64,000 nucleotides of DNA from Bryoerythrophyllum caledonicum. Its lineage: Eukaryota; Streptophyta; Bryopsida; Pottiales; Pottiaceae. A program made the position numbers and the translations under genes. The DNA is taken from contig OZ020523.1 of NCBI GenBank assembly GCA_963971425.1, positions 12,086,867-12,150,866 on the forward strand. Reading direction: 5' to 3'. Positions within the stretch are counted from its first letter, which is position 1. Each line of letters opens with the position of its first letter. Shown here one piece after another: positions 1 to 64,000 of the stretch. Under the pieces are notes generated by a model. That model saw nothing but the letters and a program-made list of their open reading frames with translations, did no database searches and was not told the DNA's origin.

Positions 1-297
1 TTTTCTAAAGTCACCCAAAGTTGACCCTCTTGACTTGGTGGTCTCATCCATCCTTCGATTAAGTCAATGGAAGAGCTAGGTGGTCTCCAGACTCAAGTTA
101 ATGCTATCGCTTAGAGCATAGAAAGAGTTCCCATGAGATACCCTGATGATGTTACATTTGAGCTGATTTTTGATTCATTGAGAAACTGTTTAGAGCTGGT
201 TTTGTTGAAAATAGAGGGGGTTATCTTGATCAAACTTGGAGAGACTTCACGAATAGCTCTATTAGCATCACAAGGATGGATCTTAATTTTTGAGTAC

Positions 298-2523
298 CTT
301 GTGCCACAGGTGGAGTAGATCAGCTTCACGCTGTGGGACGTGTGAGCCTTTCACGTCTGGAAGCTCTGGTTTGGTCACATTTTCATTTGCAGGGTCGAAG
401 CCAAGGTACACCTCCACTTCTTCTGCATCAATTTCGATGTCACCATATTGCATCACATGGGAGCCAGTCATGTATGTGTTGTGGTCTGATGTCCTTGATT
501 TCACCTGCACAAAAAGTGTCCATTAGCATAGCTTATAAAGCAAACTTTCTACTTTTCATGTTCAGAGAATATATTCATGTTTCTCTAAATATTAAGTACA
601 CAATATGGCACTCATTTTTCTCTAAACATGTAAAGGATATATTGCACATGTGTAAGACTTTTCTGTTTTGGAAGTACCATATCTTTGTTCAGTTTTGGTC
701 AAATTAGAATTTCCTGAGTTTGTGAATGATTCTTGGATGTTAAAAACTTACGATGATGTATTGGTCCTTGAGTGTTTCCTGCTTCAAATTTTCTATCTCG
801 CTGCCATCACACATTGCTTCTGTATTAGTTTTGATGTCAATGGTAATGAAAATCGAAGCAGTGAAAACGGATTGTGGATGCTTACGCGTCTTCCATCCAT
901 GCAACACTGTAAAGATCACCAAGGCAGGTTCCGAATTCCGGGGGCGGTGGAGGATCCATGCCAGGGCAGTACGTTCCCCAGCTATTCTCGTCCGGATCGG
1001 AGGCGGTTGTTACGTATATGTTCAGGCCCTCAGGTAACAATCCGTCGAAGATACTCCCACTTTCACAAGCCTCCAGATATATCACCTTCATGTCAAAGTG
1101 TCATGTTTAGTAAGCTAGTTTAATTGTTTGACAGTCAACTTTATTTACATGACAAATTGATTCTACTTTGAAGAGTAGAGTACCATTTTCTTGAAGGTTC
1201 CTGCAGCAGCTTTCTTCTTCAGTGTATCCACGAACTCATCAGCGTATAAAATGGGGTCGTTGGGCATACCTGTGACAGCAGGTATGTTATTTCTAAAATA
1301 TTGTTGGATCTTTTTGTGAAGTCACCCAATTCTTGACACTTTAATGCTACTCTTTCCTCTCTTTACAGCTATTAGATCAATGGAAGAGCGTAGTGCTCTC
1401 TCAACCAGAATCCATATTTAGTATGGAAGAGCTTAAACTAATGTTAGAATGAAGGAGAGGTCATGTTGTATCATGAATTTTAGCCGCTTTATGTCTCTTT
1501 GAGCTGGTTATAGCTTTTTTTTTCTGAGAAAAGAGGACAAACTCATTGTATTTTTGACAACTGATATCACAAGAAGTTGTTTGTGTGGATGGATGGATGG
1601 ATGATTTGATTGGATGTGCAGAGGATCAATGGAAAGAAGCAACATGTGACTCACCAAGAACGCCTGCGCCACCATGGTCTGTGTAGTAGATGAAGATATG
1701 GTCATTCGGCTCACTGGCGACCACCTTCCCACTGCCTCCTTTGATGGCGTCTTTATCACCCAGAATTGCTGCATAGAAGTTGCTCACCGTCACATTCGAT
1801 CCTGTGTAATCCTGGAAAAACAACTTGGTTCCATGAGGTAACTAACGCCTCCTTCATTTTTTCTTTAGAAATCAATCAGTATCTGTAAAGTCACCCAAAG
1901 TTTCACCCCTCCTTAGATTCCTCTTTCCTTAGATCAGTAGAAGAGCTTGGTGGTCTCCAAACTCCATCAACGTAGTTTCAGCCATCTTTGAGAGTGAAGA
2001 AAAAGATACCAGAGGTCTTTCTAGTAATTGAGAAGTAATTCTTAGAGGTGATTTTGAAGGGGGTTTCACAAACGTACCTTGGGGACGCCATGATAAACGT
2101 CTGGGCCGTTGGGCTTGTTGAAGATTTTCCCGGGATACGGGTTGTCTTCACTGTAGGCAATGTCATCGTACATGAAGACCACTATATTTTCATCCTTCAA
2201 GCCGCCGCGCTTCAGGACTTGATACGCATGGCAAACATCAGCCTGCCATCACCACTCATCTGTCAACACACCTACTGAACCCAATGCATATGATGTCTTT
2301 TCGTGGAGGAAGAGAGAGCGCTTCTTACCTGGTGGCGATAATTGCCATACTCCGAGGATCCGGCAATCAGAACTGCCCACCGAGTGCCCATCTGGGTGAC
2401 CTCCTGATCTACATCCTCCGAGGTTTTCATGGCGATCCTCCCATCCCAAGGCCGGCTCAAGGAATTCACAACAAAGAGCGACAACAACAGAATGCGCAGC
2501 ACAAACTCCATCAGTTCCTGCAC
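298..2523 (-). CDS. Legumain / vacuolar processing enzyme (C13 cysteine protease), 5' part
   Basis: Asparaginyl endopeptidase of the vacuole/secretory route that cleaves after Asn (or Asp) and matures vacuolar proteins. Exons on the minus strand: 2523-2329, 2242-2078, 1811-1655, 1269-1184, 1085-886, 800-752, 504-298; the phases join to 353 codons. The first exon starts MQELMEF and carries a hydrophobic signal peptide (about residues 1-23), followed by WAVLIAGS. The catalytic His is in [10 protein letters not shown] (about residue 166) and the catalytic Cys in YLEACESGS (about residue 208). [35 protein letters not shown] and GSHVMQYGD are family signatures. The exon 800-752 acceptor was chosen by phase; a nearer CAG at 820-822 would bring in a stop. 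The last visible exon ends in LHLWHK with donor GTACTC at 292-297. The remaining C-terminal prodomain exons lie left of the window; 1-297 is intron with short repeats. No break seen in the visible part. Confidence 0.93.
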
Positions 2524-5500
2524 ATGGAGACACTTTGGTCAATCTCATTTCCTGACCTCAGCACTACTTTCAGATTCTTCCACAAAACCAGGTCAGTAGC
2601 TTTAAGAACCCTCTTTGTGTTTACGACTTGTTCAAAACTATGGAGATGCTTGCCATTTGGCAGTAGACGGAGTATTCTCTAGAGGTGCATCTCTAGAGTG
2701 TTTTCTAGGCTGAGATCTGCATAACTTGTAAAACTCTATCACATGATGCAAGGTGCTCACCTAAGAAGCTGTGGCAAGGAGAGGGGTGAATACTATCCAG
2801 CTGTGGAATGAGAGAGTGCAGGCATGAAGGCAGGTATTTTGCTTCTTCTCTTTCCATTTCCAAGTGCTTATCATTCACGTCATTCTTTTATTTTTTACGC
2901 TTTTTTTCCTTCCTGTTGGTTCCAAGCTTTGTTCGGTCCCAGCTCCATGCAAAGGGAGAGGCACTAACATGAACTAGTGACGTGCATTTTTGGTGTGCAT
3001 GTGGGATCTCGGACATCTGTCAGTGTCAAATTCAAGACCTCTCACCTGCTTAATTCGATTGTCATGGGCAGTTTCACACTTGCAGAAACGGCATCCAAGG
3101 GCCCCACATCAATATACCAGCAACGACTCTTGTTAAGTTGAAAGGTATATTCATAGTCCACTGGATTTTTTTTGAAGTAGTGATGTTCAGCAACTTCCAT
3201 TTCCAAGCGTTGAACGTTTGTCACTGGATGAGAGGAATTCTCTTTACGCAAAAGATGGATGAATTTTCTGAATCAGTGATGTTGTTCAACAACTTCACTT
3301 CCAAGCGTTTAGCTTTTGTCGTCAGGCTAGAGTGAGATGCGGACCTTTGAATCATTGCTGCGTTAGAAATATAAGTATAATAGAAGGCACATCTTCACCA
3401 ATTATTCCAAGTGCTGTTACATCATCCTACTTAACCCTTTAAGACCAAGCGACCCATTTCGGGTTGTTTTGGCACAACAATTGGCGCAAGCATCGGGGAG
3501 CGACAATGATTTTCGTGAGTGGGGGTTGTGATGAAATGTACCTTGTGCGTAGATGTTGAGGCAACATGCTTTTATAGACTTCTTTTTTCCACTCCCTTTT
3601 GCATCTTCTTTATGTCTACTTCCTTCAGCTTTACTTAACCCACGACGGCGTATTTGTGCATGGCGTATACACTTGATGGTCGCAAAACCTCTAGTGGGTC
3701 GCAAAAACATGTCCACACATATTGCATGCAAATGGCACACCTACAAAAGTCAACAACCACAAATCAAGAGAGTGCTTTTTACGAGGAAATATGGTGGAAA
3801 TGTCGCATGGAATCTCCTTGCCTACAAGTCTTTTAAACTGGCTTAGTGTCTCACCGCATGTGTCGGAAGTGTAGATCCACGCATATTTCTACAATTCACA
3901 AATTTGGCAACGATGAGCTATCAATAAAGCTATTCGCAAATTACCTTAGAAGTGACCACCTATGGCCTGGTCGTCCTCAACCCTTAAACGTCAATTGGGA
4001 ACCACATATACAGATGCATATTTTACCTTGTAGAACATAAAAATGTGATAAAGTTTAGTAAGACTTACACCTTTGGATTGAAGATTCTTCAATATCTTTC
4101 AATTGAAGGTCATCCCAATATCTCAACCGTATCATGTTCAAATACAACACCATATATGTAAAATATAGTACCATTTTGCAACTTCTCATACATGTAGTAG
4201 GTCCAATAATGATCTTTAATTGAAATGTCATGTGTCATTGGATCGGACTCAACACAAATTCAAACTTTTATAACTATTCTATACACCAATTCTTACACCT
4301 TGTAAACCTATAATAATTGGAGACGAGGGTCCCAAAGTCGTGGCGTGAGGCCACGTCAACCTCGGGGAGTGAGGAGATGGAGGTAAGAACTCAAACACAT
4401 AGACATCTGCAAGCAAGGAACACAACACAGTGTAGAAGGTGACCTGCAAATTGTTGCAAGCCACTACACCGTTCCCTGAATATAGTGTAGACTAGACTAT
4501 TTGAAAACTCCTACACTAATTGAAAAATTACATGCAATTGTTGATTGTCACACACTTGCTTGAGAACAATTACCCAATCAGAACTTGGCATGCACATGCT
4601 TTGATGGAAATTAGTGTGGGTGATCCACATTAATAATGAATCCATACTATATTCAGTGCTTAGTGTACCTTCACTGCCCTTCACTATAGCTCTTTATCTT
4701 AAAAAGCACATGGTATTCAATGTGAGTTTTGTTGCACTTTGAAACTAAGGTGCACAATTTGTTATGTGTCCACTTCACATAACTTTGGCATTGCCGGTAC
4801 CGGCCGGCAGCACATTCTTAACATAAGTATGCATGTTCTAATATTTTTTACATTTACTTTGAAGAATTGTTCGGTGCGACCAGATAGCTGCCATATTTTC
4901 CCTGAGGATTGAATTTTTATTTTGGTCTGCAGGTGAGTCTTAATGGAGAGCATGTGGAAATGATAATGTGGTATGGTCATTTTGGTTTTACGAAGTGATG
5001 TGGAGTATAGATATAATGATATAGTTTTTGACTGTTTATTTGCTACAATTATGTGTTTTTGCTACAGCCAGGTGCAGATTGTGCTTTTTGAGAAAGAAAA
5101 TTAGGATAAGGTGATTGTGAAATTTGACCCAAGCGCTAACCTTGATGCCTCGTACTTACCAAGGTTGTGGTTTCACGGGCCGGTCCATGTTACAATCGGA
5201 TGCAAATGAGAAGAAATGAAAGCGAGTCGGACATTTGAACCACAGTCAGCTAGTAGAACCCAAAGAGGCTCCCTCTCCAAGAGTATAGATCTCTATGTAA
5301 GTTAAAGCCAGGTTCTCCCCAACACATGATCCATCTCAAAGGCTACAAACGTCGGCCAATTATTGGAAAGAGACCACCAAAAAAAACTGTTGATCTCACG
5401 AGAAAGTTCCCTGAGTATAGATTGAGCCACATGAATTCAATTAGTAGCTCAAATTAGTTACTGAAGTTTGCATACGCGTTGAGCCCCATTCAATGACACA

Positions 5501-5580
5501 TGGCATTCCAAATTCAGATCATAATTGCATCTACTGCATGTTTGAGAAGTTACAAAATGGTCATATGTTCTATTCACATG
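2524..5580. other. Intergenic, upstream of legumain; no gene recognised
   Basis: This AT-rich stretch contains the likely promoter of the minus-strand legumain at its left end. Only short open frames without recognisable domains occur. A sequence near 3432-3470 (TTAACCCTTTAAGACC, then CCCATTTCGGGTT) resembles one half of the palindrome at 13516-13594. A tRNA-like GGTGTAGTGG occurs on the minus strand near 4460 but without a properly spaced B box. I see nothing else that can be supported. Confidence 0.5.
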
Positions 5581-5595
5581 TTGTTAGTTGATGAA
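5581..5595. repeat. Target site duplication of the SINE (second copy 5911-5925)
   Basis: TTGTTAGTTGATGAA is repeated without mismatch on both sides of the SINE. This is the hallmark of target-primed insertion and suggests a fairly recent event. Confidence 0.93.
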
Positions 5596-5910
5596 GAAGA
5601 AGAAGAAGAACTCCGGAGACCAACGAGAATATAGTGTTTGTTCATTCTCTTCACTAAGCATATGGCTACAGGACATAGGCTAGTGTAATAGAACTACTCC
5701 CCCCTCTTGAGGGTAAACACTTTTCTACACTAAGTGCTTCCCTACACTAATTGCCTTAGAGAGAACCGACATGTCATCTCCCCCAAGGGCTTTGTGGGTC
5801 CCCATACAACGAGGCCTTGGGACCCCCACCACGCCGGCAATAGGACTTGAACTCACAACCACCTCACCGGTGTGCCATGATCCAAACCACTACACCAAGG
5901 TTGTGGTGCC
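5596..5910 (-). mobile_element. tRNA-derived SINE with LINE-type 3' tail
   Basis: Non-autonomous retrotransposon on the minus strand, about 315 bp. Its 5' head has an internal Pol III promoter: box A TGGTGTAGTGG (5897-5887) and box B GAGTTCAAGTC (5854-5844), 32 nt apart as in a tRNA. The 3' half (about 5722-5596) follows the 3' end of the LINEs in this window: GTTTACCCTCAAGAGGG, then a segment like GAACAGACACTTTATTC, then GGTCTCCGGAG, ending in (TTC)n. A perfect 15-bp target duplication TTGTTAGTTGATGAA lies at 5581-5595 and 5911-5925, so both ends are exact. The tail is pyrimidine-rich, not poly(A). Inference: it is mobilised by the LINE machinery whose tail it shares. Confidence 0.9.
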
Positions 5911-5925
5911 TTGTTAGTTGATGAA

Positions 5926-8900
5926 TCTTCAAACCAAAGGTACACATCTTGCTAAATATATTTTTTGTATCCATAGAGTAGAATACGTGACCATATAAAT
6001 GGTCTCCTGCAAACCTTCAAGGTATCTCTCAAACCTAAGTAACAAGGATTACTCTTGCTCGGTTGGGGACAACGGGTCAAAAACCTAGTTAAGGATGCTT
6101 TCACACTAGGGCCAAGGTCAAGCCGTTGAGGAATTTTGACTATTTAATTGGTGTAGAGTTCAAAATTGGCCCAATGGCATGGGGCTTTACATTAGGGACC
6201 AAGGGCCAAGTCTCAATGGCTACACTTTTAAAGAGTTTTGGTGCCAAAAGTTTGGCCCCTCGAAGAGAGTTTGGGTTGAATGAAATTAGAAACCAAAATT
6301 CTTACCTAGGGACTTGAACTCTTATTCCTTAAAATATTCATTTCATATATTGATGTCTATTATCAATTCCAAACCTTGGCTCTTTAATATAGTTCGGTCT
6401 TTTTATTTTATTTTTGAAGGTGAAGCACTTAATGGAATTTGGCCCTTGGGTTGTGTGTGAAATCCCTAAGGTTTGTTGTTTGGTCATGACCCCCTACTTG
6501 TGGTCAGTGCTTATGGGGATTATCTAGTGGAATAAATTGGCTAAATATGTTTGAGGACTTTGAAAATTTGTAAGATAAATATACTTAGTAAAAAAAATAT
6601 GAAATTGCATGCGTTGAAATTGAAATACCTTTTACTACTAAAAAATAAAATTAAAACTATTGTCAACCATCTTTATGGTTGCCCTTGACCTTCTAAAAAT
6701 CGCAACTATGTTATTGAAAAAAAATCTTTGACACTATTGTTAACAATGTCAATATAATAATGCATTTACAAATGATTATTTCACTCCACTTTGCTCTATA
6801 AATCTTGATAAGTGCTAGTATTTATGACCACATGAATTGAAAAAATATATTGATTAAAACAAGTATAATAGATTTTTGCACCTTGGTTTTATAAGGTCAA
6901 GATGCTAAGTTTTTTGATAAAATGAAATTGTTACACTATAAATAACTGAGTTTCCTACCACCATAGTGTGTATTATGTAAGGTACTTGTCTAATAATTTA
7001 GATATATTAAAGGTGTTTAGCATATGCACATGAAGAGGCCAATTTTGAAAGCACTAGATATGTGAATTCACTTTAAAGAAACACTAACATCTTGTTTTTA
7101 TGTTTTCAATTGGCCACTCAGTGCACTTGGCCAAGGGCATAATAACTTAATTGCACATGTTTACGTTGATAGCATCATATTAACACACAATCATTTGTAA
7201 AGTAAACATATATACATAATCTATGATGATTTTCGAATTTTGGTTATTTGATTGCATCCAAAGATGCTTTAAACTTGTACAAATCAATGCACATGCTTTG
7301 AATATGAAGAGAGATTTGAAAGAATCAAACCATGAGTACAATATGTGGCATTGTATTTGTGCATAGTCATTGTATTATTTGAATGTAATATTGGATATAT
7401 TTGACAATATATTCCAAGGTATTCAAAGAGTTTTTAAACTCCAAATGATGATTTGATTGTTGCAAACCAAATGAGCGTTTTGCCACTATACTATACTAAA
7501 TCCCAATTTAAACTTTGGATTTAGAATTTGGTTCTTTACAAATTTTAGACATGTCTATTAAAATTTTCATACATAGTTAGCAAATTGTTGTCTCCTCACC
7601 ACTAAAGAATGATGGAAGGTTTTCAATAAAACAAAGATATGGTTGAGTTCTTGAATTGGACAAATGAATGAAACATAGCAAAGATCTCAAGAAGAGAGCA
7701 ACCGCAACAATGGAATGCAGGTTAATATAGTATTTGTGGAACCATCACATGGTGTATGAAAATGTCATAATTGAAGTTTTCACAAATATGGTATATAATG
7801 CCAACTTGAAATATGCTATCACTAAGCATGATAGTGGTCAAGGGGGGAGTTTTTAGTATAGTTTACATGATAACTATTCATATCACCCACTTGAGTTAAA
7901 GACATCAACAGGGCTAATATATTAATACCATATTTAGGAAATTGTCACATGCAGATATAAGGTTTTCACAAATACTAACTTGTTTGTCATTACATTGCTT
8001 ATAAGTTCATGGTTGATGGGAAAGTGATGGTAACCTATGTTTATAATTGGAAATCTAAAAAAGGCATACAAATTGGTGGTTTTAGGTCAATGGATGGTTT
8101 TGGATCATCCTACCTTTGCAACAAATATTTACTAGAAATTATGTTTCAGTAAGCTGAAATTTTAAGGACAAGATGACACTATCCATCTACACTAGTATTT
8201 GTATTTTTATATGTCACATGAAGTACCTTATTGGACCAATCAATTCATTATTGAAATCTAGTGTTGGTGACACAAATACCTTAGTAGACATATAGAATTG
8301 AGCAAGAATATTAGAATTTGTATCAATGTTTATTATTTTTACTATTATATTAATAATGTGGATATCTCATAACACTCTTAGGAACAAATGCCAAGACAAC
8401 CTCTCAGATTATCAGAACCACTATGACTCTTATCTATGATTGGTTCTTTTTTTGATGGACCATATTCACTCTTTCGGTAACCCATTTGATTCTTTTTTTT
8501 AATGGTCACTTGCTGCATTTTCAATAGCCTCCTCTATTTTGGTTTCAATAATTCTAATAAAATTTTAAGAATCATTCCTATGCTCAATTTCTAAATCAGA
8601 GGTTGATCTAACAAAGACTCTAGAATGTTATATTATGTGCCCGAAGTATCATATTTCACTCATATACTTACCAAATTCATAGACTTGGATCCCACTAAAT
8701 TTGTGCATTTGACTCTTATCATACTAGAAATTAATATTTTTGGACAACAATATAACTTTTGTACTTCGAATTAATTAAAATCTCCTATGGATTTAATGTG
8801 AAATAAGAAGTCTGAGCTATTGGAGTTTTTGTAAAATCAACCTGAAGTTATCTAACTTCTCTTTTGACCATAAACTTAAAAAGTGTTAGATACAAGTTTG

Positions 8901-9117
8901 ACATCAATAGCAATTTCCAAATACATAGTTATTTGCATGAGACAAAAGAGGGTGGCATTTGCACCAAAACTAACATGCCTACACAAGTACAAATGGGGCT
9001 CTTTATTACACTCTAATGTGAACGCTTTTACATTATCCACAAGTTTTCATCACTTTTTTAACACTTCAACAAAAAAAAATGTCAAATTTAGAGTGTCAAC
9101 TTTAGAATGTTAGAAAC
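5926..9117. other. AT-rich intergenic DNA, no gene recognised
   Basis: The stretch is low in GC with many short A/T runs. Open frames are short and lack domains or plausible splice-joined partners. No RNA gene, long repeat or mobile-element terminus was found by eye. Confidence 0.55.
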
Positions 9118-9680
9118 AACCCCATAACCAACCAAAACCCATAACCAACACCTATGAAGTTGGGATAAGGTATACCAGCCTATGACCGGGAGATTAAGCA
9201 ATGTGCATAAACGAAGAACCCAAATAATTATACATTTATTTCTCAGTGATAGAAAATAGAGTTACAATCTCAACCCAAGTGATTTTATATTTTTCCAATG
9301 AAGATTGAATTAGTTATGAATTTTCAAAGTGTGTTGCCACTTTAGCCTAATTCTGCCACTAGGTACCCCCAATGAGCGCCGGCCAAAAGTCAGGGGTCTT
9401 GACCAATAGTAAGCCTTCATTTGCAACTGACAAGGAGTGATTGGGTGGTAATAAGATGAATATGGGGTGGAATTGAGACTATAGAGCGGTGGTGTTAGAA
9501 AGGTGGCGGTCATGGGGAGTATACCTTTTATCTAACCCACTTCCATCCTATAACCACGAGTTAACCTATCTAAATGGAGGTTTGCCATTAGTCATAATCC
9601 CTTACTTTTGGTTGGCGCTAACCTATGGGTGGTCACTGCCTAACATGGCGACATACTTTGAAAATTCATAACTATTATAC
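9118..9680. repeat. Rearranged copies of dispersed repeat family R1
   Basis: The block starts with CCATAACCAACCAAAACCC (plus orientation), continues with the opposite end of the family in minus orientation (AGATTAAGCAATGTGC..., then CAACCCAAGTGATTTTAT), and then has a plus-orientation body (TAACCCACTTCCATCC..., CTTTGAAAATTCATAAC). The same modules recur at 13635-14212, 14935-15240 and 22398-23132. It is probably a non-autonomous DNA element that has been duplicated and inverted; no transposase frame is present. Confidence 0.6.
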
Positions 9681-10129
9681 ATTAGAGTTTTTCTAAAAGT
9701 ACTAGGCATGGCCACCTGGAATTAGATATTGTATCCTGGATTTGATTAGTTGCCCTGAATGTGGAGTGCCGAAATTGAGGAACCAAAAAGGTTGAGTGAC
9801 CACGCATGTCTGGTTGAATTTAGAGTGCAAATAATGAATGGAGGAGGCTATATGGGGTTGTACAAATCATGCAATGTGCATGTGGGGCCTAGGCTTAGGA
9901 GTCAAGGTGGAGCTTGTAGATACTGTAGTACTATTCAAGGAATGCCAACCAATAGTCCAGAAAATACGTAGGGTCAGATTGCTCATCCTACAAAAAATTC
10001 CAATTATAGATCTCATACTAATTTTGTGTTTTGAAAAAGACACTATCCGCACATCTTGTTGCACCCTCTCTTTTTGCCTCGCACATGCCAGCCATCGTGG
10101 GAATACACAACTTTTAGGAAAACTCTATT

Positions 10130-10245
10130 TCATCTTAAAAATATGAATAACTTGGGTTGGGATTGTAATTCCATTGGTTATCATAGAAAAATAAATGTAT
10201 TATACACATTGCTTAACTTGTCAGTTATGGGGGGGTTCCAGTGCT
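10130..10245 (+). repeat. Fragment of dispersed repeat family R1
   Basis: It contains the 3' module of the family: ACTTGGGTTGGGATTGTAAT, TCCATTGGTTATCATAGAAA, then CACATTGCTTAACTTG and a run of G. Only this end is present; the outer flanks are ordinary AT-rich DNA. Confidence 0.55.
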
Positions 10246-13200
10246 CATTGCTTGAGAAGAGAGGACAGACATTGATGCAGCATAAGAGCCAACGGCGCCA
10301 TCGTTTCACAGCGAGGCAGCTGCACATGAAAAATGTTAGTACGTGTGTTGCTTGATCAATGATGCTTTAGAGGTTTGTCTTGATACCCCACAATGGCAAT
10401 CACAAGGAATAATGGAGGCACCGTAAGTTTACATGGAAATTAGTCATTTTAGTTACCATATTATGTAAAGTTCAAGTCTAAGAAACCATGCCTCCTACAA
10501 AGATTGAGACACCTAATATTGTTACAAACTACATCACAATTTGTAAACATGCCATAGAGTTTTCCATGCTAGGATTGCAAAATGAAGAAGAGGGTGTCAC
10601 ATAGTATGGAAATGTTCTCATGTGAGGGGTCTATGTTGACCTTGCAATCATTTGCCTTGTAGTGATCATGCTTCCGAGCACACATATTTTGTACATCTAC
10701 ATGAACATGTGATGAAAAAAAGTTATGCTAGTCAAAGCAGTTTTGGTGCGCAGATAGTTCACCAAGTTACTCCAAAAAAATCTGAGATGTTGTATACAGC
10801 TATTCAAAAAAACTTCCTTTGAGATTTTGCTAAAAAAGTTTTAAAAGTACAAAATTGCACACCAAGAGGTGTCAATTTTTTTTTTAAGTGGCGTGCAAAA
10901 AAAGTTTCATTCTTCCACATAAATAAGTACCAAACTTTTAGATTTTTCACTCTTATATTTTTCTAACTCAAGAAAATATAATGGTCTTCATGTTCATTAT
11001 TTACATTAAGATTTTATATGAATGATTAAGATTAAAAAAATAAAAATTGATTTAGTGTGATTTTGGGCCCCTTCTTGTTGCAAGATTGTTTTAGATATGT
11101 TTATTACCTTTAACATGCCTAAATGTTTTTGGACAAGAACCTAATATCATATAGATTGTGATGGTAAAGAGTGGCAAATTTGCATGGTGTAAATTTTTCA
11201 TTTTACCAAAAGAACTTAGAATACTGACCATGTGAAAATAGGGTGCAAAAGCCTAAGAAACTTGCCTTCAATGCTATAATCTTCCCATCCATGAGGTCCA
11301 AAATCAAATTAAAATTTTGATATCTTTTTTCTACTAGACTGTACATAACAAGATCTTACACTTAGAAGTGAAATGAGATCATTATGTGTAATTGTGTTAT
11401 GCTCACACTATGAATGGTACTTTTGAAAACCTTTTTTCAAATACATAGTTGCAATCCTATAAAGGTTAAGGAGGAGGACCTCTAGTGGTCTTCTACAAAT
11501 GCATTGCTATCTAATTCCTTAATTCCTAAATTTCCTTGACTATTTCACACTTAAAGCACTTCAAAAACTGCCGATTCTAGTGTAAAGAGTGGAGAAGGAA
11601 AAAAAAACTTATGTTTGAATCCATTGGATTCTTAATTTTGCTTATAGCATCACATGCTCTCAAGTTTTCATAAACCTTTGACAACATGGATTGGAAGAAT
11701 ATAGTTTTTGAAGTGAAGAAAACAATTCTTTTCTTTAGTACATTGAGAAGATCAGATGACTTTGACTTCGCTTGGTGTCAAAGTTTCCTTATAAACTTGG
11801 TGTAAATTATATTGCATCATGATGTTAGTTGCTTGTACACCAATTTTTAAAGGTAGAGGACAAGTGTGCACCAATATTCACAAAAAAAACCATTAAGATC
11901 TCTAATTTTTATGTGGGAAAGTAGATTTTAAAAAAAACCAAGTTGCCTAAAAATTTGTGTAAAATTTTGACTTGGATTATCATGGATTACAATGGACCAT
12001 CAACCAACCAAGGATGAATTTCAGCTTTGTGTCAAATTCAAATAGAGGTATACTCATCCCTCAAATTAGTTAGAGCTAAATATGGCACTTGTGAATGGAG
12101 GTGGTAAAAATTTAGCAAAGGTTACACGTCAAATGGAAGTTATTAGTTAGCAAAGGTTGCATGGTATATAGCGGATGTTTCATGTCAATAGATGTTATAA
12201 GTTAGTACATGTTATTAGTTAGTGGCAATTATATCTTAGCTTATTATAATATATCTCAAGGATAAGTGTAAATTACAAGTGGAAACTAGAAGTAGAGTAA
12301 CAACGTCAACCAACATGAAATAAGAGTCTATTAGGGATAGCACTACTACCCAAATAGCACATATTATCCTTAATGCCTCCTCTCTCGAGTACACTCTCGG
12401 GGGTAGACTTATGCTTAAGTCTTCATTTATTGCTCTTATTTTGTTCACTTCTATTGGAACAAATGCTTTAAAATTTGGAACCAAACGGAGAATATAACAA
12501 CATGGCTGCATGTGGGTGCAAGGATATTCAAGAGGCATGGACCTTGTAACTTTTATCTAACATATTCTTAGTATACAATTGCTTAAAGATTTAAAAAATC
12601 TTTGAACATGTCCAATTACACTTGAATGTACTTGAATATGCTCAAATAGCTATAACTCCAAGAGACACAAGGTTTACCCTTTAGTAACTATGAACCACTA
12701 TTTGGTCTTTGGATGTGATAATCTCAATTTGCATGAAATTTGTGAGGAACTAGATTGTGAACTTCCTATTTCAAATTTGCACACACATTGTATACACACT
12801 TTTCATGATGTTGGAAAAATATCTTGGAATAATAGAATTCTTAGAATATCTTGGAATTTCATTGCTAAATACACTAAATACACTCAATGAATAATTACAA
12901 ATACAATGCTACATACTCATGAAAATTAAAATTTGGTCTATATTTGATTGAAACTTGTCTCAAAGAGACTCTCCAATGTTTTGTGAATGTTAATCTTCCT
13001 AATTACATGTAAAACTTTTGTTATATTTTGTAAAAGTTTTGGAACATCTTCATATACAATCAGTAGACAATAGATGAAAATTTTAGAGAAATCATGCATA
13101 ATTGTTTACTTCACATGTTGTATGGCAATGCTAAGCCAAAATCCACAATTTTCACCTCCAAAAGCTTTACATCCAAAATCTTCACCTCCAAAATCCACAA

Positions 13201-13515
13201 TTTTCACTATCAATATATATTGACTTCAAACAAAATAATTTGTTCTATCAATCATTGGATGTTGTGCAAATTTCCCCCAAAGTTAAGATCATGGGTTAAA
13301 TTCAATTTTACAAGGTTAGATACTAAAATTAAAAATCGGTGAGAAGCAACTCAAAGAAAAAGATAAAGGCAAATTTTGAGATTGTGGAAAAAGTCCTTGC
13401 TCACTAAAGGGTTATAGATGGACAAATGTAGATGGCCACTTGTCCGTCATGACAACCCTCTTATCTGCCTTCTCAACATCTCCTCTTAGATTCTAAGCAA
13501 GTTTTGCCTTCTTGC
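10246..13515. other. AT-rich intergenic DNA, no gene recognised
   Basis: I found no coding region, RNA gene or mobile-element ends. A 20-bp direct repeat CCAAAATCCACAATTTTCAC occurs at 13135-13154 and again at 13188-13207 with related units between them. The short open frames here show no domain. Confidence 0.5.
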
Positions 13516-13594
13516 TTAACCCTTTAAGGCCGGGAGAGCCCAAATAGGGTCGATCCTAGGTGTATTTGGAGCAGGTCCGGCCTTAAAGGGTTAA
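13516..13594. repeat. 79-bp palindromic element with perfect 18-bp inverted repeats
   Basis: TTAACCCTTTAAGGCCGG at 13516-13533 is exactly reverse-complemented at 13577-13594, with a 43-bp loop. The centre contains CCCAAATAGGGT. A decayed relative of one arm lies near 3432. It may be a miniature inverted-repeat element or a structured RNA/DNA site. No target duplication is certain. Confidence 0.75.
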
Positions 13595-13634
13595 TAAGTC
13601 CAAAAAATTCTTGCATTTTATTCTTTTGATAGAG

Positions 13635-14212
13635 GGTACTCCCTGTAACCAACCAAAATCCATAACCAACACCTATAAAATTGGGGTTAATCTAACCCAC
13701 TTTCATCCCATAACCACCAATTCACCAATTCAAATGGAGGTTTACTATTACCCTATGAGTTGGTTTGTTCATACATAATTAACATATAATGGAGACTGTC
13801 CAAAAAACTTGGAAATTTCAAGAGATTTGTCTAAGGTCATACCCATGTGATGCCAAGATCATACCCATGTAATATCTAGGCCATAGTCATGTGATACCTA
13901 GGTGATACCCATAGCGTCCAATCGGAAAAAACAATTAACTCGGTAGGGAGTGTCCAAAACTGACCAATGCATATGGTAATCAAGACCCTTTACTTTTGAT
14001 CAGCGCTTACAAGGATACCTATTGATGGTCACCACCAGCTAAACATGACAAAACACTTTGAAAATTCATAACTAATTCACATCTCATCGGAAAAATATGA
14101 AATCACTTGGGTTGAGATTGTAATTCTATCAGCTACTCACTTAAAACAAAATCTAGAATTCTTTCCATACATGCACATTGCTTCAGTTCTTGGTTGGGTA
14201 GGGGGTTACCTC
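13635..14212 (+). mobile_element. Dispersed repeat R1, most complete copy
   Basis: The repeat begins GTACTCCCTGTAACCAACC and ends TTGGTTGGGTAGGGGGTTAC. The reverse complement of the end (GTAACCCCCTACCCAACC) resembles the start, so imperfect terminal inverted repeats of about 20-25 bp are likely. The internal modules are CATAACCAACACCTATAAA, TAACCCACTTTCATCCC, CACTTTGAAAATTCATAAC and GAAATCACTTGGGTTGAGAT. There is no coding capacity. It is best described as a MITE-like DNA element; the superfamily is not assigned. Confidence 0.6.
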
Positions 14213-14934
14213 AATGGATTATTAAATCAGACCCCAAGGGAAGTTGAATTTTAGTAGGAAGGAGCTGCTTTGCATGACTGGCATAAATGATCCTCAAATG
14301 ATGGAGAAGCATTATGTGAGGATGATATCAGATCGTAACTTCCAAGCCAACTCATGAAGTCCTCAAACAACAACTGCTTTCCACCAGGAATTAATTACCA
14401 CGGTGCAACCCTAGAAGTGCCTACACATGGATCATGAGACCAAGAGCATGTGAGCGGTACCCTTTCTATCGTCTCATAAGCAATTTAGAAACTAAAAATT
14501 TACTCCCGGGGCAGATTACGTGATTGTATTAAGTGTCCCAAAATTTTCCACTTTGATGCAATCATCTTTCAATCGGCACGGTCAAAGTTCACAATTTTTT
14601 TGTCACATCATCTCATATAAGTTTAGAAGAAGATCCTACGGTTACATTCTCAGGGCAGTTTTTAATCAATGGAGTAGAGATTGCTCGGAGGGGTTAAACA
14701 TTGTAGTGTGAAAGCACTTGACTGTACACATTATCCAGTGGACACAAATTACATGGTGATAACTTGTCCCTGAACACTGTACTGCAGTGAAAGACGCATT
14801 CTTCAACATGTAGCATGACCATGCACCAACCGGCAAGTACTACTACTGATCATGTTCTCAGTTATGCAAACCACAATCTTACAAAAGTGTAGGACCACAA
14901 ATCTCGTATAAATAATCTGGTACAGTTCATTCTA
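14213..14934. other. Intergenic, nothing recognised
   Basis: The DNA is AT-rich with one short open frame near 14520-14711 that shows no domain or partner exons. No repeat family member or RNA gene was seen. Confidence 0.5.
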
Positions 14935-15240
14935 CGGTAACCGAGAGCTACAAAATTGGGGTACATCCAAACCACTTCCATCCCATTACCATCTACTCAC
15001 CCATCCAAACGAAGGTTCACTATCAGCCACATCTTCTCTTCCAGAGGGATTTATTGGCCACCACTCGCTAAACATGGCAACACACTTTGAAAATTCATAA
15101 CTAATTCACATTTCATCGGAAAAATGTGAAATCACTTGGGTTGAAATTGCAATTCCATTGGCTATCACTGAAAAATACTTTTGGGAGAATTCTTTCCTCC
15201 CTACATTACTTAAGTTCTTGGTTAAGGGGAGAGGTTACCT
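14935..15240 (+). mobile_element. Degenerate copy of dispersed repeat R1
   Basis: It runs from GGTAACCGAGAGCTACAAAA to AGGGGAGAGGTTACC. The core modules CACTTTGAAAATTCATAACT and GAAATCACTTGGGTTGAAAT are nearly identical to the copy 13635-14212, while the left end is eroded. It lies about 530 bp upstream of beta-xylosidase 1. Confidence 0.6.
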
Positions 15241-15767
15241 CAGGTGAGAACTGGGGCTTTCTTTGATGGAACCTCTCACAGTCGCCACCGAAACCCGGAA
15301 CCTTACAGATCATGAACACTCTCCATGGAATGACTTGAGCTCTCTGCTGCAATCCTTTACGGTACAGAGATTAATATGGTTGGTAAATCTTCTGTCAACT
15401 CAAGCCCTGTCTAATGATGCCGGTAGTTACTTTCAGAGAAGGAGATTCTTCATTTCTTCGGAGTATGTCTAAAACTCAGCTTCAGTGAGCCTGATTCATA
15501 GTACCTTAGGTAGAAGCTGCACCTAGAGCACTTCAATGTGCACAGCACCTTAAGAAACTGTGAAACGTCGAAGCAGATACACAGATGATCAGTCTAACAA
15601 CCACGACGTCTGAAAATAGAGACGCCATTCCCGAAAAGACAATGACTACAGCTCTCCTGATCTTAGAATGTGATGCACCTGAGACAAGAGAGACATGAGA
15701 GACACATGCATTAATTAGCAGAGGTCAGGAGTAAACCTGATAGATTCGATCAATTGATATCAGAGGG
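15241..15767. other. Upstream region of beta-xylosidase 1
   Basis: These 527 bp between the R1 repeat and the start codon should hold the promoter and 5' UTR. I could not identify a convincing TATA box or other site by eye. Confidence 0.4.
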
Positions 15768-18700
15768 GTGGCGATGGGTGCAATACGAGAATTGGCTGTT
15801 GTTTTGGTGACGATACTGTTCGTTGGAGTTGAGGCCGGTGGGCTTGAATATGCATGTGATTTCGACAAGGATGCGAGCTTGAGGTCCATGGCGTTCTGCG
15901 ACGTGGGCCAGGCGGACGACGTGCGAGTGCGGGACCTGGTGGCACGCATGACGCTGCAGGAGAAGGTGGCGCAGCTGGTGAACACGGCGGCGGCCATTCC
16001 GCGCCTGGGCGTGCCGGCGTACCAGTGGTGGCAGGAGGGCCTCCACGGCGTCGCGCATGTGCCGTTCGGGGGCGCTTTGTCCGCCGCCACCAGCTTCCCG
16101 CTGCCCATCCTCACCACCGCTTCATTCAACAAAGACCTCTGGCAACAAATCGGCCAGGTAGTACGTGAACTGATCTCACCACAATGCATGACGATGAGTT
16201 GATTCCTCACCTTCATGATCTGTTGTTTGCAGGCGGTGTCGACCGAAGCGCGCGCGTTCTACAACGAAGGCGTCGCCGGACTCACGTACTGGTCCCCCGT
16301 GATCAACATCGCGCGCGACCCGCGCTGGGGCCGCACGCAGGAGACGTCGGGCGAGGATCCGGCCACCGCGAGCGCATACGCGGCCGCCTTCGTGACAGGA
16401 CTACAGGAAGGTGACTCCAAGCGTCTCAAGCTCTCAGCGTGTTGCAAGCATTTCACGGCGTACGACGTGGACAACTGGGAAGGCGTGGACCGCTACCACT
16501 TCGACGCCAAGGCAGGTCACAACCAAGATCACTTACAGTGTGTCTTGGTAGAGGTGAGTCTGATCAGGTTCCTTGACTGCAGGTGACGGAGCAGGACTTG
16601 GCGGACACGTACAATCCGCCGTTCAGGAGCTGTGTGCAGGATGGGAGGTCGACGAGCCTCATGTGCTCTTACAACAAGGTGAACGGCGTGCCGACTTGCG
16701 CGAATCGCGACTTCCTTGTCGACACCGTGCGAAACACCTGGGGTCTGGACGGGTGAGTCAATCTCTTGACACCATGTCCATGAAGCTCAGGTGCTGCAAT
16801 TTGATCATGCATGGTGATATCATGCTCATCAGGTACATCGTCTCCGACTGCGACTCTGTGATGGTGATGCACGAGTCGACGAATTACTCGCCAACCACTG
16901 AAGACGCAGCTGCAGATGCACTCAACGCAGGTAATGTATGAATCGATGCATGATGGAAGCAGATGTAAGTGCACAATATTGAGAATTCATATGGTTTCCA
17001 GGTTTGGATCTGAACTGCGGGGATTACCTAGCGTCTTACACGGAGGCAGCCGTGGCGATGGGCAAGGTGAAGCAGACGCGCGTGGACAGCGCCATCGCCA
17101 ACCTGTTTTCCCTGCGCATGCGCCTGGGGATGTTCGACGGGCGACCCTCGAACCAAAGCTACGGAAACTTGGGCGTGGCGGACGTGTGCAGTCAGGCGCA
17201 CCAGGAGCTCGCGGTGGAGGCCGCGCGCCAGGGGATCGTGCTCCTCAAAAACGGCAACAGCACGCTCCCCCTGCAGCAGAGCTGGGCCGTGGCCGTTCTG
17301 GGCCCGAACGCGAACGCGACGCACACCATGCTGGGCAACTACGAGGGTGTGCCGTGCAAGTACGTGACGCCGTTCCAGGGCATCGCCACGCACGCGCGCA
17401 AGGCGTGGCTCGCGCCGGGGTGCATCTCCACGGCGTGTGCGCACGCGGACGGAATCTCGGACGCGATCCGGGGAGCCGACGCGGTGGTGCTGGTCATGGG
17501 GTTGTCCCAGGTGCAGGAATCCGAGGCCCTGGACCGCACCACGCTGCGGCTGCCAGGCTACCAGGAGCAGCTCGTGGAGGACGCAGCGGCCGCGGCCGGC
17601 GGGCGGCCCGTCGTGCTGGTGATCATGAGTGGCGGGCCGGTGGACGTTGCGTTTGCGGAGCGCGACGCGCGCGTGCAGAGCATTCTCTGGGTGGGGTACC
17701 CTGGGCAATCCGGTGGTCAGGCGTTGGCGGAGGTTTTGTTTGGGATGCACAATCCTGGTGGCAAGCTTCCGGTTTCGTGGTACCCGGAGTCGTACACCAA
17801 GGTTTCCATGACTGACATGGCCATGCGCCCGGATGCAGCGAGAGGCTACCCGGGACGCACGTACCGATTCTACACGGGAGAGACCATCTATAAATTCGGA
17901 CACGGCTTGAGCTTCACTAGCTTTCGCCACTCGTTCGCGGTGGCGCCCGCGTCCTTGACTGTGCCTCCTGTCCACACACAGCTCTGCGACCCGCACCAGG
18001 GCTCGCGATCCCTGCAGTGCTCCCAAGCAAGACGAGGTAGAACGTGAAACTCTAACCCTAATTCTTACCCTAATCTGGTTTCGACCTATCTTTAGGGTTC
18101 AGGATGAGGGTTTTAGAAAACCCGAAATCCTAAAACCCTAACCTAATTCTCAAAAGCAAGACAGTAGAATTCACCCTCAAATCCTAAATTTGAGCTAACC
18201 TGGTATGCTGATTCTAAGTCATGACCCTGACCTTGCCTTCCTGTGTGCATTTACGATTTCTGACCTGACTTAACGCTAACCCTAACCCTAAAGCAGATTC
18301 CTTCTCACCTTCTTCTGGTACCCAGAAGTGTGTTACCTACCTCGATCTGACCTGCCCGTTGAACACTCCAGCGAACTACAAGATAGAACATGAAACCCTA
18401 AACCCTAAACCCGAAATGCCAAGTTGAGCAAAACGAAATAGATCTCAAATGAATCATATCTCAAACCTTATCCCAAACTCGAAATCCAAAAACCCTAAAC
18501 CCTAACCCTAAATCCTAATTTGGACTGCAGAGATGTGCGCATCATCAGAGTTCGAGGTGCACGTGGACGTGGAAAACCTGGGCGCACAGAGAGGCCGTCA
18601 CTCCGTGCTCCTCTTCGCCACGCCCCCCTCGGCAGGGCGGAACGGTGCACCGGTGAGGGAGCTGGCGGCGTTCGAGAGCGTGTTCGTAGAGCCCGGGCAG

Positions 18701-18868
18701 CAGCAGCGTGTGGCAATGCGTCTGAATCCGTGCCGGCATTTGGGCAGCGTGCGGGAGGACGGCCGGCGCGTGGTGGAAGCTGGAGTGCATCTCCTGTCGG
18801 CGGGGGACGCGGCGCACTCCATGCACGTCGATGCCCTCTCCGAACTTTCCACCTACAGCGGAAACTGA
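15768..18868 (+). CDS. Beta-D-xylosidase 1 (glycoside hydrolase family 3, BXL type)
   Basis: Secreted/cell-wall GH3 enzyme that releases xylose (and in some members arabinose) from xylan side products. Exons 15768-16157, 16233-16511, 16583-16752, 16833-16930, 17002-18036 and 18531-18868 join in phase to 769 residues, the usual BXL length. The signal peptide is about residues 1-24. GH3_N includes [13 protein letters not shown] and [19 protein letters not shown]. The nucleophile Asp is in YIVSDCDS (about residue 285), and [10 protein letters not shown] is the loop expected to hold the acid/base Glu. GH3_C includes [22 protein letters not shown] and [12 protein letters not shown]; a C-terminal Fn3-like domain lies in the last exon. 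Intron 2 has a GC donor (AAG|GCAGGT). The segment 17002-18036 is one exon where paralogue 2 has three. The coding sequence is clearly more GC-rich than its surroundings. The frame is intact, so it is probably functional. Confidence 0.95.
18047..18520 (+). repeat. Telomere-like CCCTAA(A) repeats in the last intron of beta-xylosidase 1
   Basis: The intron 18037-18530 contains many copies of ACCCTAA or AAACCCTAA, several in short tandem runs: GCTAACCCTAACCCTAAAG near 18273, AACCCTAAACCCTAAACCC near 18394 and AAACCCTAAACCCTAACCC near 18491. Most are on the plus strand; one TTTAGGGTT lies on the opposite strand near 18092. CCCTAAA is the plant telomere unit, and AAACCCTAA is also the telobox motif. 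Confidence 0.85.
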
Positions 18869-19576
18869 TCACTCTTTCCCTTCAGTTTCATTTCTTCCTC
18901 GACAGGACACACATCATATGAACAAAATATCATGTACCCACATGATTATATATGAATTATCCTCCTTACTATTCTTAAACCTTCAAGCACCAGAAAGTGA
19001 TTGGTTTCCAACACCTGAGAGATCAATAAAGCTTCAAGTATTTCAATATAGTCATTCTTTTACAGTCAAAAACCATCACAATGCCATCCATTAATCCTTC
19101 CAACAACACAAAACTCTCTACATTCAAGTCTCCCTCCATCTTTAAATTCCTTGGCACGTCCATCTATGTTAGATACCAAGCCCTTCTGATTGTTATTTCG
19201 ATGGAGAAGGCAAATAAACTTATTTTACATGTCCCCACATGAATTTCAGCGGTCATGCCACTCTACCACTTGAATGGTGTAACTCAACAAATGGAGAAAC
19301 TCATTGTAGTGCAAATCTAGAGGAACAGAGTTACAAGTGCAACATCCCTGATCTATGCGAATTTAATGCAAAGAGTGCTCTTCCACTGAGAAGTAGAGTA
19401 ACAGTCCTTTTGACCATTGTGAAAAAGAGTCTGTAGGTTTAGCGCTACTACAGCACTATCACTAAGCTCAGCTTGAAAGTCTCGACGCCGCCCATCTGCA
19501 TTTGCATCGGAGAGGTTACAAGGGATGGAATAATTAGTGTAGCATGAGAGTAAACTTCAGTGATCGCATCAATATT
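18869..19576. other. Convergent intergenic region between beta-xylosidase 1 and the hydrolase
   Basis: It holds the 3' flanks of two convergent genes. AATAAA near 19025 (GATCAATAAAGC) is a candidate poly(A) signal for the plus-strand gene, about 160 bp after its stop. No gene was recognised. Confidence 0.45.
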
Positions 19577-21842
19577 CTACTCCCCTCGCGGTGGCCTGGT
19601 CAAAAACTCCAGCACCTTTTCGTTGTACTCCTTGGGCACTTCGGCTTGGGGCACATGTGCGGCATCTTTCAAGATCACCAAGTCTGCCCTGTCGCCCAGG
19701 TCTCTGCCATATCACATAAATATCACATCACTTTGAACAAATATAGAGTGAGCTTAAGATAATGTGAGTTTTGACCCCTATTCTCATTTAAAATCAGCCC
19801 CTACATAGCTCGAAACTTCTAAAACATGACCTCTCCTTTCCTCTCACAGGCGAGTGTAACTACTTTTAACTTGAGTTGAGAGACCACCAAACTCTTTTGA
19901 CTTAATTCAAGGATTGTAGTTGAGAGACCGCCAAACTCTTTTGCATCTATCAACAGTAAACAAATAGTAGAATCATACACAAAAAAGACCATTATCTTCT
20001 TGAAACTTTGGGTGGCTTCGTAAATAATAGTTATTAGGAAAGTAATGAAGATGAGTTTGGATGCTCACTCCTTGAGTCTGTGTGCATAACTGATGTCGAA
20101 GACTGGATCGTGCTCGCCCCATATCAAGAGAACCTCCTACACTCAATTCAAACATCAACATGAAAACCAATATCCAAAACTGTCTAGATGCAATTTAATT
20201 CTTTAATTCTAACAAGAAAACCTTCATCCTAGATCTATCACATGAGTAGAGAAAAAAAAAATACAGTGAATGGTCAAAGAGAGATAGCACAATTGGCACT
20301 ATCAGTCTTAGAATTTAAGAAGGAATTTTTTTATAAAAATACTAAAGAAAGGTGGTCTTCCCAAAGGTTTTGTACCCACCTGGGTGACTTTGGGAAGAGG
20401 AGGTGCATCTGGTTTTCTGAGCTGCAAACCAGCAATCAACTCCAGCTTCTCCTTCCTATTGACGTTAAAAAGCGCCTGCAAACAATTCAGCAACATTCAG
20501 AAACTCTCTCAGAAAACGAAAAAAAAACATAAAAGAACCTCCCAAAAACTCATCATCTAGAACAACTTCCTCAAACTCATCAGAAAACAACTGAGAGATT
20601 AACTGACAATGAGGACGTCGTTGAGGATGAAGGCAGGGACGGTGAAGGGCGGTTGCTTGTGGAACGCCAAGATGCTAGCGCGGCGCACGCCCTCCACGTC
20701 GTGCGGCTGCAGAATCTCCGTCACGTTCTTGGTGCGGAAGCGCTGCACCATGGCCTCGTCCGTGGCGGGCGTCATGTTCACCGCGGAGCTCGAGATCACA
20801 AGCTTCCGCACTGCCCCGGGGTACATGTGCGCCATCCTATACGCTACAAAACCGCCATAGCTCGTGCCCACCACGCTGAACTCCGGCACCTCCAACTGCT
20901 GCAGAAGCGTGAACACACACTCCGCCTGCCATCATCAGGTAATAACATCATTCATACAAATCCTCCCATATCCAAATCTTCTCGATTTCAAAACCTAGGT
21001 TTTCATGCGGTAGGACATGTCAGAATCATAACGTGAGCAGATAGCTCAACTCGGTGGTCTCCAAGCTCAAATCACAGCACTTCTCTTGAGAGTTTGCATG
21101 GGATCAACAACAACCTTTCTCTCTCTCTTTTAAGCTGATTCTAAGACCTATTCAAAGCAAAGGTTGAGTACCCAGATGGAAATAAAGAGGAGGTTGATCG
21201 TAGTCCAAACTTCCGTACCTGGAAATACTCGGTGCGCTCCGGGCTGGTGGTGCGAGAGCGGCCACTGAACAGGAGGTTAGGGACGAAGACATCGAAGGCG
21301 GCGGCGAAGCTGGAGACCTGGCGGCACCAAGTGTAGGAGTTGAGGCCGAAGGCGTGCAGGAGCACCAGAGACGGCTTGGTGCTGCGCCGCTTCTTCGGCG
21401 CCCAGCACTCCATGACAGTGCCATTGCCCAGCTCCACCAACCGACACTGCAAGCCGCAGAAACCGAGGTACTTGCTAACAAAAAAGTTGAATATCAAGGT
21501 GGGGCTCAACCCCAGCCTTGTGAGCTCCATGTTTGCTTGTGGATCGACAACCTACAGCAAACGAACAAATGCTTGATCCTGTCAAATGGATGTAGACAGA
21601 CAGCTCTCGAAGAGGACAACAACTGCATTGTTGGCCAACCTGAATATCTCGGATGAGTCTACGAGGTGCAATTATCACATTCTCAGCTCCTGCCGCGCCT
21701 GAAACGATGACAGCGTCAGAGGTCATGAATGAAGCATGCAAAAATGTAAAGAAAGTATAGACCTGTAAGGAAGAAAAACTAACCTGCTATGGTTTGAGTT
21801 TGGAAAAAAGAGCATTTCAGGGATGGCCTCGTGTATGTCCAT
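19577..21842 (-). CDS. Alpha/beta hydrolase fold protein
   Basis: Serine hydrolase of the alpha/beta superfamily, substrate unknown. Secure exons on the minus strand: 21551-21219, 20925-20608, 20475-20380, 20136-20069 and 19703-19577, joining in phase to the stop at 19577. The nucleophile elbow is GTSYGGF, the acid is in WGEHDPVFD and the His in KDAAHVPQAE, so the triad is complete. The oxyanion region LLHAFGLNSYTW replaces the usual HGFG. The N-terminus is uncertain. Option 1: exons 21842-21784 (start MDIHEAIPEM) and a 19-nt exon 21658-21640, total 339 residues. Option 2: one exon 21726-21640 starting MTSDAV. Both keep phase. Introns carry the dispersed AGACCACCAA repeat. Total length suits plant esterase-like or hydrolase paralogues of about 310-340 residues. 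Confidence 0.88.
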
Positions 21843-22397
21843 GGCAAGAATGGGAAGTTCAGGTTAAGAATGGGAGCAAAGAAAAGGTGAGGATATGGAG
21901 GTTGAAAAAGTGAGCAAGCCAGTACAAATAGGGTTGTGTGTGTACTCTACATTTGAGTCCTGACACTTTTTTATAGCTCATGAAGAGTGTTAAAATGTTA
22001 GAGTTAGAGTGTTCGAAATATGGCATTTGTGTTTAGGAGAGAATGTCCGGGTTTGTACTGGTTAAAGGGAACTGAAGGGTGCATATGCTGCATGCTGTGA
22101 CATGGTTAAGACAGACTGCCATGAAGGAGTACGGGTGTCCTTTTCAGTCCTTTAAATGCAAGCTGCATTGATGTGAGTCTCAGGCTGCACTTGCTCAGTA
22201 CACTACTAGCAACCCTGTCACGGCTCGCCCGTCACTTACTATTTCAAGTATTTTAGAAGTTGGTGAGTCAGTGGGGTCACAAAAAACAAGAAAAAGCCTC
22301 CTTTTCCACATTCTACGGAAGTGAAGGGCGACACTTTTTGAGTGAGGAGCAATAGGGTTGCTTGTAGTGGTACTTCTTTTTAAAAGAGCCCTACTTG
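21843..22397. other. Upstream region of the alpha/beta hydrolase
   Basis: Probable promoter and 5' UTR of the minus-strand hydrolase. No further gene or repeat terminus was seen before the R1 copy at 22398. Confidence 0.4.
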
Positions 22398-23132
22398 TGA
22401 CCCCCCCCCACTTAAGCAATGTGCATATATGGAGAGAAGAAAGAATCATACATATATTTTCCATTGATAGCCAATTGATTTACTATTTCAACCCAAGTGA
22501 TTTCATATTTATCCATTGAGATGTGAGTTATTACGAGCAGGTGGCCCACATAAACGCGGACTAGAACTAAGGGGTTGTGACTTACAATATATCTTTCATT
22601 TAGATGGGTGGTAATGGAATGGAAGTGGGTTGGTTAGAGCACCTCCACCGCTGGCTCCCATCTCGGCAGACCTGTCAGGTTTGGTGGGTCTGGAGGAAGG
22701 TGCTCCTCCACCGCGCTGGTCGGGGCCGCCAAACCGGTCAGGCGGGATGGAGGGAGTTGGGAGCAAGCCTGGAAAAGAAGAGAATATGGCGGGGGACTGA
22801 AAATTTCACCGGGGCTAGGCCACCAATTTGGTTCTAGCACGTGGAGGAGCAACAATGGCTGTGGGAGTGGCTGCCACTGACAGTCCATTCACTGACGCAT
22901 TTTTGCATGGACCCACAGTAGGGCTTTTATTATGAGAGCCAGGTTTCCAGGCCGGATAACCTTGCTCCCGGCTAGCGCTGCGCTAGGCGCCCTGCAGCCC
23001 AACCACGGGGCAGGGTTTAGGGCCTAAACCCAGGGCAGTCTCCACCGGGCTGGCGCGTCCCTGGTGGAGGTGCTCTTATACCCCCAATTTTATGGGTGTT
23101 GGTTATGGATTTTGGTTGGTTACCGAAGGGAG
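22398..23132 (-). mobile_element. Dispersed repeat R1 (minus) interrupted by a MITE
   Basis: The outer parts 22398-22636 and 23076-23132 together match the R1 copy at 13635-14212 in reverse: ACTTAAGCAATGTGC at the left, CAACCCAAGTGATTTCATAT, TGGTAATGGAATGGAAGTGG, and GGGTGTTGGTTATGGATT with GGTTGGTTACC at the right. The MITE sits in the segment corresponding to AAATTGGGGTTAATCTAACC of the intact copy, which gives the order of insertion. Confidence 0.7.
22637..23075. mobile_element. MITE with 13-bp terminal inverted repeats, PIF/Harbinger-like
   Basis: The 439-bp element starts GAGCACCTCCACC and ends with the exact reverse complement GGTGGAGGTGCTC. The 3-bp sequence TTA flanks it on both sides (22634-22636 and 23076-23078). 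A TTA/TAA duplication and this kind of terminus are typical of PIF/Harbinger-derived (Tourist-type) MITEs. It is more GC-rich than its surroundings and has no transposase. Confidence 0.75.
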
Positions 23133-23867
23133 TCTTGGCAGAATTAGGTAATATATAAGCGATGCAACATACTTGTAAAATTAAGGCTTGATTTTTAGGA
23201 ATACTAGGGTTTATCTAAAATCTGAAAATTACTTGAGTGGGTGCCTTAACTAAAAAGGGCCCAAAATTGATTTATGAAATTATAATGCATGGGATGTTAT
23301 AAATTTAATGCAACAATTTAACACCAAGTGAAGTCAAAGTCTAGTGATTCTTGAAATGCAAGGAAAGAAAAAATACTTTTAACTCTCCATTTTTTTGATC
23401 CATATAATCAAAGACTTTGAAAACATGTGAGCATATGGTTCCAATGGTATGATTAAGATCTTATGGGTAGAGGTAAAATAAGATATTTATTTTTCATTTC
23501 CACCCTTTGCACTAAAATGAGGAGTTTTCGGGTGGTTTTGGTGAAATATAGTCATGGTCCTTTGAACACCATATTCAATATATTGGAAGATTTCAAGGAC
23601 TTTGAAAGGTATGAATGGTTTTGCCAATAGTAATTATTTGTGCACATTGACTCGAGCTAAATATGTACCCATATTGAACATAATGGAAAAATTTCATTGT
23701 GTAAATTCACTAAACATTTGCATGTTTAGGTCGATTCAAGCTTCATGTAATATTTTGAGAGGCTCCCAATCTCCCAATATAATGAATATGGTGTTTTTGG
23801 GGTTAAATATGTTTCTGAGTAAAAACCAGGTTGGCTTCTCCTGTACAATATCCTCACACAAATATAC
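23133..23867. other. AT-rich intergenic DNA, no gene recognised
   Basis: The DNA lies between the R1/MITE block and the foldback element. One open frame (23602-23886) has no recognisable domain. Nothing further can be supported. Confidence 0.45.
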
Positions 23868-25155
23868 ATACTTTTTGCTTTTGTAAGTTTCCACACTACA
23901 CTGCTGCCAACTTTGGCATCGACTTGAGGGCTAAAAATTTGTCAATTTACCATGAAATTTTTGGCACAAGATCACTTCTATGTTGGAAACATGTGTGCCA
24001 AATTTCAAGGCCAGAAGATTTATACAAAAAAAGATATCCAAGATTTACCAACATGGGGTAGCTAGAAGAAAAGTTTCACAACTGCCAACTTTGACACCCT
24101 TCCAAGGATTGAAAGAATTTTCTTTGCCCATGTAATTTTTAGCATGAGACGACCTCTATGTTGATTATATGTGTGAAAAATTTCAAGACCAAAAGATCCA
24201 CACAATTAAAACTACATCAAAAACTAGCAATATGTATAGTTGTGAGAAACATTTCACTCCTAGCCGACTTTGACACACTCCCAAGGATTGGATTTTTTGG
24301 TATTTTCCCATGAAATTTTTGACATGAGACTACCCCTATGTTGATCACATGTGTGCCAAATTTGAAGGCCAAAATATCTACATATCAAAAGATGTTTGAA
24401 ATCTACCAACATGTATAGTTGTGAGAAACATTTTATTGCTGCCAACTTTGACACCTTTATAAGGATTCAATTTTTTGTTTTTTCCCATGATATTCTGGAC
24501 ATAAGACCATATCTATGTTGGTTATACATGTACTTAATTTCAAGTCCATAAGACCCACAAAAGAAAAGAAACAAATCTAAATCTACCAACATGTGTAGTT
24601 GTGAGAAACAATCAACAAAACCATTTCACTATTGTCAACTTTGGCACCCTCCCTAGGTTGGAAAAATTGTTAATTGACCATGAAATTCTTGGCACAAGAT
24701 CACCTTCATGTTGATAACATGTGTGCCAAAATTCAAGGCCAGATGACAAATACAAAGAACCATCTTCAAAATCTACCAAAATATGTAACTTTGAGAAACA
24801 ATTTTGAATATCATTTTTTCTATTCATCATGTGGCCTTGGGATTTGGCACACTTATTATAAACATAGAGGTGGTCTCATGCTAAAAATTCCATGGGCAAA
24901 AAAAATTCTTTCAATCCTTGGGAGGGTGTCAAAGTTAGTTAGCTGCGAATGGCTGACAACTACACATCATAGTAGATTTTAAATATCTTTTTTTGTTTTC
25001 ATCTTCTGGCCTTGAAATCTGGCACACATGTTGTCAACATAAAGGTGATCTTGTGCCAAAAATTCATGGTAAATTGACAATTTTTCAGCCCTCAGGAGGG
25101 TGCCAAAGTTGGCAGCAGTGTAGTGTGGAAACGTACAAAATCAAAAAAGTAGTAT
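23868..25155. mobile_element. Foldback-type element made of ~180-bp units
   Basis: Five direct units start near 23903, 24082, 24261, 24438 and 24631 (spacing 179, 179, 177 and 193). Each carries CTGCCAACTTTG-CACCCT, CATGAAATTTTTGGCA, ATGTTGATAACATGTGTGCC and TTTCAAGGCCA. Two more units follow in inverted orientation (about 24800-25130). The outermost ends mirror each other: TTTTGTAAGTTTCCACACTA at the left, and at the right the reverse complement reads TTTTGTACGTTTCCACACTA. The inverted arms extend over at least 140 bp. It has no coding capacity. Structure fits a foldback transposon or a MITE that grew by internal tandem duplication. Confidence 0.75.
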
Positions 25156-25549
25156 ACTTGTATGAGGGTACTGTACATGACAACTATCTAGCATTATCAA
25201 ACAGTATCCTTATCCCCATATCCTCAACTTATAGCCATTATATAAGTAGTGACTTGATGCCTATGAACACAAAGCTCAAAAAAAGAAACATAGTTCATAG
25301 CAAACAAGATCCACATTCAGTTGAACTGATCCTCCTGCATACCTGCACAGAAGAAAAAACAACAAGAAAGTATTCAGATGGGGTCAAAACATTCACTGAT
25401 GCTAAACCTCTTCAAACATTCAAGGTCAAGTCAGATTGTTCAGCTTACTGTTGTACTCAACCGCTGTTCCTTAGTCTCCACAAAGACTACATAATAGATG
25501 GTATAAAATACAGGTTCAGTTCTGCTTTCTCTTCAAGAGTTTTCAGCGC
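25156..25549. other. 3' flank of beta-xylosidase 2
   Basis: The stretch lies between the foldback element and the stop codon at 25550-25552 of the minus-strand gene, so it should contain its 3' UTR. A minus-strand AATAAG-like signal is not convincing. No other feature was seen. Confidence 0.4.
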
Positions 25550-28500
25550 CTAGGATTCTCCATGTCTCAAGATCCATTTCTCCTGCAAATCAACACCATC
25601 AATGTATAAATTAATGGCAAACATAATTAACCCTGAGGTAAAAAAGTGTAGCTTATGAATCCATAGGGCCAAATTGTATAAGTGTATCCTAAGAAGAAAT
25701 TTTCTATTACTATCTAGACATGTTAGAGTGTTCTTTCTGGTATTAGCTTAGGTGATTAGGGTGTGAAGAGAATACTTACAAGAGTTAAGGTGTGGTGCTC
25801 TGTCCCAACTATGAGGGTATGATTTCCCAGGCTCACAGTGCGGATTCCATCACTTCCTACTGTCCCCAAGTCTTCACATGGGTTCACTTTGAAGATGACC
25901 TCCTGCTCTTCCCCGGGCTCCAGGTGCACACGCTCAAAGCTCAAAAGCTGCTTCAGAGGAGTCCCATCAACACCACTTGAAGGGGGCTTCGAGAAGAGAA
26001 GCACTGAGTGGCCACCACTCATTGGACCGTTGTTCCTCACCGAGACTCGCACATCGAAACTTGATGCTTTACATGCCCCTAAAAAAACAAAGTTACATCT
26101 TAAAGTCACCCAACGTTTGAATAAAATACAAATAGAGCTGATCTCGTGCAAACTCTTTCTTCAGTCTCAAAATCAGGTGAAGACAGTTCTTCTAAGACTC
26201 TGATAACTATTCAGTAATACAATAAATCACATTTCATCAAAACTTTTGGTGATTTTGCCACTGGCACAACAGAACAAACAGAGATCTCTACTTGGAAGCA
26301 CACATGTTGTGACCACCAACAATCATCAAATCACTGACCTTTCTCCGCGTCAAGACACTTCACCTTCCCCTTCACCAGCGCCCGATCAGAGGCGCAAAGC
26401 TGGTGTCGCAAAGGAGGTGCCACAATTGACACCACCGCATCAACAAACCGGTACGTGAAATCCGAGTAGCCAAGCCCATGGCCGAACTCCCAAACCACAC
26501 CCTCGTTGAAAAACCGGTACGTCCGCCCCGGGTACCCGGTTGTCGCATTCGGCCTCATGTTCATGTCCGCCATATCCACCCTGGTATAATTCTCGTAATA
26601 CCACGACTGCACCAACCTGCCTGAAGGATTCACGGCCCCAAACACCGCCTCTGCAATAGCTTGTCCACCGGCTTCACCTAGATCAATCCACCAGTTCGTG
26701 TAAAGTCAGGTTAGGCTGAAATCCAAATATAACTTGAGGCACTAGGGTCACACCTAGATGATGTTTGTGTACATAACATTCTAGAACCAACGTTGGTTTT
26801 TGAAACCACTGTAGAGTTTCTAATCACTCATGCTCATCCTACCGACACACATCAAGTTCTCTTGGAGAGCCATTTTCATTAGCTAATGGTTCAAAGTTCA
26901 TTTGGAAATCATCCTCCTCAAAGGAAGGTGTTTCAAACCGGTTGCTTTTAGAAGATCTAAAACGATTTACCAATTGTCTTGGAAAACTCACCTGGATAGC
27001 CTGCCCAGATGATGCTCTGGATTCCAGGGTGATTTTTTGCAAATGAGATGTCCACTGGGCCGCCTGAGAGGATGATGAGAGTGATGGGGCCTTTGGCAGC
27101 GTCTGCCACGGCGGAGAGGAGGGCGTTTTGGTGGCCTGGAAGGAGCAGAGAGGTCCTGTCGTAGCCTTCCTTTTCCTGGCGTTGGCTAAGACCCAGGACG
27201 AGGACGGTGGCGTCCGCGGCAGCGACGGCGCGCCTGGCGGCGTGGATCAGGTGCATGCCCTCGCAGGATGCGTCGTAGCAGCCGGGGGAGTGGGTGATCT
27301 TCGGGGCGTGGGGAGCCAGGAGGGCTTTGAGGGCTTCGAGGGGGGTTGTGAACTTGCAGGGGTAACCTGCAGCATGCAAAACCAACGTTTAGCGTTCGGG
27401 GTTTGAAATTGCAATACTCCCTACATAAAATGAGAATTCGGTTAGTATTCACCTTGGTAATCCCCCAGCATTTCCCGGGTAGCGTTAGCATGGGGTCCAA
27501 CAACCGCGAGCTTCATCCCCTCCGTCATCTTCCAAGGCAGCCCTCCCTTCTTCTCATTCTTGAGCAACACCAGGCTCTCCCTCGCAGCTTCCAGAGCCAG
27601 CTCCTGATTCTCCTGTGTGCACACATCCGCGGGGCCCAGCAGCCCGTACGACAAGCCAGTGGGCGCGCCATCGAACATGCCCAGGCGCATGCGCACCGAA
27701 AACACGTTCCGGAGGTGCTGGTCGATCAAACCCTCCCAGATCAGCTTCTTCCGCAGCGCACTCAGGCCGTAGAGCAGCGTCGTCGTCCCACAGTTCAGGT
27801 CCATGCCTGAATACCACAAAACGGACGTGATCGGTCATAGTGATCTCCCACTCGTCACCATAGATTACGTGTTGAACATGAATCGCATGTTACCAGCCAA
27901 CATCACTTCGGAAACCGCATCTTCAGGCGTCCGTGCGTAATGCACGTCGTTGTGGATGAGCGAAACCGCATCACAGTCTGACACAACGTACCTGAACAAA
28001 TGAAACCACCATCAGTTAGAAGAAATAGAAACCTCAATAGAATCATTGTAGAAAGATATCAAATTAAAAAAAAGGGAGTCTTCTTCATACTTTGGGCGAC
28101 TTTACAAATAACATAACAAAGTTGGTTGTGACGTCACCAAAGTTTTGAAAAAGAGAAATCCCCTTCGTTCTAACAGCCCTAACAGCTTTCAATATCCAAA
28201 ATCAGCTGTTAATGTTCATGGTTCGTCTCAGGCAAAGTCATTCTTCAGTGAGTTGAGTTCAAAGACCACCAAGCAATGGAAGATTCCAAACAGAAGACCA
28301 CCAAGCTCTTCTATTGATTCAATGAGTATGCAGAGTGAGGAAAGAGTAGTAAAAAGTCACCCTAAACACCTCTAGCATGCATTCCACTTCACGTACCCGT
28401 CAAACCCCCACTGGTTGCGGACTGTCAACGTGAGGAGCTCATAATTTGCACACATGGGGACCCCATTCAAGCGGTTGTACGAGCACATGAGACTGCTCGA

Positions 28501-29777
28501 CTGCCCGTCCTTGACACAGCTCTTGAATGGCGGGTTGTACGTGTCTTCCATGTCTTGCTCCGTCACCTGCAAGCAAAATCAACAATGAACGTGAACATCA
28601 ACCCCCGAAACCTCAACACGACCATAAGACATACCAACTTACATTAGTACCAAAAAAAATTAACGTAAGAACATCAAGACACAGGCAGATAAGAGAATTG
28701 GACATAAACATGAACCCTAAACATGAGCATAAGACATACACCAACTTGACATTAGTCCAAGACCTTTTTTCGCGAGAAGATCAAGACACGAGTAGAAAAA
28801 GTTGGACATAAGCATGAACCCCAAAAACCCTAAACATGAGCATAAGAAACACGAACATGAGCAAAAAACACACCACTCACCTTGGCATCGAAGTGGTCGC
28901 GGTCGAAGGTCTTCCAGCGATCGAGATCATGCGCAGTGAAATGCTTGCAACACGCGGAGATCTTGAGCCTTCTCGGAGATGCCGGACCCTCCTCCTGCGC
29001 GTGCATGTCGCCCTCTTGCAGGCCCTTGACAAAGTGGGCGGCGTACACGCCGGCGAGGCGGGGATCCTCGCCGGAAGTCTCCTGCGTGCGGCCCCATCGC
29101 GGGTCGCGCGCCACGTTGATGTTCGGCGACCAGTAGGTGAGGCCGGACCGGCCCTGGTTGTAGAGCGCGCGCCCCTCCGTCGAAGTCACCTGCGAGCATC
29201 CATGCATCCTCCGCGTCAGGATGTGAAAAGATGACCATGAACATGAGAATACGACATTCTGACTCATGAAAAAACATGGACATTAGTGTAAGACCTTTTT
29301 ACATAAGAAGATGACGACGCTAGCAAAAGAAGAATATGGCCAGACCTGCGCGATCTGGTTCCAGAGAGTTTTGTTGAAGGAGGCGGTGGTGAGGATGGGC
29401 AGCGGGAAGCTGGTGGCGGCCGGGATGGCGCCCCCGAAGTGAACGCTGGGGCTGAGCGCCACGCCGTGCAGGCCCTCGCCCCACCACTGGTACGCCGGCA
29501 GGCCCAGGCGGGACACGTTGGCCGCCGTGCTCACCAGCTGCGCCACCTTCTCCGCCACCGTGAGGCGCGAGATCAGGTCCGTCACGCGGTCCGCGTCCGG
29601 GAGGGAGGTGTTGCAGAAGGGGAAGCTGGCGAGGAGCGCGGCGTTGGCGCCACCGGCGGGGTTGCAGGCGTAGCGGAGCTCGTAAGTTACTGGTTTGGGT
29701 TTCTCGAACACCTGCGTGGCCAGCATCAACGACGACAGCAGGATGCACGACAGGATGATCGTCTCCCGCGCCTTCAT
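25550..29777 (-). CDS. Beta-D-xylosidase 2 (glycoside hydrolase family 3, BXL type)
   Basis: Paralogue of the plus-strand beta-xylosidase, same expected reaction (xylose release in the cell wall). Exons on the minus strand: 29777-29346, 29189-28881, 28566-28397, 27991-27894, 27806-27453, 27366-26992, 26677-26339, 26078-25780 and 25582-25550. They join in phase to 802 residues. The N-terminus has a hydrophobic segment ([14 protein letters not shown]) as signal peptide. VPAYQWW of paralogue 1 is LPAYQWW here; [19 protein letters not shown] is kept. The nucleophile Asp is in YVVSDCDA (about residue 309), and [10 protein letters not shown] is the acid/base loop. [11 protein letters not shown] and [12 protein letters not shown] follow, then a Fn3-like domain. 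A tiny last exon adds [10 protein letters not shown]. Exons 3 and 4 (170 and 98 nt) are the same size as in paralogue 1. All domains and the frame are intact. Confidence 0.95.
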
Positions 29778-30792
29778 GGTTGCAACCGGTCCGGGATCCC
29801 AGCTCTCTCGTCTAAGTATTCGCCATGTCCAAACCTCGGATGCTGCTCCTCAAACGACGGCAACAGAATCAAACAGCGAGACCGAACATCAGGGACCTGG
29901 ATCAGCTCACATACCAACACGAAAATGGGGCACAATCAGGTTGCGCATCTGAACAAAGATCGATCGATCGATCAGGAGCAATTTATCGCATGTGATTGTT
30001 GATGCTCTAAAAATTACTTTTCCTCGGTTCAAAGCACATGTGACTTGAGTTAAGAGACTTACACAATCGTTTCCAATCCTCAAAACACCTGCATCTCTGA
30101 TCCTCTGCTCCTAAGTATGAGAGTCTCCACCGTGATCTGCGACCTGGATTCTTATCCTCGAAGGACCTGCATCTCACACCGACACAATCAGGTTGTGAAG
30201 CGCGAGTGTCAGTTAATTGAGATCCTCGCATTTTTCAAGTGTAAAATGTTGGTATGCTCCAGACTATAATCACATTGGCGATTTCAGAGATCCAAACAAA
30301 TAAGGAACTTGCACAAAAGGAGATGAGCGAGCATCAATCCTCACACGACCTGAATCTCACATACCATCACAAAACGGGTCAGATCCGAACAAAGATCAAT
30401 CGATCGAAATCCTCAGAGAAAGGAGCCGTTTCTATGTACAAAAGTGTCGATGTGAAACAGAAGTGGCACATTCCAAACTGTGGTCTGTACTGGAAAAGGA
30501 AACCCTAGTTGCTGAGGAACCCTAATCTAACTCTTGAGAGCTTGATCAAATCGAGGATAAATCACTCTTGAGAAAAAGTTAGATCCAAATGATTGTCCAT
30601 ACATTACAAACTACAATCTTCGCTTTTTTTTTAGTCCTATCACAACAGAAACCCTGAAACTAAATCCAAATCCACCCACATGAAAACATATGTAGTTTCA
30701 ACAAAGCAGTCTGGAAAAACTAAGATAGCACACAATCATCAGCCTAAATGTGCAACTGGAATCAATCAATGTGTAAGGTATACCCGGCCGAA
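29778..30792. promoter_or_regulatory. Upstream region of beta-xylosidase 2 with a duplicated segment
   Basis: About 1 kb between the start codon and the 5' end of LINE B. A segment near 29893-29975 (CTCACATACCAACACGAAAA ... CTGAACAAAGATCGATCGAT) recurs near 30350-30410 (CTCACATACCATCACAAAAC ... CCGAACAAAGATCAATCGAT), so part of the promoter region appears to be tandemly duplicated about 440 bp apart. Regulatory meaning is inference. Confidence 0.5.
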
Positions 30793-31777
30793 AGATGAGA
30801 AAAGAGTAGCTTCGTAAAACCTGGTGAGGAGGGGTTTTTGGGTGTTAGGCGCAAATACGAGGCACACAACAATGAGGGCTGCCGGGCTCATTGTAAATCC
30901 CGGTGTGCATTTGTTTTTGTTGTTGAAAGGTATCTCTATGGTGTACAGAATGTATAGTGTTGGAGGGATTGATAGTTTAGATCTTCTGTTGCAAAGGTTG
31001 AATGGAGATGCAGAAAGCTAGTACTAGTTTGAGAGAGTAGATATGTTGCCGGGCTCTGTGTTGGCTCAGATCTAGATCTAGACTTTGTATCCTCCATATC
31101 CCCTCTCAACAGATCAGATCTAGATCGAGATACCACAACTCCATAGAAATACAATACACCAAACCCCTCCCCAACCAAGATACAAGCACCTATCAAGAGA
31201 AGGGTTTACCATCTACATCAAACTCAAGACTTACGCCAAGACACAAGATTTGTTGTTAGAGACCAACGACCTTCAAATCAGTTAAGCTATCCATTGAAAT
31301 TCTGCACCTTTGTAATGCTTCAATATCGTGTTTGTAGAAATGGTACACATACATCAGTAGTTGTAACAATAGGTTTCATACCCAAGCCCACATACAAAGT
31401 ACCAAATAGTAGCATAGGTGGGGAAAGACTAACGTCGCAGGACAAGCAACCCCAAGCCCATCAACGACCTACGAAGCCGCAGCAGCAGCTCCTCAACAAG
31501 CCACAGGGTGATAAAGTAGCTGCAGCAGGGGTGACCAAACTAACAGCAGCCGCAGCAGCAGCTCCACCTACGAAGCCCCAGAAGAAAAGACACCGATGGA
31601 ACTCCACCCCTACACGAACAAATACTCTCAAGAAACCTGCGACATTCACAACACCTCTTCATCAACAAGACATATTCAACTCAACCATCACGGGCTACCT
31701 AGCACAAGACCCAGGAGTAGACGCCACATCTCCTTCCACTGAGGTAAACACACTAACCTTCTTCTCAACTCTCTTAC

Positions 31778-31990
31778 ATTGCAACTACATCAACAAAGAA
31801 TGCAATTACAGCAGCAGCCGAAGATAATGCAATTACAACAGCAACAGCAGAGAATGCAACCACAGAAGCACTGTATGCAACTACAGAAGCAGGGAATGCA
31901 ATTACAGCAGCAGATAATGTACCTACAGTAGCAGCAGTAGAGAATGCTTTCCTAGCAGTAGGGAATGCAACTACAGCAGCCAAGCAGTAG
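31778..31990 (+). repeat. Minisatellite in the LINE B leader
   Basis: There are about ten imperfect units around GAATGCAATTACAGCAGCAG, with variants GCAACTACAGAAGCAGGGAA and GAATGCAACCACAGAAGCAC. Unit length varies by multiples of three. No equivalent array exists at this place in LINE A. Confidence 0.75.
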
Positions 31991-33121
31991 CAGCCCACAA
32001 GGGAAACCAAGGACGAAGAAAACAGCAGCTGATAGCAACCACAACAGAAGAACTTGAAGACTTACCAAGACCAGGAAGGAAGGGAGAGCGAACCCCTAGG
32101 CATCGCACCTCAACCAATTCTACACACCAATCGACACAATATCGTCATCAACCACAGCCCCAAACACGTCAACACCAACATACAAACAAATCCTCAAGAA
32201 AATACACAAAAACAAGGTATGAGCACATCAAAGTAAGTGTCCTCACCTCCTTAGCATTTTTGCCCTCCTTTCTTTGCATGTCTTTATCAGGTAACAGGAA
32301 CAACGTGAAACGCACAAGAAACCATCGCCAACCAGTGCTGCAACGAAACCCTAGCCGCCACAACATCCCCAAAAAGGTCAAATCCACGAAAAATCAAGAT
32401 CTACACTCCTACCTACAACATCACAGCCGTCAAGACACATTCAAACGGCACTATGCAGGAGCCGACCCTAAACAACCACAAGATCAAAGACAACGACGTT
32501 CATCGACACAACGACATCCACCAAATGGCAACCCTCCACAAGGTATATAACGCACTCCCACCTATCTCTCGAACCCTCTCACTTTGCTCTATTGCGCAGA
32601 CACATTCCCTCTACCCTTGGAAAACAAAGACACACTTGCATAACCAGCGGGGAGAACGCGTACATGCGAGGAGACCTGCGGGAGGGAGAACGGACATTCG
32701 CACAGCTGATGAAGACGCGCAGCATCTGTGAAGGACCTCTCTCTTTTGTCTTTCAAAATATCTTGTTGAGTACTTGGATCACTCCGAAAGTAGCTTTGAC
32801 TAACTTGCTATTGATGTACCCTCTCCAGATCGCACAAGACCTGTGTAACAAAGCGAAGCTGACCGGATTAGAAGTCAACCCACCCACACTGTGTGAAGAG
32901 CTGGACCGAATCTCCCACGAAAGCACAAGACGTCGCGGTAGAACCCGTAGGAGACCTTACCGGCACCCCAGGCTGCACTTTGCACGCCTACGACAAACGA
33001 AGACGAAAGACGAGATCCCCGCGAACCTGGAGACCTCGGCAGCCCGCCCCAACGTCTGCTACCTGCAATCCACACGACCAAACAAACAACCGATGTTTGC
33101 ACAAGGAAGGGAGGGACGAAC

Positions 33122-33814
33122 GTGAGCGGAGCACTGCCGCCCTTAGATGTAACCTCCACAGCCCACATCGCCGAAGAAGAAGACCAACAGGGAACCTTCG
33201 CAGCCCACGTCGCTGAGGCAAGAGATCAGAAGAAATACGCTCACGCCCAGCTTGGCACAAGGCCGGACGTATATGGAGTAGGAGGTGAATTGCGGCCCAC
33301 AGAGGAAACCCCTGCAGCCCATATCGCTGAGGCAATAAATCAAAAGGCGCACGCCCAGTTCGGCACAAGATCGGGAGCGACAGTTACAGGCGAAGCATTG
33401 CCGCCCTTGGAAGAAGCCCGCGTAACCACAAGCAGACGGGGCATAGCAGAGTCGAAGCCCAGAAACCCTCCTAAATTCGAGTACCTGCAGCGCCGCGCAT
33501 CAAACCCTGCAACGCCCCAAGCCTCGATTTCGGTGGAATCAAGGTCCGCCGAGCCCAAACTGTTGCGAGATGACTCAAACGATGTTGGGCAAGGTGAGTA
33601 CCGCCGCAAACTCGACACCAGTAGACCGTTAAGGTCCGACAGTCTCGCTCCAAGAGGAGATCAGGGAGGTAGACTTCAGGCCCCACACGAAGATAGAAGA
33701 CGTAAGCGAGACCCGCGCAAGAGCCCAACCGTCACTGGAGTGCAAACCAGCGAGGCTCCTAGACCCGATCCAAGCCGAACTGAAGGGAGTACACAAGAGA
33801 GTGCAATACTTTGA
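33122..33814 (+). CDS. Unidentified repeat-containing open frame in the LINE B leader
   Basis: A 230-codon frame, more GC-rich than the flanking leader. Its N-terminal half contains about three related units (AAHVAEARDQ, AAHIAEAINQ, each followed by HAQLGTR or HAQFGTR); the C-terminal half is basic and Pro/Ser-rich. I do not recognise a domain. It lies in the leader between the LINE 5' end and ORF1 and has no clear counterpart in LINE A, so it may be repeat-driven and non-coding, or a lineage-specific extra ORF. Confidence 0.3.
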   Translation: MSGALPPLDVTSTAHIAEEEDQQGTFAAHVAEARDQKKYAHAQLGTRPDVYGVGGELRPTEETPAAHIAEAINQKAHAQFGTRSGATVTGEALPPLEEARVTTSRRGIAESKPRNPPKFEYLQRRASNPATPQASISVESRSAEPKLLRDDSNDVGQGEYRRKLDTSRPLRSDSLAPRGDQGGRLQAPHEDRRRKRDPRKSPTVTGVQTSEAPRPDPSRTEGSTQESAIL

Positions 33815-34368
33815 AACCCTGGCGATACCCAGTCGCAGACCATCGAGCCCCCCGGACCTGCACCAATTAGGGATTCAGGGAAAGACAAGAACAAGTTCAA
33901 AAGTCTCGAACTACAGATAGCTTGCATCTGCTAGAGTTCGAAACCATTACTACTGCAGAGTAGTACAAGACCAGGTTATAGTTTTTTATCACCCCCTTTA
34001 CAATTTATCATCTTATGTTTCCATTGGGTTTATTATGAAAACCCAAGGACATGCACACAAAGCTTAATATTATACGTTGTTTCTTGGGGAGGTGACCACT
34101 TTTATGGCACCTCTCATGGGCGTGTATGTGTATGTACCACTAATCGTCACAGCCCCAACCCATCTCAATTAGAGTCAATAGATAGTGGTCAATTTAGTTT
34201 TCTGCATGACATCTACAATGTTTAACCTACTCCTTCTTGGTCATTTTAACTTCAACAAGCCCTCAATGCATGTTGAGGGGAGAAGTTAAAACCAAGGTGA
34301 TAAGGGGAAATGCTATAGTAAGTCTTCACATTTATCTTAGTAACATCCTTACCATTGTTATCTACAGC

Positions 34369-34795
34369 ATGTCTCAACTCCAAGTTGCGGTGACCCCCTC
34401 CAAGCGTCTACTTATTGAAGTACTAGAGGACAATGCATGCACTATAAAAGAAAACGAACATGCTTTGATTGTTGCAAGTGCCACCCAGAAAAAGGTTAAG
34501 GCAACAAGTTTGCCTTACACCAAATACTGGTTAGGTTTTCACACAATGAACATTCTGGCTAAGACAAATGGGAGTACAAAAGTGCCTTTGAATGCCTTAG
34601 AGAACTTGGTCAAAAATGGTCTAAGCAGGAAAGAAGCAGCTGAAACCATCGAATCTATGCCTTCTTTCCCATTTGTCCCCCAAGAGGAATGGCCCTCAAA
34701 ACGGGTGGATGGAAAGATTGGCAACCACTTCAACCTCACCCAACTTCCAAGTGAAGTTGAGGTAAATGAAGATGGGTATGCCTTAGATTACCAAG
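34369..34795 (+). pseudogene. LINE B ORF1, N-terminal part, interrupted by LINE A
   Basis: The frame starting MSQLQVAV (an earlier in-frame Met is at 34237) encodes the N-terminal region of the LINE ORF1 protein, presumed RNA-binding/chaperone. YTKYWLGF, KNGLSRKEAAE and GNHFNLTQLPSEVEV are matched in LINE A by YKFWMGF, TRGLKEEEAEE and KQHCNITQLPCEI. The frame is cut after LDYQ by the LINE A insertion and resumes in the same phase at 47805. Confidence 0.8.
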
Positions 34796-36179
34796 ACTCG
34801 CATCGATGGCAGGAGAAAGTGCTCCGTAAATTTTGGTGAGGAGGGCGTAGGGACTTAGTCTCAAAACTAGTGCTACAGGCCACAAGGAATGCTGGACCTT
34901 GTGGACAAGCCCCTGTTTGCACTAATTTTTTGAGGGCAGGAGTGAACTCAGAGAGCAGAGAGTGTGTTGGAATGGCTCAAAATTTTCAGATCTGAGGTTA
35001 GAACTACCGATCTAGATGTTTTTTAAGAGAGATTTGTGGTGAGTTGTTTTGAAAGCTTGGGAGACGTATGTTGGTCACTTAGATCTATCTTCTCCCGCAT
35101 CTAAGAGCGTTAGTTAGGCCAAAGATCTGAGAATAGTCCCGATCTGTGGAATCCTCCAGTTAAGCCCCTTCCGTCCCCCCAACCCGGACATCGCAACATC
35201 CAGCATTGATCGACGAACCAGCCTCGCCGAGCTTAAGGGCGACGTCAACACGCACATCCAGGTTACATCTCACGCAATTAGTTGTATTACATACTTTATT
35301 TTATTTGCTTCATGCTTCACATTTGCATCAGTTATTTCCATACACGTTTTAGCTTCAGATCTCACAAACACTAATCACAACACCTTAGATCTCACACACA
35401 CCAGTCACAATACTACACATCAGCACCATGTCACTAATCCTCTAACCCCTAAGCACATAAGTAGATCGTAGGTATTTGCACGCCACACGCGAAAGCGCTG
35501 GCAAAATCTCTACAGATCCACACGAGCACAAGGCACAGGCAAAAATGTCAACCCGCATCGCAGCGCGCAGATCCAATACGAGGACACACAACCCTGCGCA
35601 CATCCACTCGAGATCTACACCAACTTCACAACCTCACACATCAACATCACGACTAAGCAATCTGGAGATGAGGAGCAAAAGGAAGCTAGTAGATCAACAG
35701 CAACAAGGCAGCAGCAAACACACCAAGAATGCGCAAGACCAAGATCGAAGACAAAAACGAAGGTAAGTATCCTAGCACTACCTTCAACTCTTTTTGTGAC
35801 TCTCCCTCCTCTCCCTCCTCTCCCTATCTCCCTGACCATCAACAATCCCCCCACCCCTTCTTCACTGTCCCTCATTCCCCTCCCCCCCTCCCCTCTTTTA
35901 CCATCCCCCGCATCCAATTCACCATCCCCCTCCCTCCCCCTACCTCCCTCTCGCTCCCCCTTACTGTCCCCTCCTCTCCCCCAGCCTCTCTCTAGCCACC
36001 CACCCCCCTCCCCTCCCTATGACACCCCAACCCCCTCCCTCCCTGTACTCAAACCCCTCCCTGTAATCAAACCCCCCCATGCCGACTTCCCCTCCCCTCA
36101 GACGAAACCCCAACCCCCCCTGTCGACCTCCCTTTTCGGAGTACCAACTCTCCCTCTCTCAACTACTCCACAATAAACC

Positions 36180-36545
36180 CTGATAGCGACCCTGTAAATC
36201 CCGATAGCGACCATGCCTCCCTACCCAACGACCTTACAAACCCTGGTAGCGACCCTACACTTTTGACTAGTGACCCTGCTCTCTCGCCTAGCGACCCTGC
36301 GTTCCCCGATAACGACCTTACTTTTTCACCTAGCAACCCTGCGCTCCCCGATAACGACCATGTTCCTTCGCCTAGCGACCCTGCGTCCCCCGATAGCGAC
36401 CCTGATCTTCTGCGTAACGACACTGCGCCCTTTGATAGCGACCTTGCGGTTCTGCGTAGCGACCCTGCGGATTTGCGTGGCGACCCTGCGACTTTGCGTA
36501 GCGACCCTGCGGTTTTACCTAGCGACCTCCCCAGCACGAATAGCG
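36180..36545 (+). repeat. 21-bp minisatellite in the LINE A leader
   Basis: About seventeen imperfect units of 21 bp carry AGCGACCCTGCG plus a variable part. Because 21 is a multiple of three the array is open in several frames and reads as a seven-residue repeat with SDPA. It ends about 370 bp before the ORF1 start codon. LINE B has a different array in its leader. Confidence 0.8.
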
Positions 36546-36914
36546 ACCCCCCTGACCCTCTATCCAATTCTAACAGAATCCCCCCTCATCCCCAGCGACC
36601 CTCCCTTCACAATCTGCGACCCCCCCTCCCTTTCTAGCCACCCTCCTACCACTAACTACGACCTCCCTTCTCCCTGCACAAACCTCCCTCTCTACTACAG
36701 AAACTCTCCCCCCCCCACCCGTAAAAATTACAAAATACTTAGACCATCCCCCACATCCTCTCTAAACTCCTTATCTCCTAGTATAAACCTCCCCTCGCAT
36801 CATAAAACCTCCCCTTCTCCTATACTTATCTCTAAACCAACATTAATATACCACCACAACTTAGCTTCAAACAAATTAATCACATTAGTGGTATTAGAAA
36901 GCAGCAAAACTAAC

Positions 36915-38556
36915 ATGGCAGGAACCGCAAGGAAGAATTTATCTCTAGACTTAGAGATGGTGGACCAAACCGATGATAGCCCCAACTTCACCACAAAATC
37001 AAAGACACCAAGAGGCAAAGAAGGCGAAACCAGCAATAGCAAGAGAAGCAAAAAGTCCAACACCAATGAAGGTAAGTCCACTAAACCCACCTTTTCTACT
37101 TACAAATTTTGGATGGGGTTTTAGGCCATCGAAGCACTCGCAATAGAAGAAGGAGCTGAGGAACTCTTTAGTGGCGAAACGGTAATGGACATGATAACTC
37201 GAGGACTCAAAGAAGAGGAGGCCGAAGAGGCCCATGGAGCACGGGTGGCCTTCCCTTGAATTCCACAAATCTTGTATCCCATGGAAGTAAGGAAAGGTAT
37301 TGTCAAACAACACTGTAATATCACACAACTTCCTTGTGAAATCAAAACAAACGAATCCACAGGCCTATCTCTAGACTTTCATATTGCCATCCACTTCGAA
37401 ACTCCTACCACCCCTATTACGTATGACATGGCCAAGAACATGATAATGAAAAGGTTGGAGAAAATCGAACATTTTGCTTGGCACCGGAGTCTACAATCCA
37501 TTATACATACCATGTCTTAGTATCAAACAAGGAAAAATAAAAGGTGTATGGGCGGGATACTTTAAGGTACATCTCCTTAAACCCAAATATGATGGTCTTG
37601 CATTGCTTAAAGGACTTAGAATGTTCATCTTAAACATAGACGGTCAAAATGTAGTTGGCAAAGCTTGCAAGACCTTCAACAACCTTTCTAAAGGTTCTAA
37701 CATCTCCGTGAAAGTGAAAAGTGAGTGTCTAGTGGCAATTTCAGCTCAAGCGGTGTTTGAAGAAACACTTGGGCATAGCTTTGCACAAGGCCATGACTAC
37801 GAAATAACCAACGTGCAAAAGGTGAATGGTGAATCATGGGCATTCATCATAGCCTCAACACCAACACAAGTGAAGAACATGATCACCAACCGCATTGTGG
37901 TGCAAAATGAAGTCTTGCTCCCAAGACAAGTAGTTGACACCAAAGGACCAAATGGTGTCATCGAAACAAAGGCAAGGGAAGAAGCTCTAACCCTTACCCT
38001 CTGCTCTCTCCCTATCACTTTGAACACCTTGGACACTTCACAAGAAATATATAAGATTATGGGAGCCCTCAATGTGAGAAATTTGGTTTCATAGAGAGAG
38101 AGACACTCACCACAATGGAAGTTGCAATGTGCTTTGTGCTAACCCCATTGTGTAGAACCTTTGTGAAGAAAACTCACGTGATAAAAGGAAGTTATGTGGA
38201 CTTCTCAACACTCAAGGAGCTTGGAAGGGCTACACCCACCTACCCCCGACACCATCAAGGACTTTGGCTTTGACGACATCAACATCGCCCTCATCAACAC
38301 AATCACCACATTCAACGTTCAAGTTCTCCCATCATCACCCTCTCATTGCACCACGAAGGAAGTGGCAAAAATGATTGAAGACAACAACAAGAAGGTGATC
38401 CAAGCAAACAAGGACTACACCGACATGAAGCACGAAGAACTCAAGCACCACATGGAAGACATCCAAGCTACAATGTTCTCACTAGTGCAAAAGATGTCCG
38501 CCGTGACCGGTAAATCCAACTTACCATTACTCCAAGACAAACTGCCAAACATGTAG
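36915..38556 (+). pseudogene. LINE A ORF1 (broken)
   Basis: It starts MAGTARKN; the first ~70 codons are basic and Ser/Thr-rich. YKFWMGF is followed by a TAG at 37122, a second in-frame stop lies near 37258, and there are frameshifts near 37490 and 38095. The blocks align with LINE B ORF1: KQHCNITQLPCEI, a central part with GYFKVHLLKP and KGLRMFILNI, then FAQGHDYEITNVQK. The last part (38194-38556) ends in a helical, charged stretch (KEVAKMIEDNNKKV) that may be a coiled coil. The role is inferred from position: the ORF1 product of a LINE normally binds the element RNA. Confidence 0.78.
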
Positions 38557-38829
38557 TGACCAAAGACCACACAGTAAAACCTATTTACCATCTTTTTATT
38601 CCTTCTACAACACTATGGAGTAGAAAGTATAGTATAGCACAAATACCTCCATACCTTAGGTACATACAAATACTTACATTAAACAAATACATTCATTGTA
38701 TTAGAAGTTATATTAAATACAAAAAACAATATTGTATTAGACCTCACAAGTATTTATACCATATTAAAGAAAAAACAAAACTATACACACACCATATAAC
38801 ATACAAAAAAATTAAGTTAATATTATACT

Positions 38830-40640
38830 ACAAAACAACTACTTGTACAAATACTAGTACACACGCTGGTACATATACTGGTACATATACGGATACAAAT
38901 ACCAATATGTATACTGGTACATATACTAGTATGTATACTGATACATATACTAGTATGTATACTGATACATATACTAGTATGTATACTGATACATATACGT
39001 GTACAAATACTGGTATGTAGACTGGTACCCATACTAGAACAAATATTGGAACAAATACTTGTACACCTTCTGGTACGTATACCGGTACAGATGCGGATAC
39101 GTAACATGGTACGTAGATTAATACAAACACTGATAATACCAATAGTGTTGTAAATACCAATACGAATACTGATATGTGTACTAACACAAATACTGATACA
39201 AATACCATGACAAATACTGTGGCACATACTAATACGAATATACGTATAAATATTAATATAAAACCAAACAAAACCACATATACACACACAAAGCCAAACA
39301 CCCAACATCAACGAAACACATACATACACATATACAAAAAATAAATGAAAAGGATAAAATTAATCAAAGGAATAGACTAAATATACAAACAAAAAACGAA
39401 AGTATCAAAACCAAAATAAAAAATAAAAGGAATAAGAGAAGAGATGGAATTAGAATAAACAATAAAAGGAAAGAGAAAATAAGTATCATAACTACATATA
39501 ACAAAAAAGGAAACAATAATAATGAAAACAATAATGAAAATTTTGTATTAAAGATAAATAAGGGTAGAAGGGAATCTAAACCCAAAAACCATCAAAAGAT
39601 AAGGAATATAAAAATGGCTAAAAATAGGAAAATCAAAGAGAGTGAAAAGAGATATTATAAATTAAATAGGAAGAAGTTAGATATTTATAAAATTTCAAAG
39701 GTTTCAAATAGAGCAAGTAATATTAAAAACAAAAGAACAAAATCGGAGAGGATATGGAAGAAGAAAATAAAGGGTAAGGTAGAAAACCATTATCATAAGA
39801 ATACAAATAATAAGAACATTGCAACAAACTGCAGTACTAAAAATAGAATAAGCTTCCTAAGAAAATCAAAAATAAGGAATGGAAAATTATTCAAATTAAT
39901 AATGAGGAACACAAATTGTAGATTAAAAATGAGTAGAAAAGATACTAAAAACAAAACAATGCATACTAAAAATAGAAGTTGGAATACAAATTATAGGGAT
40001 AAAAGGAAAGTTAATAGTAAAAGTAAACTTGATATATATGAAGATGAGAAGAGTTTGCGATTAAAGAGTAGAAATATGTTGAGACTATGTAGAAGTATAC
40101 AAATTGAAGCAGGAAAGTTCGATTAGAAGTCTATATTTGGCCCTGAAGCCCCCAAAATAGACTTACTAAAAATAGAAATTCTAATGAAAGTAAGAATATA
40201 TACGAATCTGATTGAAATAAATATCAATATATTTTTCTGTATACTGGTACGTATCTGTATAAATATTTGTATACTTGTACATATACGTATACGTATACTG
40301 TTGCATATACTAATACAAATACTAATACTTATACTAATACAAATACTAATACTTATACTAATACAAATACCAATATGAATACTAGTACGTATACTAGTAC
40401 GAGTTATAACAAGAATACTAACAAGGATACTGATACAAACACCGAGACAAAAACCGAGGCATATACTAATACGAACATACGAATAAATATTAATATAAAA
40501 ACAAATAAAAATACATATACACACACAAATACAACAACACACCATCAACGTGACACATATAGAGAAAACGCCGGTCTCCGAAGAAGGCCGGCGTGAATCA
40601 TAACACATACATATACATACACACATACAAAAACAAATAC
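38830..40640 (+). repeat. ATAC-rich repeats expanding the ORF1-ORF2 spacer of LINE A
   Basis: Two blocks (about 38840-39345 and 40245-40640) consist of TACTGGTACATATA-like units and share the same exit sequence (AAATATTAATATAAAA, then ACATATACACACACA). They look like a duplication flanking an A-rich segment (39350-40130). That segment has a Lys/Asn-rich open frame at 39614-40126 that I regard as low-complexity. LINE B has only about 300 bp between ORF1 and ORF2, so roughly 1.8 kb was added here. Confidence 0.7.
40560..40602 (-). mobile_element. 43-bp micro-insertion consisting of the LINE 3' hairpin
   Basis: On the minus strand this reads ATTCACGCCGGCCTTCTTCG, then GAGACCGGCG and TTTTCTC, i.e. 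the 3' stem-loop of the LINE family plus a short pyrimidine tail. It is flanked by ACACATA on both sides (40553-40559 and 40603-40609). The sister repeat block at 39246-39345 lacks it, which shows it is an insertion. Confidence 0.75.
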
Positions 40641-40715
40641 ATACAATAAAAAAAACACCAAAGTCACATACAAAAACAAAAAAACTTTAAACAAAACAAA
40701 AAACCCATCTACTAC

Positions 40716-40766
40716 AAACTACTAATATTAATCGGAGGAGACATAGAGACTAACCCAGGACCTATG
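40716..40766 (+). promoter_or_regulatory. 2A-like ribosome-skipping sequence at the head of LINE A ORF2
   Basis: In frame with ORF2 the codons read KLLILIGGDIETNPGP followed by Met (40764). D-(V/I)-E-x-N-P-G-P is the full 2A consensus; during translation the Gly-Pro bond is skipped so that upstream and downstream products separate. The frame stays open upstream to a TAA at 40647 but has no ATG, so the true upstream part is lost or starts elsewhere. The same motif is at 49255-49281 in LINE B. Confidence 0.85.
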
Positions 40767-41714
40767 CCGAATGTATTAAAAAGACACCCCACTTCACACA
40801 AAAAGAATGCCAAAACATATTTCATACCAAATATCATAAAACTACAACCCGAATACGAACACATCGCCCAAAAATTTGCCCCCTTTTTCAATACCACACA
40901 TATATTACATCCACAACATAATAACGCATACCCACATATCGCCACATATATAAACCAACACAACGAATATCCTCCATCCCACATTCTATATGCCCTAGCC
41001 ATCACTATACACCCCAACATAGACCTCTGTAATCAATTCCTAAACACACAAAATCAAACCATAATCCAATGGATCAATACACTCCTTCACACTCTACATA
41101 ATCTACAAAACCCCCCCGAAACACACATTAGTACCCCACATCCTCACACAACATTTCTTGAATCCAACCTAAACATCATAACCTACAACAGATCGATAAA
41201 CAAAGAACTATATGACTTTATACACAACCAAAATATACAACCAAAATACACCCCCAACAAATGACATGGTAAAACAAAGATTCCCCTGCCTCCCTAACAC
41301 TATAAAAAACGAGGCACTAAAATGCCTAAATCCCCTCCCGGAATACACTCATCCACCCCCACCACCAAACTACATCCCATCACAAAACCATAACCCACAT
41401 ACGAACAACAACAACACAAGCATAATAACATGGAATGCCTCATCCCTAAACACTGCGCTCCCAAACCTACAAAACATAATTATACACACTAACACACCAC
41501 CGGCATTCATAGTCATACAAGAAACAAAAATATCGACCACAAAATCCACAAAATACATACAAAGACTATTTCCCACTACAAACTTATTTTCAATAATACA
41601 CATGCCCTAACACGATGCATACAACAAAAAAGACCATATACACCGGGCCGAGGGGCCCTCTTCACCCTCATACACAAAAATTACGCCTTTCCAGGCAATG
41701 TTAAAAAAATCCCC

Positions 41715-41875
41715 ATCAATTAGGCTCCAGTTAGATTCCATCAATTAGGCTCCAGTTAGATTCCATCAATTAGGCTCCAGTTAGATTCCATCAATTAGGC
41801 TCCAGTTAGATTCCATCAATTAGGCTCCAATTAGGCTTCAGTTAGAATCCATCAATTAGGCTCCAACTACGCTGC
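41715..41875 (+). repeat. 25-bp tandem repeat replacing part of the LINE A endonuclease
   Basis: Six units start at 41715, 41740, 41765, 41790, 41815 and 41851. The first four are identical and begin ATCAATTAGGCTCCAG; the fifth has an 11-bp internal duplication. In LINE B the corresponding place holds about 450 bp of endonuclease coding sequence (from IIKIPTP to FPIQLNIP), so this is a deletion filled by repeats. Confidence 0.88.
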
Positions 41876-44800
41876 ACTTGCCTATACAACTCCACATCCC
41901 AAACAACACATTTATAAACCGTACACCAACCAACACAAACAATGACCACATACGTATCCTCAACCCCATCCCACAAAACAACATAGAATCATTCAACACA
42001 AAATTCTTTGATGAAAACTCACTACGCATTGACTCCCAAATAAACGAATTGGAATCTAATAACCATCTTTCCCAAACACAATGGCAAGAAGTCTGTCACA
42101 CCCTAGATACTCTCATCAATAACATATCCAATGCAATTGAACAAACTTGCAAAGCCCAACCCATACCACAAATGACAAATCGAACATCACAACAAGGTGG
42201 ATATTTACCCCGGAAACTATCTAAAACATGGAAACAACATTTAACCATTTATCACACCATACGGAAAACCATAAAAATCATAAATAACAACCCCCAATGG
42301 CGAAACCACCCTATTCTCAACGATCTCCAAAACCTTCAACACACACAAATCCCTAATCCACCCCCCATACACCTACCTCACGACACATGGATAAATGACA
42401 TAGCATTAATTTCAAAAAATGCAAACATACAAGCCCGAAAAATCACCACCAAACATACCCAAGAAAACATTCGAAAAAGCCATCTCCAAATACAGACAAC
42501 TATATGAAACTAGCCCCAAGAAAATAAATAGAAGAATATTCAAAAATATGGAATCCCCACCATTAGACTACATCATCGACTAATATAACAATATACTAAC
42601 TAGCCCAGAAGACATTGCAAACGAAATATTTAATCAACAAACAAAAAACAACACACCTACGGTAAACACATGCAACTATCAACCGGACCACCACACTACA
42701 TGCACATGCAGAGTACGACAATATCCATGGCATGACTTAGATGGATTCACATTAGAAACAAGAGGAGACCCGGAAACCCCACTACTCACATACTTTAAAC
42801 AAGCTACATATGACACATGTCTACGTAACCTAGGAAATAACAAAGCTCCCGGACCGGACCGCATACCGAACTCTATCCTAAAAAATATGCCCCCAAGGTT
42901 CCACAAACTACTAAACCTCTTCTTCTCCCACTGCTAGAAACAAAGACAAATCCCCGCTTCATGGAAAACAAGTGCAACGATCCTACTATACAAAAAAAGA
43001 GATCCATCCATGCTACCGAACCATAGACCCATCGCACTAGACAATACCATCTATAAACTATTTACGAGCACATTCACATCAATACTATCATCATATGGCG
43101 AAAAACATAAAATATTGCATGATAGTCAAGAAGGATTCCGCGCAGAAAGAAGCACCGCTAGACAAATCCAAACAATAATAGCCGCATTAGAAGATGCACG
43201 ACTTACAAACCAAGACATATTTATATTGTATGTCGACTTTAAAAATGCCTTCGGCTCTATTGACCACGCTAGACTTTTAGCTATAATGACGGACCTTGGA
43301 TACCCCAAAGACGCCACCGCAGTAGTAGGAAATATATACTCCGAATCCTTAACTTCCTACATAGGAGAACACTTTGGTAAAACTAAACCCATAGCCATCC
43401 AAAGGGGAACAATACAAGGAGATACCCTAAGCCCATATTTATTTATTATATTCCTAGAACCACTACTTAGATGGCTAGATAGAGGGAACAATGGATACAC
43501 ATTTGGGACATCACAAACCACCATCAACTCCACAGCATACGCGAACGACCTTGCGGCCATAACCAACAAAATCAACGCCATAAAAATACAAATTAACAAA
43601 ATAGACAGGTACTGCAAATGGAGAGGTATGGATGTAGGGGTCCCAAAATGTGCCATCACAGGATGCCCAAATAAATCAAAAACAAACCCCACTGCATTCA
43701 AAGCCCTAATACAAACCTCTAACATTAATTACCAAAACCAACAAATACCCGTTCTACACCAAAACAAACCATATACATATCTAGGAATAAGTCTCGTCCC
43801 CTCCCTAAAATGGAAAACCCAAATTCATGCCACCACCACAAAATTAATCAAACAGTGCAAAGAACTAATAGCTTGTCCGGCCACTATGAAACAAAAAATA
43901 AAAATGATCGACACAGTTTTAAAATCGGGCGGGGCATATAGCTTCTACGCGGTACCATAGTCAATGCCTGCCATCAAAAAACTGGACCAAAAAATAACTA
44001 CCACACAAAAAACCGTATGCGGCATGCCAAAATGTATGTCTAACATAATTATCCAACTACCACACAACCTCTTTGGACTAGAAGCCTTCTCACTAAAAAA
44101 CGCATACCTTAGATGCATAGGAGAACAACTCCAGAATGCTCTAAATGACATGGGTAGACTTGGGAAAATATACAAAGGCCTAACACATCACATCCTCGCA
44201 CAATATGGGGGGGGCAGAAAACATACCTAGAATAAAAAAGACAAATTGTACAAGATCACCAATAACACGTACCTTCTTCCTACTAAAACACGTAGCAAAA
44301 GTCCACCTAAAAAGTACTCTCCCTGATTTTCTTACAGAACCAACAACACTAGAAAAAGCCTGGACTCTTGAAACACAAAACCATAATACAATCAACACAC
44401 AATTATCTCAAAAGTTATTACAAAAACTCCTAACAAAAAATATTTACGAACTAAAACAAATCTCCCTACTCAACGGAACACACATCATAAACAATGAAGA
44501 GTTTAAAACCTACCACTTCACCCCATCAAAACTTATTAAAAGTGCCCTAAAAATTGCACGACAACTCTTTTGTCACCCAATATACCCCCCCCACCCAATA
44601 CACATACCAATACACATATATACTCTCATACAATTAGAGACCCATTCATCACTATAAACAATGACATCACCCCAAGAAATATCACCACACAATCGATCCA
44701 CCCTCCCCACTCCCACCCACACCACCCCCACCCCCCAAACCACATCCTCAAAAACCCCACCACCTATTCCATTAACAACATCATACACCACGAATACAAG

Positions 44801-47516
44801 GAAAAAATAGATTAAAACCAGATAGAAATCAATTACACTAGATATCTATGCCAATGGACTCACAGTAACCACACTTACAACAAATGGCTCCTCCAAAGAA
44901 ACCTCTTTCCAAGACACAACCAAAACACCATTTCACATAACACAAATAAATTGACACAATATTATCAAAGAACTCAACACAAATTCTACACCGAAATTAT
45001 CCAAGTTCACCACCCACAAAACCAACTCCAAGACACAAGGTCCGTCACCCCACGCACAATAATCCCCCTACTAAACATCTACACAACGGAATGCAACCCC
45101 GAAAAAGACACTCTTACCTCATCTAACACAATAAAAATTGACAAAGACCAAGCACACTTATACGAAGAAGATGGAAGACATCTTTTTACCATCCCAATCA
45201 CTAGGCTCACATGGTTGTGGAACCAATACAATACTAAACTACAAACCCCTAAAAACATTGAACCAACAACCCAACCGTTCGAAACCGAAGTCATTTGGCT
45301 ATACCAAAGATACAAATATAGATAACCAAAAAATAACCCCCTTAAACTTACACAATATACACTACCCATACCTATACTTAATTCACTAATCTCCACATTC
45401 AACATCCAACACTCATATTTCTCCTCCCCCGTCACATGCCCCACCAAACTCAACAAATTTTACTCCCCCTTTGAAAGAGATAAATTATTTGGATCACTAG
45501 GCAAAGCCTTTGACCACAAATGGATAGGTAATGGTATGGCCCACCCACACGATGAAGAAGAAACACAACAAGCTCTACATTGGGCCCGCCTCGTGGCCAA
45601 ACATGACCCAAATCACACCTCCACCTTAATCATAACCCAGACAAAAACTGGTACCAAAATCATAATCCACACTCGGGCCCCTTTCCCGATACACACATCA
45701 TCACAATATTCGAAGCCGATTCAATAACATGTGAAGAACCCACCATCCCACTAGATCTCAAAAAACCCAGAATTGAATCATCCACTCTACAAATAATATG
45801 CATCCACCACCAAAATCATACTCTAGGCACACAAGAACAACTAGAAGAACTCTCCTCCGTAGCAAAGACTCTAAACGTACACCGGATACTCACAAAATTG
45901 GCCCCACCAACGCCAATGCAAACACCCGTCAACAGAAGCAAAAAATGGTCAAAACTACACTACAATAACAATACACTAAACTACACCTTAACACCCCCAC
46001 CCCTCCCGGAGTATCAAACTAACACCCCACCTAAATTTAACCCCAAATATAGCTACTATACTGATGGCTCCTTTAAACCGCCAGAACAAATTAGCCCGGG
46101 ATCTTGGCGCAGAGAAAAAGCCGGTTATGGAATATACAACGCTACGAAAGAAATCAAACTAGCCAAAAGACTACATGGACTGTAAAATATCCTCAGAGCA
46201 GAACTAATGGCCATCCACAAATCACTACAAATCGTCTCAACAAAATACAACAATGAACCGGTGCACATATTTACAGATTGCATTAATGCACTATATTTAT
46301 TAAACATCCAAATAACACATCCTACCCTCCATAATAGTCACCCCGACCGAATCATACTAGAATCAATGGTCCAAATGATACTAAAAAGAGAACAAATCAC
46401 AACCCTTCACAAAGGCCGAGCCCATGCTAATATTGATGGCAATCAACAAGCGGATAAACTTGCAAAAGAAGGAAGAGAAAAATCACATAAAAATGCCAAA
46501 GACCCACATGAACACGCCCATTCCACCCCTTACTACTTCCAAAAAGAAGATTGGCCCTCCAAAGAAGACACCCCCGATAAAGGCCCGGTCAGATTCCTGA
46601 GCAAATACCTCAAAAAACAAGACCTACATAACAATCTTGACACAATCACAGACAACTTTCCTAACATAGAAAAGTGGACTAACAACAATGACATAGACAA
46701 TGAACTCTCTACAAATTTTTGGAAAATCCCCATCATCACCGATTTACAAATAACATGCCTTATCAAATTCCGTACCGGTCAATACATGGGAAATGCCCGT
46801 AAACAACTCTTCTTTGGAATAGAAAGATTTCCATCCATAACATGCCCCATATGCCCCTCAACAGACCCCGACACATGGCTACATGTTCTACTCAAATGCC
46901 AAAACCACCACATACACTCCCTAATTGTTAAAAGACATAACAAAGCGGTATGGCAAGTCCAAAAACTAATCACCTCCTACAATAAATCAAGATGTTTTAT
47001 ACTAATGAACGCCGACACTTTTAATAACAATCCACAAGAAAATACGGTCCCCCCGTGGCTACTCCCATGCTCATGTACGACCCAAAGATGTCATTGCAAT
47101 GCTAGGCTCAAACCGGACATCCTTTGTGTCAAAGGTTTACAATTCAATGACCCACCACCCGATAACGTCAACCAAGACTACACCATTCAATTCATTGAAT
47201 TCATATATTGCAACGATAGATTTTCCCCGGAAACAATCCAAAACAAAATAGACAAATACCAACCCCTTATTGACGACATCATCGCCCTCGGATGGAATGT
47301 CGACCCCCTGATGGTAATGACATCCGGCGCTCATGCCACCACCTTTATCCCATCTATGAGAACTCTAGAGGACACCTTCAAGATATCCATTGAAACAATT
47401 AAAACATCCTTTAAAAACATTAACACCATAGCTATCCAACATGCCATGTCCATTCTTCTACATAAACACAAAATCGAAAACAACCAAGCCCTCCCCGATA
47501 CACAGGACCCCCCCTA

Positions 47517-47804
47517 AATTCTCCCCCCGCCTTGATTTTCTTGACTAGTTGGTTTTAAGGTTTTTTGACTACTTGCCTGGTTTGTGGTTAGTTCGTTGGC
47601 TAGTTGCTTGGTTTGTGATTGGTTGGTTGGTTGGTTGGTTGACTTGTGGTTCTTTGGTTTCTTGTTACATAGTGTCTACCCTCGAGAGAGGGAAGTAGTT
47701 CCAGCTCACTAATTCCTTGTCATGTGGGCATGGTCTTAGTAGTGGAACGAACAGACACTTTATTCACGCCGGCTTCCTTCGGAGACCGGCGTTCTTCTTT
47801 CTTT
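47517..47804 (+). other. 3' UTR and terminal hairpin of LINE A
   Basis: A T/G-rich stretch with GGTTGGTT runs is followed by a conserved block starting GTGTCTACCCTCGAGAGAGG (about 47672) and by AACGAACAGACACTTTATTC. The end is a stem-loop: CGCCGG (47767-47772) pairs with CCGGCG (47786-47791), with an inner stem CTTC/GGAG. It is followed by TTCTTCTTTCTTTTT. LINE C has the same block and the SINE at 5596-5910 has a diverged version. Confidence 0.88.
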
Positions 47805-48977
47805 TTAGATTACCAAGTTTCAATCCACTTTGAACTTGGTGATCAAATATGGGCAAAAGACGTCGTCTTAGACATGATAAAATCACGTCTTAAAGACATG
47901 GGAATCCCTACTAGGACTCGCATTGGTGAACCAATAGCAGTCTTCTGCTATCATCAATCAAAAAATTGGAGTGGAATGATCAAACTACACCTAAAGAACC
48001 CGGATGTGGATGCCAAGGGTTTGTTGCAAGGAACAAGGCCCTTCATTCTTACTTTGAATGAAGGAATCCCACACAAAGGCAAAATATGCAAGGCATATGA
48101 TGCCTTGGCCTTCTCACATCTCTTGTCGGTAAAAATTTCTGGTCCTAACCTAGCCAACAAAGAAGCATATGACTTGTATGCGGAAATTGTGAGAGATAGC
48201 TTTGCCAGGGGATATGATTTTGAAGTAACGGGGGTAGAGAAAAAGGGATTTTCTGAATTTGCATGGGTCCAAACACCCTCTCCGGAGCAAGTTGCCAAAA
48301 TCAAAGATTACAAAGTCTCATTCAATAATGAAATCTTTGTGCCAATCTTTGCTACCCAGAAGATGGATGAGGATGAGATTGCAAAAAAGAATTGTCTAAT
48401 TCTAATTGCAAAAAACCTCAACAAAACAAAAAACGAAAAAGAACTAGCGGATGGAATCAAGTCCATATTTGGGGAAGAGAATGTGGTCGATACATTCTTC
48501 AAACTCGAGCATGGGAGACATGTTGGCACTTGCAATATCAAATGTCTAAACGCAGCGGTATATAAGAAATTTGTCAAGCAAAGTAAAAAACTACATGGTA
48601 AATACATAATGTTTTCACCCCACCCTAAGAGTTTGGACGGTAGCAACAAACCAAGTGCCGAAGAATTGACAAGACTAGGATTCACGGATGTAAACTAGGC
48701 TGTAGCTAACGCGGATATTGCTATGGAAAACTGTCTAAACAAGGGCAATGGTTTTACTCTACAACAACTTCGAAGAGAAATGAAAAACATGAAAGGAGAA
48801 ATAGTGGAAGAAGCGAGACAATATGCAGATATGGTGCAAGCAAACACGGTCAAATCCCTCAGAGGGGAAATGTCAACTCTCCGATCTCAGCTAATTACTA
48901 CCATCATGGCGGCAGAAACACAAGCATCAGAACGAGAGCAACGTGCCATTGAAAGCAAGATGGACACGTCAAACTAA
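47805..48977 (+). pseudogene. LINE B ORF1, C-terminal part
   Basis: Continuation of the interrupted ORF1. Blocks shared with LINE A ORF1 are MIKLHLKNP (LINE A: YFKVHLLKP), LQGTRPFILTLN and FARGYDFEVTGVEK. After about 48390, CLILIAKNLNKTKNEKELAD and HVGTCNIKCLN look like the RNP2 and RNP1 strands of an RRM-like RNA-binding fold. A TAG at 48696 interrupts the frame after LGFTDVN; reading on gives AVANADIAMENC and a Glu/Lys-rich C-terminus (QQLRREMKNMKGE) likely to form a coiled coil, ending at 48977. LINE A has LGFDDINIALINT-like sequence at the same point, so the TAG is a nonsense mutation. Confidence 0.78.
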
Positions 48978-49008
48978 TAGCGTCAAACAACGCTACAACC
49001 AACCACAC

Positions 49009-49146
49009 TATAGTATATATATATACTAAAATACATATCAAAAACCAAAAAAAGTTTTAAAAAATATGTATAAGAAAAGAAACAAATACTATAGTATACT
49101 TATATACTATAATATATAATAATAATAACAACAACAACAACAACAA

Positions 49147-49190
<44 letters not shown>
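49009..49190 (+). repeat. TA-rich and (CAA)n microsatellites in the ORF1-ORF2 spacer of LINE B
   Basis: TATATATATACTAAAATACA and TATACTATAATATATAATAA are followed by an AAC/CAA run to 49190. The CAA run is in frame with the 2A motif and would read as poly-Gln back to a TAA at 49126. Confidence 0.8.
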
Positions 49191-52100
49191 CTCCACATCC
49201 CTCCCATTAGTAACCAGAATCATTACTCATTGCAAACTATTAATTACACGTTGCGGGGACATAGAAACTAACCCCGGCCCTATGCCAAATGTCTTCCACA
49301 ACCATCCAAATACACACAAAAAATTATCAAAAATATATTTCATTCCGAACACTATAAAACTCCACCCCGAATATCAACACCTAGCATCTTCCTTTGCACC
49401 ACTTCTAAAAAATAATCACATACTTCACCAAATATATTCCACCCTCTACCCCAACATTTCCCGCTACGTCCATCAAAAAAACAACCACCCATCCACACAT
49501 ATCTTATTCGCCATAATTACCACCCTCCACCCTTCAATAGACAAATGTAACAATCTCACCAACCAAAATTCTACCAACACAAACCCAACACATTGGACAA
49601 ATATATCACTAAACACCCTATCCTCTCTACAGAATCCCCCCGAAAGACAAATAGATACGCTCCACCCATACACGAAATTCCTAGAGGAAAATCAACACCT
49701 TCTGGAACACAAAACCTCTCTACACAATGACCTATATAACTTTATTCATAGCCAAACTCCACCCCCTTCCCCCGATGAACTACAACAATAATTTCCCTAC
49801 TTCTCGCACAACCTTATCCTAAAAGCTCTAGATGCTTTGAACGAATTCATGCCTACACGCACCCCACCCCGACACCTGCCTACATTTCCCCTCCACTTGG
49901 TAACCACGACAATATAGACAATAGAAACGCATATATAACTACATGGAACGCCTCAACATTAAACACTGCTTTACCATGCATCCACAATCTAACCACCCAC
50001 ACCAATACACCACCCGCCATAATTGCCATACAAGAAACTAAACTAACCTCTACTAAATCCACAAAATACATCCAAAAAACATTCCCTGATTATAAACTTA
50101 TATTTAACAACACCCATTCTCTCACACGATGCATCCAACAACGAAGACCATATACACCGGCAAGAGGAGGTCTACTCATGCTCATACACCAATCATATGC
50201 CTTCCCCAGAAATATTATCAAAATCCCTACCCCCGCTAATATATCACCATATCTTCAAATTATTGAAATTACTAACCGACCCCTCCAACCATGGCTCATT
50301 CTTCATCTATACATGCCCTCGCACATAGAAGACTCCAGACTTATTCCAGAGATCCAAAATTCCATCACTTCACAAATAAAGACACACAACAACCATACAA
50401 TAATACTTTGCGGAGACTTTAAGCGAGATATCGCCCTCATCGGACGACAAAACGGAACAGTTTTCCCCCCCACATGACATAGACTATCAATGGCGTAATT
50501 TCACGACTAACCTTGAATTATATCTAATCCCAACCAATCCACAATACTCCTCTCAAGGTGGACTTAATTACACACACTAGCCTAATTGATGGATTTTACA
50601 TAAAAACACCTCACCATACCCGATACACATCTATCACCAATACCACAACCAACTTAAATTCGGACCACTTCCCAATCCAACTTAATATACCTCACAACAC
50701 CTTTATAAGTAGACCTCCCACAACCATCAACTCAAATGTTATTAAAATACTAAACCCCATCCCAAAAGAAAACCTTCATAACTTTAATACAATATTCTTT
50801 GAAAAAAACTCACTACAAATAGACTCCCTTACAGATATTCTTTCTAACCACCAACACCTCACACACATACAATGGCAAGAAGCTTGCACGACTCTTGACA
50901 AACTTATTAATGAAATTTCTGCTACATTAGAAAAGACATGTAAAGCACCTCCGATTCCACAACTCACACCTAGAACCTCGCAACAAGGAGGATATCTCCC
51001 AAGAAAACTAGCCAAATTCTGGATACAACATCTTCTCACATACCACACCATTGGTAAAACAATTTATATTGCTAAAACTAACCACAATTGGCGAACCCAC
51101 CCCATACTCTCCGAACTACAAAACCTCCGCCACCCGCAAATCCCACAAGTACCACCACCCATCACGAAGACTGGTTAAAAAACATTGCAACCATTGCAAA
51201 AGATGCCAACAAAGAAGCTTGGAAAATTACTACTAAATATGCAAGAGAATGTGTTAAAAAAGCCATTTCTAAGTATCGTAAATTGTACGAAACCAGCCCA
51301 AAAAAGATTAATAGAAAAGTCTTTAAAAACAACACAAACCTACCACTAGACTGCATTTTAGACCAAAACAATAACATATTAACCAGCCCAGATGACATCG
51401 CAAACGAATACATCTTCAGCAATCCATAAACAATAGACCAACCACCACCCCATGTCATTTTCAACCACAACATACACCAACATGCACATGCGGAGTTAGA
51501 CAATACCCGTGGCATGATTTAGATGGATTTACTACTGATAAAAGAGGCAAACCAAAAACACCTCTCCACACATATTATAACAGAGACACATACAACATGT
51601 GCCTAAAAAATCTGGGAACCAACAAAGCCCATGGCCCGGACCATATACCCAACTCAATTCTAAAAAACATGCCCCCAAGATTCCACGATCTTCTATCAGT
51701 ATTTTTCCTTCATTGTTACAAACAAAAATCCATTTCCGCATCTTGGAAAACAAGTCTAACAATCTTATTATACAAAAAAGGCAACCCATCTTCACTATCT
51801 AACCACCGACCTATTGCCTTAGCTAACACCATTTACAAATTATATACTAGTACACTTACATCAATATTATCGGCCTACGGAGAAATACACCAAATATTAC
51901 ACAAAAGCCAAGAAGGGTTTAGAGCCGAGAGAAGTACCACATGGCAACTTCAAACCCTCATTGCCGCTCTTGAGGATGCAAAAATCACGAATAAAGACAT
52001 TTACATACTCTATACTGACTTCAAAAACGCATTTGGTTCCATTGACCATCATGGATTGCTAGCCGTTATGAGTGATCTTGGGTACCCGGAAGACGCAGTC

Positions 52101-55100
52101 ACACTTGTTGGCAATATATACTCCCAATCTACCACTACATACATCGGCGAATTCTTTGGTAAAATATGCCCTATCCCCATCCAACGTGGTACCATCCAAG
52201 GCGACACATTGAGCCCATACCTCTTTATTATTTTTCTAGAACCTCTACTGAGATGGCTTCAAAGAGGCAATAATGGCTACACATTTGGTACCTCCAAAGT
52301 CACCGTAAATTCGGCCGCATATGCCGACGATCTAGCGGCCATCTCCGGACGTCTTAAATCACTCCAAATTCAATTAGACAAAATAGACAAATTTTGTCTA
52401 TGGATCGGGATGGAACTCGGGGTCCAAAAATGTGCGGTAACCGGATGCCCAAACAAATCCAAAATAAATCCGACCGCCTTCAAAGCCCTTATCCAAACTA
52501 CCAATATCCACTATCGTAACCAACCAATTCCGGTACTCAACCAAAACCAACCTTACATATACCTTGGAATAAACCTAATTCCATTGTTAAAATGGAAAAT
52601 TCAAACCCACGTTACTACTACAAAACTTATTAAACAATGCAATGAACTTACACTCTGCCCGGCCACATTGCAACAAAAAATAAAAATGATTGATACCGTC
52701 ATACGACCAGGTATCTCATATAGTTTCTATGCGGTCCCTTATTCCATGCCCGCCATAAACAAACTTGATAAAAAGAATCATAGCTATACAAAAGAAAGTA
52801 TACGGACTCTCTAAATGCACGCCCAATGTCATAACACAACTCCCCCACGAACTATTTGGATTAGAAGCTTTTTCCCTCAAAAATGCCTATCTAGGATGCA
52901 TTGGAGAACAACTCCAAAATGCACTTAACGACAAGGGACGACTAGGCCAAATTTATAGTGGACTCCTTCGACACATCCTTGCCATTTATGGAGGAGCACA
53001 ATACCTCCAAAGACTGAAAAAAACTGATTGTCTTCGGTCTCCTATTACCCGCACACTCTTTCTACTCAAAACAGAAGGTCAAACATTCCTAAAAAGCACA
53101 CAAGAAGATTTCCTACTAGGCCCCGCACCGCTTGAACAAAATTGGGCAAACGAAATACATAACCTCCCTAGACTTGACCGATAGTTATCCGCCAAACTCC
53201 TACAAAAACTTTTTTCCGCAAACATTACCGATCTAAAACAAATTACACTACCAAATGGAACACAACTTATGGACGACAAGAGCTACATAACATTTACAGT
53301 ACCCCTCACAAATTAATAAAAAGTGCATTGAATATTGTTAAACAATTATTTTGTCAACCTCCATGTCTCCCTGAATGCCCGAACCCTTGCACTACTCACG
53401 CCCCACCTTACACACTCAAAGACCCGTACATCATTGGCCACAATGACATCCATCCCAACATCAATCTCCCACTAATCCCTCCAAACCCGCCACACTCACG
53501 ACCATATGCCCCTCCACCACATATACTAAAAAATCCTTCCATGTACCCAATAAACAACATAACCGTGCACAAACATAGAAAGTATATTGACTCCAACAAC
53601 ATAAGCAAACAACACACGTCATATCTATGCCATTGGCCCCACAATAACACCACCTACACCAAATGGCTCCCGCAAGAAATCTTTTTCCTCGGCACAACCC
53701 AAACGCTTCCTTACATAACACAAAAATCCTCACACAATACTACCTTAAAACTCAAAACAGTTATTACCTGAATATCATACAAATACACCATCCCCAAGCA
53801 CAACCTCGAGATAGAAGATTCGTCACGCCACCTCTTATTATCCTCCTCCTTTACATTTATACAACCAAATGCAACCCCGAAACTGACATCCTGGCACAAA
53901 CAAATTCAATCAAAATACAACAAGATAATGCCCACATATACGAAGATAATGGTAGGCACCTAATAACCATACCACTCGCTAGACTACAATGGCTGTGGAA
54001 CCAATATCACAACGCACTACAGACCTCCATCAATATTGAACCAATACCCCAAATAATTGAAACCGAAATTGTTTGGCTATACCAAAGATATAAATACCGT
54101 ATACCTAAAAATGACCCCCTTAAAAATGCACACTACACATTACCCAATCCAATCCTAGACTACCTTATTACATCTCTAAATATCACACATTCATACTTCT
54201 CATCTCCTGTTACATGCTCCACAAAAATTTCAAAATTCTACTCTCCATTCGAACGTGATAAGATTTTTGGTTCTCTTGGTAAAGCTTTTGATTATAGATG
54301 GAGCGGAATAGGCCTTGCACACCCTCACAACAAAGAAGAAACACAGCAAGCAACACAGTGGGCACGCCTAGCGGCAAACAATGATCCCAACCACAACATC
54401 ACCATTATTATTACTCCCGACACTCATCGGTACCAAAACTCTAACCCACACTTAGGCCCATTCCCGGACTCTCACATCATAATACTATTTGAGGCGGATT
54501 CTATGACTTACAAAGAACCCACTATACCACCGCAAATACAAACACCCCGCCTTGAACCAGCAACCCTACGTATCCTATGTATACATCACCAAACTCGAGA
54601 GATAGGTACTCCGGAAAACCTCACTCATCTCACTTTGATAGCAAAAAACCTAAACATTAACAAGGTATACACCGCAATTGCCCCTCCCACACCTATTTCA
54701 ACCCGTGTAAACCGTAACAAAAAATGGTCTAAAATCCCCCACACAATCATCCCCGCACTACCAATTACCCAATTGAGCCTCCCCCTCCTCTATTACCAAA
54801 TTAATACCGACCCTAAATTTGACCCCAACTTTAGCTATTACACTGGCGGCTCTTTTTAAGAAGCAACCGAAGTAAGCCCGGGACATTGGCACCGAGAAAA
54901 AGCCGGTTATGGGATATACAACTCAACCAAACAAATAAAATTAGGCAAAAGACTACATGGACTCCGAAACATTCTAAAAGCCAAAATGATGGCTATACAC
55001 AAAACCCTTAAGATAATCACCACTCGATACCCAAACAAACCGGCTCACATTTTTACAGATTGCGTAAATGTATTACATCTCCTAAATACACACATTAAAC

Positions 55101-55750
55101 ACCCCACTTTACACAACAGTCACCCGGACAAAACTATCCTTACATCTCTGGTTGCAATGCTCCAAAATCGCACATAAATTACTACACTCCACAAAGTCCG
55201 AGCTCATGCTAACATCGCCGGCAATGAACAAGCCGATAAACTAGCAAAGGAAGGAAGAGAAAATACCCACAAGGATGCCGAACACCCATACGAACACGCC
55301 CATGCCACCCCATATTACTACCATAGATATGAATGGCCCTCTAGGGGTGAAACTCCCGACAAAGGCCCCATACGATTCTTGGACAAATATCTCAAAAAAC
55401 ATGATCTTGTAAACAACCTAGAAAAACTCACAGAAAATTTCCCCAATATTGATAAATGGACCGGCAACCCAAACATTCACAACGTACTATCCAACAGTTT
55501 TTGGAAAAACCCAATTTATACGGATCCACAAATCACATGCCTAATCAAATTCCGCACCGGACAATACATGGGTAATGCCCGTAAACAACTCTTCTTTGGA
55601 ATTGAAAGATTTTCTACAATAACATGTCAAATTTGCAACACTACAGACCCGGACACATGGCTACATGTCCTACTCAAGTGCCAAAACCCCCATATACACT
55701 CACTAATTGTCAAAAGACATAACAAAGCCGTATGGGCTATCCATAAATTT
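49129..55750 (+). pseudogene. LINE B ORF2 (broken, 3'-truncated)
   Basis: Same order as LINE A, with the endonuclease region retained. The N-terminal region (KIYFIPNTIKLHPEYQH) is followed by APE endonuclease about 49870-50680 (TWNASTLNTAL, AIQETKL, CGDFKRDIALIG, NSDHFPIQL). The RT (51597-52814) has GFRAERSTTWQL, YTDFKNAFGSIDHHG, IQRGTIQGDTLSPYLF and an intact YADDL. The PCIF1-like region has HSYFSSPVTC and ERDKIFGSLGKAFDYRW near 54190-54330. RNase H is degraded: TDGSF is TGGSF and AELMAIHK is AKMMAIHK. The zinc-finger-like CQICNTTDPDTWLHVLLKC is the last domain. Frameshifts or stops occur near 49790, 50477, 51178, 51429, 52800, 53184 and 54859. Confidence 0.83.
49234..49284 (+). promoter_or_regulatory. 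2A-like ribosome-skipping sequence at the head of LINE B ORF2
   Basis: In frame with ORF2 the codons read KLLITRCGDIETNPGP followed by Met at 49282. The nine-residue core is identical to LINE A although several codons differ at third positions (GGA/GGG, GAG/GAA, CCA/CCC, GGA/GGC). This pattern shows selection on the peptide before the copies decayed. Confidence 0.87.
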
Positions 55751-55886
55751 AAAAAAAAAAAAAAAAACGCCGGTCTCCGAAGGAGCCGGCGTGAATAAAG
55801 TGTCTGTTCGTTCCACTACTAAGACCATGCTCACTGGACAAGGAATTAGTAAACTGGAACTACTTCCCCCTCTCGAGGGTAGACAC
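55751..55886 (-). other. 3' terminal block and hairpin of LINE C
   Basis: Read on the minus strand: GTGTCTACCCTCGAGAGGGG (from 55886), AACGAACAGACACTTTATTC, then the hairpin and T17. The hairpin is CGCCGG-CTCC-TTC-GGAG-A-CCGGCG (55791-55768), a 10-bp stem with a single bulged A. Compared with LINE A the inner stem keeps pairing (CTCC/GGAG versus CTTC/GGAG with a wobble). Confidence 0.9.
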
Positions 55887-56004
55887 TATGTAACAAGTGA
55901 CCAAATACCAACCAAGCACACAAGCAACCAACGTAACAACTAACTAAGCAAGTCGCCAAAACCACAAAACCAACAAGTCAGGATAAGTCTGGGCGGAGAA
56001 GCAT

Positions 56005-59000
56005 TTAAGGGGGGTCTTGCATATCGGGGAGGGCTTGGTTGTTTTCAATTTTACGTTTATGTAGCAAAATGGACATGGCATATTGAATAGCGATGGTGTT
56101 AATGTTTTTAAAGGTGGTTTTGGTTGTTTCAATGGGTATTTTGAAGGTATCTTCAAGAGTTTTCATAGATGGAATAAAGGTGGTGGCACAAGCGCCGGAT
56201 GTGATAACAATAATGGGGTCTACCTTCCATCCAATGGCAATGATGTCGTCAATGAGGGGTTGGTATTTGTCAATTTTGTTTTGGATTGTTTTAGGAGAAA
56301 CTCTATCGTTGCAATATGTGAATTCAATGAATTGAATGGTGTACTTTAGGTTAATGTGGTCGGGTGGCGGATCATTGTATGGTTAACCTCTAACACAAAG
56401 GATGTCCGGTTTGAGCCTAGCATTACAATGACATCTTTGGGTCACACATGAGCATGGGAGTAGCCAAGGGGGGACCGTATTTTCTTGTGGATTGTTATTA
56501 AAAGTGTCGGCGTTCATTAGTATAAAACATCTCGATTTATTGTAGGAGGTGATTAGTTTTCGGATTTCCCATACCGCTTTATTATGCCTTTTAACAATTA
56601 GAGAGTGTATGTGGTGGTTTTGGCATTTGAGTAGAACATGTAGCCATGTGTCGGGGTCCGTTGAGGGGCATATGGGGCATGTTATGGATGGGATTCTTTC
56701 TATTCCAAAGAAGAGTTGTTTGCGAGCATTTCCCGTATACTGACCAGTATGGAATTTGATGAGGCATGTTATTTGTGAGTCTGAGATGATGGGGATTTTC
56801 CAAAAGTTTGTAGAGAGTTCATTGTCTGTGTCGTTATTGTTAATCCATTTTCTATGTTAGGAATATTTTCTGAGATTGTGTCAAGGTTGTTGTAGAGGTC
56901 TTGTTTTTTGAGATATTTGCCCAAGAATCTAATTGGGCCTTTGTCAGGGGTATCTCCTTTGGAAGGCGAATCTTCTTTTTGAAAGTAGTATGGGGTGGCA
57001 TGGACATGTTCGTGTGGGTCTTTGGCATTTTTGTGTGTTTTTTCTCGGCCTTCTTTTGCAAGTTTGTCTGCTTGTTTGTTGCCATCAATGTTGGCATGGG
57101 CTCTCACTTTGTGAAGGGTTGTGATTTGTGTACGGTTTTGTAGCATTTGGACCATTGATGTTAATATGGTTTAGTCAGGGTGGCTATTGTGAAGGGTAGG
57201 GTGTGTTATTTGAGTGTTTAGTAGGTAAAGTGCATTTATACAATCGGTGAATATATGTGCGGGTTCATTTTTGTATTTTGTTGTGATGATTTGTAGTGTT
57301 TTGTGAATGGCCATAAGTTCTGTTCTGAGGATATTTTGTAGTCCATGGAGTCTTTTGGCTAGTTTAATTTCTTTGGTAGAATTATATATGCCATATCCAG
57401 CTTTTTCTCTACGCCAAGAGCCCGGGCTAAATTGTTCCGGTGGTTTAAAGGAGCCGTCGGTGTAATAACTGTGTGCGGGGCTAAATTTTGGTATGGTATG
57501 AGTTGGGTAGTCAGGGAGAGGGGGAGGTGTGACGGAGTAGTTTAATGTGTTGTTCACATAGTTTAATTTTGACCAGTTTTTGCTTCTTTTTACGGGGGTT
57601 TGTATGGGTGTTGGTTGGGCCGGTTTTGTGTATGGTCGTTGTATGTCTAGATTGTCTGTTATGGAGGTAAGTTCCGCAAGTTGTTCTAGGGAGCCAAGGG
57701 TTTGATTTTTGATGGTGGACGCATAGTATTTGTAATGTAGATGGCTCAGTTCGGGGTTCTTTTAGCTCGGGTGGAATATTAGGTTCTTCGTATGGTATTG
57801 TGTTTGCTTCGAATACTGCAATGATGTGGGAATCTGGGTATGGGTTTAAATGTTGGTTGTTGTTTTGGTACCAATTGTTGTTCGGTGTGACGATGATTGT
57901 TTTTGTGTTATTTGGATCGTGTTTGGCGGCAAGTCTAGCCCAATGTATGGCTTGTTCCATGTCTTTCTTGTTGTGGGGGTGAGCTATGCCATTTCCGATC
58001 CATTTGTGGTCAAAGGCCTTGCCTAGGGATCCAAATATTTTGTCTCTTTCGTACGGTGAGTAGAATTTATTTAGTTTGGTAGGACATGTGATCGGGGAGG
58101 AAAAGTATGAGTGCTCGATGTTAAAGGATGAGATTAGTGAGTCTAGAATGGGGGTGGATATTGTGTATTGCGCATTTTTGAGGGGGTCAGTTTTTGGTAT
58201 TCGATATTTATACCTTTGGTAAAGCCATATTAGTTCGGTTTCAAAGGGTTGAGTTGTTGGTTCAATGTTTGTAGGGGTTTGGAATTTTGTATGATATTGT
58301 TTCCATAACCATTGGAGCCGGGTAATGTGTATGGTGTGTAAATGTCGGCCATTTTCTTCGTATAGATGTGCTTGATTGTTATTTATTTGAATTGTGTTTG
58401 AGGATGTAAGGATATCATTTTCGGGGTTGCATTCTGTTGTGTAGATGTTTAAGAGTGGGAGTATTTTGGGTGGTGTTACGGATCTTGAGTCTGAGAATTG
58501 TTCTTGGGGGTGGTGGGCTAGGATGATATCCGAGTATGTTTTGTTTTGAATTTTTTGGTAGTATTGTTTTAATTTTTCCGTGTTATGTGTGGAGGTATTA
58601 GTGTCGTGGTGTGGAGGTATTAGTGTCGTGTCGTGGAAAAAGGTCTTTTTGGGGGAGCCATTTATTATATGTATTATCATTCTCTTGCCATTGGCATAGG
58701 TATTTTGTGTAGGTATTTTGTATGTTATTTATGTCTGTGTGTTGGATATGTTTATGATTTATGATATTACTAATGGGATATGTGGTAGGGTTTTTGGGGA
58801 TGTATGTTGGGGGGCGGGGGTGGTATGTATGTGGGGGGTTAGGGGGATTGGTTGGTGTGGGAATATTTCTTGGGATGATGTTATTGTTGAGGGTGATGAA
58901 TGGATCTTTAAGTATTTTAGAGTATGGGTGTATGTTGCAAGGAGTATGACATATAGTGGGGCATGTTAGATGGCAAAATAGTTGTTTAGCAACATTTAGG

Positions 59001-62000
59001 GCACTCTTTATTAGTTTAGATGGGGTGAAGTGGTAGGTTTTGAAGTCCTCATTGTTCATGATGTGTGTACCGTTTGGTAAAGAAATTTGGTTTAGTTCGA
59101 AAATATTTTTTGAGAGGAGTTTTTGCAGAAGTTTTTGGGAGAGTTGGGCATTGAGTGTGATATGATTTAGTGTTTCTTGGCGCCATAGTATTTCTAATGT
59201 TGTAGGATTAGTGAGGAAGTTCGGGAGCGTACTTTTAAGGTGGGCTTTAGCTACATGTTTTAATAAGAAGAATGTTCTTGTTATTGGTGATCTTATGCAG
59301 TCACTTTTTTTAATTCTTGGTATATTTTCGGCGCCACCATATTGGGCAAGGACATAATGAGTTAATCCATTATATATTTTCCCAAGTCTTCCTTTATCGT
59401 TTAAAGCATTTTGCAGTTGTTCGCCTATACATCTGAGGTATGCGTTTTTGAGGGAGAAAGCTTCAAGTCCAAATAGGTTATGTGGTAGTTGGGTTATTGC
59501 ATTTGACATGCATTTTGGTAATCCACATATGGTTTTTTTGTATGGCTATTATTTTTTTATCAAGTTTTTTTATAGCTGGCGTAGAGTATGGCACACCGTA
59601 GAAACTGTATGCCACACCTGGGCGTAATACGGTATCAATCATTTTTATTTTTTGTTTCATGGTGGCCGGGCATGTTGTTAGTTATTTGCATTGTTTGATG
59701 AGTTTCGTGGTTGTAGTGTGTATTTGGATTTTCCATTTTAGTGAGGGAACAAGATTTATACCTAAGTATATGTATGGTTCATTTTGGTGCAGTGTGGGGA
59801 TCGGTTGATTGCGGTAATTGATGTTAGAGGCTTGTATTAGTGCTTTGAAAGTGGTAGGGTTCAATTTGGATTTGTTTGGGCATCCTGTAGCAGCGCATTT
59901 TGGGACACCTACGTCCATACCGGCCCATTTACAATATCTATCAATTTTATTGAGTTGTGTTTGTATATGTTTGATTTTGTTAGTTATGACGGCAAGGTCA
60001 TCTGCGTATGCGGCAGAGTTTATTGTGACTTGTGAAGTGCCGAACGTGTATCCGTTGTTGCCTCTCTCTAGCCATCTGAGTAGTGGTTCTAAGAATATAA
60101 TGAATAGATATGGGCTAAGGGTGTCTCCTTGAATCGTTCCTCTTTGTATGGGTATAGGTTTTGTTTTCCCAAAGTGTTCACCTATATAGTAAGTGGATGC
60201 CTGGGAGTAGATGTTTCCAACAAGTGTAGTTGCATCTTTTGGGTAGCCAAGGTCCGTCATTATTGTTAGTAGTCGGGCATGGTCTATTGAGCCAAAAGCG
60301 TTTTTAAAGTCAACATATAATATGTATATATCTTGATTAGTGAATTTTGCGTCTTCTAGTGCGGCTATTATAGTTTGTATTTGTCGAGCGGTGCTTCTCT
60401 CTGCTCTAAATCCTTCTTGACTCTCATGTAGGATTTTGAATATTTCACCGTATGAGGATAGTATAGAAGTGAGTGTACTCGTGAAGAGTTTGTATATAGT
60501 GTTGGCTAGTGCAATTGGTCTATGGTTGGGTAGTATAGATGGATCACCTTTTTTGTATAGTAAAATTGTTGCACTTGATTTCCATGAGGTCGGTATATGT
60601 TTTTGTTTGTAGCAGTGAGAGAAGAATAGGAATAGTACTTTATGAAATCTTGGGGGCATGTTTTTGAGTATTGAGTTTGGTATGCGGTCTGGGCCTGGGG
60701 CTTTGTTGTTACCAAGATTTTGAAGGCATGTATCATATGTGGCTCTGTTAAGGTATTGATGTAGTGGGGTTTCTGGTTCGCCTCTTTTGTCTACGGTATA
60801 TCCATCTAGGTCATGCCATGGGTATTGGCGTACTGCACATGTACATTTGTTTTAATGTTGTGGTTGGTATTTACATGTTGGTACTCTTGGTCTATTGATT
60901 TTTGTTTGTTGGTTGAATATTTCATTAGCAATGTCTTCGGGGCTAGTTAGAATAATATTAAATTGATCTGTGATACAATCTAGTGGTGGGGAGTCTAGAT
61001 TTTTAAAGACTTTTTTGTTAATTTTCTTAGGGTTGATTTCATATAATTGTCTATATTTTGAGATGGCTTTTTTAATGTTATCTTTGGTGTATTTTGAGGT
61101 CATTTTTCTGGCTCGTATGTTGGCATTTTTTGCAATTAGTACAATATCATTTATCCATGTGTCGTGGGGCATATCCGGGGGCGGTGGTGTGGGAATTCAG
61201 GTATGTTGTAGAGTTAGTAGTTCATTACATATGGGGTGGTTGCGCCATTGAGAGTTATTTTTTACAAGTCTTATAGTTTTTCGTATAACATGGTATGTTG
61301 TAAGATGTTGTTTCCAAGTTTTAGAGAGTTTGCGTGGTAGATAACCTCCTTGTTGAGATGTTTTATGTTTGTCATTTGGGGTATTGGATGGGCTCTACAA
61401 GTTTGTTCTAGTGTGTTGGAGATTTCTTTGATGAGTGTATCTAGGGTTTCACAAGCTTCTTGCCATTGAACTTGTGATAGTTCATTGTTATTTTCAAGAG
61501 TATTTATGAGGGAGTCTATTAGCATGGATTGTTCTTCAAAGAGTTTTGTGTTGAATTTTTCTAAGTTGCCTTTTGGAATGGGGTTGAGTTTGCGTATAAT
61601 GTCATTGTTTAGGATTGTGGGTGTTCTATTAATTAAGATATTATTTGGTACGTGTAGATGTATAGGTGTGTGGTCCGAGTTGAGAATAACATTTTTGTTT
61701 GTTGTAGAGGTGTATTGTGTATTGTTGTTGGTATTTACATACAATCCATATATTAGACTCCAATCGCTATAGTTATATCCGCCTTCTCTGGAGAATTGTG
61801 TATTAGTTTTTATGTAAGTGAAGTTTAAGTTTTCCGTGAAGTGGCGCCATTGGTAGTCTATAGTTTGGGGAGGAGTGCTATGGTTTCCGTTTTGGCGTCC
61901 AATTAATGCTATATCTCTATTAAAGTCTCTGCACAGTATATATGTGTGGTTGGGGTTGTTATTTATTTGAGTTGTGATAGTGTTTTGTTTGTCACTAATG

Positions 62001-62510
62001 AATCTAGAATCTTCGGGGTGAGATAGCATATACATGTGTAGGACTAGCCATGGTTGTAGTGGGTAGTTATTGATTTTGATTTTTTGAAGGTAAGGGGATA
62101 TGTGCATTGGGGTGGGGATCTTTTTGATGTTGCCCAGGAAAGCATATTTTATATGTATTAGTGTAAGGAGACCACCGCGTCCCGGTGTGTATGGTCTCCG
62201 TTGTTGAATACATCTTGTGAGTGCATGTGTATTGTTGAAAACGAGTTTATAGTTTTGAAATAAGTTTTGTGTATATTTTGTGGATTTTGTGGCGGATAGT
62301 TTTGTTTCTTGTATAACTATAATGGCTGGCGGTGTGTTTGTATGTGCGACCAAAGATTGTAAGCTAGGGAGGGCGGTGTTGAGGGAAGAGGCATTCCATG
62401 TGATTATATATGTATTTTTTTAATTTGGATTATTGTTTTGGTTTTGTGGGCGTAAGTAAGGGGGTGGGGGGGTGGCTGGGTATATTCTGGTATTTGGACA
62501 AGGCATTTTA
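56005..62510 (-). pseudogene. LINE C ORF2 (5'-truncated, frameshifted)
   Basis: Starts within the endonuclease (TWNASSLNTALPSL, VIQETKLSATKS, CRDFNRDIALIG) at 62430-61271. The RT (60659-59682) has GFRAERSTARQI, YVDFKNAFGSIDHAR, IQRGTIQGDTLSPYLF and an intact YADDLAVI. The PCIF1-like region is at about 58140-57900 (HSYFSSPITC, ERDKIFGSLGKAFDHKW). RNase H has all four acidic motifs: TDGSF, TELMAIHKT, FTDCINALYLL and KQADKLAKEG (57480-57050). The C-terminal domain (PCSCVTQRCHC, LKPDIL) is frameshifted and ends in DPP-stop at 56005, matching LINE A. Frameshifts near 61270, 60850, 59680, 59500, 57520 and 56800 break it. It preserves the best RT/RNase H core of the three copies. Confidence 0.85.
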
Positions 62511-63088
62511 AACATTCAAATAAGCAATTTTGCCCTCAATGATTAAAAGTGCACTTGGGTACAACGGCGGCCATTGCGATCAAAAGTGTCAAAATTGCAG
62601 AAAAAAAAGGTTTTCAAGGAAAAAAAACTGAGCTCCTGCAAAGAAATTTTGGACAATCATGGTTGTTAATATTGTAAGGGATTTTTTTGGCATTTTGACT
62701 ACTTTTTGGTGGCCTCTTGTGAATACTTGATAAATATGTATTTGAAATAGTTGCACAATATTTCAAAGACAAGTTTTAAGGATTGTAGTATACAATTAGA
62801 CGTAATCACAATAAAACATACCTTATGCAAAGGTTGGCAATTGATTACAAGATATTTTACATAGTACATATTGCATACAATGATTGAAATTAAATATAGA
62901 TGCTTCTACAAATGGTCTTACTGATTTAATTTACCAATAGTAAAAACATCTTTACTCCATATGATTAAAGACATAACTTCTTACTTCACCCTTGCAATAT
63001 ACTACTCTTGCACTACACTACTATATAGCACTTAACAAAAACAATTATACTCTCATAAGGCACACTATCTACTACATAGAATTTAGAG
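62511..63088. other. AT-rich DNA right of LINE C, nothing recognised
   Basis: No continuation of LINE B is visible here, although a simple insertion of LINE C into LINE B would require it. A short GC-richer patch (ACAACGGCGGCCATTGCG near 62560) stands out. No coding or RNA gene was recognised. Confidence 0.45.
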
Positions 63089-63637
63089 CTACTTGCAAAC
63101 GATTGTCGTTGATAGCTTCCGTTTGCATTGCAATATACTGTAATATGTGAGCCTTAGCCGATAGAAGAATTCGAATCTTGCTTTCAACCTGCACTCCAAA
63201 TACATTGCGTTTTCTCCACCTGCTAGCCCCAGGCATGGTTCTTCTGGCGTGTCTAGCCATGAAAAAATACATGCATCTTTCTCTACCCAACTATGGCTCT
63301 CCCCAGATGGCTCCCAAAATGAATCCATGCAATTTGCATACCGTTGTGCAGAAGATCCATGTCCATCAACAACCCCCCTTCGAATGATGGGCCAATACCA
63401 AGAAACCTTCATCTTCTGTCTCCATCGGTTTTTTCCGTCCTCAATCACTTTTCCTACGTAGAATGGTACACCGCCTTCTATTTCTGCTCGATCAACACTC
63501 AACGCTACAAATTGTCCACAACGGATATCAGATTGTGGATTGAATGGTGGAAATGGGTCGTTATTACCTTCATACATTGCTCTTTCTTCGACTTGTTCCT
63601 CAACATAGTTGCGTTCTGTTCGTTGTGCCCTTCGCAC
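63089..63637 (-). CDS. Unidentified protein or exon with GVPFYVGKV motif
   Basis: A 182-codon frame starting MRRAQRTERN; the composition is balanced and unlike random frames. The core GQFVALSVDRAEIEGGVPFY, then VGKVIED, KMKVSWYWPI and SFWEPSGESHSWVEKDACIF suggests a small beta-barrel (BAH or Tudor-like) fold, since 'PFYVGKV...KVSWYWP' is the usual strand pattern of such readers. The family is not identified. No partner exons were established, so it may be one exon of a larger gene or a domain left by a transposon. It lies just outside the LINE nest. Confidence 0.45.
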   Translation of the reverse strand: MRRAQRTERNYVEEQVEERAMYEGNNDPFPPFNPQSDIRCGQFVALSVDRAEIEGGVPFYVGKVIEDGKNRWRQKMKVSWYWPIIRRGVVDGHGSSAQRYANCMDSFWEPSGESHSWVEKDACIFSWLDTPEEPCLGLAGGENAMYLECRLKARFEFFYRLRLTYYSILQCKRKLSTTIVCK

Positions 63638-64000
63638 CGCTTGGTTAGATGGTCTTTCCCTACGAGGTCCAAAGTATCATTGAGCCTCGGCATTTGGAAA
63701 CATGGCCACTACCTGCTCAATGAAAAAATTTAACATTTGTAGAGCATCAACTCCTTGCAAAGTGCCTTCCAATATGCCACACCGCTTCTCCATCCCTAAA
63801 CTTTGGTGTACAAGGAACTAATATCATTCTTGACATGATGGTAATGAATCTAGATCCTGTGTAACGCAAACTTTTGAAACCAAGTAAAATGAAATTCTGA
63901 TAATCGACTCAATTTAGGGAAAAAATGAACCAATGTTGTCTACTATAAAAACTATAAATTTCTAATCTGTGCGGTCAAATTTTATGAAACTTTGTGAGTA
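63638..64000. other. Right edge, nothing recognised
   Basis: These are AT-rich bases upstream of the minus-strand frame 63089-63637. If that frame is a first exon, its promoter would lie here. Nothing else can be supported. Confidence 0.35.

Follow-up and report, generated by a model that had tools for sequence, protein, structure and literature searches.

StopGo (2A) sequences have been described mostly in viruses, in certain retroelements of trypanosomes and animals, and in sea urchin genes. The non-LTR element L1Tc of Trypanosoma cruzi is reported by Heras 2006 to carry a 2A sequence that reads in frame with the proteins it encodes. In L1Tc the 2A stands at the N terminus of a single ORF. 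Odon 2013 reportedly found 2A-like sequences in APE-type non-LTR retrotransposons of multicellular organisms. The lead-in of such sequences is L-rich. To our knowledge the hosts of those elements are animals, and we know of none with a -1 overlap or a stop-free neutral leader.

The LINEs described here resemble L1Tc as non-LTR elements with a 2A in frame. Unlike L1Tc, they have a green plant as host, a separate ORF1, a 2A frame that reads as -1 relative to ORF1, and a long unconstrained leader between the two. They also resemble the elements of Odon 2013, being APE-type with a 2A-like sequence and an L-rich lead-in. For plant viruses, PMC12846837 reports no evidence for natural use of StopGo. 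The plant LINE peptide is like the viral L-rich StopGo sequences of that study (motifs 2/6), with a core D(V/I)ExNPGP, D at p12, G at p11 and an LLLLSG-like hexapeptide, but many copies end in GG, unlike the (A/S/C)G given there for viral L-rich 2As. The kind of system is known already; its arrangement and its host appear to be new.

LINE copies in the window

The window, a 64,000-nucleotide stretch of Bryoerythrophyllum caledonicum DNA, contains two copies with a 2A-like peptide (A and B) and one related element (C).

37056..38556, + strand: ORF1 of A, frames broken, ending ...KLPNM-stop (TAG at 38554-38556); from tblastn with the L051 ORF1 and tblastx of A versus B
38545..38550, + strand: CCAAAC at the ORF1 end of A, an instance of the conserved YCAAA[CA] in the ORF1-end alignment; candidate place of a -1 transition
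38557..40715, + strand: leader (linker) of A, containing a 12-bp minisatellite
40716..40763, + strand: 2A-like peptide of A, KLLILIGG-DIETNPGP; break predicted at the bond joining G to the final P
40764..47517, + strand: ORF2 of A, with RT and a weak RNase H match; endonuclease region assigned by homology
47799..48977, + strand: ORF1 of B, lacking its 5' part where it abuts the 3' end of A, with one internal TAG, ending ...KMDTSN-TAA
48969..48974, + strand: TCAAAC, the last six nucleotides ahead of the ORF1 stop in B; candidate place of a -1 transition
48978..48995, + strand: stem-loop TAGCGT-CAAACA-ACGCTA just past the ORF1 stop of B (z = -5.6, 60 shuffles)
48996..49233, + strand: leader (linker) of B, with an (AAC/CAA)n microsatellite and no ATG in the 2A frame
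49234..49281, + strand: 2A-like peptide of B, KLLITRCG-DIETNPGP
49282..55742, + strand: ORF2 of B, with several frameshifts, 3'-truncated at the junction with element C
55753..62490, - strand: element C, a related LINE, ORF2 part only, with the 5' part and 2A missing

These elements are a family of two-gene APE-type LINEs in a green plant. The ORF2 of copy L033 contains PF03372 at 219-392 (E 4.1e-6) and RVT_1 at 838-1099 (E 3.5e-26), and L039 has similar domains, giving the pairing of an apurinic-type endonuclease with RT that marks APE-type non-LTR elements. The best solved-structure match to the RT by sequence was an R2 RT. One scan of viral contigs with the element C RT gave no relative. 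The genome carries the SBP family of green plants, and its host is probably a land plant rather than an alga; a YABBY search gave no match, but neither did its controls, and the absence carries no weight.

A sequence-only reading had placed a canonical 2A-like peptide at the head of ORF2 in both A and B, and the coordinates were confirmed: K at 40716, GDIETNPGP at 40737-40763 and ATG at 40764 in A, and K at 49234, GDIETNPGP at 49255-49281 and ATG at 49282 in B, each in frame with ORF2. A degenerate 2A DNA pattern, allowed up to 3 mismatches in the window, found both with 1 mismatch each (Thr versus the pattern's Ser), along with a 3-mismatch match at 31708-31733 on the minus strand; 100 shuffles gave a mean of 0 matches. 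No third 2A motif was present in the window, element C included. The 2A frame is open only from 40650 in A and from 49129 in B. In A the -1 frame is open past the ORF1 stop and has lesions farther downstream, and its ORF2 is broken by frameshifts and by a 25-bp tandem-repeat insertion at ~41713-41873. The lead-in, which had been taken to fit known 2A sequences, shares KLLI between the copies but is not conserved residue by residue (KLLILIGG versus KLLITRCG).

Conservation of the 2A core across the genome

The cores of A and B differ at four places in nine codons, all of them third positions and all synonymous, as had been claimed, which from two copies alone is weak evidence. Over the 29 aligned codons upstream there are 17, 8 and 10 differences at positions 1, 2 and 3, and 20 codons are non-synonymous. 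Across the 437 Mb genome, 1,526 exact matches were found to the 2A-core pattern GAYRTNGARWSNAAYCCNGGNCC, in which x was restricted to T, S and a few others, and 0 to its reversed control, which supplies part of the genome-wide collection of copies that the sequence-only reading had proposed. The core octapeptide (D/G/C/N)(V/I)ExNPGP that marks a 2A or StopGo sequence is present. A looser pattern, with residue 2 and x freed and ATG CC required after it, gave 1,619 matches genome-wide. By hand count among the 100 of these listed, residue 2 was I in 98 and V in 2, and x was T in 89, K in 5, A in 3, Q in 2 and I in 1; natural variation in the listed matches thus stays within D[VI]E-x-NPGP. With PGP freed instead, 47 of the 55 rows shown kept PGP and 8 had lost it.

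Codon positions were compared in 21 copies hand-chosen from a set of 35 records. In that set the 3-kb versions of 21 loci were skipped (20 replaced by 10-kb stretches, L029 by L050), one site appears as two records (L014 being the second motif of L040), and L025 and L046 are identical in sequence around the motif. The counts are not independent, since most copies are damaged and share descent, as do L045 and L022, or L038, L043 and window copy A, among the 12 A-type copies. Pairwise core differences numbered 0, 20 and 795 at codon positions 1, 2 and 3 (795/815 at the third), and the 20 at second positions fit a single copy whose free residue x is Lys. In the lead-in the corresponding numbers were 671, 98 and 676. 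Codon constraint in these copies starts at the L-rich lead-in, with no codon bias farther upstream. The commonest lead-ins among the 35 records were KLLLLLGG (11), KLLIILCG (5), KLLILIGG (4) and TLLLLLGG (3), with others occurring singly; within the L-rich class the SG and CG types match (A/S/C)G before D, and the GG types are off by one residue. Copies of the L033 group carry an older upstream 2A followed only by an ORF2 stub, and this 2A is altered in 5/6 aligned copies, whereas the ORF2-adjacent 2A is intact in 6/6. Judged by these patterns of codon change, the 2A residues are under selection, and the earlier claim of selection on the peptide, slight when drawn from A and B, is strong with the genome-wide copies.

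The leader and its phase relative to ORF1

ORF1 is ~528 aa long and has its own stop in all 20 copies whose ends were compared, so an in-frame ORF1-2A fusion was rejected as a general rule. L036 is without the ORF1 stop, and in L041 ORF1 reads in frame into the 2A but the ORF1 end is missing, and this copy looks like a deletion derivative.

The 2A frame extends back into the ORF1 end in -1 phase in 31/43 ORF1/ORF2 pairs and in another phase in 12/43. The 43 pairs came from 106 ORF1 hits and 43 hand-picked hits, and a repeat with all 106 and all 150 hits, the best 106 of 3,418 and the best 150 of 3,882 candidates, returned the same pairs. Among the 17 least-damaged pairs (open frames of at least 2,100 aa), the phase was -1 in 15, with linkers of 291-1,313 nt, and 0 in 2; given independent pairs, the chance of 15/17 is ~4e-6 at one in three and 0.001 at one in two. 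In 8 of these 15, open frame minus linker/3 was constant at 2,397-2,400 despite linkers of 368-842 nt. In the 180 nt that follow the ORF1 stop, 12 A-type copies had 0 stops in 720 codons of the -1 frame versus 47 and 49 in 708 for the other frames, and 8 B-type copies had 8 in 480 versus 41 and 27 in 472. The -1 frame was free of stops in 16/20 copies overall and in 4/8 of the B-type, for which support near ORF1 is weaker. The count omitted L049 (premature stop hit), L036, L037 (partial hit), L025 (like L046) and L041. By its reading frames, then, the 2A is -1 relative to ORF1 and its frame overlaps the ORF1 stop, as in a gag-pol-like layout. The suggestion that a longer upstream product might include ORF1 is thereby refined: the 2A frame reaches the ORF1 end, but ORF1 usually has its own stop and the 2A is mostly in the -1 phase to it.

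The leader upstream of the 2A, ~300-3,000 nt in length, is without amino-acid constraint. Between -300 and -21 nt the 21 chosen copies had 23 stops in 1,953 codons of the 2A frame versus 117 and 99 in the others; by this count, stops are avoided in the leader's 2A frame. On sequence statistics only (stop avoidance upstream, endonuclease-RT downstream), the frame that holds the 2A is a translated one and continues into coding sequence.

The last ORF1 codons contain a conserved site, N-YCA-AA[CA], in 19/20 copies, with TCTAAC in L032 (read by eye); one further comparison of ORF1 ends used 9/12 A-type and all 8 B-type copies. A canonical slippery heptamer X_XXY_YYZ was not found at the ORF1 ends of the 20 copies. 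A stable fold follows the candidate site (z -2.5 or lower, 60 shuffles each) in 7/8 B-type copies and 1/12 A-type copies, and the stem-loop of B recurs in 5/8 B-type copies. Shuffle z-scores gave no conserved RNA structure in the 12 A-type copies.

Proposed expression of ORF2

An ORF1 with its own stop followed by a 2A in the -1 frame means that joining the two needs a frameshift or a coupled restart. We propose that ribosomes finish ORF1 at its stop and that some fraction would enter the -1 frame near the ORF1 end, through slippage on the conserved YCAAA[CA] among the final codons or through a restart coupled to the stop. These ribosomes would then read the leader, a long stretch of low complexity that is free to change in sequence but must keep its frame open. 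Where the leader ends, the L-rich 2A ((K/T)LLLLLGG-DIETNPG^P and variants) would make the ribosome skip one peptide bond, so that ORF2 (N-terminal domain, endonuclease, RT and probably RNase H) would be freed as a separate protein starting Pro-Met. We infer the translation, the skipping and the mode of -1 entry from the sequences, and consider it quite probable that ORF2 is expressed by -1 passage from ORF1 through a disposable leader and 2A release. ORF2 translation would then depend on ORF1 translation, as in the UAAUG coupling of SART1 described in PMC2881922. Unlike in that system, a -1-frame AUG at the ORF1 stop occurs in no more than 2/12 A-type copies (L038 and L043) and 0/8 B-type copies, so the copies compared do not show a general SART1-type stop-start.

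The leader frame could instead have a start of its own, at a variable AUG or non-AUG codon and perhaps with internal entry through the AC-rich repeats, independent of ORF1 and with the 2A still skipping; we regard this as rather unlikely. A search for upstream start codons, as the sequence-only reading had suggested, did find an in-frame ATG 55-605 aa upstream of the 2A in 17/35 records, but the first one is at no fixed place and there is none in A or B. L052, whose 2A is in phase 0 to ORF1 and whose leader has an in-frame ATG shortly past the ORF1 stop, suits an independent start and counts against a general -1 reading; the leaders of L031, L044 and L051 are open into ORF1 without any ATG. 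An independent entry also does not demand that the -1 phase be kept across differing linker lengths.

An ORF2 start at the ATG after the motif, by internal initiation or by rescanning and with the 2A-like stretch a mostly untranslated leader, is improbable. That ATG follows the motif directly in all 32 hits (30 sites) of the first 30 loci, and the last 100 nt before the 2A contain 0 ATG in 35 records (expected 10.2), which fits initiation there in some ribosomes, as does the shortage of in-frame ATGs upstream. Farther out, ATGs are at about shuffle level (21 versus 27.0 in 200 nt; 41 versus 46.1 in 300 nt; 35 records), and a scanning ribosome would encounter those first. The core differences at third codon positions (x excepted), the stop avoidance in exactly the 2A frame over hundreds of nucleotides, and the restriction of varying residues to those tolerated by a 2A also argue against it. 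A fossil peptide, or a signal or targeting sequence with no skipping activity, is more doubtful still: PMC4981915 describes sea urchin NLR proteins in which an N-terminal 2A-like sequence serves as a signal sequence, and 2A-like sequences yielding cleaved and uncleaved forms in varying proportions, but here NPGP is retained with variation mainly at tolerated residues, and the four upstream-motif classes assayed in PMC12846837, an L-rich class included, were active in vitro.

With -1 passage and 2A release as the preferred reading, a broader view is favoured by a little: a gag-pol-like plant LINE layout in which -1 recoding joins ORF1 and ORF2 and a freely evolving open leader is cut off by StopGo, making this a natural StopGo in a land plant. 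Since StopGo would remove the leader, frame-preserving repeats between the genes (3-bp and 12-bp units) may grow fast on this same view. It is a possible answer to how a two-gene LINE could make ORF2 although no conserved start codon for it stands ahead of the 2A, and it suggests that a frame can stay open for hundreds of codons while its amino acids do not matter. The more than 1,500 core matches, spread over copies with differing leaders, lead-ins and codons, form a natural library on what a 2A needs in plant ribosomes.

The 2A-like peptide and its conservation

A 2A-like (StopGo) peptide is evident directly before the ORF2 methionine in both LINE A and LINE B of the window, as the sequence-only reading had proposed, and no such match arose in shuffled window sequence. 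The positions of the two peptides, and of a repeat within ORF2 of A, are as follows.

40716-40766, plus strand: 2A-like peptide of element A, directly before the ORF2 Met, KLLILIGGDIETNPGP-M, by sequence reading
49234-49284, plus strand: 2A-like peptide of element B, directly before the ORF2 Met, KLLITRCGDIETNPGP-M, by sequence reading
41713-41873: insertion within ORF2 of A, toward the N terminus on the endonuclease side, made of a 25-bp tandem repeat, CCATCAATTAGGCTCCAGTTAGATT

The related element C, on the minus strand, is without the 2A-bearing part. A and B are only ~70% alike across much of ORF2 and are therefore not recent duplicates. Their nine core codons differ at four nucleotides, all synonymous, and the residue differs at 20 of the 29 aligned codons 5′ of the core. 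Just before its 2A, A also carries a near-palindromic hairpin (~40569-40601) which by eye resembles the reverse complement of one at its 3′ end (~47763-47796).

The genome-wide collection of copies for which the earlier reading had called was made in part, by scanning the 437-Mb assembly containing the window (894 contigs). The exact pattern D-[IMV]-E-x-NPGP, with x restricted to WSN codons, gave 786 forward and 740 reverse matches, compared with none for the reversed control pattern. A relaxed pattern, allowing any NTN codon at residue 2 and a free x but requiring ATG CC afterwards, gave 1,619. Among 100 of these listed and counted by hand, residue 2 was I in 98 and V in 2, and x was T (89), K (5), A (3), Q (2) or I (1), so that natural variation stays within the published core D(V/I)ExNPGP. 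With PGP freed, 1,599 matches were found; 47 of the 55 shown retained PGP, and the other eight had LGL, RGP, LGP (twice), PRP (twice), PGS or PSP, losses that are not surprising in a family rich in damaged copies.

Constraint was measured in 21 chosen copies (12 A-type and 9 B-type), counting differences per codon position over all pairs. The core had 0, 20 and 795 differences at positions 1, 2 and 3, the 20 being the number expected from L052 alone, whose x is Lys, set against the 20 others. The core is thus kept by synonymous change, as had been claimed from A and B; the 2A-like peptide is genuine and selection acts on it. Over the seven codons preceding the core the counts were 671, 98 and 676, and this depressed change at position 2 is one that preserves hydrophobic class. 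From -21 to -180 nt the three positions were about equally variable. Lead-ins take forms such as (K/T)LLLLLGG, KLLIILCG, KLLILIGG and KILLLLSG. They closely resemble the L-rich viral StopGo class, one motif of which was active in vitro according to PMC12846837; the GG before D in many copies is a small deviation from the (A/S/C)G of that class.

A second 2A-ORF2 head lies ~500 nt upstream in six copies aligned from the L033 group. The upstream 2A is altered in five of the six, to GDMETNPRP (L033, L038, L039), GDMETNPRS (L047) or GDKETNPRP (second motif of L040). None of the six has an altered 2A beside the full ORF2; the 2A that would free the whole ORF2 seems to be the one retained. The two motifs share one frame in L033, L047 and L050 and are separated by one-base indels in L038 and the L040 copy. 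In L050 both are intact, at 5501 and 6011 (plus strand), 510 nt apart. Its first 2A is followed by just an ORF2 stub.

An open leader of free sequence

Between -300 and -21 nt, the 2A frame of the 21 copies holds 23 stops in 1,953 codons, compared with 117 and 99 in the other two frames; in 35 records the counts are 34 versus 207 and 174. This suggests translation of the leader in the 2A frame, even though its amino-acid sequence is not conserved. Repeats seen in the leader have frame-preserving units of 3 and 12 bp. No ATG occurs in the last 100 nt before 2A in the 35 records (10.2 expected), and the first in-frame upstream ATG has no fixed position among the 17 records having one.

ORF1 and the proposed entry into the -1 frame

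ORF1, 528 aa long in L051 and 34% identical between A-type and B-type, was located upstream of 2A in 16 of 20 ten-kb stretches; the linkers measure roughly 300-3,000 nt. Each of the 20 copies compared (12 A-type, 8 B-type) ends ORF1 at a stop codon of its own, which rejects an in-frame ORF1-2A fusion as the usual layout; the stop is lost in L036. In L041 (3794-5500, plus strand), where the end and stop of ORF1 are missing, ORF1 continues in frame via poly-Q into 2A and ORF2.

Across the ORF1 stop and past it, the -1 frame stays open. Over 180 nt it has 0 stops in 720 codons in 12 A-type copies, where the two remaining frames have 47 and 49 of 708, and 8 of 480 in 8 B-type copies, versus 41 and 27 of 472. 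More than 21 nt past the stop, A-type leaders are without codon bias at 55-60% pairwise difference. In four copies with the whole leader undamaged (L031, L044, L045, L051), the 2A frame extends back into ORF1 in phase -1. Pairing the best 106 of 3,418 ORF1 candidates with the best 150 of 3,882 2A candidates gave 43 elements; among these best-scoring matches, 2A was in phase -1 in 31, 0 in 8 and +1 in 4. The suggestion that the upstream product might include ORF1 needs refining: the 2A frame reaches back into ORF1, but ORF1 usually has its own stop and 2A lies mostly in its -1 frame.

Phase -1 was found in 15 of the 17 paired elements with an open frame of at least 2,100 aa. Linkers of these 15 range from 329 to 1,313 nt, and open frame minus one third of the linker is 2,397 to 2,400 in eight of them; the frame is therefore maintained although leader lengths differ widely, which is the strongest argument for ribosomes arriving from ORF1. 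Ribosomes would pass from ORF1 into the -1 frame and translate a disposable leader up to 2A, a reading well supported by the frame statistics.

Two modes of entry are about equally probable. In one, an Asn or Lys tRNA would slip from AAC or AAA to AAA one base back at a conserved YCAAA[CA] (CCAAAC, TCAAAC, CCAAAA or TCAAAA), read by eye zero to two codons before the ORF1 stop in 19 of 20 copies, with TCTAAC in its place in L032. Because the codon before the site precludes the canonical double slip, we can only infer slippage here. An identical stem-loop begins at the first base after the stop in five of eight B-type copies, and folding after the stop reaches a z of -2.5 or lower in seven of eight B-type and 1 of 12 A-type copies. 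The alternative, with evenly balanced chances, is coupled restart at the ORF1 stop, for which the available text on SART1 (PMC2881922) offers a model; 2 of 12 A-type copies and none of the eight B-type copies have a -1-frame AUG at that stop.

The open frame around ORF1 is 1,604 aa in seven copies (C1:14457246, C1:56257373, C8:5826479, C11:6201007, C4:12970684, C7:3433605, C14:656030). In one of them, the partly read L051, the frame is open for more than 1,000 codons ahead of the ORF1 Met, which may represent 5′ repeats or an additional coding segment. In the window, a B-type ORF1 fragment upstream of A (34369-34905, plus strand; 55% to the ORF1 of L051) is the probable remnant of a fourth element.

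ORF2 and the plant host

The protein after 2A in L033 and L039 begins with ~217 aa without known domain, followed by an AP-type endonuclease and RT. Among solved structures, R2 is closest to the RT in sequence, which has little bearing on clade, and the RNase H match in A is weak and below cut-off (E 3.8e-5). The host genome gave 18 SBP-domain matches, compared with none in 14 control genomes; this domain is not known outside green plants, and a land-plant host is probable. Elsewhere in the window, glycoside hydrolase family 3 (beta-xylosidase-like) genes lie on both strands at 15725-29777.

Titles and abstract openings of the open literature revealed no report of a plant LINE with a 2A, a coverage outside which the likeliest sources (Odon 2013 and Rao 2025) lie. 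The available text of PMC12846837 reports no evidence of natural StopGo use by plant viruses. Ribosome skipping at the 2A-like peptide is predicted as very likely, and the plant host of a 2A-bearing LINE is likely to be new.
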